64,000 nt of DNA from Loktanella salsilacus. Lineage in GTDB: Bacteria > Pseudomonadota > Alphaproteobacteria > Rhodobacterales > Rhodobacteraceae. Positions 1-64,000 of the stretch are shown here, in pieces. Under the pieces are notes generated by a model. The model saw only the letters and a list, made by a program, of their open reading frames with translations. It was not told the DNA's origin and did no database searches. The position numbers were made by a program, and so were the translations under genes. The stretch lies in contig NZ_FOTF01000001.1 in the NCBI RefSeq assembly GCF_900114485.1, forward strand, positions 124,001 through 188,000, given 5' to 3'. Each line of letters starts with the position of its first letter. The first letter of the stretch is position 1.

Positions 1-748
1 AGGTGACGACCATATAGTCGAGCACGCCGTGGTTGGTTTCGGTCACGCCGTCCTGCACTTCAAAGAACTTCTGGCCGTAGATGTTGGACCATGTGTTTTC
101 CTGGCCGTCGACAACGCCAGTCTGCAGCGCACCGTAGACTTCGGAAAACGCCATCGGCTGCGGCGAGGCACCCAGTGCGTTCATCTGTGCGACCAGCACG
201 TCAGACGGCTGCACGCGGAACTTCAGGCCGTTTGCGTCAGAAGGCTCTAGCAGCGGCTTGTTGGCCGAAATCTGCTTCATGCCGTTGTGCCAGTAGCCCA
301 GACCCTGCAGGCCGCGGCGCTGCATCATGTCCAGCATGCCTTTGCCCGTCTCGGACGCTTGGAACGCGTCAACAGCGTCGATGTTTTTGAACATGAACGG
401 CAGGTCGAACAAGCGGTAGGCTTTGGTGATGGATTCGAACAGCGACAGGGACGGCGCGGCCAGTTGCACGTCGCCGCGCAGCAAGGCTTCGATGACCTGC
501 TCGTCGGTGTACAGGGTGGAGTTCGGGAAGACCTCCATGCACATGGTGCCGTCCATCTCTGCGTTGACACGTTCCATCAACAGCTGCGCCGCGATCCCCT
601 TGGGGTGCTTGTCGGTGTTGGTGACGTGGCTAAACTTGACGACGGTTTCGCCGTCATCGCAGCCCGCAGCGGAATGGCTTTCGGCCAGCGTGGCGGTGGC
701 AGCGACGGACATCGCAGCAGCAAGAGCGGCGGTTTTCAGAAAAGTCAT
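1..748 (-). CDS. dctP: TRAP transporter substrate-binding protein, DctP family (3'-truncated by window edge)
   Basis: Periplasmic solute receptor of a tripartite ATP-independent transporter; it would deliver a carboxylate to a DctQM permease encoded beyond the left edge. The reading frame starts at an ATG (complement of 746-748) behind a GGAGGAGA ribosome site. It opens with a signal peptide (Lys, then an Ala-rich core ending in ALAES), followed by a mature region with VVKFSHV, the LKFRVQ segment that carries the family's substrate-binding arginine, and DGQENTW..YGQKFFEVQ, typical of C4-dicarboxylate members. It is still open at base 1, so about 249 residues of an expected 330 or so are present. 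The family is certain from these motifs; the true substrate cannot be read. It stands divergent from the P450 gene. Confidence 0.93.
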   Translation of the reverse strand, partial: MTFLKTAALAAAMSVAATATLAESHSAAGCDDGETVVKFSHVTNTDKHPKGIAAQLLMERVNAEMDGTMCMEVFPNSTLYTDEQVIEALLRGDVQLAAPSLSLFESITKAYRLFDLPFMFKNIDAVDAFQASETGKGMLDMMQRRGLQGLGYWHNGMKQISANKPLLEPSDANGLKFRVQPSDVLVAQMNALGASPQPMAFSEVYGALQTGVVDGQENTWSNIYGQKFFEVQDGVTETNHGVLDYMVVT

Positions 749-963
749 GGTGTCTCCTCCCAGAGATCGAAGTTTGCTTTCGGTCTAAGGCCGAAACGGT
801 CAATTATGTCTACACGACAAGGTGAAGGTGACAAGCGCTTATCGCGCGGCAAAGTGACCTTATAGCGCTAACATAAGAATGGGTTGTGCAAAAAAGGGTC
901 AGGGCAGCGTGCGGATGCAACCGGGCCTTGCGGAAGTGCAGCAAGCCGGAAATATTGCGCGAT

Positions 964-2121
964 ATGAAAAGCTTCACCCAATCCCCGACCGAGCCTGCAT
1001 TCGTGCAAAACCCCTACCCTGCCTATGACGCAATGCGCGCGCTGGGGCCATTTGTGCGGTGGACGGATTACGATCTGATCTGCACGACCAGCCATGCCGT
1101 GACCTCTGCTATGCTGCGCGACAAACGGCTGGGGCGTCAGGTACCCGAAGAGCTTGCCCCCGCCCCCGACGCCGCCCGCGCCGCGTTCGACGGGATCGAG
1201 GCGCATTCCATGCTAGAGCTGGAAGGGGCCGATCACATGCGCCTGCGCGGGCTGGTGCTGCGGTCCTTTACGTCCCGCGGGATTGCCGGGCTGGCGGATG
1301 GCATCCGGGCGCTGTGTCATACTTTGGTCGACCAGTTTCCCGCCGGGGACTTTGACCTGCTGGACGCCTATGCTCGCCCTGTGCCCGTCATCACCATCGC
1401 CCGCCTGCTGGGCGTGCCAGAGTCTGCGGCGGACGATCTGCTGCGCTGGTCCAACGCCATGGTCGCGATGTATCAGGCGCGGCTGACGCCCCAGATTATT
1501 GCCGAGGCCGAGGCCGCGACGGAAGATTTCAGCGCCTTTATCCGCGCGCATCTGGTCCACAAGCGTGCAGAACCGGGCGATGACCTGATTTCGACCCTGC
1601 TGGCGGCCGGGGATAAAATCAACGAGGCGGAGATGATCTCGACCTGTATTCTACTGCTGAATGCGGGCCACGAGGCGACGGTGCATACGCTGGGCAACGG
1701 CGTCAAAGCGATGCTAGAGGCCGGCGTGCGCCGCGCGGATGCCGCTGCGGTGGAGGAGATCATGCGCCTTGATCCGCCCCTGCATATGTTCACGCGCTGG
1801 GTGATGGAGGATTGCGAGATCGCAGGCCAGTCGTTCAAGCGCGGCGAGAAGATCGGCTGCCTGCTAGGGTCCGCCAACCGCGACCCCAGCATCTGGGACG
1901 CGCCAGAGGCATTCAACCCAGAGCGCACAGGCCCCGCACATGTCGCCTTTGGCGGCGGCGCGCATTTCTGCGTCGGCGCGCCGCTGGCGCGTATGGAATT
2001 GCAGATCGCGCTAGAGGTCCTGTGGGAGCGCTGCCCAGATCTGGTCTTAGCCGAAGCGCCCGTTTACGCGGATGTTTATCATTTTCATGGGTTGGAGCGG
2101 TTGACGGTGCGGCGCGGGTAA
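964..2121 (+). CDS. Cytochrome P450, bacterial class I type
   Basis: Heme-thiolate monooxygenase of 385 residues, a normal soluble bacterial P450 length. All signature elements are visible: the I-helix oxygen-activation motif AGHEAT (234-239), the K-helix ExxR as EIMR (265-268) and the heme loop FGGGAHFCVGAPLA with ligand Cys336. The ATG at 964 was chosen because homologous sequence (PTEPAFVQNPYPAY) begins just after it; a longer in-frame start at 886 adds unconserved residues. No ferredoxin or reductase partner lies beside it, so electrons must come from elsewhere. Substrate unknown; neighbours (a TRAP receptor and an Lrp regulator) do not identify it. A Rhodobacterales repeat element follows the stop codon. 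Confidence 0.93.
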   Translation: MKSFTQSPTEPAFVQNPYPAYDAMRALGPFVRWTDYDLICTTSHAVTSAMLRDKRLGRQVPEELAPAPDAARAAFDGIEAHSMLELEGADHMRLRGLVLRSFTSRGIAGLADGIRALCHTLVDQFPAGDFDLLDAYARPVPVITIARLLGVPESAADDLLRWSNAMVAMYQARLTPQIIAEAEAATEDFSAFIRAHLVHKRAEPGDDLISTLLAAGDKINEAEMISTCILLLNAGHEATVHTLGNGVKAMLEAGVRRADAAAVEEIMRLDPPLHMFTRWVMEDCEIAGQSFKRGEKIGCLLGSANRDPSIWDAPEAFNPERTGPAHVAFGGGAHFCVGAPLARMELQIALEVLWERCPDLVLAEAPVYADVYHFHGLERLTVRRG

Positions 2122-2154
2122 GCCTGCGATCGCCGCGCGTTGGGTGGTGTCGCG

Positions 2155-2187
2155 GCCTCCGGCGGGAGTATTTTCGGCAAGATGATG
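2155..2187 (+). repeat. Rhodobacterales intergenic repeat, copy 1
   Basis: GCCTCCGGCGGGAGTATTTT followed by CGGCAAGATGATG, lying 33 bases after the P450 stop, between convergent genes. It matches other copies at 6922, 24231, 33757, 36049, 36127 and 47750 in core GAGTATTTT and CAAGATGA. I recognise this element as common at gene ends in Roseobacter genomes; its function is unknown to me. Confidence 0.75.
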
Positions 2188-2228
2188 GGATGACGCAAGG
2201 CGGGCAGACCGGACTGGCCGCGGGAGGA

Positions 2229-2690
2229 TCATAGCGGCAAGGCGGCGGTGGATTTGATTTCCTCCATCGATAGTAGTGCTGTGACGTTGTGGACTTTCAC
2301 CTCTGAAATCAGGGCTTGGTAGAAGGTGTCATAGGCGCGGGCGTTGGCGACGCGGACCTTAAGGATGTAGTCGATATCCCCAGCAAGGCGGTGCGCTTCT
2401 TGCACCTCTGGCCGGGATTTAAGGGCGGCGAGGAAGCGTTTTTGCCAGTCGGCATCGTGTTCACTGGTGCGGATCAGGACGAAGAAACACGCCTCGAACC
2501 CCAGCGCTTCGGCATCAAGGATGACGGTGGTTTGACCGATGATGCCAGCCTCGCGCAATTTGCGGATCCGATTCCACACAGGCGTCTTGGAAGAGCCGAC
2601 TTCGGCGGCGATTTCATCGAGCGAGCGGCTGGCATCGCGTTGCAAGGCGGCGAGGATTTTTCGATCTGTGTCGTCGATGCGAACGGGCAT
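2229..2690 (-). CDS. Lrp/AsnC family transcriptional regulator
   Basis: A 153-residue one-domain-plus-RAM regulator, full length for the family. The N-terminal winged helix-turn-helix (about residues 5-55) reads IDDTDRKILAALQRDAS, then SLDEIAAEVGSSKTPVWNRI. The C-terminal ligand-binding RAM domain (about 65-145) contains GDIDYILKV. It is divergent from cysG across 135 bases that hold a 13-bp palindrome (2783-2795). Regulation of the adjacent siroheme/sulfite reduction operon is therefore inferred from position, not seen. The effector is unknown; an amino acid or cysteine precursor would fit the family. Confidence 0.92.
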   Translation of the reverse strand: MPVRIDDTDRKILAALQRDASRSLDEIAAEVGSSKTPVWNRIRKLREAGIIGQTTVILDAEALGFEACFFVLIRTSEHDADWQKRFLAALKSRPEVQEAHRLAGDIDYILKVRVANARAYDTFYQALISEVKVHNVTALLSMEEIKSTAALPL

Positions 2691-2782
2691 ACTGCGTTTC
2701 CGATTATTCTGGCACAGGCGTGCTGATTTGACATGAGCGCGGGACGTATGTCCTTATCTACGCGCAGTAGTGGTCAAAAACC

Positions 2783-2795
2783 AGAACAATGTTCT
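2783..2795. promoter_or_regulatory. Palindromic operator candidate between lrp and cysG
   Basis: AGAACA-A-TGTTCT is a perfect 6-1-6 inverted repeat 31 bases before the cysG ATG and 92 bases before the Lrp-type gene. Size and position suit a dimeric regulator such as the adjacent Lrp protein. Inference only; no transcription start is known. Confidence 0.45.
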
Positions 2796-2825
2796 ATATC
2801 AAGGGCAAGTAAAGGAGCGCTTGGC

Positions 2826-4223
2826 ATGGATCATTTTCCCGTCTTCATGGCCGTCGCAGGACGGCGCATCGTTCTGTCCGGTGGCGGTGAGGCTGCGCTG
2901 GCCAAGCTGCGCCTGATCCTAAAGACGACGGCGCATGTGACCGTGATTGCAGCGCAGGCTGCGCCTGAAATCCATCGTTGGGCCGCTGAGGGGCGTTTGC
3001 ACCTGATTTCGCGCGGTATGGAGCCGGGTGACGCGATGTGCGCTGTCTTGTTTTATGCGGCGAACGAGGATGACGTCGAGGACGCGCGGGTGGCCGCGCT
3101 GGCGCACCGCGACGGCGCGCGGGTAAATATCGTTGATAATCTGGCAGACAGCCAGTTCATCACCCCTGCCATCGTGGACCGTGATCCGGTTGTCGTGGCC
3201 ATCGGCACCGAAGGCGCGGCCCCCGTTCTAGCGCGGCGCATCAAGCGTGACCTGGAAGAGCGGCTTCCGGCGCAGCTGGGCGTTTTGGCGCGGATCGGCA
3301 AGACCTTTCGCGCGGCGGCTGATGTGCTGCCGATGGGCGTGAAGCGGCGGGATTTCTGGTCCGCATTTTACGATAAGATCGGCCCGCAAGCAATTGAAAA
3401 AGGAGGGGAATCCGCCGTCGTACCTGCGTTGGAAGCGCTGCTGGATGAGACCTTGGCCACAACTGAAAAGCTGGGCCATGTGGATCTGGTTGGCGCAGGT
3501 CCGGGCGATCCAGAGCTGCTGACGCTGAAGGCCCGCAAGGCGCTGGATGTGGCCGATGTCGTGATTTACGACCGCCTTGTCAGCGGCGAGATCCTAGAGC
3601 TTGCGCGCCGCGAGGCCGTGATGATCGACGCGGGCAAAGAAGGCTTTGGCGCGGCGATGGCGCAGGAAGACATCGACGCGCTGATCGTGCAGCACGCCCT
3701 GAACGGGGCCCATGTTGTGCGGCTTAAATCTGGCGATCCGACGGTCTTTGGCCGCTTGGATGAGGAAATAGACGCGCTGGATGCGGCGGGCATCAGCTGG
3801 CGCATCGTGCCGGGGATCACGGCGGCCAGTGCCGCTGTGGCTGGGATCGGGCAAAGCCTGACCAAGCGCGGGCGCAACGGGTCGGTGCGGTTTCTGACCG
3901 GGCACGACACCAAAGGCTTTGCCGATCACGATTGGAAAGCGCTGGCCCGCCCCGGCGAGGTTGCCGCGATCTATATGGGCAAGCGCGCGGCGCGGTTCAT
4001 TCAGGGGCGGCTGCTAATGCATGGTGCCAATCCAATGACGCCGGTGACGGTGATCGAAAACGCATCCCGCCCGGATGCGCGGGTGCTGGCGACTACGCTG
4101 GCGCAGCTCGAGCCGACTTTGACCAAAGCAGGCCTGAACGGCCCTGCCCTGACCTTTCTGGGCCTTGCCCCCCGCGACGCGGTGGCCGCCCGTAACGACA
4201 TGAATATCGAGGAGTTCGCGTGA
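2826..4223 (+). CDS. cysG: Siroheme synthase CysG (SUMT / precorrin-2 dehydrogenase / ferrochelatase)
   Basis: Trifunctional enzyme of 465 residues that turns uroporphyrinogen III into siroheme, the cofactor of the sulfite/nitrite reductase encoded two genes downstream. The N-terminal dehydrogenase-chelatase half shows the NAD-binding RRIVLSGGGEAALAK and VDRDPVVVAIGTEG. The C-terminal methyltransferase half (from about residue 218) shows VDLVGAGPGDPELLTLKA, LKSGDPTVFGR and VPGITAASAA. The ATG at 2826 has a good AAAGGAG site; an upstream in-frame start at 2733 adds about 31 unconserved residues. It is the first gene of a tightly spaced operon and one of two cysG paralogues in the window (the other at 53401). 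Confidence 0.96.
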   Translation: MDHFPVFMAVAGRRIVLSGGGEAALAKLRLILKTTAHVTVIAAQAAPEIHRWAAEGRLHLISRGMEPGDAMCAVLFYAANEDDVEDARVAALAHRDGARVNIVDNLADSQFITPAIVDRDPVVVAIGTEGAAPVLARRIKRDLEERLPAQLGVLARIGKTFRAAADVLPMGVKRRDFWSAFYDKIGPQAIEKGGESAVVPALEALLDETLATTEKLGHVDLVGAGPGDPELLTLKARKALDVADVVIYDRLVSGEILELARREAVMIDAGKEGFGAAMAQEDIDALIVQHALNGAHVVRLKSGDPTVFGRLDEEIDALDAAGISWRIVPGITAASAAVAGIGQSLTKRGRNGSVRFLTGHDTKGFADHDWKALARPGEVAAIYMGKRAARFIQGRLLMHGANPMTPVTVIENASRPDARVLATTLAQLEPTLTKAGLNGPALTFLGLAPRDAVAARNDMNIEEFA

Positions 4224-4522
4224 TGGCGAAGCAATTTACCCCCAAGGTCGTCACGGCCAATGCCCTGCTGTCCGGCGACGCTGTCTGGCTAACCGAAGAC
4301 GACCGCTGGACCGGCGATATCGCCGAGGCAGAGCTGCTAAGCGATGAGGCCCATGCAGACCTGCGTCTGATCGAGGCGAACCTGCGGCAGGCGGAAATCG
4401 CCGGTGCCTATTTGGCAGACGCCAAGGCGACGGATAACGGCCCCGCGCCCACCCACTTTCGCGAGGAGTTCCGCACGCGCGGGCCTTCCAACTATTTCCA
4501 CGGCAAGCAGGCAGAGGCTTAA
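4223..4522 (+). CDS. DUF2849 family small protein of the sulfite reduction operon
   Basis: A 99-residue protein whose ATG overlaps the cysG stop by one base (TGATG) and ends three bases before cysI. It contains FTPKVVTANALLSGDAVWL near the N-terminus and a conserved C-terminus with REEFRTRGPSNY. I recognise it as the DUF2849 family, repeatedly found between cysG and cysI in alphaproteobacteria. It has no signal peptide, membrane segment or cysteine. Its role is unknown; an accessory part in electron delivery or assembly of the reductase is a guess from context. Confidence 0.85.
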   Translation: MAKQFTPKVVTANALLSGDAVWLTEDDRWTGDIAEAELLSDEAHADLRLIEANLRQAEIAGAYLADAKATDNGPAPTHFREEFRTRGPSNYFHGKQAEA

Positions 4523-4525
4523 CCA

Positions 4526-6196
4526 ATGTATAGCTATAACGAATTCGACGAAGCTTTTGTCCGCACGCGTGTTGCCCAGTTCCGCGGCCAAGTGGAACGC
4601 CGCATTGACGGCAGCCTGACCGAGGATGAATTCAAGCCGCTGCGCCTGATGAACGGTCTGTATCTGCAGCTGCATGCCTATATGCTGCGGGTTGCGATCC
4701 CTTACGGCACGCTGAACGGCGGCCAGATGCGCCAGTTGGCGATGATCGCGGAAAAGTTCGACCAAGGCTATGGCCACTTCACCACGCGCCAGAACATCCA
4801 GTACAACTGGCCTAAGCTGCCGGATGTGCCAGATATCCTAGAGGCTTTGGCCGACGTGGAAATGCACGCGATCCAGACCAGCGGCAACACAATCCGCAAC
4901 GTGACCGCCGACCACTTTGCCGGCGCTGCCGCGGACGAGGTCGCCGATCCGCGCCCCTATGCAGAATTGCTGCGCCAGTGGTCGACCGACCATCCCGAGT
5001 TCCAGTTCCTGCCGCGCAAGTTCAAGATTGCCGTGACTGGTGCCGAACAGGATCGCGCTGTGATCGCGGCCCATGACATCGGCTTGCAACTGGTAGAAAA
5101 GGACGGCGAGATCGGCTTTCGCGTACTGGTCGGCGGGGGCCTTGGCCGCACGCCGATGATCGGCAAGGAAATCAGCGCCTTCGTGTCGCAGGCCGATATC
5201 CTGCCCTATTGCGAGGCGATTGTGTCCGTGTGGAACCTGCTGGGACGCCGCGACAACAAGTACAAGGCGCGCATCAAGATCACCGTGCACGAGCATGGTA
5301 TCGACGATATCCGCACCCGCGTCGAAGATCGGTTTGCCCGGATCAAGCCGACGTTCTCTGGCGTGGATCAGGTGCTGCTGGCTGACATCAAGGCGGCCTT
5401 CGCGCCGCCCGCCCTGCCCGCGCGCGGCACCGACGGCTTTGAGGCCGCGAAGGCCGCAAACCCTGCGTTCCGCAGCTGGTGCGACACAAACCTGACCGCG
5501 CATAAAAACGCGGATTATACCATCGTCAGCGTGTCGCTGAAAAAGCACGGCGCGACCCCCGGCGATGCCAGCGCCGAGCAGATGCGTGTCCTGGCCGATC
5601 TGGCCGAACGCTTTGGTCACAATGAGCTGCGCATCAGCCACGAGCAGAACGTGATCCTGCCGCATATCGCCAAGGCCGATCTGGTCGAGGTCTATGCTGC
5701 CCTGCGCGCTGTGGAACTGGCGACGGCGAATATCGGCCTGATTTCTGACATCATCGCTTGCCCCGGGATGGATTATTGCGCGCTGGCGACGGCGCGTTCG
5801 ATCCCGATTGCCCAGCAGATCGCCACCCGCTTTGACGAGCTGAAACTGGAACACGACGTCGGCCCGCTGAAAATTAAGATTTCGGGCTGCATCAATGCCT
5901 GCGGGCATCACCACGTCGGCCATATCGGCATCCTCGGCCTCGACCGTGCGGGGGTTGAAAACTATCAGGTGACGCTGGGCGGCGACGGCACGCAGGATGC
6001 GGCGATTGGTGAACGCGCTGGTCCCGGTTTCAGCGCAGAGGAAATCATCCCCGCGATTGAACGTCTGGTGCTGGGCTACATGGACCTGCGCGATGCCCCC
6101 GAAGAGACATTCCTGCAAGCCTACCGCCGTCTAGGGGCAGAGCCGTTCAAGGCTGTCCTTTACCCCGATAAAGAAGGGAAGCGTGATGCCGCGTGA
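4526..6196 (+). CDS. cysI: Assimilatory nitrite/sulfite reductase, siroheme-[4Fe-4S] (CysI type)
   Basis: Reduces sulfite to sulfide with six electrons in the cytoplasm. The 556-residue protein has the two-fold nitrite/sulfite reductase architecture: ferredoxin-like half domain with TTRQNIQYNW near residue 90, and siroheme-cluster ligands as C412-x5-C418 (CPGMDYC) and C455-x3-C459 (CINACGHHH). The sequence class is shared by sulfite and nitrite reductases; sulfite is chosen because cysH is next and a separate nirBD is present at 58-61 kb. It overlaps cysH by 11 bases, implying coupled translation. No flavoprotein CysJ is present, so ferredoxin fed by the fpr gene at 7436 is the likely donor (inference). 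Confidence 0.94.
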   Translation: MYSYNEFDEAFVRTRVAQFRGQVERRIDGSLTEDEFKPLRLMNGLYLQLHAYMLRVAIPYGTLNGGQMRQLAMIAEKFDQGYGHFTTRQNIQYNWPKLPDVPDILEALADVEMHAIQTSGNTIRNVTADHFAGAAADEVADPRPYAELLRQWSTDHPEFQFLPRKFKIAVTGAEQDRAVIAAHDIGLQLVEKDGEIGFRVLVGGGLGRTPMIGKEISAFVSQADILPYCEAIVSVWNLLGRRDNKYKARIKITVHEHGIDDIRTRVEDRFARIKPTFSGVDQVLLADIKAAFAPPALPARGTDGFEAAKAANPAFRSWCDTNLTAHKNADYTIVSVSLKKHGATPGDASAEQMRVLADLAERFGHNELRISHEQNVILPHIAKADLVEVYAALRAVELATANIGLISDIIACPGMDYCALATARSIPIAQQIATRFDELKLEHDVGPLKIKISGCINACGHHHVGHIGILGLDRAGVENYQVTLGGDGTQDAAIGERAGPGFSAEEIIPAIERLVLGYMDLRDAPEETFLQAYRRLGAEPFKAVLYPDKEGKRDAA

Positions 6197-6926
6197 CGAT
6201 CTGCAAGCCCGCGCCGATGCGCTGAATAGTGCGTATAAGCATCATTCAGCCCATGCGGTGCTGGAACGGGCGCTGAAAGACCCTGATGTCGGGCAACTTG
6301 CGCTTGTCAGCTCTTTTGGCGCGGAATCCGTGGCGCTGCTGCATTTGGTGTCGGTCATTGATCGCCACACGCCGGTAATCTTTCTGGATACCGAAATGCT
6401 CTTTGCCGAAACGCTAACCTATCAGATGGAGGTCGCAGAGCGGCTGAACCTGAAGGACATGCACGTTTTGCACCCGGACCGGCAGGAGGTGTTTGAGCAA
6501 GACAACGAAGGCCTGCTGCACCTTGCCGATCCCGATAGCTGCTGCGCACTGCGCAAGACCGTGCCATTGCAGCGGGCGCTGGCCCCCTTTGACGGCTGGA
6601 TTACCGGGCGCAAGCAATACCAAGGCGGCAAACGTACGGCCTTGCCGTTCTTCGAGGCGGATGGCGATCACCTCAAGGTGAACCCGCTAGCCCATTGGGA
6701 CCGGCAGGACGTGCAGGACTACATGACCGAAAACCGCCTGCCCCGGCATCCGCTGGTCGCGCAAGGCTATCCATCCATCGGCTGCGCCCCCTGCACTACG
6801 CGCGTTGCGCCGGGTGAAGACCCCCGCGCGGGCCGCTGGCGCAATCAGGAAAAGACCGAATGCGGAATTCACTTTGTGAATGGCAAGATGGTTCGGATAC
6901 AAGCGCCGGAGGCAAAGGTCGGATGA
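6186..6926 (+). CDS. cysH: Adenylyl-sulfate reductase CysH, [4Fe-4S] type
   Basis: Thiol-dependent reductase producing sulfite from activated sulfate. The 246-residue protein has an ATP-pyrophosphatase-like fold with LVSSFGAESVALLHL near residue 40. The paired cysteines C119-C120 (DSCCALRKT) and C200-x2-C203 (GCAPCTTR) are the four cluster ligands that mark APS-reducing rather than purely PAPS-reducing enzymes. The ATG at 6186 lies inside the end of cysI. The last codons run into a copy of the Rhodobacterales repeat, so the C-terminus may have been rewritten by repeat insertion. Confidence 0.95.
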   Translation: MPRDDLQARADALNSAYKHHSAHAVLERALKDPDVGQLALVSSFGAESVALLHLVSVIDRHTPVIFLDTEMLFAETLTYQMEVAERLNLKDMHVLHPDRQEVFEQDNEGLLHLADPDSCCALRKTVPLQRALAPFDGWITGRKQYQGGKRTALPFFEADGDHLKVNPLAHWDRQDVQDYMTENRLPRHPLVAQGYPSIGCAPCTTRVAPGEDPRAGRWRNQEKTECGIHFVNGKMVRIQAPEAKVG

Positions 6927-6946
6927 GTATTTTGAGCAAGATGATG
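6922..6946 (+). repeat. Rhodobacterales intergenic repeat, copy 2 (overlaps cysH stop)
   Basis: GATGAGTATTTTGAGCAAG followed by ATGATG has the same core as the copies at 2155 and 47750. The TGA of cysH lies inside it, so the element supplies the stop codon. Confidence 0.65.
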
Positions 6947-6975
6947 CAGGGGCGCAGCGCCCGGAGGACGATAAG

Positions 6976-7383
6976 ATGAGTGTAATTGTAACCGATACAG
7001 GCTTTGCCGCCGATGACTTTGACGGCGACTTTGTGGCCCTTGGCGACGTGGCGCTGGAAGTACCCGGCGCGGTGGATGTGCCATCGGACGCAGAGCCGGA
7101 CGCTGTGCGCACGGTGATGCAGGCCCCGATGATCCGTATCGCCTTTCCCAGCTTTTCCGATGGGCGCGGCTTTACGCTGGCCGCGATCCTGCGACGTGCA
7201 GGCTATCAGGGGCGTCTGCGCGCCTGCGGCCATGTGATTGCGGACCAATACGCAATGGCGCGGCGCAGCGGGTTTGACGAGGTCGAGATCAGCGATGATC
7301 TGGCCGCACGTCAGCCAGAGCCGCAGTGGCTGGCCCGCGCCGATTGGCAGGCCCATGATTATCAGGCGCGGATGCGCGGCTAA
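6976..7383 (+). CDS. DUF934 family protein, sulfite reduction operon
   Basis: A 135-residue soluble protein with a good GGAGG site before the ATG at 6976. Conserved segments are IRIAFPSFSDGRGFTLAAILR, then GYQGRLRACGHVIADQYAMARRSGFDEVEI, matching DUF934, a family habitually downstream of cysI/cysH in proteobacteria. No catalytic motif can be named. Co-occurrence suggests a structural or electron-transfer partner of the sulfite reductase, but this is inference. An upstream in-frame GTG/ATG extension overlapping cysH (from 6880) is not supported by conservation. Confidence 0.88.
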   Translation: MSVIVTDTGFAADDFDGDFVALGDVALEVPGAVDVPSDAEPDAVRTVMQAPMIRIAFPSFSDGRGFTLAAILRRAGYQGRLRACGHVIADQYAMARRSGFDEVEISDDLAARQPEPQWLARADWQAHDYQARMRG

Positions 7384-7435
7384 CCCCTTTCCCTTTTCTT
7401 GACGAACCAGAGGCGCGGCGCCATCAGGGCTGCGA

Positions 7436-8293
7436 ATGAATGATATGACAGAGCAATCCCCCGTGACCGAAGCCACCGCAAAAGCCGTCCCCGCCCTGCC
7501 CGACGCGCAGACCGTCACCGCCGTGACCCATTACACGGACCGGCTGTTTTCGTTCCGCGTGACGCGTCCCGCGTCCCTGCGGTTCCGGTCTGGCGAATTC
7601 GTCATGATCGGGCTGATGGGCGATCCGCACCCCGAAACGGGCAAGCAAAAGCCGCTGCTGCGCGCCTATTCTATTGCCTCGCCAAGCTGGGACGAAGAGC
7701 TGGAGTTCTATTCGATCAAGGTCGAAGACGGCCCGCTGACGTCCAAGCTACAGCACATCGAAGTCGGCGATCAGATCATCCTTAAGCCCAAGCCCGTTGG
7801 CACGCTGGTGCATGACGCCCTGCTGCCCGGCAAGCGGATCTACTTCTTTTCCACTGGCACCGGCTTTGCGCCATTTGCGTCCCTGCTGCGCGAGCCAGAC
7901 ACCTATGAGAACTACGACGAGGTCATCGTCACCCATACCTGCCGCGATGTGGCAGAGCTGACGTACGGCGCGAACCTGATTGAAAGCATCAAGCAAGACG
8001 AGATGATGATCGAACTGCTGGGTGAAGAGAACCTAGCCAAGATCCGCTACTACCCCACCACCACGCGCGAGAAGAGCGCCAAGATGGGCCGGATCACCAC
8101 GCTGATCGAAAACGGCGAGTTGTTCACCGATCTCGGCGTGCCGCCGCTGAACCCCGAAACCGACCGCGCCATGGTATGCGGCAGCCTTGCGTTCAACAAA
8201 GACATCGCCGCCTTGATGGAGGCCGCTGGCCTGCACGAGGGTGCCAATTCCGAGCCGGGCGAGTTCGTGATCGAGAAAGCCTTCGTCGGCTAA
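7436..8293 (+). CDS. fpr: Ferredoxin--NADP+ reductase
   Basis: FAD enzyme of 285 residues that exchanges electrons between NADPH and ferredoxin. The FAD-binding barrel carries RAYSIASPS, the pyrophosphate and NADP region GTGFAPFASLLREPDTYE, then VTHTCRDVAEL and MVCGSLAFNKD, and the protein ends in FVIEKAFVG. It is about 25 residues longer at the N-terminus than the E. coli enzyme. It lies 52 bases after the sulfur operon and is followed by a hairpin, so it may be co-transcribed and could supply reduced ferredoxin to CysI (inference). Confidence 0.93.
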   Translation: MNDMTEQSPVTEATAKAVPALPDAQTVTAVTHYTDRLFSFRVTRPASLRFRSGEFVMIGLMGDPHPETGKQKPLLRAYSIASPSWDEELEFYSIKVEDGPLTSKLQHIEVGDQIILKPKPVGTLVHDALLPGKRIYFFSTGTGFAPFASLLREPDTYENYDEVIVTHTCRDVAELTYGANLIESIKQDEMMIELLGEENLAKIRYYPTTTREKSAKMGRITTLIENGELFTDLGVPPLNPETDRAMVCGSLAFNKDIAALMEAAGLHEGANSEPGEFVIEKAFVG

Positions 8294-8315
8294 CGATTTA
8301 CGACTGATGATTTAC

Positions 8316-8343
8316 AAGGGCGCGTCCTATTGGGCGCGCCTTT
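8316..8343 (+). terminator. Terminator-like hairpin after fpr
   Basis: AAGGGCGCG and CGCGCCTTT pair with one bulged G around a 10-base loop and run into TTTCTT. Confidence 0.6.
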
Positions 8344-8507
8344 CTTCGTTCAGATTATGCCGAACTGCCGGGCGGGCGGTGGAACGTTTAGTCCCGTCGC
8401 GTCGCTGACCATAATCGCCTCTATTCCGTAGGCTTTCTGCGACGCAGCGGATGGCTGCAATCTGCTGGTTACCAAACATTTGGCCAGCGGCAGACTTCGC
8501 ATGCGAA

Positions 8508-8521
8508 CTGATCTGGATCAG
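8508..8521 (+). promoter_or_regulatory. FNR/FnrL-like box upstream of yihY
   Basis: CTGATCTGGATCAG is a perfect 14-bp palindrome fitting TTGAT-N4-ATCAA with C/G at the ends. A TAACAT hexamer at 8544-8549 would place a start near 8556, about 41.5 bases from the box centre, the classic class II activator geometry. Binding is inferred. Confidence 0.5.
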
Positions 8522-8699
8522 CGCGCGCATTGGCCGATCTGTTTAACATTGCTCAAAGATCGGCGGTATTTGCGATGTTTTGCGCGTCAGCTGGCTGGAA
8601 TTCATCGGCCCAGCACCGAAAGCCTAAGACGACCAAAGCATGAAGCACTTACGCCATTGGCCCGTGAGGGCGCGCTATTTTCTGACGTGAGGACCGCCT

Positions 8700-9647
8700 A
8701 TGACACGCCGCCGCGATGCCGCAACGCCAGCAGACATACCGGTTGTGGGCTGGAAGGACGTGGCATTTCGCGTCAAGGATGAAATCGCCAAGGACCGCGT
8801 CGGGCTGCTTGCTGCCGGGGTGGCGTTCTATGGCTTGCTGGCCCTGTTTCCGGCCATCACCGCCGCGATCGCCATCAGCGGCCTGTTGATAGAGCCAAGC
8901 CGCATCCTCGCGCAACTTAGCAGCCTTTCGGGGCTTATCCCCGAGGACGTGATCGCAATCGTGACCAGACAGGCCACGGCTGTTGCGAATTCCCGCCAAG
9001 GCAGCTTGGGCTTTGCTGCCATCCTTGGACTGCTGATTGCATTTTATTCCGCATCCAAGGGCATGGCCAGCCTGATGCAAGGCCTCAATATCGCTTATGA
9101 CGAACAGGAAACGCGCGGGTTCACCGCGCGTTTGTTGGTCACGTCCGCTTTAACGCTGCTGTTGATTGCCGGGCTTGTCTGCGGGCTTGGCGCGACGCTG
9201 GCCCTGCCCGTCATTCTGGCCTTCGTGGATATGGGACCCGCCGTCGCGATCCTATTGACGGCGGCCTTTTGGGCCGGATTGATCGCACTGACCATTGCCG
9301 GGCTTTGCGTGCTTTATCGCTTTGCACCGTCACGCGAGACGCCAGAGTGGAAATGGACATCGGTCGGCGCAGTCGCAGGATGCCTTGTCTGGATCGCGGC
9401 ATCGGCCAGCTTTGCGTTCTTCGTCAGCAATTTCAGTTACTACAACCAAAGCTTTGGGACTTTGGCCGGCGTTGTCGTGCTGCTGATGTGGTTCTGGATT
9501 TCAGCCTACATCGTCCTCATGGGGGCGGAATTGAATGCCGAACTCGAGGCGCAAACGCGCGCCGACACGGCGGCCGGGGACGACAAAGCGACGGCTTCGC
9601 AGGACGCCGCAAAACCGGGCAATCCCCATGCGACGGGCGGCACATGA
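8700..9647 (+). CDS. yihY: YihY/BrkB family inner-membrane protein
   Basis: A 315-residue polytopic protein with about six hydrophobic segments after a 30-residue polar N-terminus. Family marks are DRVGLLAAGVAFYGLLALFP, the FYSASKGMASLMQGLNIAYDE region and, near the C-terminus, LWFWISAYIVLMGAELNAELE-like sequence (here LLMWFWISAYIVLMGAELN). The tail is polar, with acidic residues and Ala. Function in the family is unsettled; the old RNase BN assignment has been withdrawn. The ATG at 8700 has a GTGAGGA site. It is the first gene of a three-gene (+) run behind a possible FNR-type promoter. Confidence 0.92.
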   Translation: MTRRRDAATPADIPVVGWKDVAFRVKDEIAKDRVGLLAAGVAFYGLLALFPAITAAIAISGLLIEPSRILAQLSSLSGLIPEDVIAIVTRQATAVANSRQGSLGFAAILGLLIAFYSASKGMASLMQGLNIAYDEQETRGFTARLLVTSALTLLLIAGLVCGLGATLALPVILAFVDMGPAVAILLTAAFWAGLIALTIAGLCVLYRFAPSRETPEWKWTSVGAVAGCLVWIAASASFAFFVSNFSYYNQSFGTLAGVVVLLMWFWISAYIVLMGAELNAELEAQTRADTAAGDDKATASQDAAKPGNPHATGGT

Positions 9648-9683
9648 CAGTCGCATTATTCTGGAAGTCGAAGGAGATGTCTT

Positions 9684-10421
9684 ATGTGCTGGAGCGGTGA
9701 AGCCTCGGCGGCGCTGGCAATCGTTGGTATTTCAACCACCGTCTACGCCGCATACAAGAAAGAACCGGCGCCTTTGTGGATGGCTCTTGGCTATTTCTCG
9801 TCAATGGAGCTTTTGCAGGCCTTCACTTATTCGGTGATTGACCAATGCGCACTGCCATCAAATCAGGTCGCCACCCTGCTTAGCTATCTGCACATCGTAT
9901 TTCAGCCCTTCTTCATCAACATGCTGTCGATGTATTTCATTCCAGATGCTGTGCGGGTCAAGATTCAGTGGCCGGTTTATACAGTCTGTTTTGCATCGGC
10001 CATCGTCATGCTTTTGCAGCTTTATCCGTTCGCATGGGCAGGATTATGTCCACTGGGTGAGGTGCTGTGCGCAGAACGCCTTTGTTCAGTGTCCGGTAAT
10101 TGGCACATCGCTTGGGAGGTGCCGACGAACGGCATGCTGAACTTTATAACGGTTGATTCCTGGGCCTCTTTTTTGACCGCTTATCCCACTTATTTCATCG
10201 CAGCGTTTGCAATGCCGCTTCTTTACGGGTCATGGCGCATCACGATCTATCACTTCCTGATCGGACCACAGTTGGCCGTTCTGCTGACCAACGACCCTAA
10301 CGAGGTGGCCGCTATCTGGTGCCTGCTATCAATCGGCATCCTGCTGCTTGTCGTGAAAACACCCATAAGACGCTTCATGTTTGTGAAATCTTGGTTGCTA
10401 TGGCCGAAACAAAGCGCCTGA
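9684..10421 (+). CDS. Integral membrane protein, DUF5765-like
   Basis: A 245-residue membrane protein starting MCWSGEASAALAIVGI behind a strong GAAGGAGA site, with about seven hydrophobic stretches spread over its whole length. It contains several cysteines and ends in a short basic tail. I match it tentatively to the DUF5765 family because of the MCWSGEAS start; no function is known to me. It lies 36 bases after yihY and is probably co-transcribed with it. Confidence 0.75.
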   Translation: MCWSGEASAALAIVGISTTVYAAYKKEPAPLWMALGYFSSMELLQAFTYSVIDQCALPSNQVATLLSYLHIVFQPFFINMLSMYFIPDAVRVKIQWPVYTVCFASAIVMLLQLYPFAWAGLCPLGEVLCAERLCSVSGNWHIAWEVPTNGMLNFITVDSWASFLTAYPTYFIAAFAMPLLYGSWRITIYHFLIGPQLAVLLTNDPNEVAAIWCLLSIGILLLVVKTPIRRFMFVKSWLLWPKQSA

Positions 10422-10747
10422 AGCCAAAGCGCTTTGTGATCAGGCCATACCTTTGGACCGCAAAAGCGGCCCGTCCTACGGATGCGCCGCGCTAAGGTCA
10501 GATTCATTCCGATTTTAAGTGCCCACGCTAACCTGCATCGGTGCGCAAGACACTGGGAACGGGCAAGCTGCGCAGGACAATCCACACAATTGGCCTGCGC
10601 ATCTGAAGGAAACCACCGCGTTCGGGTGCCAAAGCAATTTGGCACCCGTCATGAAATGCCATCCTTCACACAGCGCCCGGCCCGCAAAAATCTGACCAAG
10701 TGAGCACCGCGCAGTCCGCCCATCCCCGCCCATTCAAAGAGGTTTCT
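10422..10747. other. Intergenic region before the esterase gene
   Basis: 326 bases with no supportable gene. The one striking element is a perfect 11-bp inverted repeat with a GCAA loop at 10623-10648. Two short open frames on opposite strands look random. Confidence 0.55.
10623..10648. repeat. Perfect inverted repeat (11-bp arms, GCAA loop)
   Basis: CGGGTGCCAAA, loop GCAA, TTTGGCACCCG. No T-run follows, so it is not a standard terminator. It may be an operator or an RNA hairpin with a GNRA-type loop in the 5' region of the esterase gene, 99 bases before its ATG. Confidence 0.6.
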
Positions 10748-11698
10748 ATGTCAATATTTTCCAATACCAGCGATCGCCTTTCCGTCCTTGCAAACTTCGG
10801 GACTGACCCAGGTTCGCTAAGTGCCGATATCTACGTGCCAAAAAACTTCCCGAAAAACGGACCGCTTGTGGTGGTGCTGCATGGCAGCACCCAGTCACCA
10901 GATGACTACGATATCGGATCCGGCTGGTCCACGCTCGCCGAGGAATGCGGGATCGCGCTGCTGTTTCCGGGGCAAAGACTGACCAACAACATGATCGGCA
11001 GCTTTAACTGGTTCGAGACAGGCGACAGCCAGCGCGGCGAAGGCGAGCCTTTGTCTATTCGTCAAATGATCGGCCAAGTCGTCGATGATCATGCCGTCGA
11101 CCCGTCGCGAGTCTTTATCACGGGGATGTCGTCGGGCGGTGCCATGACATCGGTGATGCTGGCCACTTATCCAGAGGTCTTCGCCGGAGGGGCAATCATC
11201 GCAGGGATCGCCTTTGGCAGCGCGACCAACATGATGGAGGCGGTCATGCGCATGAATGGTTTCGGAAGCCCATCGGACAGCCGCCTAGATGCGCTTGTCC
11301 AAGGCGCGACGGACTTTGCCGGGCCTTGGCCGACGATCTCGGTCTGGCAAGGCGATAGCGATACGACCGTCGCCAGTTCCAACGCCGCGTCCATCGTCGC
11401 GCAGTGGCAACAGATTCACAAAGTCGCAGACAAGCCGACCCGTGTTGAGACCGTTGACGGCTTTCCGCGCAAGGTCTGGTGCGACGCGGACGGGCGCGTG
11501 GTGATCGAGGAATTTATTATCACATCGATGGGCCACGGCACGCCGATCAGCGCAGATGGCGTTGAGGGGTTGGGGGAAGAAGGCAAATACATGCTAGAGG
11601 TTGGCATCTCTTCCACCCGCCACATCGCTGATTTCTGGGGTTTGACGCAAGGCGGCAGCGCAGCCACGGACACCCCCGAAGTGGACGACGCGGCTTAG
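10748..11698 (+). CDS. PHB-depolymerase-type esterase (alpha/beta hydrolase)
   Basis: A 316-residue alpha/beta hydrolase of the polyhydroxybutyrate depolymerase/feruloyl esterase (LpqC-like) group. Visible are the oxyanion-side LVVVLHGSTQSPDDYD, the nucleophile elbow GMSSGGAM with its serine, and a C-terminal histidine in SMGHGTPI. No signal peptide is seen, so a cytoplasmic enzyme acting on a soluble or storage ester is likely; the substrate cannot be told. The ATG at 10748 follows AAAGAGG; a start at 10700 is less likely. It faces DUF2254 convergently across a 43-base inverted-repeat region. Confidence 0.85.
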   Translation: MSIFSNTSDRLSVLANFGTDPGSLSADIYVPKNFPKNGPLVVVLHGSTQSPDDYDIGSGWSTLAEECGIALLFPGQRLTNNMIGSFNWFETGDSQRGEGEPLSIRQMIGQVVDDHAVDPSRVFITGMSSGGAMTSVMLATYPEVFAGGAIIAGIAFGSATNMMEAVMRMNGFGSPSDSRLDALVQGATDFAGPWPTISVWQGDSDTTVASSNAASIVAQWQQIHKVADKPTRVETVDGFPRKVWCDADGRVVIEEFIITSMGHGTPISADGVEGLGEEGKYMLEVGISSTRHIADFWGLTQGGSAATDTPEVDDAA

Positions 11699-11711
11699 GC
11701 CTAGACCTTTG

Positions 11712-11754
11712 CCGGGCATGTTTCCGCGTCCAAAGGGCGCGCGGGCATGCCCGG
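11712..11754. terminator. Inverted repeat between convergent genes, possible bidirectional terminator
   Basis: CCGGGCATG (11712-11720) and CATGCCCGG (11746-11754) form a perfect 9-bp stem with a 25-base loop between the esterase stop and the DUF2254 stop. There is no T-tract, so the terminator role is tentative. Confidence 0.45.
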
Positions 11755-11756
11755 TG

Positions 11757-13079
11757 TCAGGGCTGCGCGCTGTCCGGCTGTAAATCCGCAAGCGTTTTGC
11801 GGTCAAAGGCATGAACTGACATCTTTTGGCCTTCTCGCACCACCTGTTCGCGCAGCCCTGCAATCGCGACACGCGCCGACAGGGGGAAAGACTTTTCTAA
11901 CATCTCAAGGGTTTCACAAAGGCGGGTGACGACATCCGCGTCGGCCATGCCATAGCGTGCAACGGACGCGAAGGCCCGGCAGCTGACCTCCCCCAGATTT
12001 ATGACGTCGGTCAGGATACGCAGCTCGCCTTTATGGTCGAACCGCATGGGCGACGGAATGTCCCGGGTTGCCAATAGTTCAAAAACTTGTCCCAACCGGT
12101 CGATACAATAAAGCGCGGTCGTGGGATCGTTGATGCCGGGCGACAGGGACCGTTGCGCCAATTCCACGATGCGGCGGATGGCGAATTCCAGATCCTGATA
12201 GGATGTCCGGTCGCGTCCAATGACGACCGCACCGCGCAAATCCTCGTCGATTTTGTCCGACACCCGCGCCTTTGGATAGGCTGTCATCACACTCGTGCCT
12301 TTGGTCACGAACGCGCCAGGGCGCGCTGCGATGCGCAGAACAAGATCATGTTTCACAGCGATCCGCATCAGCACGTCGCCGCCGATGCTTTGGATATACC
12401 CATCTGAATCTGCGGATATTTGTTTGCTTTGCGCATCGAAATCGTCGGGCAAAGTCTGCTTAACCGCATCGGCTGGCGGCCCGTCACCCAATCGTTCGGG
12501 AAAGACATGATCGACGGCGGCGCAGCCTTCGACGGCAAGTTTTTCCAGCAGTGTTTCGACGCGGATCGACGTCGCGATGTGATGGATAAAGTAAAGCAGA
12601 ACAGCCACGCTTGCCGCGGCCATCAGCACGCCAAAGGCCACCGCAATATGCGGGACAAAGCTGGACCCTTCGGTGCCGCGCACGGACCGCAGCACGAATA
12701 GGCAATACAGAAACGTGGCGATGAAGGTCCCCAACACGATCTGGTTGCTGCGATCCCGCATGAAGTTGCCCAATGTCCGCGGGCCGAACTGGGATGACGC
12801 CAGCTGCAAAGACAGCATCGTGATTGAAAAGATCAAGCTGGCCACCGTGATCATGGAACTGGCGATCACCGACAGCATCGCGCGGGCCCCTTCGGGTCCG
12901 AACGTATAAAGCGCGCCGGGATTGTCGTTCTGGGCGACGTCGCGCAGGACATCCACCTCGATCAGCACAAAGGATAGAACGACGGCAAAGACCGCCATGA
13001 CAGCGGGCAAGAACCAAAAGCTGGCGTTAAGCCGTCCCCAGAATGCCGTGACACGCGTAAGTGAAAATGACGCTGCCAT
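11757..13079 (-). CDS. DUF2254 family membrane protein
   Basis: A 440-residue inner-membrane protein: four hydrophobic segments in the first 170 residues (AVMAVFAVVLSFVLI; SMITVASLIFSITML; FIATFLYCLFV; VAFGVLMAAASVAVLLYFI) and a large soluble C-terminal part. Conserved DUF2254 marks are SSQFGPRTLGNFMRD and SPGINDPTTALYCIDRLG. The start was set at 13079 because AAGGAG precedes it; a 47-residue upstream extension lacks conservation. Function unknown. It is divergent from gadB across 480 bases containing two FNR-like boxes, so the two may share control. Confidence 0.9.
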   Translation of the reverse strand: MAASFSLTRVTAFWGRLNASFWFLPAVMAVFAVVLSFVLIEVDVLRDVAQNDNPGALYTFGPEGARAMLSVIASSMITVASLIFSITMLSLQLASSQFGPRTLGNFMRDRSNQIVLGTFIATFLYCLFVLRSVRGTEGSSFVPHIAVAFGVLMAAASVAVLLYFIHHIATSIRVETLLEKLAVEGCAAVDHVFPERLGDGPPADAVKQTLPDDFDAQSKQISADSDGYIQSIGGDVLMRIAVKHDLVLRIAARPGAFVTKGTSVMTAYPKARVSDKIDEDLRGAVVIGRDRTSYQDLEFAIRRIVELAQRSLSPGINDPTTALYCIDRLGQVFELLATRDIPSPMRFDHKGELRILTDVINLGEVSCRAFASVARYGMADADVVTRLCETLEMLEKSFPLSARVAIAGLREQVVREGQKMSVHAFDRKTLADLQPDSAQP

Positions 13080-13279
13080 ACGCAACTCCTTGTTTTTAGA
13101 CGGTCTATAGGATCGAAAAGCAGCAAGTTTTAGAGGCGGCCTTGGCCCTGCCCCAGCGCGGCCCACCAAGACCGCAAATCTGGTTTCGCATCGATCGCGG
13201 CGTTGTGCCGCCATCATCAATGACTTTGGCGCATCCGGTTCCTGACGCGATTACGGTATCATGCCGGACAGGGACCACA

Positions 13280-13293
13280 CTGATTTCGATCAA
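13280..13293. promoter_or_regulatory. FNR/FnrL-like box, DUF2254-proximal
   Basis: CTGATTTCGATCAA fits TTGAT-N4-ATCAA with one end base changed. It could serve DUF2254 (201 bases away) or gadB. No clear -10 lies at the class II distance on either side. Confidence 0.42.
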
Positions 13294-13362
13294 GCCGCCC
13301 CCGCTATCATTGTGTCAGGGCGGCGTTTTCTGGATCAGCGGCTGTGGGCGTCCGAACCAAGA

Positions 13363-13376
13363 CTGATCTCGATCAA
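13363..13376. promoter_or_regulatory. FNR/FnrL-like box, gadB-proximal
   Basis: CTGATCTCGATCAA fits the FNR consensus with one end base changed and repeats the context of the box at 13280 (ACTGATYTCGATCAAG). A weak -10-like GTAACT lies at 13398-13403, close to the class II position for transcription toward gadB. Confidence 0.48.
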
Positions 13377-13559
13377 GGCCGGGTCAGTCATCCTGTCGTA
13401 ACTCACTTGAATATGCGGCGGCGCCTGTGCCGGCTTCGACAATCCATTGCCTGCCTTGGCATGGGACACGAACGGCCCACGCAGGACCACCGGATTATCT
13501 GCTGGCATGATGTCCAATCATCGCGCTGGCGTTTCTTCGCCCTTCAAAGGAGCAATTCA

Positions 13560-14942
13560 ATGCCTATTCACCGCGTGGATTCGACCGACACATCCAGTCT
13601 TTTGGATATTTACGCAACCGAGGCATCGCAAAACAGCCTGCCAAAGTATCGGATACCGGACGGGCGCACCGAACCGCGTGCGGCCTACGCCCTGATCCGC
13701 GACGAGCTTTTGCTAGACGGGAATGCGCGCCAGAACCTTGCGACGTTCTGCACAACTTGGGTCGAGGATGAGGTCAAGGCGCTGATGGCGGACGCCATCG
13801 ACAAGAACATGATCGACAAGGACGAATACCCGCAAACCGCCGAAATAGAAAAGCGCTGCGTGCATATCCTTGCTGACCTTTGGCATGCCGAAAGATCGCG
13901 CGAAACGATAGGCTGCTCTACCACCGGGTCGAGCGAGGCTGCTATGCTTGGCGGGTTGGCGTTCAAGTGGAAATGGCGCAAGCGCCGGGAGGCCGAAGGC
14001 AAGGACGCGAGCAAACCCAACATCGTGACCGGCCCCGTGCAAATCTGCTGGAAGAAATTCGCGCGCTACTTCGACGTCGAAATCCGCGAGGTACCGCTAG
14101 AAGGTGACGCGCTTGGGCTAAAGCCTGAGGACCTGCGCAAATATTGCGACGAAAACACAATTGGCGTTGTGGCCACGCTGGGCGTCACCTTTACTGGCGT
14201 TTATGAGCCTGTCGCGGCCTTAGCGGCTGAACTTGATGCGATGCAGCGCGACCTTGGGCTGGATATTCCTATTCACGTCGATGCGGCCTCTGGCGGGTTT
14301 ATCGCGCCGTTCATTCAAAAAGACATCGTCTGGGATTTCAAACTGGACCGGGTCCGGTCGATCAACGCGTCGGGCCACAAATACGGTCTGGCACCGCTGG
14401 GCGTGGGCTGGGTGATCTGGGCGACGCAGGACGATCTGCCCGAAGAACTGATCTTTTATGTCGACTACCTTGGCGGCAACATGCCCACCTTTGCGCTGAA
14501 CTTTTCCCGCCCGGGCGGCGAGATTATCGCCCAATATTACAATTTCCTGCGCCTTGGCATGGAGGGATACACCGCCGTTCAGCAGGCCTGTTCGGACACG
14601 GCCCAATGGCTGGGGGAACAGATGGCGGCAATGGATTGCATCGAAATGGTCTATGACGGCCACGGCGGCATTCCGGCCGTGGCGTACAAACTGACGGACG
14701 CGGATCACGGCTTTACGCTGTATGATCTGTCGGACCGGGTCCGCATGGGCGGATGGCAGATCGCGTCCTATCCGCTGCCGATGAACCGCAAGGACACCGT
14801 CGTTCAGCGCATCCTGATCCGGCACGGGGTCAGCCGCGATCTGGCGCAACTGCTGCTGGACGACATCAAGCGTGCCATCGCGCATCTAAAGGAAAACCCG
14901 GTTCCGAACTCTACCGCGAAGCCCGGATTTCACCATGATTAA
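13560..14942 (+). CDS. gadB: Glutamate decarboxylase (PLP-dependent)
   Basis: Converts glutamate to GABA and CO2, consuming a proton. At 460 residues it is close to E. coli GadB and co-linear with it: DELLLDGNARQNLATFC near residue 42, GPVQICWKKFARYFDVEIRE, HVDAASGGF, and the cofactor lysine Lys274 in SINASGHKYG (Lys276 in E. coli). The C-terminus ends in FHHD, so a terminal histidine comparable to the pH-gating His465 of E. coli GadB may exist. The ATG at 13560 has an AAAGGAG site. It overlaps the antiporter gene by 8 bases, implying a coupled decarboxylase/antiporter pair. Two FNR-like boxes lie upstream. Confidence 0.96.
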   Translation: MPIHRVDSTDTSSLLDIYATEASQNSLPKYRIPDGRTEPRAAYALIRDELLLDGNARQNLATFCTTWVEDEVKALMADAIDKNMIDKDEYPQTAEIEKRCVHILADLWHAERSRETIGCSTTGSSEAAMLGGLAFKWKWRKRREAEGKDASKPNIVTGPVQICWKKFARYFDVEIREVPLEGDALGLKPEDLRKYCDENTIGVVATLGVTFTGVYEPVAALAAELDAMQRDLGLDIPIHVDAASGGFIAPFIQKDIVWDFKLDRVRSINASGHKYGLAPLGVGWVIWATQDDLPEELIFYVDYLGGNMPTFALNFSRPGGEIIAQYYNFLRLGMEGYTAVQQACSDTAQWLGEQMAAMDCIEMVYDGHGGIPAVAYKLTDADHGFTLYDLSDRVRMGGWQIASYPLPMNRKDTVVQRILIRHGVSRDLAQLLLDDIKRAIAHLKENPVPNSTAKPGFHHD

Positions 14943-16830
14943 TGCGAAAACTGATCGTAGGGTGATCCTGAAACGGGCCATCTGCGGTGCGGGCCTGCCG
15001 CTGATCCTGTCGGCCAGTGCGGCGGCGGCCCAAGACGCAGACACGGCGTCCGGCGGGGTCATCGGGCAGGTGTTCGATACGATAAAGCCGGTGACAGAGG
15101 CTGGCGTTCACGGCTTTTTCCAGCTTCTGGACAACCAGCCCATCGCCTTCATTCTGCTGTCGCTTGCGCTGGGAACGCTGATCGGAAAATTCAGCTTCAA
15201 GACTATCTCTCTGGGCTCAACCGCTGGCACGCTGCTGGTCGGGGTGTTGTTGTCGATGACCGCGCAAGCGGCCTATGACATCACCTATTCGATCCCCAGC
15301 ATCCTGTCGTCCTTCATGCTGCTTTTGTTCATGTATGCGCTGGGGCTTAAGGTCGGCCCGCAGTTCTTTTCCGGGCTGCGAAAGGGCGGCTTGGCGTTCC
15401 TTGTGATCGGTTTCACCGTCTGGATTCTGAACTGGGTCATCTGCTTTTTCGGGGCCAGTATGGCCGGGCTTGCACCGGGATATGCGACGGGTCTGATGTC
15501 GGGCAGCTATACGATCACAGCGATCTTGGGCGTCGGTCAGGATGCCCTGTCCAGCGGTGCCTATGTTCCGCCCGATGGCACCTCGGTCGAGCAGGTCGGG
15601 GCCAATATGGCCGCCGCCTATGCGATCAGCTATGTCCTATCGACCGTGCTGACCATTTTGCTGATCCGCTATCTTCCGCGCATGTTCGGCTATGACGCCA
15701 TCGCCGAGGCGAAGCAGGCCGAAGAAGATTTCAGCGGCGGCGCGAAAGACCCGGTGCCGGGTGCCCCCGGTGCGCTGACCATGGGCATGACATCCGTCGG
15801 CGTCCGCGCCTTTGCCGTTAGCCACAAGGATTTCATCGGGCGGACTCTGTCGCAACTGGCAGAGGACTTTCCTGCCGTGCCCATCCTACGCATCGTGCGG
15901 GACGGCACGATTTTGGACATGACCGACAATCCCGCCGTGCAGGAAAACGACATCGTCACGGTGCGCGCCGATGTCGAGGATCTGATGGGCAAAGAAATCA
16001 AGCTTATCGGCCCCGAATCAAGCAATCCGCTGGCCCGCAACGTCCCCATCGAGGTCGCCGATGTGCATGTGGGATCGCACAAAGTCTCGGGCAAAAGTCT
16101 GGCCGACTTTGGGGCGCATCTGTCGGGCGGCGTTACGGTGCAGGCACTGTTCCGCGCGGGCACAGAGCTGCCGCTGGGTCCCAAAACCGACGTTCGATTC
16201 GGTGACGTGCTGCGTCTGAACGGCCCTGATGTCGCCATTCAGCAGGCGGCAAAGCAACTGGGCGGCACCGCGATCCTTTTCACCATGAAGACAGAGGTCC
16301 TCTACCTCGCGCTGGCGATGTTGCTGGGGTATCTGGTCGGGATCATCTCGGTCACGATTTCGGGCATCCCCTTTGCGTTCGGCACCTCGGCTGGCGTGAT
16401 CATGGCGGGCGTGGGTGTCAGCTATTTGCGCAGCCGGAACCCTAGTTTTGGCGGTCCCGTCAATGAGGGCGCACGCAGCTTTCTGCAAGATTTTGGCCTG
16501 AACGCCTTTGTCGCCGTGCTGTCTGCCAACGTCGGTCCCAAGGTCATTTCGGCCTTGGGCGGTGATACGATCCTTTGGCTTGCGCTGATCGGCATTGCAG
16601 GGGCGCTGATCCCGCCGCTTGTCGCTTTTTGGGTCGGGATCAAGATCTTTGGTCTGAACGCGATCATCTCGGACGGGGCGGCGGCCGGTGGGCGCAATAG
16701 CACGCCCAGCCTGAACGCAATCATGGAAGAATCCCGCAGTTCCGTCGCCGCCGTGCCTTATCCGGTCAGCTACGCGTTCACGACCGTTCTGGCGTTGATC
16801 GGCGGATATTTTTCGATGATCCTGTCCTAG
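14935..16830 (+). CDS. AspT/YidE-YbjL family antiporter with RCK_C (TrkA-C) domains
   Basis: A 631-residue transporter of the aspartate:alanine exchanger superfamily: two membrane halves (about residues 75-260 and 455-631, five hydrophobic segments each) around a cytosolic pair of TrkA-C-like domains. Family motifs include LGLKVGPQFFSGLRKGG, GLMSGSYTITAILGVGQDAL and GRNSTPSLNAIMEESRSS. Unusually, it begins with an extra N-terminal segment resembling a signal peptide (ILKRAICGAG.. ending ASAAAAQDAD) before the first core helix. Overlap with gadB suggests glutamate/GABA exchange; amino-acid specificity is inferred only from this pairing. Confidence 0.9.
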   Translation: MINAKTDRRVILKRAICGAGLPLILSASAAAAQDADTASGGVIGQVFDTIKPVTEAGVHGFFQLLDNQPIAFILLSLALGTLIGKFSFKTISLGSTAGTLLVGVLLSMTAQAAYDITYSIPSILSSFMLLLFMYALGLKVGPQFFSGLRKGGLAFLVIGFTVWILNWVICFFGASMAGLAPGYATGLMSGSYTITAILGVGQDALSSGAYVPPDGTSVEQVGANMAAAYAISYVLSTVLTILLIRYLPRMFGYDAIAEAKQAEEDFSGGAKDPVPGAPGALTMGMTSVGVRAFAVSHKDFIGRTLSQLAEDFPAVPILRIVRDGTILDMTDNPAVQENDIVTVRADVEDLMGKEIKLIGPESSNPLARNVPIEVADVHVGSHKVSGKSLADFGAHLSGGVTVQALFRAGTELPLGPKTDVRFGDVLRLNGPDVAIQQAAKQLGGTAILFTMKTEVLYLALAMLLGYLVGIISVTISGIPFAFGTSAGVIMAGVGVSYLRSRNPSFGGPVNEGARSFLQDFGLNAFVAVLSANVGPKVISALGGDTILWLALIGIAGALIPPLVAFWVGIKIFGLNAIISDGAAAGGRNSTPSLNAIMEESRSSVAAVPYPVSYAFTTVLALIGGYFSMILS

Positions 16831-16838
16831 CGCCTTTG

Positions 16839-16865
16839 ACCCGTCGCCCTGTCCGGGCGGCGGGT
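16839..16865 (+). terminator. Hairpin after the antiporter gene
   Basis: ACCCGTCGCCC and GGGCGGCGGGT pair over 11 positions (one G-U) around TGTCC, nine bases after the stop. No T-run follows, so it may be an attenuator or a 3' stabiliser rather than a strict intrinsic terminator. Confidence 0.5.
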
Positions 16866-17053
16866 GCAATCACGCCGCGACCTTTCAAATGAAAGGAAGG
16901 ACCGTCAGCGTGATTAAATCGCGGTCAGGCGTAGGCACCCGGGCCATTTTGCTTGTATCAAAGGGCGAAGCCAATTGGTCCTGACACTGGGGCACCCCCG
17001 GATCAGCACCCGATAAAGAAACGCGTCTTGCACGAAGACCCCGCTTGAAAGCT

Positions 17054-18943
17054 ATGTCCCTGACCACGCCGCAGATCCTGATCTTCGCAATCCTCGTCGC
17101 TATGATGGGACTGTTCCTATGGGGACGGTTTCGCCACGACGTGGTCGCCCTCACGGCTCTTTTGGCCTGCGTGATCGCGGGGCTTGTTCCGTCCGGCGTG
17201 GCCTTTGCGGGCTTTGGCCATCCGGCGGTCATAACGGTGGCCTGTGTCCTTGTGCTTAGTCAGGGGCTGCGCAGCACCGGCGCGGTTGATTGGTTGGCGC
17301 GCAGCATTCTGCCACGCGATGCCGGACGGATCACAACCCTGCTGGCGTTGATCGGGCTGGGGGCCGCGCTGTCGGGCTTTATGAACAACGTGGGCGCGAT
17401 GGCGCTTTTGATGCCCATTGCCGTGCAATTGTCCGCCCGTTTAGATCTGGCACCGGGACAAATCCTGATGCCGCTGGCCTTTGGCACAATTTTGGGCGGC
17501 ATGACCACGCTGGTCGGCACGCCCCCCAACCTGATCGTTTCGGGATTTCGCGAAGAGGCCGGGCTGGGGCAATTTGCGATGTTCGACTTTGCGCCCGTCG
17601 GCATCGCGGTTGCGACCTTGGGCGTTCTTTTCGTCGCATTGATCGGTTGGCGTCTGGTACCTGCGCGCAAATCTGCCGCTGGCACAGGTTTCGACACTGG
17701 CACCTACCTGACCGAGGTCCGCGTCCCTGACGGTGGCAAGGCTGTCGGCCTGACCCTGCGCGATTTCGAGGCCGAAATCGAAGACAGCGGCGCACAGATT
17801 ATCGGCTTAGTGCGAAACGAAGTCCGACTGACCGCGCCCCATGGCTTGCGGCGGATCAAGGCGGGCGATGTGCTGGTGCTGCAGGCCGATGTTGACGCAC
17901 TGGCCGAAGCGCTGTCCGTCTTCGGCATTCAGCTTGAGGCGCAGAAATCAGCTGCCGATGAAAAAGACGCGCCGGCAGACGACGCGTCCGAAAAGGCACC
18001 GCATAAGGTGATGGCAGAAGCCGCCATCCGCACTGCTGAAAAAGTCGAGAAGACCGCCGAGAGCGATGAAAGCGACCAGCGTGACGAGGACATCGTGCTG
18101 CGCGAGCTTGCCATTTTGCCGGGTGCGACCATCGCCGGGCAATCAGCCAGCGACCTGCGCTTGCGCACGCGCTACGGGCTTAATCTGCTGGCCGTGTCCC
18201 GTGAAGGACAACAGCCGCAGGCACGGCTGCGCAAGCTAAAGCTGAAATCCGGCGATCTGCTGCTCATGCAGGGCCCGGCCGAGATGATGTCCGAATTCAT
18301 CAACGATACGGGCTGCGTCCCCCTCGGAGAGCGCGAGCTGCGCATCCCCGACAAACGCATGGCGATCATTGCGGGCGCGATCATGCTGGGTGCAATCGGC
18401 CTTGTTACGTTGGGCCTGCTGGCTGCCCCCGTGGCCTTTGCCCTTGGGGTTCTGGCCTCGATGGTGTTGCGAACGGTTCCGTTGCGGAAAATCTATACGA
18501 CGATTGACTGGCCGGTCATCGTGTTGCTGGCCGCACTGATCCCGGTTGCGGGCGCGATGCAGACGACCGGGGCCGCCGACCTGCTGGCGCGGTTTTTGGT
18601 CGAGACGATTGCGCAGAGCAACCCTATCGCAGCCCTGGCCGTGGTGCTGATCACCACCATGTTCCTGTCGGACGTCATGAACAACGCCGCCACCGCCGCC
18701 ATTCTGTGCCCCATCGCCCTTGGCATCGCCGCGACCCTTGGCGTCAATCCGGACAGTTTCCTGATGGCAGTGGCGATTGGCGCATCCTGCGCCTTTCTCA
18801 CGCCCATCGGCCATCAGAACAACACGCTAATCCTTGGCCCCGGTGGTTTCCGCTTTGGCGATTATTGGCGCCTGGGACTGCTGGTCGAGGCAATCGTCGT
18901 CGTTGTCAGCATACCGCTGTTGTTGATCGTCTGGCCCCTGTAG
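17054..18943 (+). CDS. SLC13/DASS-type anion permease with two RCK_C domains
   Basis: A 629-residue permease: N-terminal membrane half (LILMPLAFGTILGGMTTLVGTPPNLIV-type signature seen as GGMTTLVGTPPNLIVSGF), then two TrkA-C regulatory domains (about residues 225-300 and 355-425) separated by a charged Ala/Lys/Glu/Asp linker, then the second membrane half with VMNNAATAAILCPIALGIA and SCAFLTPIGHQNNTLI. This is the sodium/anion symporter organisation with RCK_C inserts (sulfate, dicarboxylate or similar). The ATG at 17054 was preferred over TTG at 17045; neither has a strong ribosome site. Small hairpins (CCTTTC-AAAT-GAAAGG at 16881) lie upstream. Substrate unknown. Confidence 0.9.
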   Translation: MSLTTPQILIFAILVAMMGLFLWGRFRHDVVALTALLACVIAGLVPSGVAFAGFGHPAVITVACVLVLSQGLRSTGAVDWLARSILPRDAGRITTLLALIGLGAALSGFMNNVGAMALLMPIAVQLSARLDLAPGQILMPLAFGTILGGMTTLVGTPPNLIVSGFREEAGLGQFAMFDFAPVGIAVATLGVLFVALIGWRLVPARKSAAGTGFDTGTYLTEVRVPDGGKAVGLTLRDFEAEIEDSGAQIIGLVRNEVRLTAPHGLRRIKAGDVLVLQADVDALAEALSVFGIQLEAQKSAADEKDAPADDASEKAPHKVMAEAAIRTAEKVEKTAESDESDQRDEDIVLRELAILPGATIAGQSASDLRLRTRYGLNLLAVSREGQQPQARLRKLKLKSGDLLLMQGPAEMMSEFINDTGCVPLGERELRIPDKRMAIIAGAIMLGAIGLVTLGLLAAPVAFALGVLASMVLRTVPLRKIYTTIDWPVIVLLAALIPVAGAMQTTGAADLLARFLVETIAQSNPIAALAVVLITTMFLSDVMNNAATAAILCPIALGIAATLGVNPDSFLMAVAIGASCAFLTPIGHQNNTLILGPGGFRFGDYWRLGLLVEAIVVVVSIPLLLIVWPL

Positions 18944-19252
18944 GCCGCGCTGTCGTCAAACGCAGGCAGTCGATGTTTTGGCGCGTCGCTTTCAAAAAGC
19001 CCCCTCGCTTGACAACTGCGACCCTTTGGCCGGCGTCCCGGCAGAGCATGGCGATCATTGCGGACACCATCATGCTGGGTGCAATCGGCCTCGTTGCGCT
19101 GGGCCTGCTGGCTGGCCAAGGCGCACCCCATCGGGGTGCACCTTTTAACTTATGTCCAAAACATGTTACGCTTGCCTTGAAATGTCGTAGATCGCAGGCA
19201 ATCTATCGGCGACACTAAACAAACCACTTTTTGACCGTAAGTTTATTATAAG
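18944..19252. other. Intergenic region with transporter remnant, start of AT-rich segment
   Basis: 309 bases. The first part carries a short degenerate copy of the upstream permease (19048-19113). From about 19135 base composition shifts to AT-rich, leading into the YrbL-like gene with a TTGACC and TTTATTATA promoter-like stretch just before it. Confidence 0.6.
19048..19113 (+). pseudogene. Remnant of an SLC13-type permease gene (66-bp match)
   Basis: These 66 bases match 18359-18424 inside the permease with six mismatches by my count, encoding MAIIADTIMLGAIGLVALGLLAG versus MAIIAGAIMLGAIGLVTLGLLAA. The surroundings do not continue the match. It is either a decayed second permease gene or a local duplication. 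Confidence 0.65.
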
Positions 19253-19903
19253 ATGAAAACCGCACCCGTGATTTCCGTATCCCATCTAAATTGGATTTCA
19301 AAGGGCTACCAACGGCTTGTTTTCATTCACCCAAATGACGACAAAAAAATTTTAAAAGTTTCTTATAACGGTGAAATGACCGATAAGCTGCTGCGAAATG
19401 CGCCTATCGCTGATAGAAGTAACAACCGCCATGTATCCCGTGAACATCATGTTTACAAAAAAAACACGCGGCTTTTAGCAATGCATCCATTTGATGCACC
19501 CATCCCCCATTTCTTTGGCACGATTGAAACCGACATTGGAAATGCCGATGTATACGAAGGCTTGTTTCGCCAAGATCGTAGCAAACTTGGCTTAACGCTA
19601 GAACAAGTCATCCTACGGGATTTAATGGGACGTAAAACACTCGCCGACCTGAATTCCTTTGTCGCACGGCTTGATAGCTGGAACATTCCAGTCACAGACC
19701 TTAATGCGAAAAATATTGCATATGGCTTTCGTGGAAATAAGCGCGTTTTTGTTTTAGTTGATGGATTTGGAGATTACCGCAGATTGCCTTTGGCATCATG
19801 GTCTCGGCGCATAAGACTCCAGCGCACGTCGATGGCCTATAGTGAAATTGCGAACCGCCTAGGTTTTGTTTGGGAAAGTAACGCACGTCTCTTTCGCTTT
19901 TGA
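19253..19903 (+). CDS. YrbL-like protein (PhoP-regulated network family)
   Basis: A 216-residue cytosolic protein in a clearly AT-richer stretch (runs such as AAAAAAATTTTAAAA) unlike every neighbour. It resembles YrbL: ISKGYQRLVFIHPNDDKKILKV near the start (glycine-rich-loop and lysine region of a kinase-like fold), SREHHVY, VTDLNAKNIAYG (catalytic-loop-like) and VFVLVDGFGD (DFG-like). The YrbL family has a kinase-like fold, is PhoP-linked in enterobacteria and often sits near envelope polysaccharide genes elsewhere. Its biochemical role is unknown. Composition and isolation point to horizontal acquisition. A perfect terminator follows. Confidence 0.8.
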   Translation: MKTAPVISVSHLNWISKGYQRLVFIHPNDDKKILKVSYNGEMTDKLLRNAPIADRSNNRHVSREHHVYKKNTRLLAMHPFDAPIPHFFGTIETDIGNADVYEGLFRQDRSKLGLTLEQVILRDLMGRKTLADLNSFVARLDSWNIPVTDLNAKNIAYGFRGNKRVFVLVDGFGDYRRLPLASWSRRIRLQRTSMAYSEIANRLGFVWESNARLFRF

Positions 19904-19952
19904 TAGCGCGACCTCCGGCCAGCTCTATACAATTGAATTATCTCTTAAAACA

Positions 19953-19985
19953 AAAAGGGCCGCGCCATCATGGCGCGGCCCTTTT
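19953..19985. terminator. Bidirectional intrinsic terminator
   Basis: AAAAGGGCCGCGCCA, loop TCA, TGGCGCGGCCCTTTT is a perfect 15-bp stem with A and T tails, placed between two convergent genes and usable from both sides. Confidence 0.9.
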
Positions 19986-20004
19986 GGGTTCGCTTATGCG
20001 CGGG

Positions 20005-20979
20005 TTACAGACCCAGCGCTTCGCGCACGCGGGTCAAGGTGGCGGTCAGCAGTTCAGGGTTGTTCTGCGCGCCCTTGATTGCAGCGGTCAGCGTGGTTTT
20101 CTGCACCATCGACAGATCGCTCTCGTTCAGCCGTTCGATGACCGCGTCAGCGTCAAAGCCTTCTGGGGTCAGCAGATCGGCCAGCGGCGCATTCGCCTCT
20201 GGCGCGGCACCGGGCGTGACAGTGCCGTCGGCTTCCACAGTGGCATCGATGGCCGCGCCATCTGTGGGGGCCTCTGTGACTGTTTTTTCTGCAACTGGCG
20301 CTTCAGCAACTGGCGCTGTCATTGCTTCTGCCGCATCGGTGGCCGCGTCTTGGGCCGCGTCGCCTGCGTCTTGGATCATCGCAGCGGCGGCGTCACTCGC
20401 CTCTGTCGCCATTGCGCCTGCGGTTGCAGCGGCGTCGCCTGCAGCGGCTTCGACTTCGGCAGCTGCATCAGCGGCGGCGTCTTGCGCGGTGGCGGCAGCG
20501 CTGGCGGCCTCGGCGACGGCGGCAGTTGTTGCTTCGTCAGCGGTGGCTTCCATTTGATCAGCAGCGGTTTCGGCCTCGGTCACAGCGGTATCAGCAGCAT
20601 CGGCGGCAGCATCAGCGGCATCAGTCAACGCATCGCCTGTCGCAGTTGCAGCTTCATCAGCAGCGGCTGTCGCGGCGTCCGCTGCATCATTTGCGGCTTC
20701 GGCTGCGTCAGCGGCAGCCTCGTCCGCTGCAGTTGCAGTGTCATCTGCTGCGCCAGTCACAGCGTCGGCGGCATCGCCAGCGGCGTCGCCAATTGCTGCG
20801 GCTGCGCCTTCGGCAGCAGCGCCGACGGCAGCGGCCCCTTCGGTCAATGCATCGCCTGCGGCAGCGGCATCAGGCACATCCGTGCCCACGACAGCCTGCG
20901 GGTCTTGGCCCTTGACGAAATATTCATAGCCGAAAAAGCCCAAAATGGCTGCAATGACGATGATCACGATGGCGCGCAT
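20005..20979 (-). CDS. Membrane-anchored Ala-rich repeat protein
   Basis: A 324-residue protein with one N-terminal membrane segment (IVIIVIAAILGFFGYEYF), then about 200 residues of alanine with regularly placed Asp, Glu and Thr (AADAA, EAAAD), a likely long amphipathic or coiled rod resembling LEA/apolipoprotein-like sequence. It ends in a more complex C-terminal domain (about 265-324: LADLLTPEGFDADAVIERLN then TLTRVREALGL). Function not recognised. A periplasmic spacer or membrane-surface protein is plausible. The start Met is preceded by AAGGATTTT. It is convergent with the YrbL-like gene and divergent from infC. Confidence 0.8.
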   Translation of the reverse strand: MRAIVIIVIAAILGFFGYEYFVKGQDPQAVVGTDVPDAAAAGDALTEGAAAVGAAAEGAAAAIGDAAGDAADAVTGAADDTATAADEAAADAAEAANDAADAATAAADEAATATGDALTDAADAAADAADTAVTEAETAADQMEATADEATTAAVAEAASAAATAQDAAADAAAEVEAAAGDAAATAGAMATEASDAAAAMIQDAGDAAQDAATDAAEAMTAPVAEAPVAEKTVTEAPTDGAAIDATVEADGTVTPGAAPEANAPLADLLTPEGFDADAVIERLNESDLSMVQKTTLTAAIKGAQNNPELLTATLTRVREALGL

Positions 20980-21159
20980 GGCAAAATCCTTCTAGTTTCG
21001 CGGCAAGAATGGCCGCATTCCCCTGTCAGATGCGGGGCGCGCGGCCTTGCGTCAAGGTGAACTAAACCAAATCAAGCTCATTCTTGCCGTTTCACGCCGC
21101 TTTGCGCCTTGAAGCATAGGGCGCAGAGGATTAGGTTACGGCCACCCCCTTAAATGACT

Positions 21160-21165
21160 AAAGGA
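21160..21165 (+). promoter_or_regulatory. Shine-Dalgarno that favours an ATA start for infC
   Basis: AAAGGA ends 8 bases before ATA at 21174, ideal spacing, whereas the ATG at 21165 overlaps the site itself and could not use it. Confidence 0.65.
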
Positions 21166-21173
21166 TGAAGACC

Positions 21174-21719
21174 ATAGGACGCAGACCACATAACGCACCC
21201 CCGGTGCGTGAGACCGGCCCCCGTATCAACGAACGCATCCGTGGCGGCGATATCCGCCTGATCGGCGCTGAAGGTGAGAACGTAGGTGTCGTGAGCCCAG
21301 AGCGCGCGCTGCAGATGGCAGAAGAAGCCGGGCTGGATTTGGTCGAGATTTCGCCCAACGCCTCTCCGCCCGTCTGCAAGATCATGGATTTCGGCAAATA
21401 TAAGTACGAGACCCAGAAGAAAGAAGCGGAAGCGCGTAAGAAGCAAAAGATCATCGAGATCAAGGAAATCAAGTTCCGTCCGAACACGGACAGCAATGAT
21501 TACGAAGTCAAGATGCGCAACGTGTTCAAGTTTCTGGAAGGCGGCGACAAGGTTAAGATCACCCTGCGCTTCCGTGGCCGCGAGATGGCCCACCAAGAAC
21601 TGGGTCGTCAGCTGCTGGAACGTGTTGCAGAAGACACCAAAGAGCACGGCAAGGTGGAAAACTTCCCCAAGATGGAAGGCCGCCAGATGGTCATGCTGAT
21701 TGGCCCGATGCCGAAGTGA
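21174..21719 (+). CDS. infC: Translation initiation factor IF-3 (probable AUA start)
   Basis: Binds the 30S subunit and proofreads initiator tRNA/start codon pairing. The 181-residue protein is a complete IF-3: [19 protein letters not shown] near the start, [27 protein letters not shown], the Lys-rich linker, and [14 protein letters not shown]-type sequence in the C-domain (here [17 protein letters not shown]). The conserved N-terminus begins at an ATA codon (21174) with a perfectly spaced AAAGGA; the ATG nine bases upstream sits on the ribosome site. Rare start codons allow IF-3 to repress its own gene, as with AUU in E. coli. It is unlinked to rpmI/rplT here, and a terminator follows directly. 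Confidence 0.95.
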
Positions 21720-21740
21720 TCGCACTGTAGACCGATATCA

Positions 21741-21769
21741 GGCCCCGGGGGATTCTCCGGGGCCTTTTT
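21741..21769 (+). terminator. Intrinsic terminator of infC
   Basis: GGCCCCGG (21741-21748), loop GGGATTCT, CCGGGGCC (21757-21764), then TTTTT. Confidence 0.9.
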
Positions 21770-21874
21770 CATGGGCGCCGTCATGGCGTCTAAATAGGTG
21801 CAGCAGGTCGCCGCTCGCCGGTTCCAGAACACAAGAAGCGTGGTTCAAGCGGCGCGAGACACCCAAACGAAATA

Positions 21875-21898
21875 GGCCCGTGCATCGCTGCACGGGCC
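21875..21898 (-). terminator. Terminator of the OmpA-family gene
   Basis: GGCCCGTGCA, loop TCGC, TGCACGGGCC form a perfect 10-bp stem 22 bases beyond the stop codon (on the minus strand); the minus-strand tail TATTTCGTTT is T-rich. Confidence 0.75.
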
Positions 21899-21920
21899 CT
21901 TCTTTTGCCGTCAAACAAAC

Positions 21921-24059
21921 TTAGCCGTTTGTCAGCAGCTCCGAGATGTTGCGCACGGCCGCGCGGCGGTTGGCCCGCTCACCGGCCTCTGTCTGGATCT
22001 TCAGGAACTGCTCACCATAACCTTGGGTGACAAGGTTCTCTGGCGGCACCTGAAAGTACTGCGACAGGGCCAGCGCGACAGTTTCGGCGCGGCGGTCGGA
22101 CAGGGACAGGTTGTAACCTGCATCACCGACGGCGTCCGTGTGACCCTCGACCAAGAAAATGGCCGACGGGTTCTGCGCGACGATCTGACGGATCGCACCG
22201 CCCAGCGCTGCCAGCTCGTCCGCTTGGCTTTGCTGGATCGCGGCAGAGCCGGTTTCGAAGGTGATCGCGGCCAGTTCAACCTGGGGCGCAAGGGCGCGGA
22301 CCTGGCGGATGTCGCGGACCTGTTCCAGCGAATAGCTGCGGCCCGTTTGTGCCAGCAGGCTGGCGGACAACGCTGCTTCTAGCGCGGCCTGATCGCTCAG
22401 CGCGACAGGATTGGTTGTCACCTCTTGCGGGACTGGTGGCAGGGTGGACACTTCGACGGGCACGCTGGTGCGGTCCAGATCGTCGATCAGCTGCACTTGG
22501 GTGCCATCGACGCGGGTCAGCGACCGGCGCAGCACGGTGCCGTCAGCGGCGCGGATCGTGGTCACAACGCTACCGTCTTCGCGCGTGATCGTCGTCAGGG
22601 TCGAACCGTCGTCAAAGGTGCGCGACGCAACCTGAGAGCCGGCCTGGCGCAGCAGCACGTCGTCGTTTTTCAGCACGCGCAATTCGCCGTCACGCTGCAC
22701 GACCACGCGGTCGCCAGAGTTCGACACCACTTGGTCGCCGTTCTTCAGGATAGAGCCGACGACGACAGCGCCAAGGCCAAGGGCCAGCGCCTTTTCAAAG
22801 GTGGACAAGCCGCCTTTGCTGGAGTCCGCAGTCGCAGTTTCAGTTGTGGCTGCGTCCGTTGCGGCTGGCGCCTCGGTCGTGGCGGCCGTGACTTTGGTGT
22901 CAAAGTCCTCGTCCGCGCTCCGCACGGTATCTTCGGTCACCTCTTCGGTCACGACCTCTGGATCGGCGGCCATATCAGCCTGCTCACCGCTGGCTGCAGC
23001 TTCTGCGGCAGCAGAACCCTGACGCGCAGCTTCACGCTCTGCCGTGCGGGCGGCCTGCTCTTCTGGCGTCAAAGCCGGCTCTGCTGGCGGTGTTGACGTT
23101 TCAGCAGAGGTATCAGCAGCGATGGTGGACTCGCCGTCAGTGGCCGCTGGCGCAGTTGCAGTCTCAGCAGTCGGGGCGACGGTCGCGCTTTGCTCAGCGG
23201 GTGCCTCTGCAGGCGCCGCTGGCTCAACTGGGGCCTCGGCAGCAGGCGCAACCGGCGCTGGTGCTTCTGGCTCTGCCGGAGTCTCCTCTGCGGGCTGCGC
23301 CGCGATCGCGGCAGCGGCTGCTGCAGCGTCCGCAGCGGCCTGATCCGTGGCTTGATCAATCGCCTGCTGGTCAACGGCTGGTGCCTCAGGTGCCACTTCT
23401 GGCTCTACTTCTGGCGCTGGCTCGGCCATCGCTTCTGGCGCGACCTCTTCCGCGGCGCCGGGCACAGGCGCTTCGCTCACCTCTGGTTCAACCGGGGCGT
23501 CCGCTATGGGCGGCTCTTCGACCGCAGGCTGGGCTTCAGGTGCTGGGGCAGCGTCAGCTGCAGCCTCTTCCGCTGCCTGCGCCGCTTGATCAGCTGCTGC
23601 CGCATCGGCAATCGCCTGATCCGCCGCCGCTTGATTAGCCGCAGCCTCATCCGCTGCAGCTTGGTCCGCGACCGCCTGATCGGCTGCGGCCTGATCAGCA
23701 GCACCCTCGACCGGCGCGTCAGAAGGCGTATCAGCCATGCCTTCCTCAACGGCCGGAGCTTGCGTATCAGCAGCAGTCGCCTGCGCCAAAGCCAGTTCTT
23801 CACCGCCAGCCTCTGTCGCCTGTGCCATCGCATCAGAACCGCAAACCGGACCCGCTGCCGGATCAGCCTGCGCCGCATCGCCGCCTGCTTGGGTCAAACC
23901 ATCAATAATGGCCCGCGCCAAAGCGTCGGCACCATCAACGGACTGACCGTTGGCAGTGACGCAGGGAAAGGGTGCTTCTGGCGTTTGGGCAAAGGTAGGT
24001 GTTGCCAACGACAGGCACAAAACGAGAGAGGTCGTGGACTTGAGTGAAATGGATCGCAT
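21921..24059 (-). CDS. OmpA-family outer membrane/peptidoglycan-associated protein with Ala-Pro-Glu-rich spacer
   Basis: A 712-residue envelope protein. A signal peptide (SLKSTTSLVLCLSLATPTFA) leads into a short cysteine-containing N-terminal part, then roughly 330 residues of low-complexity Ala/Pro/Glu/Asp/Gln sequence (AADQA- and PEAPA-type repeats), a possible membrane-like segment (KALALGLGAVVVGSIL) with a beta-rich region (DDGSTLTTITREDGSVVTTI), and a C-terminal OmpA peptidoglycan-binding domain (about 590-705: ITFETGSAAI, VEGHTDAVGDAGYNLSLSDRRA). The start at 24059 fits the signal peptide and a GGAGG site; longer frames lack one. Likely an outer-membrane to cell-wall tether; the spacer would span the periplasm. 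Confidence 0.88.
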   Translation of the reverse strand: MRSISLKSTTSLVLCLSLATPTFAQTPEAPFPCVTANGQSVDGADALARAIIDGLTQAGGDAAQADPAAGPVCGSDAMAQATEAGGEELALAQATAADTQAPAVEEGMADTPSDAPVEGAADQAAADQAVADQAAADEAAANQAAADQAIADAAAADQAAQAAEEAAADAAPAPEAQPAVEEPPIADAPVEPEVSEAPVPGAAEEVAPEAMAEPAPEVEPEVAPEAPAVDQQAIDQATDQAAADAAAAAAAIAAQPAEETPAEPEAPAPVAPAAEAPVEPAAPAEAPAEQSATVAPTAETATAPAATDGESTIAADTSAETSTPPAEPALTPEEQAARTAEREAARQGSAAAEAAASGEQADMAADPEVVTEEVTEDTVRSADEDFDTKVTAATTEAPAATDAATTETATADSSKGGLSTFEKALALGLGAVVVGSILKNGDQVVSNSGDRVVVQRDGELRVLKNDDVLLRQAGSQVASRTFDDGSTLTTITREDGSVVTTIRAADGTVLRRSLTRVDGTQVQLIDDLDRTSVPVEVSTLPPVPQEVTTNPVALSDQAALEAALSASLLAQTGRSYSLEQVRDIRQVRALAPQVELAAITFETGSAAIQQSQADELAALGGAIRQIVAQNPSAIFLVEGHTDAVGDAGYNLSLSDRRAETVALALSQYFQVPPENLVTQGYGEQFLKIQTEAGERANRRAAVRNISELLTNG

Positions 24060-24070
24060 GGAGGTCCTCC
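24060..24070 (-). promoter_or_regulatory. Palindromic Shine-Dalgarno of the OmpA-family gene
   Basis: On the coding strand the leader reads GGAGG-A-CCTCC immediately before ATG: the ribosome site is followed by its own complement. This could allow pairing between transcripts or pairing with CCUCC-type small RNAs. Confidence 0.45.
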
Positions 24071-24230
24071 GCAAAAACTGACCCGGTGATCCGGGTGTTG
24101 CAAATGAAACCACCGGGTGGTGTTCCGCGTTCCGGGGCAAACACAGGCTATGGCGGATTTCCGCCGACACTTAAGCCTTCATCAAAGCGCGCACTGCGGA
24201 TCAGCAGAACAAACCTCGCCGCTTCTCCCC

Positions 24231-24261
24231 CTTCTTCTGGTCAAAAATACCTCGGGGGAGG
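24231..24261 (-). repeat. Rhodobacterales intergenic repeat, copy 3 (variant)
   Basis: Minus-strand reading CTCCCCCGAGGTATTTTTGA then CCAGAAGAAG, a variant of the GGGAGTATTTT element, followed by a GGGGGC-AGA-GCCCCC type hairpin. It lies between the molybdopterin-binding gene and the OmpA-family gene. Confidence 0.6.
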
Positions 24262-24315
24262 CGCAGCCGGGGGCAGAGCCCCCTCCAACCTCGCCAATAG
24301 CTCTCTCCACCCGCG

Positions 24316-25305
24316 TCAGTCCGTCACCCGCCGTGGCCGCGGGCGAGAGGGGATTTCTTTGAGCAAACCGCCTACCCCCATCGCCGCGATATCGTCTGGC
24401 GTCACCGCCACACCGCACAGCAAACGCTCTAGTACCCAGTCCGCGCCGTTCAACGCAGGGGACCGCGCACAGCCGGGCAGCCCGATCACAGGCCGCCCGC
24501 CCAGCGCGCCGATAAACAGCAGGTTTCCAGGATCGACGGGCATCCCGAAATGCAGCACCTCGCCGCCAGCCTGCCGCAGCGCTTCGGGGGCGGTGTCATG
24601 CAGATCGGACGTGGCAGAGCCGGTCAGGATGCAGATCAGCGGCGCATCGCAGGCGGCCAGCGCAGCGGCGATCGCGGCGCTGTCGTGGTCCACCAGGTCG
24701 CGCCCGGCAAACCCCACGCCAAGACGGTCCAGACGGATGCGCAAAGACCGCTCTCCCTTGTCCCCAAGATCGCGGCCTGCGCGGGTCTCAACCAGTGCAA
24801 CGCGGTCAATCTGCGGGTGGTGCAGCGCGATTGCGCCCTGCCCGGCGGCGCACGCGGCATCAAGGTCGGCTTGCGGCACGGCGTAGGCGATAATCTTGAT
24901 CGTCGCGACCAACCCGCCGGCATCCATCCGGTGCAGGTCCGGCACGGTCGCCACGGTGATCATAGGGTTGATGCGGTTCAACGCGTGCAGCGCTGCGGCG
25001 TCCAGCGCCGCTAGGCCCGGTGTGTCGGCGATCACATTGACGCGGCCCGTCGCAGCGGTGCCAAGGCGCAGGCCCGGCGCAGCCCCGACCAAGGCCGCGG
25101 CCAAGACGGCGGCGGCGATGTCTTCGCCCACGTCGCCGGGGTCCAGTTGCGCCACGGTGATCTGCGTATACCCAGCTGACGCAAGCGCCGTCAGGTCAGA
25201 CCCCGTCAGCACATGTCCTTTGGACAGCACCAGATCGCCCGCGACTTCGCGGTGCGCAAGGATCGCGCCCAGCGCACCAGCAACAGGGACAGGGCCGAAC
25301 CTCAT
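24316..25305 (-). CDS. Molybdopterin-binding domain protein (MoeA/MogA-like)
   Basis: A 329-residue protein that starts within the xdhC stop (ATGA overlap). It has GHVLTGSDLTALASAGYTQITVAQL, as in the MoeA-like N-terminal part, and a C-terminal molybdopterin-binding (MoCF) region with LICILTGSATSDLHDTAPEALR and LGGRPVIGLPGCARSPALNG. The family inserts or transfers Mo cofactor intermediates. With coxD, coxE and xdhC upstream, it probably takes part in cofactor maturation for a molybdenum hydroxylase not encoded in the window (inference). Confidence 0.85.
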   Translation of the reverse strand: MRFGPVPVAGALGAILAHREVAGDLVLSKGHVLTGSDLTALASAGYTQITVAQLDPGDVGEDIAAAVLAAALVGAAPGLRLGTAATGRVNVIADTPGLAALDAAALHALNRINPMITVATVPDLHRMDAGGLVATIKIIAYAVPQADLDAACAAGQGAIALHHPQIDRVALVETRAGRDLGDKGERSLRIRLDRLGVGFAGRDLVDHDSAAIAAALAACDAPLICILTGSATSDLHDTAPEALRQAGGEVLHFGMPVDPGNLLFIGALGGRPVIGLPGCARSPALNGADWVLERLLCGVAVTPDDIAAMGVGGLLKEIPSRPRPRRVTD

Positions 25306-26267
25306 TGCGCGCGGCGCAGGGTCGCGATGACCTGCGCCATGATGCTGACGGCGATTTCTGCCGGGGCGCGGCCACCAAGGTCAAGGCCGACGGGGGCGTG
25401 GATGCGGGCGATGTCAGCCTCTGCAAAACCCGCCTCGGTCAGGCGCAGAACGCGCTTGGCGTGGGTGCGGGTCGAGCCAAGGCAGCCAAGGTAGAACGCC
25501 CGCGATTTCAGCGTCTGAATGATCGCGGGATCGTCGAGTTTGGGATCATGGGTCAGGGTCACAACCGCCGTGCGCGTGTCAGGTGCCAAGGTTGCCATCG
25601 CCTCGTCCGGCCAGTCCTCTATGATCGTCTCGCCCGGAAACCGTTCGGCAGAGCCAAAGGCCCCGCGCGGGTCGATCAGCACGGGGTCATAGCCGCAGGC
25701 GCGGGCCATGGGCAGGAGCGCTTGCGCGATATGGACAGCGCCCACGACGATCATGCGCAGGGGCGGATTGTGGATCGCGATAAAGGTCTGGCCGTCCTCT
25801 TCGAACCCAGAACGGTCAAGGCGGAAGCGGTCCGGGAAGTCGGCGGGATGGGCCAGCTTGCGGGCCTGCGCTTGCGCGGCGGTGACATAGGCGATGGGCT
25901 GGCGCGCGGTGATGGCGGCGACCAGTTGTTCCAGCAGGTGCACAGGCATCGCCCCGCCCACCGGTTCGACCAACACGCGGATGCGCCCGCCGCAGGCAAG
26001 GCCAACGGCAAAGGCCTCGTCATCGCTGACGCCGTAATCCAGCAGGCGCGCATCGCCGCTTGGGATGGCGTCCAGCGCTTCCATGATCACGGCCCCTTCG
26101 ACGCAGCCGCCAGAGACGGAGCCTTCCATATGGCCGTCCGCGTCGATGATCAGCAGCGATCCCACCCCGCGCGGGGCAGAGCCCCAGGTTTCCACCACGG
26201 TGGCCACCGCCACAGCGCGGCCAGCGCGGTGCCAATCAAGGGCGGTTTGAAGCAGGTGATCTGACAT
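25302..26267 (-). CDS. xdhC: XdhC/CoxF family Mo-hydroxylase maturation protein
   Basis: A 321-residue protein with the XdhC_CoxI N-terminal domain (AVATVVETWGSAPRGVGSLL; GSVSGGCVEGAVIMEA) and a C-terminal Rossmann-type half (LRMIVVGAVHIAQALLPMA; VVTLTHDPKLDD; YLGCLGSTRTHAKR). XdhC proteins bind Mo cofactor, promote its sulfuration and hand it to xanthine or CO dehydrogenase. The start at 26267 gives a 10-base gap to coxE; the longer frame from 26309 overlaps coxE and is not conserved. Confidence 0.93.
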   Translation of the reverse strand: MSDHLLQTALDWHRAGRAVAVATVVETWGSAPRGVGSLLIIDADGHMEGSVSGGCVEGAVIMEALDAIPSGDARLLDYGVSDDEAFAVGLACGGRIRVLVEPVGGAMPVHLLEQLVAAITARQPIAYVTAAQAQARKLAHPADFPDRFRLDRSGFEEDGQTFIAIHNPPLRMIVVGAVHIAQALLPMARACGYDPVLIDPRGAFGSAERFPGETIIEDWPDEAMATLAPDTRTAVVTLTHDPKLDDPAIIQTLKSRAFYLGCLGSTRTHAKRVLRLTEAGFAEADIARIHAPVGLDLGGRAPAEIAVSIMAQVIATLRRAQ

Positions 26268-26277
26268 GGGGCGGACC

Positions 26278-27591
26278 TTACTGGGAATTTGTGGCGCGGG
26301 TGAAGGCAAAGGGGCTGGGGGATGGCTCTGGCGCGGGATTGCGCAGGGCGGCCATCAGGCGATTTTTCTCTCCTGTATCATCGGGGCGGGACAACGCTTC
26401 TGCAAGTCCTTGGAGCGACGCGATATTGTGACCCGCGCGCAGGCTGGTGACATGGGGCAGCATGGCAGCAATACCGCGAGCCTTGGGCGCAAAGCCATCC
26501 CAGCGCAGCAAGGGATTCAGCCAGATCAACTGGCGCGAGGTCAGAGACAGCCGCTGCATTTCGCGGCCCAGATCAGCGTCCGGGTCACGGTCAAGGCCAT
26601 CAGTGATCAGCAGCACCACCGCCCCCTGCCCCATAACGCGGCGCGACCAGTCGCGATTGAAGTCGTGCAGACACGCGGCGATGCGGGTGCCGCCTTCCCA
26701 GTCCTGCGCCTCTGCCCCGGCCGCTTGCAGGGCCGCATCCACGTCGCGGGTGCGCAGGTGGCGGGTGATATTGGTTAGCCGCGTGCCAAAGGTGAAGGCA
26801 TGAACCTGCGCCCAATCCTGCCCCTTGGCGTTGGCGACCCCGTGGACGAAGTGCAGCACGGCGCGCGAATATTGCGACATGGAACCAGAGATATCGCACA
26901 GCACCACCAGATTGGGATAGCGGGTGCGCTTTCGTTTGGTTTTCAGGTCGGCGATCTCTCCTCCCTTTCGCATGGCGGCGGCCTGCGTGCCGCGCCAATC
27001 GGGAATGCGGCCCGGCAGCGCCTGCGTGCGGCGCGATGGCAAGGGTTTGACGGGCAGTGCGAGCGCGGCGAGGATCCGGCGGGCGGCGTGCATTTCTGCA
27101 AGGCTCATCTGTTCGAAATCGAGGGTGCGAAGCCGCTCTTGCGCTGAAATGGTCTGACTGGCGTCAATATCGAGCAGCATCTCGTCCTCGGGCTGCTCTT
27201 CTTGCTGGGGCGTATCGCGCTCTTGCCCGTCGAGCAGCGCCTCTGCCGCGCGTTTTTCGGCGGCCACGGCCGTGCGGTCTTCGGCCACGCCCCGCACCAT
27301 AGGCGACATCATCGCCATCATATGTTCCATAAAGCGCGGATCGCGCCAGTACAGGCGAAAGAGTTGCGAGAAGACGGCGGATTCTTCGCGTTTGGACACG
27401 AAGCAGGCGTGAAGGGTCCAGTAAAAATCGCGCCGTTCGCTAAAACCCACCGCCTGCACCGCGCGGATCGCATCGACGACACGGCCGGGGCCAATGGGCA
27501 GGCCCGCCCGGCGCAAGGCACGGGCGAAATGGGCGATGTTGTTGGCGAGTTTGGGATTGTCTGGAAGCTCCAGATCGGCAAGTTCTACCAC
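26278..27591 (-). CDS. coxE: CoxE-like VWA domain protein
   Basis: A 437-residue protein of the VWA/CoxE family. The C-terminal von Willebrand A domain (about 225-400) starts NLVVLCDISGSMSQYSRAVL with a MIDAS DxSxS motif and includes VVLLITDGLDRDPDADLG. The N-terminal half is helical and highly charged, with a Gln/Glu-rich stretch near residue 130. CoxE works with the AAA+ ATPase CoxD in assembling the Cu-Mo site of CO dehydrogenase. Here it is followed by xdhC and preceded by coxD, the usual order. Confidence 0.92.
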   Translation of the reverse strand: MVELADLELPDNPKLANNIAHFARALRRAGLPIGPGRVVDAIRAVQAVGFSERRDFYWTLHACFVSKREESAVFSQLFRLYWRDPRFMEHMMAMMSPMVRGVAEDRTAVAAEKRAAEALLDGQERDTPQQEEQPEDEMLLDIDASQTISAQERLRTLDFEQMSLAEMHAARRILAALALPVKPLPSRRTQALPGRIPDWRGTQAAAMRKGGEIADLKTKRKRTRYPNLVVLCDISGSMSQYSRAVLHFVHGVANAKGQDWAQVHAFTFGTRLTNITRHLRTRDVDAALQAAGAEAQDWEGGTRIAACLHDFNRDWSRRVMGQGAVVLLITDGLDRDPDADLGREMQRLSLTSRQLIWLNPLLRWDGFAPKARGIAAMLPHVTSLRAGHNIASLQGLAEALSRPDDTGEKNRLMAALRNPAPEPSPSPFAFTRATNSQ

Positions 27592-27619
27592 GTGGCCTTG
27601 ACTGGGGGTTTCACACCCC

Positions 27620-27654
27620 CAGACCCCCGTGACATATTTTTATTCGGGTGAAAG
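27620..27654. repeat. Intergenic repeat, divergent copy between coxD and coxE
   Basis: CCCCCGTGACATATTTTTAT then TCGGGTGAAAG resembles a second Rhodobacterales intergenic variant (..TATTTTTATTCGGGTGAAAG..) and follows a GGGGGT-TTCACA-CCCCC hairpin. The relation to the main repeat is tentative. Confidence 0.4.
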
Positions 27655-27655
27655 A

Positions 27656-28555
27656 TCATAGCGGCAGGGCGGCGCGGGCGTCGTCGAGGATTTGTTTGGC
27701 TTTGGAGCCTTCGATCTTTTGGATGTCGTCCTGGTATTTAAGGATGGCACCGAGGGTATCGGCGATGACCGCGGGGGACAGGTCGATTACGTCGAGAGCG
27801 AGCAGGCATTTGGCCCAGTCGATGGTTTCAGCGACGCCGGGTTTTTTGAACAGGTCTTCTGTCCGCAGGCGCTGCACGAAGGCGACAACCTCGCGCGACA
27901 GGGTCTCTGCCGCCTCTGGTGCGCGGGCGTGAAGAATGTCGAGTTCGCGGTCGAAGTCGGGATAGTCGACCCAGTGATAGAGGCACCGGCGTTTGAGGGC
28001 GTCGTGGACCTCTCGGGTGCGGTTCGAGGTCAGGATCACGATGGGGGGCGTTGGTGCCTTGATTGTGCCAAGCTCTGGTATGGTGACTTGGAAGTCAGAG
28101 AGGGCTTCGAGCAAGAACGCCTCGAACGGGGCGTCGGTACGGTCAAGTTCGTCGATCAGCAGGACGGGCGCGCCGCCGGGTTGGGGGCGCATGGCTTGTA
28201 GCAGGGGGCGCTCTATCAGGTATTCTTCGGTGAAGAGTTCGGCCTTGAGTGCGTTGCGGTCGGTACCGCCGGAGGCTTCTGCCGTGCGGATCGCGATCAT
28301 TTGTTCGGCGAAGTTCCATTCATAAACTGCTGATGCGGCATCTAAGCCCTCGTAGCATTGCAGGCGGATCAGGCGGCGGCCCAGCGCAGCGGACAGCGCC
28401 TTGGCCAGTTCGGTTTTTCCGGTGCCGGCCTCCCCCTCTAGGAACAACGGACGGCCGAGTTTGAGGGCCAGAAAGACGATCGTCGCCAAGGCGCGCGGGC
28501 AGATGTAGTTTTCCGCCGCCAGTGCGGTTTGCACGTCATCAATCGTATCGAACAT
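27656..28555 (-). CDS. coxD: CoxD-like MoxR-family AAA+ ATPase
   Basis: A 299-residue MoxR-type ATPase: Walker A LEGEAGTGKTELAKAL (about residues 40-55), Walker B VLLIDELDRTD, sensor-1 VILTSNRTREVHDALKRRC, and YHWVDYPDF. CoxD is a chaperone-like ATPase needed for copper/sulfur insertion in CO dehydrogenase; MoxR ATPases in general pair with VWA proteins, as here with coxE. The start at 28555 has a G-rich ribosome site; the longer frame to 28591 lacks conservation. It is the first gene of a four-gene (-) operon divergent from 28781. Confidence 0.92.
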   Translation of the reverse strand: MFDTIDDVQTALAAENYICPRALATIVFLALKLGRPLFLEGEAGTGKTELAKALSAALGRRLIRLQCYEGLDAASAVYEWNFAEQMIAIRTAEASGGTDRNALKAELFTEEYLIERPLLQAMRPQPGGAPVLLIDELDRTDAPFEAFLLEALSDFQVTIPELGTIKAPTPPIVILTSNRTREVHDALKRRCLYHWVDYPDFDRELDILHARAPEAAETLSREVVAFVQRLRTEDLFKKPGVAETIDWAKCLLALDVIDLSPAVIADTLGAILKYQDDIQKIEGSKAKQILDDARAALPL

Positions 28556-28780
28556 TGCCAGTCCCCCCTTGGCCGCAACCATCCCATCCAACCTGCACCG
28601 CAGGGGGGCCGCGTCAAGCGGTGCATTGCGGGCCTACGGCCAAGGTCGTATGTTTTGGCGAAATAAGCGGCGGCCGCGCCAAACCTAAAAACGGGCTTAT
28701 CGCGCCCCTATTTTTGCCGCATTAACCTAGCAAACAGGTCAAAATCGACAGGTGCCTCGCACCGCGACAGGAGAGCCGAC

Positions 28781-29734
28781 ATGACGGATCACGCGCTACG
28801 CTTCAAAACCGAGCTCAAAGGACTGGAGGCTTCTGAATGGTATGAAGCCCTAGAGGAACTGGTGGAAGAGCATGGATCCTTCACGCCGCTGGGCCGCGAT
28901 CATGTGGCGACGTTTTTGGATGCAGGGCCCAAGTTGCTGGTTACCTTCGAGCATGCCGAGGAGGTGCAGGAACTGGCGGACGCCGCCCCGCGCGGCTTTG
29001 CCTTTACCCAGCGCGAAGGCTGGTCCCATTTGGCGATCATCAGCCGCGGGGACAGCTGGTTTCGTGATCCCGCGGTCTATCGCTATATTGACCGGCTCAT
29101 CGACGACGGCTTCTTTGAGGATTTCGAGGACGTCTTGTTCTTTGGCGCGCAGGCGGGCGGTTATGCGGCCGCCGCTTATAGTGTGGCCGCCCCCGGCGCG
29201 CGCGTCCTGGCGCTGCGGCCGCAGGCGACGCTTGATCCGACCACGGCAGGCTGGGACAATCGGTTCATCGCGCAGCGGCGGCTGAACTTTACCGACCGCT
29301 ATGGCTATGCCCCCGATATGGTCGACGCGTCCAAGCAGACCTATATCGTGTTCAACCCGCAGCAGCGCTATGATGCAATGCATGCGGCGCTGTTCACCAA
29401 ACCTAATGTCACCATGCTGCGTGTGATGGGGGTCAATGGGCGCCTTGATGTGTTGTTCGACACGCTGGGCGGGCTGGACGATATGATCCGTGCCGCAATG
29501 GCCGGAGAGCTGACACCCCAGCGGTTTATTCAGGCCTTGGCCGCGCGTAAAACATTTGCCCCCTACCTGCGCAATCTGGTCCGCCGAGCGCGCGATTCGG
29601 GCCATGCGCGGCTAGCAGCCGTCGTCTGCCACACCGTCTTGGACGATGGGCATGACGCTTTTTTCATCAGACAGTTGCAAGACATGGGCGAGCCGCTGCC
29701 TGAAGCCTACCAAAAAGACGCCGTCCGGGCCTAA
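28781..29734 (+). CDS. Conserved hypothetical protein, alpha/beta-hydrolase-like core
   Basis: A 317-residue soluble protein with a good ACAGGAGA site. The middle contains VLFFGAQAGGYAAAAYSVAA and VLALRPQATLDPTTAGWD, which look like a nucleophile-elbow turn followed by the next strand of an alpha/beta hydrolase, except that the elbow is G-A-Q-A-G-G without serine. I recall relatives in Roseobacters being named phosphoadenosine phosphosulfate reductase, but no cysteine or PP-loop motif supports that. Function unknown. It precedes pyrC on the same strand but lies 63 bases away. Confidence 0.75.
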   Translation: MTDHALRFKTELKGLEASEWYEALEELVEEHGSFTPLGRDHVATFLDAGPKLLVTFEHAEEVQELADAAPRGFAFTQREGWSHLAIISRGDSWFRDPAVYRYIDRLIDDGFFEDFEDVLFFGAQAGGYAAAAYSVAAPGARVLALRPQATLDPTTAGWDNRFIAQRRLNFTDRYGYAPDMVDASKQTYIVFNPQQRYDAMHAALFTKPNVTMLRVMGVNGRLDVLFDTLGGLDDMIRAAMAGELTPQRFIQALAARKTFAPYLRNLVRRARDSGHARLAAVVCHTVLDDGHDAFFIRQLQDMGEPLPEAYQKDAVRA

Positions 29735-29797
29735 ACGGGGCAGCGATAACGGGCCAAAGATCTGGTCAGGGGCGGGCCTTGGGTGTATGCCCGCCTC

Positions 29798-30847
29798 ATG
29801 CCTGACCAAAAAATCACAGACCTGACCCTGCGCCGCCCAGACGACTGGCACCTGCACCTGCGTGATGGTGCGATGTTGCAAGCCGTGTTGCCGGAAACGA
29901 CGCGGCATTTTGCCCGCGCCATCATCATGCCAAATCTGGTGCCGCCTGTCGTCACAGGCGATCAGGCGCGCGCTTACCGCGACCGCATTTTAGCCGCCCG
30001 GCCTGAGGGCAGCGATTTTGTGCCGCTGATGACGCTTTACCTGACCGAAGAGACTGACCCGGACGACGTCGCCGCCGCCCATGCGGCCGGTTTGATCGCC
30101 GCGGTGAAGCTTTATCCGGCTGGCGCGACCACGAACTCTGCCAGCGGCGTGCAGGATTTCGATAAAGTGCGCCCGGTGCTGGACCGTATGGCCGAAATCG
30201 GCCTGCCCCTGTGTGTGCACGGCGAAGTCACGGATAGCAGCATCGATATCTTCGACCGCGAGGCGACGTTTATCGACCGCATCCTTAAGCCGATGCGCAA
30301 AAAGAACCCCGACCTGCGCATCGTGATGGAGCATGTCACGACGCAGGACGCGGTGGATTACGTGCGCGATACGGCCAAGAATCTGGCCGCGACGATCACG
30401 ACCCACCACCTGATCATCAACCGCAACCACATCCTTGCGGGCGGGATCAAACCGCATTTCTATTGCCTGCCCGTGGCGAAACGCGAAACCCACCGCATTG
30501 CGCTGGTGCAGGCGGCGGTGTCTGGCGACAAACGCTTTTTCCTTGGCACGGATTCCGCCCCGCATACCGACGCGGGCAAATTGCAAGCTTGCGGTTGCGC
30601 CGGGATCTTTACCGCGCCCAACACAATGTCCTGCTTGGCAGAGGTGTTCGAGGCCGCAGGCGCGCTCCGCCAGTTGGAAGCCTTCACCTCTTTGAACGGT
30701 CCCGCCTTTTACCGCATGGCCCCGAACGAGGGTACGATCCGCTTGGTCAAAGGCGACCCCGTGTCCTACCCCGCTCAGATCGACACGGCAGATGGCCCCG
30801 TCACTGTCTTTGATCCCGGCTTCCCCCTGCATTGGCGTGTGACCTGA
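29798..30847 (+). CDS. pyrC: Dihydroorotase, class II
   Basis: Closes carbamoyl-aspartate to dihydroorotate in pyrimidine synthesis. The 349-residue length and sequence fit the E. coli PyrC type: DWHLHLRDG with the first two zinc histidines, the carboxylated lysine in [13 protein letters not shown] and EHVTT with further histidine ligands, and GTDSAPH with the catalytic aspartate. The ATG at 29798 was preferred to a GTG at 29783 because it gives the family N-terminus. pyrE follows after 65 bases, which hold a small GAAGAC/GTCTTC stem. Confidence 0.96.
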
Positions 30848-30912
30848 AGACTATTCACTGACGTCTTCGCGCCACAAAACTTTTCGCCCCCACCGAACAA
30901 AAGGTTTTCGAC

Positions 30913-31590
30913 ATGATCCCCACCGGCTTTCCCGCAAAAGACGAAATCGCCCGCCTGACCGCTGGCATGTTGCTGGAAATCGGGGCTGTCGATTTCAACA
31001 CCAAGACGCCCTTTACCCATGCCAGCGGCAAGCAGGCCCCGACCTACGTCGATTGCCGCAAGCTGATTTCCTACCCCCGCATCCGCGCCACACTGATGGA
31101 TTTCCTATCCGTCACCATCATGCGCGAAGTGGGTTTTGAGGCATTCGACAACATCGCCGGCGGCGAGACGGCAGGCATCCCTTTTGCCGCCATGGTCGCC
31201 GAACGCCTTGCCCTGCCGATGACCTATGTGCGCAAAAAGCCCAAAGGCTACGGCCGCAATGCCCGCATTGAGGGCGTGATGACCGAAGGCCAGCGCGTTT
31301 TGCTGGTCGAGGATCTGACCACCGATGGCGGCTCTAAACTGTCCTTCGTCGATGCGATCCGCGACACCGGGGCCACCTGCTCTGCCACCGCTGTGATCTT
31401 TTTCTACGGCATCTTTGAGGGCGTAGAAGAGCGTCTATCGGACCACGGCGTGCAGCTTTTGCACCTGTGCACGTGGTGGGATGTGCTCGAAGTCGCGCGC
31501 GCGCGCGGCAGCTTTGACAAGGAAACCTTGGACACGGTTGAAGCCTATTTGCGCAACCCGGCGGGCTGGGCCCCCGGCGTGATGGTCTAA
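30913..31590 (+). CDS. pyrE: Orotate phosphoribosyltransferase
   Basis: Joins orotate to PRPP giving OMP. The 225 residues include [20 protein letters not shown], the flexible-loop [19 protein letters not shown] and the PRPP-binding [14 protein letters not shown]. It sits directly after pyrC, a pyrimidine pair without pyrB or pyrF nearby. Confidence 0.96.
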
Positions 31591-31671
31591 GCAAACCAAG
31601 CGAAAACTCGCTGAGCAATTAAAAGTTTTCCCGCGCGTGGCCCCTTGTATTGTGGCCGCGCGCTAGCCGCA

Positions 31672-31688
31672 TAGCACATCTTGTGCTA
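31672..31688. promoter_or_regulatory. Inverted repeat upstream of dnaB
   Basis: TAGCACA-TCT-TGTGCTA is a perfect 7-3-7 palindrome 120 bases before the dnaB ATG, next to an AT-rich stretch. It could be an operator or a short hairpin. Confidence 0.35.
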
Positions 31689-31807
31689 AGGTGCTTGGGG
31701 CGGACTTCTCCACAAAAATATACAATTTGGGTCCGGCGGCGGGCTGGTCTATGACCAGTGAACGCGTGCGGGGGCATCGCGGACATGTAATTGGGGACAG
31801 GGATCAG

Positions 31808-33310
31808 ATGAACGAGATCAGCACTTTTAACGCGACCGGCACGAACGAGGCCACCGTGGACGCCATGCCCCATTCAATCGAGGCAGAGCAGCAGCTGTTG
31901 GGCGCGATTCTGACGAACAACGATATTTTCGACCGCATCGCCTCTGTCGTCGGCCCGCAGCATTTCTATGACCCGGTCCACGCGCGCATCTTTGACTGCG
32001 CCGCCGCGCGGCTTGCCAAGAACGCGCTCGCCAGCCCCGTTACGCTGAAATCCTACATGGAAGACGACGAGGGCCTGGCCGAACTTGGCGGCGGTGCCTA
32101 CCTCGTGCGCCTTGCCGCCAGCGCGACCTCTGCTTTCGCCGCGCGAGACTACGCGCAGATGATCTATGACCTGGCGATCCGGCGGCAGCTTATTCAGGTT
32201 GGGCAAAGTATCTCGGCCAAGGCGTCAAAGGTCGATGTCTCGTCCGAACCCAAAGACCAAATTGTCGAGGCCGAACAAGCGCTTTACGCCCTTGCCGAAA
32301 GCGGCACAGCAGAAAGCGGCTTTCAGTCCTTTCTGCGCGCCGTCACTGATGCCGTGAACGTCGCCAACGCCGCCTATCAGCGCGATGGCGGCTTGGCGGG
32401 TGTCTCTACCGGTTTGATCGACTTGGATAAAAAGCTCGGCGGCCTGCACAAATCCGACCTTTTGATCCTCGCGGGTCGTCCGTCGATGGGTAAAACCTCG
32501 CTCGCGACCAACATCGCCTACAACATCGCGAAGGCCTATAAAAAAGGCATTCTACATGACGGCACCGAAGGCGCAGTCAACGGCGGCGTCGTCGGTTTCT
32601 ACAGCCTCGAGATGTCGGCAGAACAGCTGGCCGCGCGTATCCTGTCAGAGGCGGCAGAGGTGCCGTCCGAACAAATCCGCCGCGGCGACATGACAGAGGT
32701 GGAATTCCGCCGCTTTGTCGATGCCGCCAAGCAGCTGGAATCCTGCCCGCTGTTCATCGACGATACCCCCGCCTTGCCAATCTCTCAGCTGGCCGCCCGC
32801 GCGCGGCGGCTCAAGCGGACGCAAGGCCTCGACGTGCTGGTTGTCGACTACCTTCAACTGGTGCGCGGCACGGGTCGGTCGGAAAACCGGGTGAACGAAA
32901 TCTCGGAAATCACGATGGGCCTGAAAGCGATCGCCAAGGAATTGCAGATCCCCGTGATCGCCTTGTCCCAGCTGTCGCGTCAGGTGGAAAACCGCGAAGA
33001 TAAACGCCCGCAGCTGTCTGACCTGCGCGAATCCGGCTCGATCGAGCAGGACGCCGACGTCGTGATGTTCGTGTTCCGCGAGGAATACTACAAGGAACGC
33101 GAAAAGCCCGGCGATCACGAGATGGACAAAATCTCGATCTGGCAAGAAGAGATGGAACGCCTGCGCGGCAAGGCCGAAGTCGTGATCGGCAAGCAGCGTC
33201 ATGGCCCCATCGGCACAGTGGAACTGTCGTTCGAGGGTCGCTTCACCCGCTTCGGCAACCTTGTGAAGCCATGGCAGCAAGACGGCGGCGGCGGCGATGT
33301 CGGGTTTTAA
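31808..33310 (+). CDS. dnaB: Replicative DNA helicase DnaB
   Basis: Hexameric 5'-3' helicase of the replication fork, 500 residues. The N-terminal domain starts MPHSIEAEQQLLGAILTNND; the RecA-like core has Walker A AGRPSMGKTS (222-231), GFYSLEMSAEQLAARIL, LDVLVVDYLQLVRG and LSQLSRQVE. No intein is present. The ATG at 31808 was chosen over an in-frame start at 31691 because DnaB homology begins shortly after it. A GNAT gene overlaps its end by 14 bases. Confidence 0.97.
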   Translation: MNEISTFNATGTNEATVDAMPHSIEAEQQLLGAILTNNDIFDRIASVVGPQHFYDPVHARIFDCAAARLAKNALASPVTLKSYMEDDEGLAELGGGAYLVRLAASATSAFAARDYAQMIYDLAIRRQLIQVGQSISAKASKVDVSSEPKDQIVEAEQALYALAESGTAESGFQSFLRAVTDAVNVANAAYQRDGGLAGVSTGLIDLDKKLGGLHKSDLLILAGRPSMGKTSLATNIAYNIAKAYKKGILHDGTEGAVNGGVVGFYSLEMSAEQLAARILSEAAEVPSEQIRRGDMTEVEFRRFVDAAKQLESCPLFIDDTPALPISQLAARARRLKRTQGLDVLVVDYLQLVRGTGRSENRVNEISEITMGLKAIAKELQIPVIALSQLSRQVENREDKRPQLSDLRESGSIEQDADVVMFVFREEYYKEREKPGDHEMDKISIWQEEMERLRGKAEVVIGKQRHGPIGTVELSFEGRFTRFGNLVKPWQQDGGGGDVGF

Positions 33311-33746
33311 CATTCGCGGGGTTGCACCCACGGATGTTCCCGCGCTGGCGTCGATGTCTGACGCGCTTGGCAGATTCCATGACGAGACAACGAAGGCCGA
33401 TCCTGTGGCCTTGCACCGCGATCTATTCGCCGCGCCACCTTGGGTTTGGGGCCTGATCGCTGAGGCCGGGGCACAGCCCATCGGCTACGCTCTCATGCTG
33501 CCCACGGCGCAGGTGCAACATGCTCGCCGCGGCATCGATTTACACCACCTGTACGTCGCGCCATATTGGCGCGGCAAAGGCGTTGGTCGCGCTCTGATGA
33601 CCAACGTGGAAACGCACGCCCGCACATTGCACTGCAGCTACGTCACCATTGGGACCGACCCGCAAAATATCAGCGCGCAAGTTGCCTACGAATCCCTTGG
33701 GTATATGCGCCGCGCCCCCGGCCCGCGCTTTTCAAAACAGCTTTAA
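33297..33746 (+). CDS. GNAT family N-acetyltransferase
   Basis: A 149-residue single-domain acetyltransferase. The acetyl-CoA loop LYVAPYWRGKGVGRALM (Q/RxxGxG/A type) lies near residue 90, with PQNISAQVAYESLGY after it. It starts within the end of dnaB (14-base overlap), so translation is coupled, although a functional tie to replication is not implied. Substrate unknown. Confidence 0.9.
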   Translation: MSGFNIRGVAPTDVPALASMSDALGRFHDETTKADPVALHRDLFAAPPWVWGLIAEAGAQPIGYALMLPTAQVQHARRGIDLHHLYVAPYWRGKGVGRALMTNVETHARTLHCSYVTIGTDPQNISAQVAYESLGYMRRAPGPRFSKQL

Positions 33747-33756
33747 CGCCCCCCCC

Positions 33757-33788
33757 TTCTTCTGGTCATAAATACCTTGCGGAGGTGT
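33757..33788 (-). repeat. Rhodobacterales intergenic repeat, copy 4 (variant) with hairpin
   Basis: CTTCTTCTGGTCATAAATACC then TTGCGGAGG is the variant also seen at 24231, here followed by the stem GTGGAGGC-GCAAA-GCCTCCAC (33787-33807). Confidence 0.6.
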
Positions 33789-33894
33789 GGAGGCGCAAAG
33801 CCTCCACGCGGCCCGGCACGGGCCGCCCACGGCCCTGTCATTTGCAACCCCCGCCTGCGGCCCTATCTTGGATCAAACCGCCGAAAGGGCCGCC

Positions 33895-35226
33895 ATGACC
33901 GACGACACCCACCTGACCCGCACGCAGGCCCGCAATATCCGCAATGCCCGCGACCTAGAGGATCATGTCAGCTGGCTCGACAGCATCACCGGCACTGCGC
34001 TTGGCGTGCTGGCCGTGGCCTCTGGCATTTATACCTACCTTGGCGTGTCGTCCCTGCTGGATGACAACGGTGCGCTCTCTGTCTTTGCGGCGCTGGCCTA
34101 TTCCGTCGCTGTCTCCGTCGGCATCTTCGTCTTCTGGTCCTATATGATGCGGCTTGTCCCCGCCGTGCGCACCGCAGGCGCGCGCATCGGCCTTGGCCTG
34201 TCGATGATTCTGGGCAGCCTTGCCATCGTCGCCATGTCGTCTTGGCTGAACGCCGCTGCCCTTGCCGGGGCTGCCGCCGTGGAACAGCACCTTGCGACAA
34301 CCGTGCAGCAATACCAGACCGCACTGGAACGCAGCGACGAGATTACCCAGTCAGCCCAATCGCTGGCCCGCGACGTCGCCCGCGTGCGGCAATCCTTCGA
34401 TGACCTGAGCGAGCAAGAGGCCACCGGTCAGCTCTCTGGCTTTGCGGGCCAAGGTGCGGTCTTCCGCCTGCTGCGGCAAAAATCCGACGAACTTGCCGCG
34501 CTCGAGGCGCAGATCACGGCCCAGCAGCCCCTCGTCGAACAAGCCTTCGCGGAAGGCAACGCCAGCCTGTCGCGCATGCGCGCCCTAACCGTCGAGCAGG
34601 GCCCGGTGGAGGCCCGCTCTGTCCCCTTCTCTGAAGAGGCCGTGCGCCTTGCCAATGTGATCACCCAGCTGCGCCAGCTTTCTGTTGCGCCCTTGGTGAA
34701 CCGCGCGGCGACTGACCTGACGGACGCCGTCGTGCTCCCCAGCCTTGACGGCTCCGACAGCGATACGCGCGCGGGCCAGCAAGCAACCATTGATTCGGTG
34801 CTCTCGGTCCTGCAGCAACGCGCGCAAACCTTGCAGGCGGCGGCCCAAGACGTGCTGTCGATGACCCCGCCGCAGGAAATCAGCTACACACCAATTAGCG
34901 CGGCCGACGCGGTAATCCTTTACGCGGGCAATTTCATCCCCAGTTGGGCCGGCGCGATCGCGATTGACCTGCTGCCTGCCGTGCTGGTGCTCATCCTTGC
35001 GGTTACCCAAGCTGCCATCCGCACAGGCCGCGATGGCACCGCGGTCGAGGATTCGATGACTCTGTCAGAGCTGCGCGCCGCGATCACTGCGATCCGCGAT
35101 ATGGACACATCACTTGCGCGGTCAGAGCCTCGGACCCCGCCCGTACCTCTCTCTGATGCACCCGTCGCCACCCCGAAACCCGCCGCCCCAGACAACGCAA
35201 CCACAGACGACACAACCACCTCATGA
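33895..35226 (+). CDS. Membrane protein with periplasmic-type coiled coil, unknown function
   Basis: A 443-residue protein with three hydrophobic segments in the first 130 residues (ITGTALGVLAVASGIYTYLG; VFAALAYSVAVSVGIFVFW; LSMILGSLAIVAMSSWLNAAALA), a roughly 210-residue helical, heptad-rich middle (QQYQTALERSDEITQSAQSL, QSFDDLSEQEATG), one more membrane segment (IAIDLLPAVLVLILAVTQA) and a Pro/Thr-rich tail. No family recognised. It overlaps the ClpP-like gene by 4 bases (ATGA), so the two proteins are probably made together. The ATG at 33895 was chosen because the preceding frame crosses repeat sequence. Confidence 0.75.
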   Translation: MTDDTHLTRTQARNIRNARDLEDHVSWLDSITGTALGVLAVASGIYTYLGVSSLLDDNGALSVFAALAYSVAVSVGIFVFWSYMMRLVPAVRTAGARIGLGLSMILGSLAIVAMSSWLNAAALAGAAAVEQHLATTVQQYQTALERSDEITQSAQSLARDVARVRQSFDDLSEQEATGQLSGFAGQGAVFRLLRQKSDELAALEAQITAQQPLVEQAFAEGNASLSRMRALTVEQGPVEARSVPFSEEAVRLANVITQLRQLSVAPLVNRAATDLTDAVVLPSLDGSDSDTRAGQQATIDSVLSVLQQRAQTLQAAAQDVLSMTPPQEISYTPISAADAVILYAGNFIPSWAGAIAIDLLPAVLVLILAVTQAAIRTGRDGTAVEDSMTLSELRAAITAIRDMDTSLARSEPRTPPVPLSDAPVATPKPAAPDNATTDDTTTS

Positions 35227-36038
35227 CCGACCTGCCCCCGCCGCTGCCCCATACAGCCAAAGAGCAGGCCCAAGCCGCGCCAAAATGGCCCGCCAGCCGT
35301 ATGCTGCGCTGGATCTTCGGCCTGCAACTGGTCTTCGCTGCCGTCCTGCTGGGCTCGGACATGCTGCGGGTGCTGCCGCAGCTCGCCTTCCCCTCAAGCG
35401 CGCCCGATATCACCCAGCCCCTTGGCCCCGGCGATCAAACCCGGCGCTATGACCCGGCACAAATCGACCCGCGCCCGGCCCGGCCCGGCTCGCGCCCGAT
35501 TCCCACGACGACAGACATGCCGTCACGCCTGGAATTTGTAGACGCCGTCTGGGACGGCCAGCCCGTCATCACTCTGACCGGCCAAATCGCCCCCGGCGAC
35601 GCGGCCCGCTTTGCCGACTTTCTGACCACCGTCGACCCCGCGCCCACGCAGGCCTTCCTCAACTCCCCCGGTGGCTCGGTCCAAGACGCCCTCGCCATGG
35701 GACGCCAAATCCGCAGCCTTGGCATCGGGGCGCGCATGACCGCCACCGACATCTGCCTCTCCGCCTGCCCCTACTTGCTCGCCGCAGGCACAACCCGCAC
35801 CGTCGAGGACGGCGCGCTTGTCGGTGTGCACCAACACTATTTTGGCAAAAACACCGCCCTGCCCGCCTTTATGGCGGTTGAAGACATCCAACGCGGCCAG
35901 GGCGAGGTGATGGAATACCTGTCCGATATGGACATCGACCCGCTGATCATGCGCCACGCGCTTCTCACCCCGCCCGACGAAATCTACCTGCTTACCCCGG
36001 ATGAAATGCAGACTTACAACCTGACCACTCCTGACTAA
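35223..36038 (+). CDS. Membrane-anchored ClpP-like serine protease domain protein
   Basis: A 271-residue protein with one membrane segment (about 27-49), a Pro/Arg-rich linker, and from about residue 100 a ClpP/crotonase-fold domain: LNSPGGSVQDALAMGRQIR (146-164) and TDICLSACPYLLAAG with candidate nucleophile Ser180, then GVHQHYFG with candidate His203, spacing close to ClpP's Ser-His. The anchor would leave the domain in the periplasm, as in SohB/SppA-type or COG3904-like proteins, whereas ClpP is cytosolic. Substrate unknown. Translationally coupled to the coiled-coil membrane protein before it. Confidence 0.82.
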   Translation: MTDLPPPLPHTAKEQAQAAPKWPASRMLRWIFGLQLVFAAVLLGSDMLRVLPQLAFPSSAPDITQPLGPGDQTRRYDPAQIDPRPARPGSRPIPTTTDMPSRLEFVDAVWDGQPVITLTGQIAPGDAARFADFLTTVDPAPTQAFLNSPGGSVQDALAMGRQIRSLGIGARMTATDICLSACPYLLAAGTTRTVEDGALVGVHQHYFGKNTALPAFMAVEDIQRGQGEVMEYLSDMDIDPLIMRHALLTPPDEIYLLTPDEMQTYNLTTPD

Positions 36039-36048
36039 TCGCAGCCCC

Positions 36049-36081
36049 CATCATCTTGCCACAAATACTCCCGCCGGAGGC
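36049..36081 (-). repeat. Rhodobacterales intergenic repeat, copy 5
   Basis: CATCATCTTGCCACAAATACT then CCCGCCGGAGGC is the reverse complement of copy 1 with few changes; GGAGGC-ATACG-GCCTCC (36076-36092) forms a hairpin at its end. Confidence 0.75.
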
Positions 36082-36126
36082 ATACGGCCTCCACCCCATC
36101 CGCCTTACTGATCGCCCCATTCCTCG

Positions 36127-36155
36127 CTTTTTCCCCAAATACTCCCGCCGGAGGC
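36127..36155 (-). repeat. Rhodobacterales intergenic repeat, copy 6
   Basis: CTTTTTCCCCAAATACTCCC then GCCGGAGGC, same orientation as copy 5 and starting 46 bases after its end; a tandem pair before alr. Confidence 0.7.
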
Positions 36156-36225
36156 ACCCGCCCCCGCGAAAAACACGAAATCCCGCCTCTTGCCGCCGCA
36201 CCCCTGTCCTGTCAAAAGATGCCGC

Positions 36226-37260
36226 ATGAGCACTGGACACCTGACAATCGACCTTGCGGCCCTTGCCGCGAACTGGCGCAGCCTGAATGCATTGACGTCG
36301 TGCGAAACCGCCGCCGTCATCAAGGCGGACGCTTACGGCCTCGGCGCGGACCGCGTCGCCAAGGCGCTGGCCAAGCAAGGCGTGCGCACCTTCTATGTGG
36401 CCATGGCCGAAGAAGGGGCCGCCGTGCGCGCCGCTGTTGGCGACAAGGCGCAGATCCGGGTGCTGACCGGGCACATGCGCGGCGACACCGATATGATCGC
36501 CGACCTGAACCTGACACCGATCCTGAACACCATCGACCAGATCAATCGCCATTTCGAAGCGCTGCCAGATCATTCCTTCGGCCTGCAACTGGACACCGGC
36601 ATGAATCGCCTTGGTCTGGAATGGGACGACTGGGCCGCCGTGGCAGAGGCCGCGCTGCGCCGCAAACCCGTTGTCGTCATGTCGCATCTGGCCTGCGCAG
36701 ACGAGCCTGATCACCCGATGAACCCATACCAGCTGGATATTTTCCACCAAATGACCGACGGGATCACCACGCCGCGCAGCCTTGCTGCGACGGGCGGGAT
36801 CCTGCTGGGGCCGGACTATCACTTTGACGAATGCCGCCCCGGCATCGGCCTTTACGGCGGCCTGCCGTTCGAGGATGCCCGCCCCGTCGTGCGCCTTGAT
36901 CTGCCCGTCATCCAGTTGCGCGACCTGACCGCGGGCGAGGTCGTCGGCTACGGTAATTCGTGGCAAGCGGAACGTCCGACGCGCCTTGCGACCATCGCTG
37001 CGGGGTATGCCGACGGCTTGCTGCGCTCCTTGTCGCGCGGTGCAATGCTGTATCACGGCGACACGCCCTGCCCGCTGGTGGGCCGCGTGTCGATGGATTT
37101 GATCACGGTAGACGTGACCGATCTGAACGAGGATCCCGCCGCGCTGGCCTTTATCTGTGACGCGCAACCGGTGGACAGCTTAGCGCAAAGTGCAGGCACG
37201 ATCGGCTATGAAATGTTGACCGGCCTTAGCCCGCGTTATTCGCGCCGCTACGTCGGCTAG
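36226..37260 (+). CDS. alr: Alanine racemase
   Basis: PLP enzyme that makes D-alanine for peptidoglycan. The 344-residue protein has the cofactor lysine Lys33 in [44 protein letters not shown], the tyrosine loop [14 protein letters not shown] and [13 protein letters not shown]. The ATG at 36226 gives the usual N-terminus; a start at 36190 adds cysteine-rich non-conserved residues. It stands alone, after two repeat copies. Confidence 0.95.
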
Positions 37261-37625
37261 GGCTGCCGCGATTCGGTAATTCCATCGCGCTATGGCCGAC
37301 CTGATCGGCGGAATGCCGCAATTCTGCCATCTTATTGCCACAGTTCACGAAAAACTGCGGAAAAGCTGAACCTTAGATTGTTGACGCTGAACCGGACTTG
37401 CCTGCGGGCACAATCCGCAAAACAACAAGATCTCGCTCTATAGGCGAAAATGCGGCGCTCACATCGCCGCAAAGGACGGTCGCGTCGCCCGTCCGCCAGC
37501 CCCTCGTTTCCACAGTGGAAACAATGGGGTGAACTGGCCAGAGCCAAAGCAATGGACCTGCTTTGCAAATAGCCTAACTATCAAATTATAGATTTATTCA
37601 TGTTTATGCGACGGGACGGCGGCTT
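37261..37625. other. Intergenic region alr - coiled-coil membrane gene
   Basis: 365 bases without a supportable gene. It contains the palindrome at 37506-37522 and an AT-rich promoter-like stretch at about 37570-37605. Confidence 0.55.
37506..37522. promoter_or_regulatory. Palindromic operator candidate
   Basis: GTTTCCAC-A-GTGGAAAC is a perfect 8-1-8 inverted repeat, 103 bases before the start of the following gene. No regulator gene is adjacent. Confidence 0.4.
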
Positions 37626-38441
37626 ATGACCACTACTTTGCGCGACCTTGTGCGGTTGATGCACAGCCTCGCTCTTTTCACCGTGTCGTTCTTTGCGTTT
37701 TGCGCCATTTTCTACACCGTACTCTGCGCCCTTGGCGTCGCGGGCTGGCTGCAAATAGACGCGACGCTTGGCGGCGTGGCATATCCCAATGCCGGCCCGT
37801 GGATCCAAGGCGCGCTAACTGCGATTTTGGGCGCGATGGCATTTTTCCTGCCCACCCATATGCGCATGATGAAGTTGGAAACCAGCCACCGCAATTTTCA
37901 CATCAGTATGGATGACGTCGCGCGCGCCTATCACGATGTCCACGCCGCCGACCGCGCGGGGGTGTTCACGCTTAGCTCTGAATTTGATGCCGTACGCGAA
38001 CGCCTTGCCTATCTGCGTGACCACCCTGACCTGCCGCAACTTGAGGCCGGCGTCATGGAAGTCGCTGCGCAAATGAGCGTGCAAAGCCGTCATCTGGCCG
38101 AAGTGTATTCCGCCGAACGTGTCGCCCGCGCCAAAGCGTTTCTGCGCCAGCGCCAGCAGGCCGCAGAAGAGCAGCAAGAGCGGATCATGGAAGCCCTGCA
38201 CATCTGCGAGCAGATCCGCACGTGGTCCGAACAGGTCGAGATTGAGGAAGCCCGCGTCGCCAGCCAGCTGACTTATCTGGACGACCGCCTGCAAAGCACC
38301 CTGCCCCTGCTTGGCTACGCGCTGGAACATGACGAATCGCTTGATGCCGCCGTGCTTCAGGCAGAGGTCGAGCGCCGTGCGCAGCGCAGCGCCGGCGGAA
38401 CCAATATCGTGTCCCTGCCGCAAAAGCCGGCTGCCGAATGA
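37626..38441 (+). CDS. Two-TM membrane protein with cytoplasmic coiled coil, unknown function
   Basis: A 271-residue protein with two membrane segments (ALFTVSFFAFCAIFYTVLCAL; IQGALTAILGAMAFFLPTH) followed by about 185 mostly helical, charged residues (RQRQQAAEEQQERIMEALH; EEARVASQLTYLDDRLQ) that look like a coiled coil. I recall such genes upstream of radA in Roseobacters being called DNA repair protein, but nothing in the sequence supports that. It overlaps the next gene by 4 bases. Confidence 0.72.
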   Translation: MTTTLRDLVRLMHSLALFTVSFFAFCAIFYTVLCALGVAGWLQIDATLGGVAYPNAGPWIQGALTAILGAMAFFLPTHMRMMKLETSHRNFHISMDDVARAYHDVHAADRAGVFTLSSEFDAVRERLAYLRDHPDLPQLEAGVMEVAAQMSVQSRHLAEVYSAERVARAKAFLRQRQQAAEEQQERIMEALHICEQIRTWSEQVEIEEARVASQLTYLDDRLQSTLPLLGYALEHDESLDAAVLQAEVERRAQRSAGGTNIVSLPQKPAAE

Positions 38442-38890
38442 CCGTGCCCGTCTGGCTGCGCGGCCTTAATCTGGCGCTGCTGATCCTGTTCCCGCTGTCA
38501 TGGTTCGCGCCCCTGCTGCGCGCAGGCCTGCTGCCGTTGTTCGGCCTGTCCGACATCAGCGTCGTTTCTGGCCTGCAAAGCCTGTGGCCTAGCGATCCGC
38601 TGCTGGCTTTACTCGTGACCGCGCTAGCCCTATTCGCGCCCATGCTGAAAACCATCGGGCTGGCGCTGATGCACCATGATTTACTTAGCCCGCGCCTGCT
38701 GCCTGCGCTGGCCTGGGCTGGCAAACTGGCGATGGCGGATGTGTTTTTGATTGCTCTGTACGTGGTGATCATCAAGGGCGCGGGCATCGGACGGGTCGAA
38801 ACCGCATGGGGCCTGTGGCTGTTCACCGGATGCATCCTTGCGTCCATCATGGTGTCCGGTCTGACGCAGCGCTTTGCGTCAAAGCACTGA
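38438..38890 (+). CDS. Paraquat-inducible protein A (PqiA)-like membrane protein
   Basis: A 150-residue protein with four hydrophobic segments (ALLILFPLSWFAPLL; LLALLVTALALFAPMLKTI; AGKLAMADVFLIALYVVII; LWLFTGCILASIMVSGL), matching a single PqiA module: the conserved AGKLAMADVFL motif is present. PqiA proteins accompany MCE lipid-transport proteins; no MCE gene is seen here, and only one of the usual two modules is present. Co-translated with the preceding coiled-coil membrane protein (ATGA overlap). Confidence 0.82.
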   Translation: MTVPVWLRGLNLALLILFPLSWFAPLLRAGLLPLFGLSDISVVSGLQSLWPSDPLLALLVTALALFAPMLKTIGLALMHHDLLSPRLLPALAWAGKLAMADVFLIALYVVIIKGAGIGRVETAWGLWLFTGCILASIMVSGLTQRFASKH

Positions 38891-38940
38891 CGCGCGCGGC
38901 CCCCGTTGCAACTGCTGCGATTCCGGTCCAAAAGGTGAAC

Positions 38941-40311
38941 ATGGCCAAAGATCTTGCATTCACCTGTTCCGCCTGCGGCGCGTCGACCAGTAAGTGGTCC
39001 GGCAAATGCGAAGCCTGCGGCGCATGGAACACCATTCACGAGGATACCGGCCTTGCCGCCGGTCCCAAGAAAACATCCATCGGCGGGCGGCGGGGCAAAA
39101 CGCTCAAGCTGACCGACCTTGCCACGCAAGAGGCCGCACCGCCCCGCACCCTTGCGGGCGTGGACGAACTGGACCGCGTACTGGGCGGCGGCTTGGTCAA
39201 GGCGTCTGCCCTGCTGGTCGGCGGCGATCCAGGGATCGGCAAATCGACCCTTATGCTGCAGGCCGCCGCCCGCTTTGCGCGCAATGGGCTTAAGGTCATC
39301 TATGTCTCTGGCGAGGAATCGAACGCGCAAGTCCAGATGCGCGCACAGCGGCTGGGGTTAGAGAAGAGCCCTGTCATGCTCGCCTCTGACACCAATCTGC
39401 GCGACATCCTGACCACGCTAGAGGCGGAAAAAGCCGATCTGACGATCATCGATTCGATTCAGACGATGTGGGCGGACCATGTCGATTCGGCCCCCGGGTC
39501 CGTCAGCCAAGTCCGCACCTGCGCGCACGAGCTGACGACCTTTGCCAAAACCCACGGGATGTCGGTCATCATGGTCGGCCACGTCACGAAAGAAGGCGCC
39601 ATCGCGGGCCCCCGCGTGGTCGAACATATGGTCGACACCGTGCTGTATTTCGAAGGCGAGCGCGGCCACCAGTTCCGCATCCTGCGCAGCGTGAAAAACC
39701 GCTTTGGCCCCGCAGACGAGATTGGCGTGTTCGAGATGACAGGCAAGGGTCTGGCAGAGGTGCGCAACCCCTCTGCCCTGTTCCTGTCCGAACGCGGCGA
39801 GCCTGCGCCGGGATCGGTCGTTTTCGCAGGGATCGAGGGCACGCGCCCCGTCTTGTGCGAAATTCAGGCGCTGGTCGCGCCCAGCCCCCACAGCCAGCCC
39901 CGCCGGTCGGTTGTGGGCTGGGATGGCGGGCGTTTGGCGATGATTATGGCCGTCTTGGAATCGCGCTGCGGCGTGCCGTTCACGGGGCTTGATGTCTATC
40001 TGAACGTCGCGGGCGGCCTGCGGATCAGCGAACCTGCAGCCGATCTGGCGGTCGCCGCCGCCCTTGTCAGTGCCCGAGAAGACGCAGCTTTACCCAAAGA
40101 AGCCGTTATTTTTGGTGAAATTAGCCTGTCTGGTGCGCTCCGTCCCGTCATTCAGACGGAAAATAGATTGAAAGAGGCGCAAAAACTTGGTTTTACCTCG
40201 GCGATCATGCCGCGGCTGCCGAAAGGGACCGGGGCTGCCGGACTAGAGCTGCGTGAAATGCAGGATCTGGCTGGTTTCGTAGAACAGGTCTTTGGCGCAC
40301 GCCAAGGCTGA
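38941..40311 (+). CDS. radA: DNA repair protein RadA (Sms)
   Basis: Recombination branch-migration ATPase of 456 residues: N-terminal zinc finger C9-x2-C12 and C23-x2-C26, Walker A GGDPGIGKST (94-103), the RadA-specific KNRFG (252-256) in SVKNRFGPADEIGVFEM, and a C-terminal Lon-like domain (DVYLNVAGGLRISEPAADLA). The ATG at 38941 gives the zinc-finger start; an in-frame extension to 38806 overlaps the PqiA-like gene. Confidence 0.96.
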   Translation: MAKDLAFTCSACGASTSKWSGKCEACGAWNTIHEDTGLAAGPKKTSIGGRRGKTLKLTDLATQEAAPPRTLAGVDELDRVLGGGLVKASALLVGGDPGIGKSTLMLQAAARFARNGLKVIYVSGEESNAQVQMRAQRLGLEKSPVMLASDTNLRDILTTLEAEKADLTIIDSIQTMWADHVDSAPGSVSQVRTCAHELTTFAKTHGMSVIMVGHVTKEGAIAGPRVVEHMVDTVLYFEGERGHQFRILRSVKNRFGPADEIGVFEMTGKGLAEVRNPSALFLSERGEPAPGSVVFAGIEGTRPVLCEIQALVAPSPHSQPRRSVVGWDGGRLAMIMAVLESRCGVPFTGLDVYLNVAGGLRISEPAADLAVAAALVSAREDAALPKEAVIFGEISLSGALRPVIQTENRLKEAQKLGFTSAIMPRLPKGTGAAGLELREMQDLAGFVEQVFGARQG

Positions 40312-40328
40312 CCCCGGGGGGACATCCA

Positions 40329-40892
40329 TTGGAAGGTTTCACAATCATCGACGCCGTTGTCGCTGGTATTATCGTGATTTCAGCGCTGCTGGCATATAGC
40401 CGCGGTCTGATGCGCGAAGCTATGGCGATCGCAGGTTGGATCGGTGCCACGGTTCTGGCGTTCATTTTTGCGCCGCAGGTGCAGCCGCTGGTCAAACAGA
40501 TCCCGGGGCTGGACAGCTTTATCGGTGACAGCTGCGAATTGTCGATCATCGCGGCCTTTGCCGCCGTGTTCGCTGTGGCGCTGGTCGTCGTGTCGATCTT
40601 TACGCCGCTGTTTTCCAGCGTCGTGCAGCGCTCTGCCCTGAACGGGCTGGACCAAGCTGCGGGCTTTTTGTTCGGTGTATTCCGGGGCGTGCTGCTGGTG
40701 GCGGTTGCGTTCTTTGTCTACCAGACTGTGCTGTCCAGCCAGAACGTTGCCATGGTGGACAACAGCCGCTCTGCTGTTGTGTTCAGCAACATCACTGGCA
40801 AAATCGCAGAGCGCGATCCAGAAGCCACGCTGTCTTGGGTCACCGCCCAGTATCAGCAGTTGGTTGGTGAATGCGGCGCGCCGGCAGAATAA
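40329..40892 (+). CDS. cvpA: CvpA family membrane protein (TTG start)
   Basis: A 187-residue protein with four membrane segments: FTIIDAVVAGIIVISALLAY with RGLMREAMAIAGWIGA, the characteristic CvpA pattern, then LSIIAAFAAVFAVALVVVSI and GFLFGVFRGVLLVAVAFFVY. It starts at TTG 40329 behind a G-rich site; no ATG gives the conserved N-terminus. CvpA is tied to colicin V export in E. coli and is often next to purF, which here lies 1.4 kb downstream beyond one reversed gene. Confidence 0.9.
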   Translation: MEGFTIIDAVVAGIIVISALLAYSRGLMREAMAIAGWIGATVLAFIFAPQVQPLVKQIPGLDSFIGDSCELSIIAAFAAVFAVALVVVSIFTPLFSSVVQRSALNGLDQAAGFLFGVFRGVLLVAVAFFVYQTVLSSQNVAMVDNSRSAVVFSNITGKIAERDPEATLSWVTAQYQQLVGECGAPAE

Positions 40893-40910
40893 TCCGGCAC
40901 ACCTTTTTGC

Positions 40911-42032
40911 TTACGATGCGGCGGGTCCTGTAACGGGGTCCGCCGTTTGTGTTTCAACCTCTTCGGCATGATGAACTTCATCCGCTGCGCCAAGGAAGTT
41001 GCTGACGATCTCCATCCCCTCGACGTTGTCGGCGACAACCTTGAACACCACAAGGAACGGCACCGCGACCAGCGCGCCGGCGATGCCCCACAGCCACCCC
41101 CACAGCACGACCGTCAAGAACACGGCGACGGTGTTCAATTCCAGCTTGCGGCCCAGCAGCGTGGGGGTGACAAAGTTGCCTTCAATCGTCGTCAGGGTCA
41201 GATAGGCGGCGGGGATCAGCAAAGCATAACCAAAGCTGTCGAAGGTGATGATCGATAAGGCCCCGACCATCAAGACGCCAGTGATCGCGCCCAGATAGGG
41301 CAAGAAGTTCAGCAAGAACGCCGCGATTCCCCAAATATAGGCATAGGGCATGCCCAGCAGCGTCAGCGCCGATCCGACGCAGATCCCAAGACCTGCGTTA
41401 ATCAGAGCGATGGTCAGCAGATAGTGCGACACCCGCCGCTCGATGTCGTAAACCATCGTCAGGGCGCGTTTCTTGCCGCTCATAGTCTGGAACGACTGCA
41501 CCAGCTTGATGTAGAACATATTGCCCGACGACAGCAGGAACACCGCCAGCACCAGCGCCACAGCCGTGGTCGCACCGATGGTGCTGATCACATCCATTGC
41601 GCTGTCGATCAAGGTCGGCTGCTTGACGACAACCTCTTGCACTGCGGGGTCCGTGCCAGCCATGCTCGCCACATCCTCACCGGCCTGACGTACGTGTTCA
41701 AGCTGCCGGAAGACGCCGCTCAGCTTGGTTTGCAGTTCGTCCCCCATGGTGCCGGCCGTATCCATCCAGCCAACAATTGTCCCCGATGCAAAGTAGATGA
41801 CAGCGCCAACGGCCACTGCAATCATGCCGATCAGAACAACCGCCGAGGCCCAATGCGGAATGCCGATCCGCGCCAACCCGCGCGACAGCGGCGACAGGGT
41901 CAGGGCGATCAAAAAGCCCAAAAGGATCGGCAACAGCAGATCCTTGGCAAAATAGCAGGTCACAAACACCGCGATCAAAAGGATCACGTTTAGGCTGCGA
42001 CGGATCGCTTCAAGGTGGGTTGCGCGTTTCAT
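40911..42032 (-). CDS. AI-2E family transporter (PerM/YdiK type)
   Basis: A 373-residue permease with about eight hydrophobic segments: LLLPILLGFLIALTLSPLSR near the start, a soluble insert (about residues 95-150), then LALINAGLGICVGSAL and LLNFLPYLGAITGVLMVGAL, the conserved FLPYxG motif, and ALVAVPFLVVFKVVADN near the end. Family members export small signals or ions; substrate not predictable. Start taken at ATG 42032; a TTG at 42065 is possible but has no ribosome site. Inserted between cvpA and purF in reverse orientation. Confidence 0.9.
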   Translation of the reverse strand: MKRATHLEAIRRSLNVILLIAVFVTCYFAKDLLLPILLGFLIALTLSPLSRGLARIGIPHWASAVVLIGMIAVAVGAVIYFASGTIVGWMDTAGTMGDELQTKLSGVFRQLEHVRQAGEDVASMAGTDPAVQEVVVKQPTLIDSAMDVISTIGATTAVALVLAVFLLSSGNMFYIKLVQSFQTMSGKKRALTMVYDIERRVSHYLLTIALINAGLGICVGSALTLLGMPYAYIWGIAAFLLNFLPYLGAITGVLMVGALSIITFDSFGYALLIPAAYLTLTTIEGNFVTPTLLGRKLELNTVAVFLTVVLWGWLWGIAGALVAVPFLVVFKVVADNVEGMEIVSNFLGAADEVHHAEEVETQTADPVTGPAAS

Positions 42033-42286
42033 CAATGCCCTGAAATTAGTTTCAAAATGCGGCAAAACGCGCCGGGTGATTTACTTGTTATACCTGCTTT
42101 AACGCGGCATCGCGACGCAGGTTCCGTCCCTGCCACAGATCATGCCAAACAGCCCAATGCGCCGCCACATCGCCGCGCTGCGGCAATTAAATGCGTCCGC
42201 ACACCCCGACGTGTGTATCAGTCTCGTGACACGGCCCCGCTTACGCGTTAAGACCCCCGCAACTTCCCCGGATTCGGAGCTGCCCC

Positions 42287-43801
42287 GTGCCAGAAGCGAC
42301 CTCCCCGCGCGACACCACCTTGGCGAAGGATTTGCCAAGCCATCCCTTTGATATTGATGCGGACAGCGACAAGCTGCGCGAAGAATGCGGGGTCTTTGGC
42401 GTCGTCGGCGTGACAGAGGCCAGCAACTTTATCGCGCTTGGCCTGCACGCGCTGCAACATCGCGGCCAAGAGGCTGGCGGCATCGTCACCTACGACGAGA
42501 CAAGCGGCTTTAATCAGGCCCGCCGCATGGGCCTTGTCCGCGATAACTTTACCAGCGCTGATATGATGGCCATGCTGCCCGGCGAAGTCGGGATCGGCCA
42601 CGTCCGGTATTCCACCGCCGGACACAAGGGCCAGACCGCGATCCGCGACGTGCAACCCTTCTTTGGCGAATTTTCCATGGGCGGGGCTGCGATTGCCCAC
42701 AACGGCAACATCACCAACGCCATCGCCCTGCGCAAAGAACTGATCGAGCGCGGCTCGATCTTTCAAAGCTCGTCCGATTCCGAGTGCATCATCCACCTGA
42801 TGGCCCGGTCCATGGGCCGCACCATCCCCGACCGCATGGAAGAAGCCCTGCGCAAGGTCGAAGGCGCGTTTTCCGTTGTCGCTATGACCCGGTCCAAGCT
42901 GATCGGCTGCCGTGACCCGCTGGGCGTGCGCCCATTGGTGCTGGGCAAACTGGGCGATGGCTGGGTGCTGGCGTCGGAAACCTGCGCGCTTGATATCGTG
43001 GGTGCCGACCTGATCCGGGAAATCGAACCGGGCGAAATGGTTGTGATCAGCGCTGAAACCGGCGTGCAGTCGCACTTTCCTTTCCGCCGGGCCAAATCGC
43101 GGTTCTGCATCTTTGAACACGTGTATTTCAGCCGCCCAGACAGCATCCTTGGCGGCCGGTCCGTCTATGAAACCCGCGAAGCCATTGGCCGCGAGTTGGC
43201 GAAAGAATCGCCCGTCGATGCCGATCTGGTCTGCCCCGTCCCTGACAGCGGCACCCCTGCGGCCATCGGCTTTTCACTGGAATCGGGTATTCCCTATGCG
43301 ATGGGGATCATCCGCAACCAGTACATGGGCCGGACATTTATCGAGCCGTCAGAGCAGATCCGCAACATGGGCGTGCGTCTAAAGCTGAACGTCAACCGCG
43401 CCCTGATCCGCGGCAAGCGCGTGATCCTTGTGGACGACAGCGTTGTGCGCGGCACCACCAGCCAAAAGATCAAGGAAATGATCCTAGAGGCTGGCGCCGC
43501 AGAGGTGCACTTTCGCATCGCGTCCCCGCCGACGCAGTGGCCGTGTTTCTATGGCGTCGATACGCCAGAGCGTGAAAAGCTGCTGGCCGCCCGTATGACA
43601 GAGGATGAGATGCGCGATCACTTGGGCGTCGACTCGCTCAAGTTCATCTCGATTGACGGTTTGTACCGCGCGGTTGGCCAATCTGGCGGCCGCGACGCCA
43701 AGTCGCCGCAGTATTGCGATGCGTGCTTCACGGGTGAATATCCCATCACCCCGACCGATATGATCGAACGCGGTTTTAAGACAAAGGTTGCGGCCGAGTA
43801 A
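42287..43801 (+). CDS. purF: Amidophosphoribosyltransferase, Fe-S type (GTG start)
   Basis: First step of purine synthesis: PRPP plus glutamine to phosphoribosylamine. The 504-residue protein carries a 33-residue propeptide before catalytic Cys34 (REECGVFGVVG), VRYSTAG and MAHNGNITN-type glutaminase motifs, and the PRPP loop VILVDDSVVRGTTS. Cysteines in SRFCIFEHVYF and YCDACFTGEYP match the [4Fe-4S] ligands of the B. subtilis class, so oxygen sensitivity is expected. GTG at 42287 has a GGAG site and no ATG lies before the catalytic cysteine. Confidence 0.95.
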   Translation: MPEATSPRDTTLAKDLPSHPFDIDADSDKLREECGVFGVVGVTEASNFIALGLHALQHRGQEAGGIVTYDETSGFNQARRMGLVRDNFTSADMMAMLPGEVGIGHVRYSTAGHKGQTAIRDVQPFFGEFSMGGAAIAHNGNITNAIALRKELIERGSIFQSSSDSECIIHLMARSMGRTIPDRMEEALRKVEGAFSVVAMTRSKLIGCRDPLGVRPLVLGKLGDGWVLASETCALDIVGADLIREIEPGEMVVISAETGVQSHFPFRRAKSRFCIFEHVYFSRPDSILGGRSVYETREAIGRELAKESPVDADLVCPVPDSGTPAAIGFSLESGIPYAMGIIRNQYMGRTFIEPSEQIRNMGVRLKLNVNRALIRGKRVILVDDSVVRGTTSQKIKEMILEAGAAEVHFRIASPPTQWPCFYGVDTPEREKLLAARMTEDEMRDHLGVDSLKFISIDGLYRAVGQSGGRDAKSPQYCDACFTGEYPITPTDMIERGFKTKVAAE

Positions 43802-43888
43802 ACGCGGCAAACACATTTGCGTCAGGCGCGGCCGCATCGGCTAAGCCTTGCCAACCGGACCTGCGCCGCTGGCGGACAATCGCACAAC

Positions 43889-43915
43889 AAAGGGCTGCCT
43901 TCGGGCGGCCCTTTT
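43889..43915 (+). terminator. Intrinsic terminator of purF
   Basis: AAAGGGCTGCC, loop TTCG, GGCGGCCCTTT with one G-U pair, then T. The UUCG loop adds stability. Confidence 0.88.
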
Positions 43916-43969
43916 CATTTGCCGCTGCGCATCGCATCGCTGCCGCTTCACTGCAGGATACGCAATGTT

Positions 43970-44227
43970 ATGACTACTACGACCGACGTCGGCCAAATGG
44001 CCAAAAGCAAGGCGCAGCTTCAGCTTGATAGCATCGCCGTCATTGGCCTGTTCACGGGCCCGCAAGGCGACAGTGCCTTGCTGCGGATGCGCGATGGCGC
44101 GATCCAAAAAGTCGCGGCAGGCGACAAGGCCGCCGGGCTGACGGTATTGGCCATCGATGATGCTGCAGTCACCCTGCGCGACAACCGGGGTCAGACCTTT
44201 CGACTTGGCCTGCCCGGCGACGCCTGA
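43970..44227 (+). CDS. Small conserved hypothetical, GspC/PilP-like domain
   Basis: An 85-residue protein: SKAQLQLDSIAVIGLFTGPQG, DSALLRMRDGAIQKVAAGDK and VTLRDNRGQTFRLGLPGDA. The strand pattern resembles the homology-region domain of type II secretion GspC or PilP proteins, but no membrane anchor or secretion gene is present. The start is the first ATG after the purF terminator. Function unknown; the match to GspC/PilP is from pattern only. Confidence 0.65.
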   Translation: MTTTTDVGQMAKSKAQLQLDSIAVIGLFTGPQGDSALLRMRDGAIQKVAAGDKAAGLTVLAIDDAAVTLRDNRGQTFRLGLPGDA

Positions 44228-44269
44228 CGCCACTTTACAGACCGCGCGCCTTGCGGCACATACGCCGAC

Positions 44270-44914
44270 ATGACTGATAAAATTGCCCTGATCACTGGTG
44301 CGTCGCGTGGCCTTGGGGCCGCGATCGCCAAGGCGCTTGCGCCCGAATATCACATCGTTGCCGTCGCCCGCACCGTCGGCGCGCTCGAAGAGCTTGACGA
44401 CGCCATTCAGGCCAAAGGCGGCCAAGCGACGCTGGCCCCGATGGACGTCACGACGGACGCTGCCATGCAGCAGCTGTGCCGCGGCATCCATGACCGCTGG
44501 GGCAAGGTTGATCTGTGGGTGCATACCGCAATCCACGCCGCCCCGCTGTCCCCTGCCAGCCACATCGGCCCTAAGGATTTCGCGTCATCCATGGACGTGA
44601 ACGTCACCGCCACGCAGCGGCTGATGTCCTATGTTGCGCCTTTGCTGGGCACCAATGGCCGCGCCGTGTTCTGCGACGATACGGTCGCGGGCACGAAGTT
44701 CCACGGCACCTATGGCGCGACCAAAGCCGCGCAAATGGCGCTGGTCCGGTCTTGGGCTGCGGAAACGGTGCAGACGGGTCCGCAGGTCGCGATCATCGCG
44801 CCAGCGCCCATGCCCACCGCCCTGCGCGCCCGCTTTTTCCCAGGCGAAGATCGCAGCGCTTTGGCGACACCAGAGTCCGAGGCCGCGCGCCTGCTGGATC
44901 AGATCAAAGCCTGA
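44270..44914 (+). CDS. Short-chain dehydrogenase/reductase
   Basis: A 214-residue SDR with cofactor loop TGASRGLGAAIA at residues 9-20, an NNAG position altered to VHTAIHA, and the active-site YGATKAAQ (Tyr and Lys). It is short and has a modified middle motif, so classical activity should not be assumed. Relatives include YciK-like oxidoreductases. Lies between the small GspC-like gene and surE with ordinary spacing. Confidence 0.85.
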   Translation: MTDKIALITGASRGLGAAIAKALAPEYHIVAVARTVGALEELDDAIQAKGGQATLAPMDVTTDAAMQQLCRGIHDRWGKVDLWVHTAIHAAPLSPASHIGPKDFASSMDVNVTATQRLMSYVAPLLGTNGRAVFCDDTVAGTKFHGTYGATKAAQMALVRSWAAETVQTGPQVAIIAPAPMPTALRARFFPGEDRSALATPESEAARLLDQIKA

Positions 44915-45021
44915 TTCCCCAAAGCCACAAACGATGGCTAAAAGATCGACCCGCCCCTGCCACGCCTTGTGACCGGGGCGCGTCTCTCATACCCTATCAG
45001 CACCAGTGAACCGGGGCCCTC

Positions 45022-45816
45022 ATGCGGATTTTGATTACCAACGACGACGGCATCAACGCACCCGGCCTTGTCGTGCTTGACGCGCTGGCCCGCGATTTGG
45101 CTGGCCCGCAGGGCGAGGTTTGGACCGTCGCCCCCGCGTTCGAACAATCCGGCGTCGGCCACTGCATCAGCTATACCCATCCCACGATGATTTCCGAATT
45201 CGGCCCGCGCCGTTTTGCTGCCGAAGGCACGCCAGCCGATTGCGTGATGGCGGGGATCTATGACGTGATGAAGGACAGCCCCCCCGACCTGATCCTGTCC
45301 GGCGTAAACCGGGGCAATAACGCTGCCGAAAACGTGCTGTATTCCGGCACCATCGGTGCCGCGATGGAAGGCGCGCTGCAAGGCGTGCGGTCTATCGCCC
45401 TGTCGCAATTCTATGGCCCCCGGAACGTCAAACTAGACGACCCATTCGAAGCCGCCTCAGCTGGCGGCGCCGTGCTGCGGCAGTTGATGGATGATGCGTT
45501 TTGGGACAACGAAGACTACCCGCTGTTTTATAACATCAACTTCCCCCCCATCCCCGCCGCCGACGTGAAAGGCATGCGCCTCACCCGCCAGGGCCTGCGC
45601 CGCGGCGTGCACCACAAGGTCGAGGCGCAGGTGTCCCCCTCTGGCCGCCGGTTCCTGTGGGTGCGCGGCGGTGATCAACAGGTCCGCACCGCGGATGGCA
45701 CGGATGCGGCGGCAAACTTGGACGACTACGTCTCTGTCACGCCGCTGCGCGCTGATCTGACGGCACATGATGCGTTTGACAGGCTGACCGCGCAGCTTTC
45801 TGGCAAGCTCGGGTGA
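45022..45816 (+). CDS. surE: 5'/3'-nucleotidase SurE
   Basis: Metal-dependent survival nucleotidase, 264 residues. [16 protein letters not shown] at the N-terminus supplies the metal aspartates; [27 protein letters not shown] is the second signature. It overlaps pcm by four bases (GTGA), the familiar surE-pcm-nlpD stationary-phase arrangement. Confidence 0.96.
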
Positions 45817-46451
45817 CGGACGCACAGACCAAAATGCAGTTTCTTTTTGCCTTGCGCAGCAAGGGCGTCACCGACTCGCGTGTCCTGCACGCCATGGAAA
45901 AAATCGACCGCGCCGCGTTTGTGCGCGGCCTGTTTGCCGAACGCGCGTATGAAGATATGCCGCTGCCCATCCCCTGCGGCCAAACCATCAGCCAGCCCTC
46001 TGTCGTTGGTCTGATGACGCAGGCGCTGGATGTGCAGCCGCGCCATAAGGTTTTGGAAATCGGCACCGGGTCCGGCTATCAGGCCGCGATCCTAAGCCAG
46101 CTGGCACGCCGCGTCTATTCCATCGACCGCTTCAAGCGTTTGGTAACAGAAGCGCAGTCCGTGTTCGACGCTCTTGGCATCGCCAATATCACCGCCATGA
46201 CGGCCGACGGCAGCTATGGTCTCGCCGAACAGGCCCCCTTTGACCGCATCCTGCTGACCGCCGCGGCCGAAGACCCACCCAGTCCGCTGCTGGCGCAACT
46301 GCGTGTGGGCGGCATCATGGTGCTGCCCGTCGGCCAATCCGATACCGTTCAAAGCCTGATCCGCGTCACACGCCTTGAAAAAGGCTTTGACTACGAGGAA
46401 TTGCGCCCAGTCCGGTTTGTCCCCTTGATCGAAGGGTTGGGTCAGGACTAG
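45813..46451 (+). CDS. pcm: Protein-L-isoaspartate O-methyltransferase (GTG start)
   Basis: Repairs isoaspartyl residues in aged proteins using S-adenosylmethionine. The 212 residues include the N-terminal region [18 protein letters not shown], the PIMT signature [17 protein letters not shown] and the SAM site [21 protein letters not shown] at 45813 overlaps the surE stop; an ATG at 45834 would also be acceptable. Confidence 0.95.
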
Positions 46452-46524
46452 AACCTTTGAAACGCCTCAGATAAGGGGCAAATGGCCCCAACGCGCGGGC
46501 AAGTTACGACAGGACACTGCAGCC

Positions 46525-47745
46525 ATGACATACACTTCCACTTTCGGATTGCGCCGCATTGCCTTTGCAACCTCTGCGCTGGCCATTTTGACCGCCTGCG
46601 ACACCGCGCTGCCGGATCTGGATTTTCGCGACCGGGCCGGCGGTTTTGACACCTCGCCTGCCGTCGCCGATCTGCCCAGCCGCCCCCAGCCCGACAATCG
46701 CGGCGTGATTTCCTATCCCGGTTATCAGGTCGTCGTGGCCCGGCGCGGTGACACCATCGCCAGCATCGCATCCCGGCTAGATCTGCAAAGTGCGACCCTT
46801 GCCAGCTATAACGGTGTCAGCGCCGATGCGACCCTGCGCGAAGGCGAAGTCGTCGCCCTGCCCGGCCGCGTGACCGAACCGTCCCCTGCGACGGGTGCAG
46901 CCACGACCGGCCCTATCGACATCAGCGGCATCGCAACCACAGCGCTGGACCGCGCGTCCCCCGTCGTCACGGGCGGCCTTGCGCCCCTGCCGACCAGCGG
47001 GACCGAACCAATCCGCCACAAGGTCCAACCAGGAGAGACGGCATTTTCGATCAGCCGCCTATACAACGTGCCCGTTGGCACCCTGACCAGCTGGAACGGC
47101 CTGTCTGGCGACCTAGAGGTCCGCGACGGTCAATATCTTCTGATCCCGCAAAACAGCCAACCCGCTGACGTCACCGGCGGCCCACTGGTCGCGCCGGGCA
47201 CCGGCAGCGGATCGCCCGTGCCCCCCTCTGCAGCAGTGCCGCTGCCGCTTGAGGCACCCATCGCCGCCAGCGCACCAGTAGAAGCACCGCCAGCGCCTGT
47301 TCTGGAAGAGGCCCCGCCGCGCACAGCCACCGTGATCGCCCCTGCCCCGGTCGCCCCGCCCGCGCCAACACCAGCACCTGCGCCCGCATCCAGCAGCAAC
47401 GCACAATTTGTCCGCCCCGTGACGGGCAGCGTCATTCGCGACTATGCGCCCGGTAAGAACGAAGGCATCGACATCGCCGCCAGCGCCGGCACCACCGTGA
47501 AGGCCGCTGACGCAGGCACTGTCGCCGCCGTCACCACCGACACCAGCGGCACGGCGATCGTCGTGGTGAAGCACGCTGGCAATCTGTTGACGGTCTATAC
47601 TAACCTAGAAGGCCTGAGCGTGTCCAAAGGTGATTCCGTCACGCGCGGCGGCACATTGGGTAAGGTCAAAAGCGGCGATCCGAGCTTTGTGCACTTCGAA
47701 GTGCGGCGCGGACTTGAGTCCGTCGATCCGAACGACTTTTTGTAG
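46525..47745 (+). CDS. nlpD: NlpD-like lipoprotein with two LysM and a degenerate LytM domain
   Basis: A 406-residue outer-membrane lipoprotein: signal with lipobox LTAC (Cys near residue 26), LysM domains at about 65-112 and 156-208 (RRGDTIASIASRL; QPGETAFSISRLY), a Pro/Ala-rich spacer, and a C-terminal LytM/M23 domain (about 300-405). The usual HxxxD zinc motif reads NEGID and the HxH motif reads FVH, so the zinc site is lost. This is the pattern of amidase activators such as NlpD/EnvC, which regulate cell separation without cutting peptidoglycan themselves. Last gene of surE-pcm-nlpD. Confidence 0.94.
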   Translation: MTYTSTFGLRRIAFATSALAILTACDTALPDLDFRDRAGGFDTSPAVADLPSRPQPDNRGVISYPGYQVVVARRGDTIASIASRLDLQSATLASYNGVSADATLREGEVVALPGRVTEPSPATGAATTGPIDISGIATTALDRASPVVTGGLAPLPTSGTEPIRHKVQPGETAFSISRLYNVPVGTLTSWNGLSGDLEVRDGQYLLIPQNSQPADVTGGPLVAPGTGSGSPVPPSAAVPLPLEAPIAASAPVEAPPAPVLEEAPPRTATVIAPAPVAPPAPTPAPAPASSSNAQFVRPVTGSVIRDYAPGKNEGIDIAASAGTTVKAADAGTVAAVTTDTSGTAIVVVKHAGNLLTVYTNLEGLSVSKGDSVTRGGTLGKVKSGDPSFVHFEVRRGLESVDPNDFL

Positions 47746-47749
47746 GCGC

Positions 47750-47781
47750 GCCTCCGGCGGGAGTATTTCTGGCAAGATGAA
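47750..47781 (+). repeat. Rhodobacterales intergenic repeat, copy 7
   Basis: GCCTCCGGCGGGAGTATTTC then TGGCAAGATGAA, five bases after the nlpD stop and nearly identical to copy 1. Confidence 0.75.
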
Positions 47782-47848
47782 TGCCCGGGCATATTGGGTT
47801 GCCGTGGACGTGCAAAGGTGCTGGCAAAGAAGGGGTGAGCGGCGGGCG

Positions 47849-48688
47849 TTAGCCCAGCGTGACGCCCCGGCGGCCCGCTAGATCCGTAAAATACTGCCAT
47901 GCCACGCGGCCAGAGCGGCTGCCCCGTGTGGCTTGCCATTCGATCGCTTCGGCCCGAAGGGTCGCGTCGTCGATGGCGATGCCGTGCGCGTCGCAGTAGC
48001 CCCGGATCATGGCCAGGTATTGATCCTGATCGCACGGATGGAAGCCAAGCCAGAGGCCGAAACGATCTGACAGGCTGACCTTCTCCTCGACCGCTTCAGC
48101 AGGGCTGATGGCCGTCGAACGTTCATTTTCGATCATATCGCGCGGCATTAGGTGGCGGCGGTTCGACGTGGCATAAAGCACCACGTTGTCCGGGCGCCCT
48201 TCAATCCCGCCATCAAGCACGGCCTTGAGTGATTTGTAATGGCTATCGTCATGGCTAAAGCTGAGGTCGTCGCAGAACAGGATGAACCGCTGGTCGGTGC
48301 CGCGCAGCAGGTGTAGCAGGCGGCCGATGCTGGGCAGGTCTTCGCGCTGGATTTCGATGATCTTTAGGTTTTCATGCATCGCATGAAGTTTGCCGTGGAT
48401 CGCTTTGACAAGGCTCGATTTTCCCATGCCGCGCGCGCCCCACAGAAGGGCGTTATTGGCAGGCAAGCCGCGCGCAAAGCGTTCGGTATTTTCAAGCAAG
48501 GTATCGCGGGACCTGTCGATGCCCACCAGAAGGCCCACGGCAACGCGGCTCACGCGGGTGATTGGCGTCAGCCCATCAGGGTCCGCATGCCAGACGAAGG
48601 CCCCTGCGGCGCTAAAATCAGGGGCCGTCGCTGGGCCGGGCCGCAGCCGTTCGAGGGCGGCTGCGATCCGTTCCAGCGGGTCGGTCAT
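47849..48688 (-). CDS. DUF815 family P-loop ATPase
   Basis: A 279-residue AAA-like ATPase of the DUF815 family. Walker A NALLWGARGMGKSSLVKAI lies near residue 80, Walker B ILFCDDLSFSHDD near 138, and a sensor-like VVLYATSNRRHLMPRDM near 170; the C-terminal part contains WQATRGSRSGRVAWQYF. It starts inside the tatC stop (ATGA overlap). Role unknown; association with Tat is only positional. Confidence 0.9.
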   Translation of the reverse strand: MTDPLERIAAALERLRPGPATAPDFSAAGAFVWHADPDGLTPITRVSRVAVGLLVGIDRSRDTLLENTERFARGLPANNALLWGARGMGKSSLVKAIHGKLHAMHENLKIIEIQREDLPSIGRLLHLLRGTDQRFILFCDDLSFSHDDSHYKSLKAVLDGGIEGRPDNVVLYATSNRRHLMPRDMIENERSTAISPAEAVEEKVSLSDRFGLWLGFHPCDQDQYLAMIRGYCDAHGIAIDDATLRAEAIEWQATRGSRSGRVAWQYFTDLAGRRGVTLG

Positions 48689-49572
48689 GGCTTAGGCTCC
48701 GTGTCGTCGTCGTCCACTGGGTTCAGTGGGTTGCCATACATGTCCTCGTCTTCGGCGACGGTGCCGTTGGCGCGCAATTCGGCCAGGCGGATCCGCTCTA
48801 ACCGGGCGACGAGTTGGATGGAAATTTCGTAAAGACCGTAGATCACGGTAAACAGAATGACTTGGCTGACCACGTCCGGCGGGGTTGCCAGCGCGGCCAT
48901 CAGCAAGATGCCGATGACAGCATATTTACGGGTATTGCGCAGGCCAGCGGCGCTGACCAGACCGGCCTTGCCCATCAATGTCAGCAGCACGGGAAGCTGA
49001 AAACAAAGGCCAAAGGCCACGATGAACTTGATGGTCAGATTGAGGTAGGCCTTGGCCGAGCCTTGGAACAGCAATCCAGCAGCCTGCGTCGACACCTCTG
49101 GTCCGTCGGGCAGCACGTTGCCCTGCTGAAACCCGAGGAAGAAGTTAAAGGCCAGCGGCGTGATGACGTAATAGGCGAAGGCCGCGCCAAGGAAGAACAT
49201 GAAGGGCGAGGCCACCAAGAACGGCAGAAACGCGCCCTTTTCCGACTTGTACAGACCCGGCGCGATGAAGCGCCACATCTGGTAGCTGATGAAGGGGAAC
49301 GACAGGCACAGCCCGCCCAGAAGCGAGATCTGGATCGCGACGAAGAAGCCTTCTTCTAGCGCGATGAAGATCAGCCCGCAGTCCTGCCCTTCGGCGTCGA
49401 GGGCAGAGCATAAAGGCAGGGTCAGGAAGTCAAAGATCGGGTTCCAGACCGTGAAACAAATCACCATGCCCAAGATAAAGGCCAGCAGCGATTTGATCAG
49501 GCGCGAGCGCAGTTCCGTGAGGTGTTCCAGCAGCGGTGCTGCGCTGTCATCTAGGTCGTCTGCAGCGCTCAT
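48685..49572 (-). CDS. tatC: Twin-arginine translocase subunit TatC
   Basis: Receptor subunit that binds twin-arginine signal peptides with TatB. The 295-residue protein has six hydrophobic segments and the N-terminal [19 protein letters not shown] motif, then [25 protein letters not shown]. The acidic C-terminal tail (DDDDTEP) is longer than in E. coli. It overlaps both tatB and the DUF815 gene by four bases. Confidence 0.96.
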
Positions 49573-50132
49573 GCTTCACCTGCTGGGGTCTTTTTTGCAC
49601 GCGGTTTCGCGGGCTTATCAGACGTTGTTGATGCAGCGGCTTTAGCCTTGGGCGCAGCTTTTGGCTTTGCTTTAGGCTTGGGCGCTGGCGCGGGTTCGAT
49701 CACCGGGGCGGGCATGGCCATGTCCGGCTCGTCCGACATTTCGGCAGCATCGGCGGCGGCCATTTCGCGGTCACGGCGGTCCTGTGCGGCGCGAGCGGTG
49801 GCGGCAGAGATCTTGTCTTTCGCCGCCTGACGCTCCTCTGACAGTTTAGCTGTCTCGGTGCCGGGCTTGAATGTCGAACTTGCCGCAGATTTCAGCTTGT
49901 CGACACCAAATTTCGCCGGGTTTGCAGCGGCTTGGATCGACTTGCTAATGTCCTTGACCCCGCTGTCATCCGCAGCGGATTCCATGGCGCGCTGGAATTC
50001 AGACGCCATGGCCCGGGCTTTGCCGCTCATGCGGCCGAGCTCTCGGAACATGTTCGGCAGATCTTTGGGCCCGATCACGATCAAGGCCACGACCCCCAAA
50101 AGGATCATTTCGCTCCAGCCTAAGCCGAACAT
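49569..50132 (-). CDS. tatB: Sec-independent translocase subunit TatB
   Basis: A 187-residue protein: short N-terminal membrane helix with [26 protein letters not shown], an amphipathic helix ([19 protein letters not shown]) and a long Ala/Lys/Pro-rich tail. The E and P residues are typical of TatB rather than TatA. Middle gene of tatABC. Confidence 0.94.
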
Positions 50133-50153
50133 ACGCGTTACCTCTAGGCGGGT

Positions 50154-50366
50154 TTAGACGTTGTCTTTTTTCGACTCTGGCGTGACATCCCGCGCATCGG
50201 CAAAGCTGTCGTCCAGTTCTTTTTTGCTATCATCGACGCCGCGCTTGAACGCGGTGATGCCTTTGCCGACTTCGCCCATCAGGGACGAAATCTTGCCCCG
50301 TCCGAACAGGACAAGCACGACGACGGCGATCAGCAGAAGGCCGGGAAGGCCGATATTGTTGAGCAT
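50154..50366 (-). CDS. tatA: Sec-independent translocase subunit TatA
   Basis: Pore-forming 70-residue subunit: N-terminal helix [22 protein letters not shown] with the FGRGKI hinge, amphipathic helix [18 protein letters not shown] and a short charged tail. The ATG follows AGGAGA. First gene of the operon, 22 bases before tatB. Confidence 0.95.
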
Positions 50367-50513
50367 GTAATCTCTCCTTGGCGGAACCCGGTGCCTGCGA
50401 CGCCGGGCGGTTGAGGCCCATCAGACATACGCGTCCGGCGCCCTATTTAAAAGTGGCAATCTGTCAAAAAGGCGTGCGGTGACTTTGCCTTGCGCCTTTT
50501 CGCGTAGCGTCGC

Positions 50514-51332
50514 TTATGCGCCGATCGCTTTGCGCAGCATGTTCAGGGCAACCAGCACCAAAAACACGCCAAATACGCGCTTTAGGCGCACGGCATCGGT
50601 CTTATGCGCCAGTGCGGCACCCCATGGCGCCGTGATCAATGTCATGGTGACGACAAGGCCAAAGGCGACAAAGTTGACCGACCCGATGGTAAAGGGCGGC
50701 GCGACGGCGATGGGCTTGAACAGCAGCACCAGCACCGACGGCACAGCGATCAGCACACCAAAGCCTGCGGCGGTGGCCACGGCGCGGTGAATCGGGGTGT
50801 TATAAAGGCTCATGACTGGGACGCCAAAGCTGCCGCCGCCGATGCCCATCAGCACCGACAAGAAGCCCAGCAGCGGTGACAAGGCCGCGCGTGCGATACC
50901 TGTTGGCATCGCCTGGCCCAGCCGCCAGTGATTGCGGCCAAAGGTCATGTAAAGGCCGACGATGATTGCCAGACCGCCAAAGATCAGCTGCAGGGTCAAG
51001 GTGCGCAGGGTGGATACCAAAAGCACGCCCAGCACAGCGCCGATCACGATGCCAATGGCCCATGTTTTCAAGATCGCCCAATCGACCGCGCCCTTTTTGT
51101 TATGGGCATGAAGTGAACGCAGGCTAGTCACGATGATTGTCGCAAGAGATGTGGCAAGGCACATCTGCATCAGCTGCGGGCTGTCGAAGCCTAAGGCGCT
51201 GAAAGCGTAGAAAAACGCAGGCACCAGTACAATACCGCCGCCAACCCCCAGAAGGCCCGCAAGCACGCCAGCAAAGGCCCCGATGGCCAGCAACAGCAGG
51301 CCCATTTCGATCAGCAAAGTGGTATTTTCCAA
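50514..51332 (-). CDS. Sulfite exporter TauE/SafE family permease (TTG start)
   Basis: A 272-residue permease with about eight hydrophobic segments and the family glycine motifs GVLAGLLGVGGGIVLVPAF and LSVLMGIGGGSFGVPVMSL. The start is a TTG at 51332 (LENTTLLIEMG) because AAGGAGG lies eight bases upstream, built into the dusA stop region; the frame could otherwise extend into dusA. The family exports sulfite, sulfoacetate or similar anions; given the sulfur operon at 2.8-8.3 kb this is plausible but unproven. Confidence 0.9.
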   Translation of the reverse strand: MENTTLLIEMGLLLLAIGAFAGVLAGLLGVGGGIVLVPAFFYAFSALGFDSPQLMQMCLATSLATIIVTSLRSLHAHNKKGAVDWAILKTWAIGIVIGAVLGVLLVSTLRTLTLQLIFGGLAIIVGLYMTFGRNHWRLGQAMPTGIARAALSPLLGFLSVLMGIGGGSFGVPVMSLYNTPIHRAVATAAGFGVLIAVPSVLVLLFKPIAVAPPFTIGSVNFVAFGLVVTMTLITAPWGAALAHKTDAVRLKRVFGVFLVLVALNMLRKAIGA

Positions 51333-51345
51333 GGTGTGCCCCTCC

Positions 51346-52368
51346 TTAGGCAGCAAGCGTCGTGACGTGTCTTAGCGCATCTAGCACCACGTCCACACCC
51401 GCGCCATCTTTATGCGCGTGCTCTGATAGGTGTCGGCGCCAAAGTCGCGCACCCGGGCGGCCTTGGAACAGGCCGAGCATGTGCCGCGTCACCTGCCCCA
51501 GCTTACCGCCAGCGGCGACGTGATCGGCGATATAGGGCAGCATGGCGTGGACGATCTGGATGGCATCGCCGGGGGTGCCATCATTAAAAATCCGCGCATC
51601 GGCGTCCAGCAGGATCGCGGCCGGGTCATGATAGGCGGCGCGGCCGATCATGACGCCGTCAAGGCCTGCGTCCAGTAGCTCCCCCGTCAGATCAAGGTCC
51701 GCAATGCCGCCGTTGATCGATAGGTGCAGGGCGGGAAACTGGGCTTTCATCGCGTGAACAAGGTCATAGTCCAGCGGGGGGATATCGCGGTTTTCCTTGG
51801 GGCTAAGCCCCTGTAGCCACGCCTTGCGGGCGTGAATGGTAAAGCGGTCAACGCCGGCTGCGCTGACGCGGGTCAGAAAATCGGGCAGCACTTGCGCGGG
51901 GTCTTGGTCATCGACGCCAATGCGGCATTTCACAGTGATCGGCAGTTTTGTGACGGCCATCATGGCAGAGACGCAATCGGCCACCAGATCAGGTTCGGTC
52001 ATCAGCACCGCGCCAAAACGCCCCGATTGCACCCGGTCAGAGGGGCAGCCGCAGTTCAAGTTCACCTCGTCATAGCCCATATCAGCTGCGATTTTCGTCG
52101 CCTGCGCCAGCAGTGCAGGGTCAGAGCCGCCAAGCTGCAAGGCGACGGGATGCTCGTCCTGCCCGTAAGCCAGCAAACGCGCGGTATCGCCGTGCACGAC
52201 GGCGGCGGCGGTGACCATTTCGGTATAAAGCAGCGCATGACGCGACATCAGCCGATGAAAGTGCCGGCAGTGACGATCCGTCCAATCCATCATCGGGGCC
52301 ACGGACAGGCGAGCGGCCTGCGTCACCCGGCTGGTCGTGAGGGCTTGGGGCGTTGGTTCATATTGCAT
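51346..52368 (-). CDS. dusA: tRNA-dihydrouridine synthase A
   Basis: FMN enzyme of 340 residues that reduces uridines 20/20a of tRNA. Signature sequences: RLSVAPMMDWTDRHCRHFHRL near the start, NLNCGCPSDRVQSGRFGAVLM with the catalytic cysteine, VKCRIGVDD, FTIHARKAWLQGLSPKENR and SINGGIADLD. The start at 52368 has AGGAG; the frame continues upstream without conservation. It ends within the ribosome site of the TauE/SafE gene, indicating a two-gene unit. Confidence 0.95.
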   Translation of the reverse strand: MQYEPTPQALTTSRVTQAARLSVAPMMDWTDRHCRHFHRLMSRHALLYTEMVTAAAVVHGDTARLLAYGQDEHPVALQLGGSDPALLAQATKIAADMGYDEVNLNCGCPSDRVQSGRFGAVLMTEPDLVADCVSAMMAVTKLPITVKCRIGVDDQDPAQVLPDFLTRVSAAGVDRFTIHARKAWLQGLSPKENRDIPPLDYDLVHAMKAQFPALHLSINGGIADLDLTGELLDAGLDGVMIGRAAYHDPAAILLDADARIFNDGTPGDAIQIVHAMLPYIADHVAAGGKLGQVTRHMLGLFQGRPGARLWRRHLSEHAHKDGAGVDVVLDALRHVTTLAA

Positions 52369-52506
52369 CGCGCAATACTCCTGTCCTGCATGCAGCATCC
52401 GGCGCGCACCGCTGCAGGGCGCGCTGGATGCTGCTTTAGCAGGCCCGCGCCGCGCCCGCAAATCGGTCGCCAGCTACGGGGTTAGGCCGCGGGGTCAGGT
52501 CGTAGA

Positions 52507-53250
52507 TTACAGCGACCAGCCGCCGTCGACGGCATGCGCCTGGCCCGTGGTAAATGCGCTGTCGTCGCTAGCAAGGTAAAGCGCGAGGGCTGCGATTTCC
52601 TCGGGCTTACCGATGCGGCCCATAGGCTGACGGCCGATAAAGGCAGCAAGGGCTGCCTCGTAGTCGCCGGTGTCGCGCAGGCGCTGGTGCATGGACGGGC
52701 TGTCCACGGTGCCGGGGCAGATCGCGTTGCAGCGAATGCCTTGCTGGATGTAGTCGGCGGCCACGGATTTCGTCATGCCGATCACGGCGGCCTTTGACGC
52801 GCAATAGGCAAAGCGGTTCGGCACGCCCTTCATCGACGACGCGACCGAGGACATGTTGATGATCGACCCGCCGCCGTTTTCCAGCATGGCCGGCAGCGCG
52901 TGCTGCATCATGCGGAACATCGCGGTGACGTTCAGATCAAAGCTAAAGTTCCAGTCCTTTTCCGAACACTCCAAAATCGTGCCATGCGCCACTACCCCGG
53001 CGCAGTTGAACAGCACGTCCAGCGGGCCTGCGTCCTGCACGACCTTTTTCACGGCCTCGCCGTCGGTCACGTCAAGCTTTACTGCCGTAATCCCGTCTAT
53101 TTGCGCCAGCTCTGCCAGCGCGGCCTCGTTGACGTCCGTGGCAATTACCTTCGCGCCCTCCTGCGCGAAAAGTTCTGCCGTGGATCGCCCGATCCCCTGC
53201 CCGGCTGCGGTAATCAGCGCCGTTTTTCCGGCTAATCTGCCTGTCGTCAT
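52507..53250 (-). CDS. SDR oxidoreductase, DHRS6/BDH2-like
   Basis: A 247-residue classical SDR: cofactor loop TAAGQGIGRSTA, NCAG at the NNAG position, active-site SSVAS and YCASKAAVIGMTKSVAADYI, and C-terminal GGWSL. Across most of its length it resembles mammalian DHRS6 (EKDWNFSFDLNV, QQGIRCNAICPGTVDSPS), an NAD-dependent dehydrogenase of hydroxybutyrate/4-oxoproline-type substrates; bacterial relatives act on 2-keto-3-deoxy sugar acids. Substrate here unassigned. Strong GGAGG site before the ATG at 53250. Confidence 0.9.
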   Translation of the reverse strand: MTTGRLAGKTALITAAGQGIGRSTAELFAQEGAKVIATDVNEAALAELAQIDGITAVKLDVTDGEAVKKVVQDAGPLDVLFNCAGVVAHGTILECSEKDWNFSFDLNVTAMFRMMQHALPAMLENGGGSIINMSSVASSMKGVPNRFAYCASKAAVIGMTKSVAADYIQQGIRCNAICPGTVDSPSMHQRLRDTGDYEAALAAFIGRQPMGRIGKPEEIAALALYLASDDSAFTTGQAHAVDGGWSL

Positions 53251-53400
53251 GTCGTCCACTCCTCCTTGGAACAGCATTTCGTGCTGCGTCGAACCCAAGC
53301 GTCGCGGCAATCCGTCGCGGCCCCTGTTCGGGGCGGAGTGAACATTTTCTAAAACGATAACGCAACACGGCGCGGGATCATTTCCGCGGCGCGTGTCGCC

Positions 53401-54813
53401 TTAGGATTGCACCGCGACTTTGTGCGCAGTGTCAAAGGGGATTGCGGCGCTGATTGTCGGTGCGGCGTCCAGCGGAATACGCAGCATGACCAAGGCGTTG
53501 CCGGTGATCGCCGCGCGTTGCAAAGCCGCTGGCAGATCAGCCAGCGTCGTCTGCACGATCTGCTGCGATGCCTTGCTGACGTCAGCCGCGATGGTCACGG
53601 CGCTGCCCGGGTTTAGCCCGTGCTGGTGCAGCGATGCGCTGATCCGGGGTGCGGCCCCGACGCCCATATAGAACACCAATGTCGTGCCGGGCACCGCGTG
53701 GGCGGCCCAGTTTTCCGGTGCCTGATCGTCGCAATGCTGCCCCGTCGTCAGCACCAGCGTATCGGTTTGCCCGCGCTGGGTCAGCGATTGGCCAAGGAAG
53801 GCAGCGGCGGCGCTGGCGGCGGTGACGCCGGGGACGATTTCGACCGGGATGTTTTGGGCGCGTGCGGCGTCCAATTCCTCGGCCGCGCGGCCAAAGATAC
53901 TGGGATCGCCGGATTTCAGGCGCACAACACGGCGGCCCTTTGCGGCCTCGGCCACGATCAGGGCGCTGATGCGGTCTTGGGGCCAAGCATGCGCGCCGAC
54001 GACCTTGCCAACGAACACGCGTTCGGCGTCGCGGCGAGCAAGCTCTAGGACCTCTGGATCGACAAGGCGATCGTAAAAGATAACATCTGCCTCTTGCAGG
54101 CGTTCGACCGCACGCAGGGTCAGCAGATCGCGTGCGCCGGGGCCTGCGCCGACAAGGGCGATATGGCCGGTGCTGGCGGGCAGCGCGCGGGTGTGGATCG
54201 TCTGCTTCAGCAGGTCAGCGGCGGCGCGTTCTTGGCCGGTTTTGTGCATCTGCCACGGTGTGTCGCCAAAGGCCCAGCGCCAGAACGCCCGCCGATCGTT
54301 GCGCGGAATCTGTGCGGCCACCGCGCCCCGCAGCCGCCCTGCCAGCGCGGCAAAGCTGCCAAGGCGCGGGTCAAGCATCTGCTCCACCTGCGTCTTGATC
54401 TGGCGGGCCAGCACGGGGGCGGTGCCTTCGGTGCCGATGGCGACGACGACGGGATCGCGGTCTACCAGCGACGGGGTGGTGATGTCGCACAGGCTGGGCT
54501 GGTCCACGACATTGACCTGCGCACCGCCTGCCTTGGCCAGCATATGCAGGGCGGCGTCCATGCCGGGGCAGCCCGTGCCGATAAAGACCATCGCCGCATC
54601 CGCAAAGCTGGCGGGGGTAATGGGGGATGGATCATGCAGGGCGCGGCCCGTGGCGACCAGATCTGCCAGTTCTGGGTCCAAGTCCTGCGCCAGCAGCACG
54701 AGTTGTCCGTCCGTTTTCAGCATCAGCCGCGCCTTTTGTGCGGCCTGCTCGCCGCCACCAGCGATGACGATGCGGCGGTTCGTGGTGCGGATGAACATCG
54801 GAAAGCTGTGCAT
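53401..54813 (-). CDS. cysG: Siroheme synthase CysG, second copy (nitrate operon)
   Basis: Trifunctional siroheme synthase of 470 residues, same order as the copy at 2826: N-terminal NRRIVIAGGGEQAAQKARLM and VDRDPVVVAIGTEGTAPVLA, C-terminal methyltransferase GHIALVGAGPGARDLLTLRA, LKSGDPSIFGRAAEE, VPGVTAASAAAA. The two copies are only moderately alike, so this is not a recent duplication. As last gene of the nitrate operon it would supply siroheme to NirB. Start at 54813 with AAAGGG, 13 bases after the previous gene. Confidence 0.95.
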   Translation of the reverse strand: MHSFPMFIRTTNRRIVIAGGGEQAAQKARLMLKTDGQLVLLAQDLDPELADLVATGRALHDPSPITPASFADAAMVFIGTGCPGMDAALHMLAKAGGAQVNVVDQPSLCDITTPSLVDRDPVVVAIGTEGTAPVLARQIKTQVEQMLDPRLGSFAALAGRLRGAVAAQIPRNDRRAFWRWAFGDTPWQMHKTGQERAAADLLKQTIHTRALPASTGHIALVGAGPGARDLLTLRAVERLQEADVIFYDRLVDPEVLELARRDAERVFVGKVVGAHAWPQDRISALIVAEAAKGRRVVRLKSGDPSIFGRAAEELDAARAQNIPVEIVPGVTAASAAAAFLGQSLTQRGQTDTLVLTTGQHCDDQAPENWAAHAVPGTTLVFYMGVGAAPRISASLHQHGLNPGSAVTIAADVSKASQQIVQTTLADLPAALQRAAITGNALVMLRIPLDAAPTISAAIPFDTAHKVAVQS

Positions 54814-54826
54814 TGTCTTATCCCTT

Positions 54827-55786
54827 TCAGGCGGCGGCGCTGCGGTGGCGGGACTGCCACAGGTCTTGGGCCAACGCCTCTGGCTTGGCGGCACCGACGG
54901 CAGACAGCGCCAGCGCGGCGGTGCTGGTGATGATGGCAGCGGCGAAATCGTCGGCCTGTTCGCCGTGCCAGACCTGCGAAAGGGTGCTGGTGGTTTCCGA
55001 CAGGCGCTGGTGGCCGGTCAGCGGCGCGCCAGTGGTGCCTTCCCAGATTGCGCCCTGTGTCAGACCGTGCAGGGTGATGTCCTTGGCGGGGTGATGTTCA
55101 AACTCTCCTCCGCCCCCTTTGAGGACGCGCAGGGTGGGCTGGCTGAGCAATAGCGCAGCGTCGCGCTGCAGCTCTCGGTATGACGGATGGAACACGCCTT
55201 GCAGGGCGACGGACGCGCTGGCGGGATTGAGCATGCGCAGCACGGTGTTGATGCAGGACCGCAGGCCGAAGACGTCGCGCAGGCGCAGCAGGTCCATCAG
55301 GCGCGGCTGCATCTGTTCCAGCGGGACATAAGCGATGCCGTCGCGGGCAAGCGCGGCAGAAGCGTCCGTCCAATCCACCTGCGTGATACCGACATCGCCA
55401 AGGGCCGCGCGCACCGAGGCGCCAGTGGCTTGGTGCGAATTCCAGCCGTGTAGCAAAACTGGATAGCCCGCCTGCGCCACAAGCCGCGCCGCGGCTAGAA
55501 ACCAAGGCTGCCCGCGCGTGCGCCCTGCGGCATAGGACGGCCAGTCAACGGCGGGCGCAGGTCCCTGCCATGCGGGCAGGGATGCGCGGGCGGCAGCGGT
55601 GAAACCTGCGATTTCAGCCGCGACCTCGCCTTTCATGCGCAGCAGCATCAGCAGTGCGCCCAGCGCCTCTGGTGCGGCGTCCCCGCGCAGGATGATCTGC
55701 ATCGCGGCAAAGGCTTCGTCTTGCGTCAGGGACCGGGCGCGGCCCTGCCCGCGGCCAAGGATTGCGACATATGGGGCGAGTGTCAT
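54827..55786 (-). CDS. TrpD2/YbiB-like glycosyltransferase-family protein
   Basis: A 319-residue protein of the anthranilate phosphoribosyltransferase-like fold: N-terminal helical domain (RSLTQDEAFAAMQIILRGDA, LGALLMLLRMKGE), then PVLLHGWNSHQATG where TrpD has its PRPP glycine loop, FGLRSCINTVLRMLNPASA and VLKGGGGEFEHHP. The TrpD2 family lacks normal TrpD activity, and E. coli YbiB binds nucleic acid. Its steady presence between nasA and cysG in alphaproteobacteria (my recollection) suggests a role in nitrate assimilation that is undefined. Overlaps nasA by four bases. Confidence 0.85.
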   Translation of the reverse strand: MTLAPYVAILGRGQGRARSLTQDEAFAAMQIILRGDAAPEALGALLMLLRMKGEVAAEIAGFTAAARASLPAWQGPAPAVDWPSYAAGRTRGQPWFLAAARLVAQAGYPVLLHGWNSHQATGASVRAALGDVGITQVDWTDASAALARDGIAYVPLEQMQPRLMDLLRLRDVFGLRSCINTVLRMLNPASASVALQGVFHPSYRELQRDAALLLSQPTLRVLKGGGGEFEHHPAKDITLHGLTQGAIWEGTTGAPLTGHQRLSETTSTLSQVWHGEQADDFAAAIITSTAALALSAVGAAKPEALAQDLWQSRHRSAAA

Positions 55787-58425
55787 TCAGCGGCCTCCAA
55801 CCGGGTTGCCTGCGCAAGAAGCACGGCAATCTCGGGTCTGCAAGAGCCGCAGTTCGTGCCCGCCCCGGTGCAGGCGCCCACCTGCGCCACGGTTGCGGCT
55901 TGGCCTGTGTCGATCACGCCCCGGATCGTATTCACGCCGACATTCAGGCAGGCGCAGACCACGGCGCCGGGGTCCGGCATATCGGCGCTGGGACGGCCTG
56001 ACAGCGGTGAGTGCGCCACCTGCCCCAGTTGCGCGGCTAGGTGATCGCGCGAGACGGCAACAGGCGTGCGCGACACGAAAAGCGCGGCCAGCAGGCGGCC
56101 TTCGTCGGTGAAGGCCATGCGCACGGTGCCTGTCGCTGGATCGCGAAAGGTCTGGCAGGGGGCGTCTGGCAAGGCGAACAGGCGGCGGGCCTCGACCTCC
56201 CAATCCTGGGGCGCGGTGTCAGCGGCCAGTTCGGCGCGCCAGCCGTTTGCGACGCGGCTGCGGGCCCAATAGGCGCTGGCGGGGCTCATGTCGCCCGCGC
56301 TGACCGCATAGCCGAACCAAGCGGCGTTATAGGGCGCAAGTGCAACCACTGCGGCCTTGCTTTCGGGCTGGCCTGACAACGGGTCAACGACGCTGGCGAC
56401 CAGCGCATCAACGCGGCCCGTCGGCGCGGTTTCCCCGGTCCAATGCATCGGGGCAAAGACTTGGCCCGGCTGCACCCGGTCGGTGATCAGCGCGCGCAGG
56501 ATGCAGCGGCCTTGCAGACTGGTAACGGTGATCAGGCCTGCAGGCGCGATGCCCAAGGCGGCAGCATCATGCGGGTGGATTTCCAAGAACGGCTCGCCCA
56601 AGTGCTGGTTCAGGCGCGGCGATTTCGCGGTGCGGGTCATGGTGTGCCACTGATCGCGGATACGTCCAGTGTTCAGCCGGAACGGAAAGCGCGGCACCGT
56701 TTTGGCGACCGGCGGGCGGGCGGCAACGGGGATCATGCGAGCGTGGCCGCTGGGGGTATAGAACTGGCCGTCTGCAAAGAACCGCACCGTCTGGCCGCGC
56801 ATAGTGACAGGCCAACGCGTGGGCATCAGCGTGTCATAACCGCCCTGCCCCAGCCCGGTCAGGCCAGAGATGTCAAAGTCCCGCCCCATCGCAGCCGCAA
56901 GCCCGGACAGCGCGGCGTATTCGTCAAAAATTTGCGCGGGGCTGGTGTAGGCAAAGGCATCGGTCCAGCCCATGCGGCGGCCCACGTCCGACATGATATC
57001 CCAATCGGCGCGGGCCTGCCCTGCGGCGGGCATCAGGGCGCGTTGGCGGCTGATGGTGCGGTCAGAATTTGTGACCGTGCCGTCCTTTTCGCCCCACCCC
57101 GTCGCGGGCAGCAGCACATGGGCCAGCCGCGCGGTGTCGGTGTTTGCGGTTACATCGCTGACAACGGTGAAATCGCAGCCTTTGATCGCATCGCGGACCA
57201 TATCGGCGTCGGGCATCGACACGGCGGGGTTGGTGCAGACAATCCACAGTGCCTTGATCTGGCCAGTGCGGACCTGTTCGAACAGATCGACGGCCTTGAG
57301 CCCTGCGCCTTCGGGCATGGCGGGGGCGTCCCAGAAATTACGCACAAGGTCGCGGTGAACCGCGTCCTCTAGGTCCAGATGACAGGCCAGCGCGTTGGCA
57401 AGCCCGCCCACTTCGCGCCCGCCCATGGCGTTGGGCTGGCCGGTGACGGAAAACGGGCCCATGCCGGGCTTGCCGATCCGGCCCGTGGCAAGGTGGCAGT
57501 TGATGATCGCGTTGACCTTATCCGTGCCGGACGACGACTGGTTCACCCCTTGGGAGAAGACGGTGACGACCTTTTCCGTGCGGGTCCACAGGTCGCAAAA
57601 GGCGGTGATCTGCGCGGGTGTCAGGCCAGTGACGCGGCCGTCCTGCGCCTGCGCGGCACGCAGGGTTTCGTCAAAACCATCAACGTGGCGCAGGTAGGCG
57701 GCATCGACGGCACCGCCCTCGTAAATCGCGGCAAGCAGGCGGTTGAACAAGGCGACATCGCTGCCCGGTTCCAGCGCCAGATGCATATCTGCCAGATCGC
57801 AGGTTGCGGTGCGGCGCGGGTCGATGACGACCACGCGCATCGCGGGGTTTGCGGCCTTGGCGGCGGCAAGGCGTTGATAAATAACCGGATGACACCACGC
57901 CAGATTGCTGCCGACCAGCACGACAAGGTCGGCAAGCTCAAGGTCCTCGTAGGTGCCCGGGACGGTGTCGGTGCCAAAGGCGCGTTTTTGCCCCGCCACG
58001 GTAGAGGCCATGCAGAGGCGCGAGTTTGTGTCGATATTGGCCGAGCCGATGAAACCTTTCATCAACTTGTTGGCGACATAGTAATCCTCGGTCAGCAGTT
58101 GGCCAGAGACATAGAAGGCAACAGAATCAGGGCCGTGGTCGGCGATGGTCTGGCTGAAACGGTCCGCGACAAGGCCAAGCGCCGTGTCCCAATCGGTGTC
58201 CACATCCAGCACGCGGGGCGTCAGCAGGCGGTCGTCCAGCGAGAGTGTTTCGCCCAGCGCGAAGCCTTTGGAACACAGCCGCCCAAGGTTGGCCGGATGT
58301 GCGGGATCGCCGCGCACCGCGACTCCGCCCGCCCCGTCCGGCTGCGCCAGCACACCGCAGCCAACGCCGCAATAGGCGCAGGTGGTGCGGATTTCGCCGG
58401 GTTGCTGCGGGCGGGTGTCCATCAT
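55783..58425 (-). CDS. nasA: Assimilatory nitrate reductase, Mo-bis-MGD catalytic subunit
   Basis: Cytoplasmic reductase of nitrate to nitrite, 880 residues. N-terminal [4Fe-4S] ligands are C16, C19, C23 and C51 (CAYCGVGCGV..LCSKG). The molybdopterin core has NTDSRLC-type sequence (NIDTNSRLCMAS), GSNLAWCHPV, FSQGVNQSSSGTDK and GQPNAMGGREVGGL. A C-terminal [2Fe-2S] Bfd-like module (about 825-870: CACLNVGVNTIRG, CTGAGTNCGSCRPEI) matches the Klebsiella-type NasA that takes electrons from a separate reductase. The start forms an ATGA overlap with nirD. Confidence 0.95.
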   Translation of the reverse strand: MMDTRPQQPGEIRTTCAYCGVGCGVLAQPDGAGGVAVRGDPAHPANLGRLCSKGFALGETLSLDDRLLTPRVLDVDTDWDTALGLVADRFSQTIADHGPDSVAFYVSGQLLTEDYYVANKLMKGFIGSANIDTNSRLCMASTVAGQKRAFGTDTVPGTYEDLELADLVVLVGSNLAWCHPVIYQRLAAAKAANPAMRVVVIDPRRTATCDLADMHLALEPGSDVALFNRLLAAIYEGGAVDAAYLRHVDGFDETLRAAQAQDGRVTGLTPAQITAFCDLWTRTEKVVTVFSQGVNQSSSGTDKVNAIINCHLATGRIGKPGMGPFSVTGQPNAMGGREVGGLANALACHLDLEDAVHRDLVRNFWDAPAMPEGAGLKAVDLFEQVRTGQIKALWIVCTNPAVSMPDADMVRDAIKGCDFTVVSDVTANTDTARLAHVLLPATGWGEKDGTVTNSDRTISRQRALMPAAGQARADWDIMSDVGRRMGWTDAFAYTSPAQIFDEYAALSGLAAAMGRDFDISGLTGLGQGGYDTLMPTRWPVTMRGQTVRFFADGQFYTPSGHARMIPVAARPPVAKTVPRFPFRLNTGRIRDQWHTMTRTAKSPRLNQHLGEPFLEIHPHDAAALGIAPAGLITVTSLQGRCILRALITDRVQPGQVFAPMHWTGETAPTGRVDALVASVVDPLSGQPESKAAVVALAPYNAAWFGYAVSAGDMSPASAYWARSRVANGWRAELAADTAPQDWEVEARRLFALPDAPCQTFRDPATGTVRMAFTDEGRLLAALFVSRTPVAVSRDHLAAQLGQVAHSPLSGRPSADMPDPGAVVCACLNVGVNTIRGVIDTGQAATVAQVGACTGAGTNCGSCRPEIAVLLAQATRLEAAE

Positions 58426-58757
58426 GCCACCTGTGCGCGGCGCAGTTTGGCGGTATCGAGCAGGATGCGCCCGCCCTCGACGCGGATGGGATAGGTATTC
58501 ACCGCGCCGGTGTCTGCGCCTTGCGCCAATCCAGTGTCTAGCCGCAGCACCATGTTGTGCAGCGGACAGGTGACGGACCTGCCGTGCACGATACCCTCTG
58601 ACAGGGGGCCGCCCTTGTGTGGGCAGGCGTCGTCAATGGCGAACACCTCGTTGTCGATGGTGCGGAACACGGCGACGCAGCCGATGTGGGTTTTCACCAC
58701 GCGCGCGCCGCGTTCGGGGATGTCTTCGAGCGCGCCAATATCGGTCCAGTTGGTCAT
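58422..58757 (-). CDS. nirD: Nitrite reductase small subunit NirD (Rieske type)
   Basis: A 111-residue Rieske-fold subunit of NADH-dependent nitrite reductase. All four [2Fe-2S] ligands are kept: C45 and H47 (ACPHKGGPLSEG), C64 and H67 (CPLHN). Some NirD proteins, such as E. coli's, lack them, so this subunit may carry a cluster. ATGA overlaps join it to nirB before and nasA after. Confidence 0.93.
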   Translation of the reverse strand: MTNWTDIGALEDIPERGARVVKTHIGCVAVFRTIDNEVFAIDDACPHKGGPLSEGIVHGRSVTCPLHNMVLRLDTGLAQGADTGAVNTYPIRVEGGRILLDTAKLRRAQVA

Positions 58758-61198
58758 TCTGCGGCCTCCAGTGTCAGATCGGCAAGGGGCTGCCAAAGAT
58801 TGCGGAATGCGGGCTTTGTGCGTTCGGCCCAAGGGTCCTGCTGCATGAACTGCTGGGCATAATAGAAGCGGTCCGCCAGCGCCTTGCGGCTATCGGCGTC
58901 CGTGACGACCCGTGCGACGATGTGGTCAAGGCCGACGTTATCCAGCCATTTGTACATGCGTTCCAGATAGGCGGCCTCTTCGCGGTACAGCTGTAGGACG
59001 GCAGCGGTGTATTCCAGCACCTCGTCCTCGGTCTTGACGGTGCACATCACGACAGTGCCCTGAATATGCAGACCCGCCGCGCCGCCGATGTGCAGCACAT
59101 AGCCAGAGTCGACGCAGATCACGCCCACGTCCTTGCAGGTGGATTCCGAACAATTGCGCGGACAGCCAGAGACGGCCATTTTCACCTTGGCCGGCGTCCA
59201 AGACCCCCAAAGCGCCTTTTCCATGCGGATACCAAGTCCGGTGCTGTCTTGGGTGCCAAAGCGGCAATGGTCGGTGCCAACGCAGGTTTTCACCGTGCGC
59301 AGCCCCTTGGCATAGGCTTGGCCGGACACCATGCCCGCGGCGTTCAGATCGGCCCAGATGTCGGGCAAGTCTTGTTTCTTGACGCCCAGCAGGTCGATGC
59401 GCTGGCCGCCGGTGACCTTGACGGTTTGCACGTTGTATTTGTCAGCCGCATCCGCAATCGCCCGCAGTTCAGCCGCAGAGGTGATGCCGCCCCACATGCG
59501 CGGGACAACGGAATAGGTGCCGTCCTTTTGGATATTCGAATGCATCCGTTCGTTCACAAAGCGGCTTTGGTCGTCGTCCTGATATTCGCCCGGCCAGTCG
59601 CACAGTAGGTAGTAATTCAGCGCAGGCCGGCAGGACGCGCAGCCGCAAGAGGTTTCCCAGCCGCATTCCTGCATCACGGCCGCCATGGATTTCAGGCCGC
59701 GCGATTTGATCAGGCGGCGCACGTCCATGTGGGTCAGCGGCGTGCAAGGGCACATCGGCTTGACGGTCTGCACTTCGAACGCGTCGCCAAGCGACAGGGC
59801 CATGACCTGTTCGACAAGCCCGGTGCAAGTGCCGCAGGATGCGCTGGCTTTGGTCTGGGCGCGCACGTCGGTCAGCGATGTTGCGCCGCCTTTGATCGCG
59901 TCAACGATAGTAGATTTGCATACGCCGTTGCAGCCGCAGATTTCTGCATCAGCCGGTAAGGCTGCAACGGCCGCCAACGGGTCCGATTGGGCACCCCCTT
60001 GGAAAGCGGGGCCAAAGATGAGGGTATCGCGCATGTCCGATACGTCGGTCTTGTCCTTGATCAGCCCGTGGAACCACGCACCGTCGGCGGTGTCGCCATA
60101 CATGACCGCGCCGATCAGCCTCTCTCCTTCTAGTACAAGGCGTTTGTAGATGCCCCGCGCGGGGTCGCGAAAGACGATGTCGTCGCGCCCGTCCCCTTCG
60201 GCAAAGTCCCCGGCGCTGAACAGATCGCAACCTGTGACTTTTAGCTTTGTCGCCACCTCTTTGGGGGTGAAAATCGCGGGGGTATCGCCCAGCGTGTCGG
60301 CGGCAACCTTGGCTTGGTCATACAGCGGCGCAACAAGGCCGAAGATGGCCCCTTGATGTTCGACGCATTCGCCCAGCGCTAAGATGTGTTCGTCTGATGT
60401 GATCATCGCATCGTCGACATGGATACCGCGACCGACAGCCAGCCCTGCCTCTTTGGCCAAGGCCACATTGGGGCGGATGCCGACAGCCATCACAAGCAGA
60501 TCACAGGGCAGTTCGGTGCCGTCGTCCAGCAGCAGTCCGCTGACGTGGCCGTCCGTGCCCATGATCTCTTTAGAGTTGGCAGAGGTCAGGACGGTGATGC
60601 CCTTTGCCTCTAGCGCTTTTTTCAGCAGATAGCCTGCCGCCTCGTCCAGCTGGCGTTCCATCAGGTGGCCCATGACGTGGATCACGGTGACATCGACGCC
60701 GCGGGCGGCCATGCCTGCCGCGGCCTCTAGCCCCAAAAGGCCGCCGCCGATCACGATGGCTTTCGCGCCGGGCTTGGCACCCAGGCCCATCATGCGTTCG
60801 GTGTCTTCCAGATCACGGTAGGGAATGACGCCGGGCAGATCGTGGCCGGGCAGCGGGATCATGAAGGGGTTAGAGCCGGTGGCGATGACAAGGCGATCAT
60901 AAGGGACCGGGCCATTTTCGCCGTGGACGATGCGGGCCGCGCGGTCGATGCGCTCGACCTTTTCGCCAAAACGGCAGGTGACGCCGTGGCCCTCGTACCA
61001 GTCCGTGTCATGGGTGACGATTTCGGCGTAGGTCTTATCGCCGGACAGCACGGGGGACAGCATCAGGCGGTTATAGTTCCCGCGCGGCTCTGCGTTGAAA
61101 AGCGTCACGTTCCACGCGCCGGGCTGCGTGTCGAACAGATGCTCTAGCATCCGGCCAGAGGCCATTCCGGCCCCGATAACGACAAGGTTCTTTGTCAT
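58754..61198 (-). CDS. nirB: Assimilatory nitrite reductase large subunit NirB
   Basis: NAD(P)H-dependent siroheme nitrite reductase, 814 residues. N-terminal FAD/NAD domains (VVIGAGMASGRMLEHL; AIVIGGGLLGLEAAAGMAARG), a Bfd-like [2Fe-2S] segment at about 415-460 (CGCNGVCKSTIVDAI, CGTCTGLVEQV), a second cysteine cluster at about 485-540 (CGCASCRPALNYY), and the siroheme/[4Fe-4S] domain with TCVGTDHCRFGT and SGCPRNCSESTCKD. Start at 61198 gives the exact flavoprotein N-terminus, three bases after the ABC ATPase gene. Confidence 0.96.
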   Translation of the reverse strand: MTKNLVVIGAGMASGRMLEHLFDTQPGAWNVTLFNAEPRGNYNRLMLSPVLSGDKTYAEIVTHDTDWYEGHGVTCRFGEKVERIDRAARIVHGENGPVPYDRLVIATGSNPFMIPLPGHDLPGVIPYRDLEDTERMMGLGAKPGAKAIVIGGGLLGLEAAAGMAARGVDVTVIHVMGHLMERQLDEAAGYLLKKALEAKGITVLTSANSKEIMGTDGHVSGLLLDDGTELPCDLLVMAVGIRPNVALAKEAGLAVGRGIHVDDAMITSDEHILALGECVEHQGAIFGLVAPLYDQAKVAADTLGDTPAIFTPKEVATKLKVTGCDLFSAGDFAEGDGRDDIVFRDPARGIYKRLVLEGERLIGAVMYGDTADGAWFHGLIKDKTDVSDMRDTLIFGPAFQGGAQSDPLAAVAALPADAEICGCNGVCKSTIVDAIKGGATSLTDVRAQTKASASCGTCTGLVEQVMALSLGDAFEVQTVKPMCPCTPLTHMDVRRLIKSRGLKSMAAVMQECGWETSCGCASCRPALNYYLLCDWPGEYQDDDQSRFVNERMHSNIQKDGTYSVVPRMWGGITSAAELRAIADAADKYNVQTVKVTGGQRIDLLGVKKQDLPDIWADLNAAGMVSGQAYAKGLRTVKTCVGTDHCRFGTQDSTGLGIRMEKALWGSWTPAKVKMAVSGCPRNCSESTCKDVGVICVDSGYVLHIGGAAGLHIQGTVVMCTVKTEDEVLEYTAAVLQLYREEAAYLERMYKWLDNVGLDHIVARVVTDADSRKALADRFYYAQQFMQQDPWAERTKPAFRNLWQPLADLTLEAAE

Positions 61199-61201
61199 GG
61201 C

Positions 61202-62887
61202 TTACTCCGCTGCGATGGTGGCAGGTTTCGGCGCAGGCTTTGCGCCGTGTTCGTATTCCGTCAGGAAATCAAGGACTTCTTGGCGGTATTCATAGTAGTC
61301 GGGGTGGGCCAGCAGCGCCTTGCGGGTGCGCGGGCGCGGCAGTTTCACGTCGGTGATCTTGCCGATGGTGGCTTGCGGGCCGTTGGTCATCATGACGACG
61401 CGGTCGGCCAGCAGGATCGCCTCGTCCACGTCGTGCGTGACGCAGATCGCGGTGACTTTGGTGCGGGACCAGACTTCCATCAGGACCTCTTGCAGTTCCC
61501 ACCGGGTCAGGCTGTCCAGCATGCCAAAGGGTTCATCCAGCAGCAGCAGTTTTGGCGACAAGGCAAAGGCGCGGGCGATGCCCACGCGTTGTTTCATGCC
61601 GTTCGACATGGAATGCGCGCCGCGGTCCATCGCATCGGCCAGGCCGACACGTTCAAGGTAGTATTCCACCACCTCTTGCCGCTCGACCTGGGTCGCCTTG
61701 GGGTAAACCTTGTCCACGCCAATCGCGACGTTTTCCTTGGCGGTCAGCCATGGGAACAGGTTGGGCGATTGGAACACAACGGCGCGTTCGGGGTCCGCGC
61801 CTTCGACGTGGCGACCATCAAGGCGGATTGCGCCTTTGCTGATCTCGTTCAGGCCGGCGGCCATGGTCAGCACGGTGGATTTGCCGCAGCCGGAGTGGCC
61901 GATCAGGCTGATGAACTCGCCCTGATTGACCTTGAGGTTGAAGTCCTCGACCACCGTCAGCGGGCCTTTGGGCGTGGGGTAGACTTTGTGCAGCTGCGAA
62001 AAGTCGAGGAAGCGTTCCTCGATCATGCCTTCGCGGGCCTCTTTCACCACGGCGGGGATGGTCTGGTGGATCGGGGTGACATTGGGCAAGTGCCGCGTTT
62101 CGGCGACTTTGGCGGCGATACCGACGTCCATCAGGTATTGCGTCACCTGCGCGCGTAGCTTTTTAAAGCCTGCATCGTGGTTCATCGCGTCGCGGTTACG
62201 GGGGCGCGGGATGTTGACGGCGACAGGATCGGCAAGCGTGCCATCGGGGTTCAGCACGATGATGCGGTCGGCCAGCAAGATCGCCTCGTCCACGTCGTTG
62301 GTGATTAGGATGCAGGTCTTCTTGTCGGCCTCCCAGATCTCTAGGATTTCGTCGGCAAGGTTGGCGCGGGTCAGCGCATCAAGGGCGGACAAAGGTTCGT
62401 CCAGCAGCAGCAGGTCAGGCTCCATCGCCAGTGCACGGGCCACGGCGACGCGTTGGCGCATGCCGCCGGACAGTTCCGACGGATAGCGGTGGGCGGCGTG
62501 GGGCAGCCCGACCATGGCGATGTAGTGATCGGCCTTGGCGGTTTGCTCTGCCTTGGGCAGCTTGCCGTGGACTGCCTCAATCGCGAGCATGATGTTGCCG
62601 CGCACGGTCAGCCACGGCATCAGGCTGTAGCTTTGAAACACAAGGCCGCGGTCTGGGCCGGGGCCGTCGATGGGCTTGCCGCGAAAGGTCAGATCGCCGG
62701 TATCGGGTGCTTCTAGCCCGGCGATCAGGTTCATCAGGGTGGACTTTCCAGTGCCGGAAAACCCGAGGATGGCAAGGAATTCGCCTTCTTTCACATCAAG
62801 GTCGATGTGTTTCAGGATTTCGGTCCGGTGGGTGCCTTCCCCGAAACCTTTGCCGACGTCTTTGAATTGCAGAATGCTCATATCCAT
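61202..62887 (-). CDS. nrtCD: Nitrate/nitrite ABC transporter ATPase, NrtC-NrtD double-domain fusion
   Basis: A 561-residue protein made of two complete ABC ATPases in tandem. First domain: Walker A LGFSGTGKST, signature LSGGMRQRVAVARAL, Walker B LLLLDEPLSALD. Second domain (from about residue 290): Walker A GHSGCGKST, signature variant MSNGMKQRVGIARAF, Walker B LLLLDEPFGMLD. The linker (RHLPNVTPIHQTIPAVV) differs from cyanobacterial NrtC, whose extension is a solute-binding domain. A single chain would supply both ATPases of the importer. Start ATG 62887 shares a base with the permease stop; GTG 62890 or ATG 62881 are alternatives. Confidence 0.93.
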   Translation of the reverse strand: MDMSILQFKDVGKGFGEGTHRTEILKHIDLDVKEGEFLAILGFSGTGKSTLMNLIAGLEAPDTGDLTFRGKPIDGPGPDRGLVFQSYSLMPWLTVRGNIMLAIEAVHGKLPKAEQTAKADHYIAMVGLPHAAHRYPSELSGGMRQRVAVARALAMEPDLLLLDEPLSALDALTRANLADEILEIWEADKKTCILITNDVDEAILLADRIIVLNPDGTLADPVAVNIPRPRNRDAMNHDAGFKKLRAQVTQYLMDVGIAAKVAETRHLPNVTPIHQTIPAVVKEAREGMIEERFLDFSQLHKVYPTPKGPLTVVEDFNLKVNQGEFISLIGHSGCGKSTVLTMAAGLNEISKGAIRLDGRHVEGADPERAVVFQSPNLFPWLTAKENVAIGVDKVYPKATQVERQEVVEYYLERVGLADAMDRGAHSMSNGMKQRVGIARAFALSPKLLLLDEPFGMLDSLTRWELQEVLMEVWSRTKVTAICVTHDVDEAILLADRVVMMTNGPQATIGKITDVKLPRPRTRKALLAHPDYYEYRQEVLDFLTEYEHGAKPAPKPATIAAE

Positions 62888-63969
62888 CACCGCTGCGCTG
62901 AGAAGGTAAAGAAGGACTGCATCGCGAACATGACCCGGTCGAGCAGGAAGCCGATGATGCCGATGGTCAGCACCGCAACGATGATCCGCGCCAGCGATTG
63001 GGAAGATCCATTCTGGAATTCGTCCCAGACGAATTTGCCAAGGCCCGGGTTCTGCGCCAGCATTTCAGCGGCGATCAGCACCATCCAGCCCACGCCCAGC
63101 GACAGGCGCAATCCGGTAAAGATCAGCGGCAAGGCGGACGGCAGCACCAGTTTGGTGATCTTGGCGTAGGGGCCCATTTTCAGCACGCGGCTGACGGAAA
63201 TCAGGTCGCGGTCAATGGACGCCACGCCCAGCGCCGTGTTGATCAGCGTCGGCCAGAGCGAGCAGAGCGTCACGGTGATGGCAGACACGAGGAAGGATTT
63301 AGAGAAAAAGCCGTCGTTGGTGGCATAGACCGCGCTGACGACCATCGTGACGATGGGCAACCACGCAAGGGGAGAGACCGGTTTGAAGATCTGGATCAGC
63401 GGGTTCAGCGCCGCATTGGCTGTGGGCGACAGGCCCGCCGCAATGCCAAGGGGGATGGCGATGGCGGATGCGATCAGGAAGCCGAAGAACACCGTCTTGA
63501 TCGAGGTCCAGATCTGCCCGTAGTAGGTCGGCGATCCGGTATATGCGATCTCTTTCACTTCGTCGCCGCGGCCCGCGTCGATCAGGCGCTGGTTACGCTG
63601 GTCAAGGCGGTCGGTGAACACAGCCTCTTTTTCCCATTTCACCACTGCGTCGGCGTGCAGGCCCTTTGCCTCTTGCCAGACGGCGACCGGGCCGGGGATC
63701 GCGCCAAGGGACGTGACGACCTTGGGTGCCAGCGCCGACCACAGCATCAGGAAAATCGCGATGGACAGCAGGGGCACGCCCAGCAAGCGCCAGATTTCTT
63801 TGCCCTGCGCGCGGGGGTTATCCCCTGCAGCCGCCTTGAGCATTGGCGTCACCCAAGCAAGGCCAAGGACGGAAAACCAGGCGTCGGCCTTGTTGATGCG
63901 GGTGAACCAGACGGCGCGGCGGGCTTCGCGGTGCTGGGCTTGGATGTGATCGGGATCGACGACGGTCAT
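62887..63969 (-). CDS. nrtB: Nitrate/nitrite ABC transporter permease
   Basis: A 360-residue permease: an N-terminal soluble region and first helix (GVPLLSIAIFLMLWSAL), a periplasmic or cytosolic insert, then the binding-protein-dependent permease domain with SIKTVFFGFLIASAIAIPLG and the EAA-like loop in ASIDRDLISVSRVLKMGPYAKITKLVLPSALP. It is about 80 residues longer than typical NrtB, mainly at the N-terminus. The binding protein NrtA is expected just beyond the right edge. First gene in the window of the nrt-nir-nas operon. Confidence 0.93.
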   Translation of the reverse strand: MTVVDPDHIQAQHREARRAVWFTRINKADAWFSVLGLAWVTPMLKAAAGDNPRAQGKEIWRLLGVPLLSIAIFLMLWSALAPKVVTSLGAIPGPVAVWQEAKGLHADAVVKWEKEAVFTDRLDQRNQRLIDAGRGDEVKEIAYTGSPTYYGQIWTSIKTVFFGFLIASAIAIPLGIAAGLSPTANAALNPLIQIFKPVSPLAWLPIVTMVVSAVYATNDGFFSKSFLVSAITVTLCSLWPTLINTALGVASIDRDLISVSRVLKMGPYAKITKLVLPSALPLIFTGLRLSLGVGWMVLIAAEMLAQNPGLGKFVWDEFQNGSSQSLARIIVAVLTIGIIGFLLDRVMFAMQSFFTFSAQR

Positions 63970-64000
63970 GGCGTGGCTCCGTGGGTGGGATCAGGGGGCA

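Follow-up and report, generated by a model that had tools for sequence, protein, structure and literature searches.

We propose that gadB and the antiporter gene that overlaps it in Loktanella salsilacus form a module in which an AAEx/AspT-family exchanger serves a glutamate decarboxylase (GAD), that this module acts as a glutamate/GABA pH valve, and that it is linked to FnrL by two boxes upstream of gadB. We put the probability of this explanation, taken whole, at about one half. The pairing of decarboxylase and antiporter appears well supported by gene conservation, and the antiporter is best read as a putative glutamate/GABA exchanger coupled to the decarboxylase. FnrL-type control of gadB is a plausible, lineage-specific candidate, and the link of the pair to oxygen is moderately supported. 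The pair lies in the window, by which we mean the whole 64,000-nucleotide stretch of DNA that was analysed (Table 1).

Table 1. Genes and FNR-type boxes around the gadB/antiporter pair (positions in the window).
Feature	Position	Strand	Remarks
gadB, PLP-dependent glutamate decarboxylase, 460 aa, C-terminus ...PGFHHD	13560..14942	+	TIGR01788, PF00282
AAEx/AspT-family antiporter, 631 aa; proposed Glu/GABA exchanger	14935..16830	+	PF06826 (two stretches), TrkA_C (one stretch)
DUF2254 membrane protein gene, divergent; upstream region shared with gadB	11757..13079	-	PF10011, 403 bits
CitMHS/DASS-type transporter gene with TrkA_C domains, third in line	17045..18943	+	PF03600
FNR/FnrL-type box 1, CTGATTTCGATCAA	13280-13293	.	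centre -273.5 from gadB ATG; matrix score 15.75
FNR/FnrL-type box 2, CTGATCTCGATCAA	13363-13376	.	centre -190.5 from gadB ATG; matrix score 16.62
FNR-type box CTGATCTGGATCAG before the BrkB gene at 8700	8508..8521	.	matrix score 18.91, the window's best

The decarboxylase and its antiporter

The reported overlap of 8 bases between the two genes is exact: gadB starts with an ATG at 13560 and ends with its stop at 14942; the ATG of the antiporter ORF is at 14935. The ORF list also gives a GTG start at 13344, which would put box 2 inside the gadB ORF, but we prefer the ATG because homologues and the preceding AAAGGAG support it. The CitMHS/DASS-type gene is also found behind the pair in Marivivens (L008, 8343-10214, 86.5% identical). 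No Rfam family reached its gathering score over 12900-17200.

GadB passes NCBIfam's equivalog model for GAD (TIGR01788; 625 bits, cut-off 380.4), its best solved relatives are E. coli GadA and GadB, and the PLP-lysine motif is kept (SINASGHKYGLAPLG, aligned to SISASGHKFGLAPLG of E. coli GAD). The C-terminal histidine of acid-gated GADs is present as well. GadB of the window ends in ...GFHHD, and its penultimate His is equivalent to that of E. coli ...SFKHT, with an aligned Psychrobacter relative as the bridge (FHHT to FKHT). This histidine is in 11 of 13 GadB tails and is absent from those of Marivivens (FHRD) and L043 (GYSH). Its conservation suggests that GadB is acid-gated.

The first-pass annotation called the second protein an AspT-family antiporter. 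The family label holds, as PF06826 and TrkA_C both pass, but the protein is not AspT proper: against the AspT equivalog TIGR03802 it scores 347 bits, below the cut-off of 546.95. It consists of two PF06826 (Asp-Al_Ex) halves with one TrkA_C stretch between them and carries a signal-like N-terminal extension. With phmmer, it matches the solved AspT chains in two stretches (E 1e-24).

That annotation had also paired GAD with an AspT-type exchanger, and this is borne out by many loci and by an antiporter clade of its own. We sought partners within 700 bp, in the available stretch, for 48 distinct AspT-family ORFs. GadB adjoins 12 of them, which are 49.7-100% identical to the window protein, and none of the 12 has AspD (aspartate 4-decarboxylase) within that distance. 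AspD adjoins 16, an Orn/Lys/Arg (OKR)-type decarboxylase 6, and both adjoin 1; these are 25.6-31.9% identical, and GadB adjoins none of them. For the other 13, the stretch examined showed none of these partners within that distance. Put another way, in the loci examined, relatives of at least 45% identity nearly always have GadB as a neighbour, and those of at most 34% have an AspD or OKR-type neighbour, or none seen, and never GadB. In family f203, a GadB of at least 58% identity adjoins the antiporter in 17 of 19 additional loci (18 of 20 f203 loci). In trees, a single supported clade holds the GadB-linked antiporters, and there are matching groups in the tree of GadB. Because decarboxylase partner and antiporter clade appear to change together, the partner could predict the substrate in a poorly typed transporter family.

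The OKR-linked antiporters do not form a single clade: L049 lies among the AspD-linked rows, and L052 is a long branch by the GadB clade. The charge at the position of AspT R76 was considered as a marker of the GadB-linked clade (it is Lys in 11 of the 12 sequences), but it is only suggestive because AspD/OKR partners vary and solved AspT has Arg. Rare within its family (it is in 5 of 394 genomes, L. salsilacus included), the pair has a patchy distribution that crosses classes. Carriage of the clade on plasmids was considered and dropped: all 10 of the 10 plasmid matches are AspT-family proteins of at most 32% identity.

The upstream boxes and FnrL

As first described, two near-identical boxes with centres 83 bp apart lie between the divergent DUF2254 gene and gadB. 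Both fit the FnrL consensus (T/C/A)TGA-N6-TCAA. With as many as 2 mismatches allowed, the window has 6 matches to the pair's own pattern, versus 0.68 in shuffles, and 0 of 100 shuffles reach 6. The general FNR pattern TTGATNNNNATCAA with 1 mismatch occurs 3 times versus 1.03, and 2 of these 3 matches are the gadB boxes; as 9 of 100 shuffles also reach 3, it is not in excess over the window as a whole. Genome-wide, there are 180 sites with at most 1 mismatch in 4.13 Mb. From this density, 0.021 boxes would be expected in the 480-bp region, which has two (P ~2e-4), in a place that was picked for its boxes. Our weight matrix was built from 12 sites and is partly circular, because several of these came from seeking the same variant. 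On this matrix the gadB boxes score 15.8 and 16.6, near the bottom of the range spanned by the reference sites (15.4-24.2), and the score of box 1 is equalled or exceeded by 5 of 15 chance sites inside genes. No sigma-70-like promoter was found in 13080-13600. By eye, a TATCAT starts 18.5 bp past the centre of box 1, which is too close given the class II spacing of FNR promoters, so we rejected this promoter geometry.

L. salsilacus encodes FnrL (NF045989, 388.5 bits, cut-off 300), and near fnrL there are perfect boxes at a radical-SAM hemN-like gene, COX1/ccoN and FixG. The form CTGATNNNNATCAA occurs 25 times in the genome, and on reading, 10 occurrences are intergenic. These precede arcDABC, the N-ATPase, a DnaJ gene, gadB (twice), a heavy-metal ATPase together with a second COX1/cco operon, and others. 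A box with at most 2 mismatches stands before the N-ATPase gene atpD in 6 of 9 alphaproteobacterial operons.

FNR-like control is thus backed within the organism's own genome, by FnrL and by boxes with C at position 1 elsewhere, but conservation in relatives is mixed. Of 8 alphaproteobacterial loci, 4 have a box with at most 1 mismatch no more than 600 bp from gadB (5 boxes versus 0.29 expected, P 1.3e-5; the 183-kb background double-counts about 10 kb where L046 overlaps the window). Among the relatives only, there are 3 boxes in 7 loci (P 0.002). Setting aside L043, whose box lies near a phage-type integrase and 520 bp from gadB, and L085, whose box deviates at a core base, leaves 2 of 8 loci with a box (P 0.03). 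(A tRNA remnant seen by eye between the L043 box and gadB was not called by ARAGORN.) The boxes of L042 (-134.5) and L085 (-130.5) align with each other, and their flanks have diverged. Duplicate loci were counted once (L013 and L118 of G291 duplicate Marivivens L008; L134 of G1150 duplicates Puniceibacterium L009), and L044 was omitted because about 6 kb separate its GadB from the antiporter and the region upstream is truncated.

Conservation in close relatives was the test set by the first-pass annotation, and the outcome is divided. Upstream of gadB, the same-genus relative G001 (L041) lacks a box. Yoonia vestfoldensis and Marivivens, the two closest relatives (90-92% identical), carry theirs as far as 2.9-3.1 kb upstream, ahead of a different gene array, and one of these two boxes is weak. 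Boxes are nearer gadB in three more distant relatives. In Puniceibacterium (L009), the sole box is at -769.5, within an upstream gene, so L009 and L042, of one genus, disagree. At most 1 mismatch allowed, boxes were found at 2 of 19 f203 loci with GadB and at none in Leucothrix and two Psychrobacter. DUF2254 was not found around the pair in the stretches examined from alphaproteobacterial, Leucothrix and Psychrobacter relatives.

Proposed role and alternative explanations

In the proposed module, the AAEx/AspT-type exchanger would take the place of the usual GadC. The antiporter would take up glutamate(1-), GadB would use up one cytoplasmic proton in yielding GABA and CO2, and zwitterionic GABA(0) would exit via the same antiporter. 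Each turn would remove one cytoplasmic proton and move one negative charge inward; both the substrate and this electrogenicity are predictions. GadB would be inactive as long as the cytoplasm is neutral and become active when it acidifies. We suggest that the module is mainly a safety valve for pH and membrane potential, of most use when respiration fails, because the conserved histidine points to an acid-opened GadB. In L. salsilacus, the two boxes would place the module under FnrL, or under another protein that recognises this site, and FnrL may also target the arginine deiminase pathway, the N-ATPase, cbb3-type oxidases and pta-ackA. Binding by FnrL is predicted from the boxes, as is the direction of regulation.

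The cycle might instead run at neutral pH as a standing energy generator, chiefly yielding proton motive force in the manner of AspD/AspT. AspT is reported to exchange Asp(1-) for Ala(0) electrogenically, and N-ATPases are commoner alongside the clade antiporter: they are in 5 of 8 alphaproteobacteria that have it (both G1150 and G074, of one genus, are included) versus 4 of 49 others (Fisher P 0.0014), and in Leucothrix the gadB/antiporter pair lies directly before one. However, GadB has a tail resembling the one by which GAD of lactic acid bacteria becomes less active as pH rises, and an acid-gated GadB would be ill suited to generating proton motive force at neutral pH. We consider a standing generator fairly unlikely and, given the conserved histidine, low-oxygen pH homeostasis likelier than steady energy generation. 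It is very unlikely, in our view, that the antiporter has other substrates altogether (aspartate/alanine, or export of succinate or glutamate) with only a regulatory link to gadB. The AAEx family does include succinate and glutamate exporters (excerpt of PMC9527358), and clade member G582 (L051/L086), with no GadB within the stretch examined, adjoins a signal-bearing asparaginase/glutaminase-family gene; but the split of the 48 ORFs by partner, the GadB neighbours at 18 of 20 f203 loci and the matching groups in the two trees argue for glutamate and GABA.

The control of the glutamate/GABA module is a separate question. It is possible, if somewhat unlikely, that there is no oxygen control, that the boxes are due to chance or serve the DUF2254 gene (an alternative target of both), and that gadB responds to acid or growth phase, much as the E. 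coli gad genes are induced by acid and in stationary phase (excerpt of PMC7761890). The missing or moved boxes in the closest relatives, the low-edge scores and the mostly box-free loci outside the alphaproteobacteria all fit this. Against it, two boxes per 480 bp are improbable by chance, and there are boxes near gadB in L042 and L085 even though DUF2254 was not found around relatives' pairs. Another Crp/Fnr protein might read the boxes, for example the E..SR-type protein at C56 (L031) or one of HVNR type; one of the latter is in the N-ATPase/PhaC cluster, behind a CTGAT...ATCAG box of its own. The genome has 13 matches to HTH_Crp_2, of which 8 pass the cut-off, and among the 13 are several additional Crp/Fnr proteins. 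By eye, HVNR-type regulators lie behind CTGATN4ATCAG palindromes in G000 (L079) and on the gadB contig of G001 (L041). The E..SR recognition helix, which goes with TTGAT half-sites, is found in only FnrL and L031 among the Crp/Fnr proteins read, and perfect boxes flank fnrL and the hemN-like and cco genes. A C at position 1 is also normal for R. capsulatus FnrL, whose ChIP sites begin with T in 37%, C in 34% and A in 24% (excerpt of PMC4634722). So we think a different regulator unlikely.

If the proposed module is correct, bacteria have a second way, with an unrelated exchanger, of building the glutamate decarboxylase acid system, and it is dispersed across marine Pseudomonadota. If the FnrL link is correct too, then amino-acid decarboxylation is tied to oxygen limitation in bacteria that are usually seen as respirers. 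More broadly, it is possible, though less likely than not, that the AAEx antiporters are a modular family with clades tied, with exceptions, to particular PLP decarboxylases (AspD, GadB or an OKR-type enzyme), and that FnrL switches on the GadB module, N-ATPase and arginine deiminase together as one anaerobic programme for pH and membrane-potential survival in oxygen-starved marine alphaproteobacteria.

Comparison with known systems

The idea of a glutamate/GABA cycle is less new than was first thought, because electrogenic glutamate/GABA antiporters that make proton motive force were already reported (Higuchi et al. 1997, as cited in the excerpt of PMC4934118). The AspT-type partner and the oxygen link do appear to be new: among the papers listed by searches of the literature for GAD with AspT/AAEx and for GAD with Rhodobacteraceae/FNR, no title or abstract opening dealt with this pair, and the organism of PMC5442110 lacks GAD, according to the excerpt of that paper. 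The exchange in Lactobacillus is the same energy cycle as proposed here, but its exchanger is not of the AspT type. It is GadC-type.

The AspD/AspT system of Tetragenococcus halophilus (AAEx, TC 2.A.81) shares with the window pair the transporter family and a PLP decarboxylase as the neighbouring gene and, as we propose from the genes, the import of an acidic substrate and export of a neutral product. It differs in that its partner is aspartate 4-decarboxylase rather than GAD. The window antiporter is about 26-31% identical to AspD-linked relatives, besides falling under the TIGR03802 cut-off, and the members from Rhodobacterales and Leucothrix have an additional N-terminal extension. With the GadB/GadC acid resistance of E. 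coli and lactic acid bacteria, the pair shares a homologous GadB, the C-terminal His and the proposed exchange. GadC, however, is an APC-type exchanger, and the window pair has an AAEx/AspT-type one along with proposed control by FNR-type boxes; no GadC-type exchanger is next to gadB, whose downstream neighbour is the PF06826 protein and whose upstream neighbour is DUF2254. The likeness to the Rhodobacter FnrL regulon lies in the FnrL equivalog and in boxes that fit the ChIP consensus. In the FnrL papers on R. capsulatus and D. shibae that were searched, the main text nowhere contains the term "glutamate decarboxylase", and gadB would be a new, lineage-specific member of this regulon.

Gene pair and decarboxylase partners

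The first-pass annotation had described a glutamate decarboxylase gene (gadB) overlapping an AspT-family antiporter gene, and had proposed a Glu/GABA cycle under FNR-like oxygen control. The coordinates confirm the arrangement exactly: the genes overlap by 8 bases, and the two near-identical 14-bp boxes lie in the region common to gadB and the divergent DUF2254 gene. By sequence, GadB is clearly a glutamate decarboxylase. The antiporter passes the PF06826 and TrkA_C profiles, which bears out its placement in the AAEx family (the family that includes AspT), and both of its halves match solved AspT structures (~1e-24). It misses the cutoff of TIGR03802, which rules out the AspT equivalog as its identity. 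By eye, members from Rhodobacterales and Leucothrix carry a signal-peptide-like extension at the N terminus, which the Psychrobacter antiporters lack.

Features of the window and of related loci
Feature	Locus	Position	Remark
gadB, glutamate decarboxylase	window	13560-14942	
AspT-family antiporter	window	14935-16830	
Box 1	window	13280-13293	matrix score 15.75
Box 2	window	13363-13376	matrix score 16.62
gadB box	L042	-134.5 from gadB	
gadB box	L085	-130.5 from gadB	one core base changed
gadB box	L043	-520.5 from gadB	integrase nearby
FNR-type palindrome CTGATCTGGATCAG	window	8508-8521	~180 bp before BrkB gene (8700); top matrix score in window
Lower-G+C stretch	window	8001-21000	~0.55-0.60, up to 0.62 across 15-19 kb
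ORF, 324 aa	window	20005-20979 (-)	alanine-rich, low-complexity, no Pfam match
GadB-clade antiporter, asparaginase/glutaminase-family gene, AspD, canonical AspT	L086 (G582)	1371-8883	two adjacent AAEx modules
Antiporter and GadB, cyanophycin-synthetase-like gene within a few kb	L044 (G260)	1396-5983	cyanophycinase-like and isoaspartyl-peptidase-like genes nearby (by eye)
Antiporter with large OKR decarboxylase	L049	2185-6704	also L052, L090-L093
N-ATPase operon, phaC, HVNR-helix Crp/Fnr regulator	L079 (this genome, contig C62)	4455-16711	one cluster; atpD, phaC and the regulator all preceded by FNR-type boxes

We propose that gadB and the antiporter gene encode a putative Glu/GABA exchange module (probability about 0.75; this and the verbal gradings of control below are judgements). 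The almost constant partnership of this antiporter clade with GadB is an argument for an exchanger that carries the decarboxylase's substrate and product. Among 48 distinct AspT-family ORFs, with three decarboxylase types sought within 700 bp, the neighbor was GadB for 12, aspartate 4-decarboxylase (AspD) for 16, an Orn/Lys/Arg-type (OKR) decarboxylase for 6, both AspD and OKR for one, and none for 13, in part because many loci spanned only 1.5 kb of flank. Antiporters beside GadB are 49.7-100% identical to ours, versus 25.6-31.9% for those beside AspD or OKR. There are two exceptions: the antiporter of G582 (57% identical, in the GadB clade) adjoins an asparaginase/glutaminase-family gene, with AspD and a canonical AspT further on, and in G260 (54% identical) GadB is ~6 kb away. 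In 19 newly fetched loci from another family of the same phylum (f203), a GadB of at least 58% identity lies beside the antiporter in 17 and a 42% relative in one; the remaining locus has no GadB within the stretch examined.

In a maximum-likelihood tree, the window's clade (14 rows, support 100/100) is separate from the AspD-linked rows, in a tree with flagged long branches in which the two OKR-linked rows do not form one group. Groupings that match appear in the GadB tree (window/Yoonia/Marivivens, G074/G664, the two Psychrobacter, and G345/G260); several of these fall short of the starred support level. The OKR-linked pairs, with Phyllobacterium among the genomes, are apparently a third kind of decarboxylase/AAEx module.

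Patchy distribution

Two of 9 genomes in the genus encode the antiporter (E ≤ 1e-50), as do, counting its own genome, 5 of 394 in the family (E ≤ 1e-60) and 5 of 385 in a class sample, two of the last at only 30-32% identity. A scan with exact peptide patterns, which detects close relatives only, named Yoonia vestfoldensis, Marivivens, Puniceibacterium antarcticum, Leucothrix arctica, and two Psychrobacter as carriers. In f203, 32 of 296 genomes encode an antiporter at 46-50% identity. This patchy spread, with IS110-type transposases upstream at L041 (same genus) and L042 and a phage-type integrase at L043, fits horizontal transfer. The lower-G+C stretch may be an acquired island; it holds BrkB, DUF5765, PHB depolymerase, DUF2254, gadB, the antiporter, CitMHS, and YrbL, with house-keeping genes on either side.

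FNR-type boxes at gadB

Conservation of the boxes among relatives is mixed. With at most one mismatch and no more than 600 bp from the gadB start, boxes are present at 4 of 8 alphaproteobacterial loci (5 boxes versus 0.29 expected, P = 1.3e-5). The relatives alone have 3 boxes in 7 loci (P = 0.002), or 2 in 7 without that of L043 (P = 0.027); if the L043 and L085 boxes are both left out, 2 of 8 loci carry a box (P = 0.03). The L042 and L085 boxes share an aligned position and have different flanks. However, the same-genus relative has no box upstream of gadB, the sole box of L009 (Puniceibacterium, the genus of L042) lies within an upstream gene, and Yoonia and Marivivens have one good and one weak box 2.9-3.1 kb upstream of gadB, before an array of genes for a small hypothetical protein, a baeRF protein, and a cupin. 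Boxes with at most one mismatch were absent at gadB in the Leucothrix and Psychrobacter loci and were found within 700 bp in 2 of 19 f203 loci with GadB.

A complete FnrL (NF045989) is encoded in the genome, among hemN-like radical-SAM, COX1/ccoN, and FixG genes that have perfect TTGATN4ATCAA boxes; another perfect box is at the start of a pta-ackA pair. Both gadB boxes begin with C, and in FnrL ChIP data from R. capsulatus position 1 is C in 34% and T in 37% (PMC4634722). A ccoN site of R. capsulatus is ATGATGTCGATCAA, with which they share the half TCGATCAA (PMC4634722). The genome has 25 copies of CTGATN4ATCAA, 15 inside genes and, by our reading, 10 between them, several of the latter overlapping short ORFs that we judged spurious. 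The intergenic sites precede gadB (twice), a DcuC/YfcC-type carrier together with arginine deiminase, OTC, and carbamate-kinase-like genes, a heavy-metal ATPase with a second COX1/cco operon, the N-ATPase, and DnaJ, HlyD-type, SHOCT, and DCC1-like genes, or lie at an MCRA/DUF308 divergent pair. When 12 of this genome's sites are used to build a weight matrix, these reference sites score 15.4-24.2 (left-one-out) and the 15 in-gene sites 7.4-21.1, with 5 of the 15 reaching box 1 and 4 reaching box 2. The gadB boxes are therefore acceptable rather than strong, and the matrix alone is no proof.

The N-ATPase operons are a good check on the variant with C at position 1. With up to two mismatches allowed, 6 of 9 alphaproteobacterial operons (L079, L163-L165, L167, and L170) have a box 65-85 bp ahead of atpD, and in 5 of these it starts with C; the other 3 have no box there. 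This suggests that the N-ATPase may be under FNR-type control. For gadB in this strain, FnrL-type control is plausible and somewhat likelier than not; that the exchange module and this control both hold is about an even bet.

Proposed role

Our genome's N-ATPase was identified by AtpR (over the cutoff); its beta subunit scores under the TIGR03305 cutoff. Of the genomes with a clade antiporter, 5 of 8 have AtpR, versus 4 of 49 without one (Fisher P = 0.0014), or roughly 4/7 versus 4/43 without same-genus repeats (P = 0.0085); these statistics ignore phylogeny and genome size, and the 49 are the first entries of the genus and family samples. In Leucothrix, an alternate F1F0 operon with a beta subunit over the TIGR03305 cutoff directly follows the gadB/antiporter pair. 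The association is a hint, but not more, of a shared program for ions and pH.

The GadB tail F-H-H-D corresponds to the F-K-H-T tail of the E. coli enzyme, and C-terminal truncation raised decarboxylase activity at neutral pH in lactic acid bacteria (PMC7761890). Together these point to an acid-gated enzyme, which would in turn favor a role in pH homeostasis over constant energy generation. AspT is an Asp(1-)/Ala(0) exchanger that, together with AspD, makes proton motive force (PMC9508256). By analogy, the window's antiporter would be electrogenic if it exchanges Glu(1-) for GABA(0); Glu/GABA antiporters that are electrogenic and generate proton motive force have already been reported (PMC4934118, citing Higuchi 1997).
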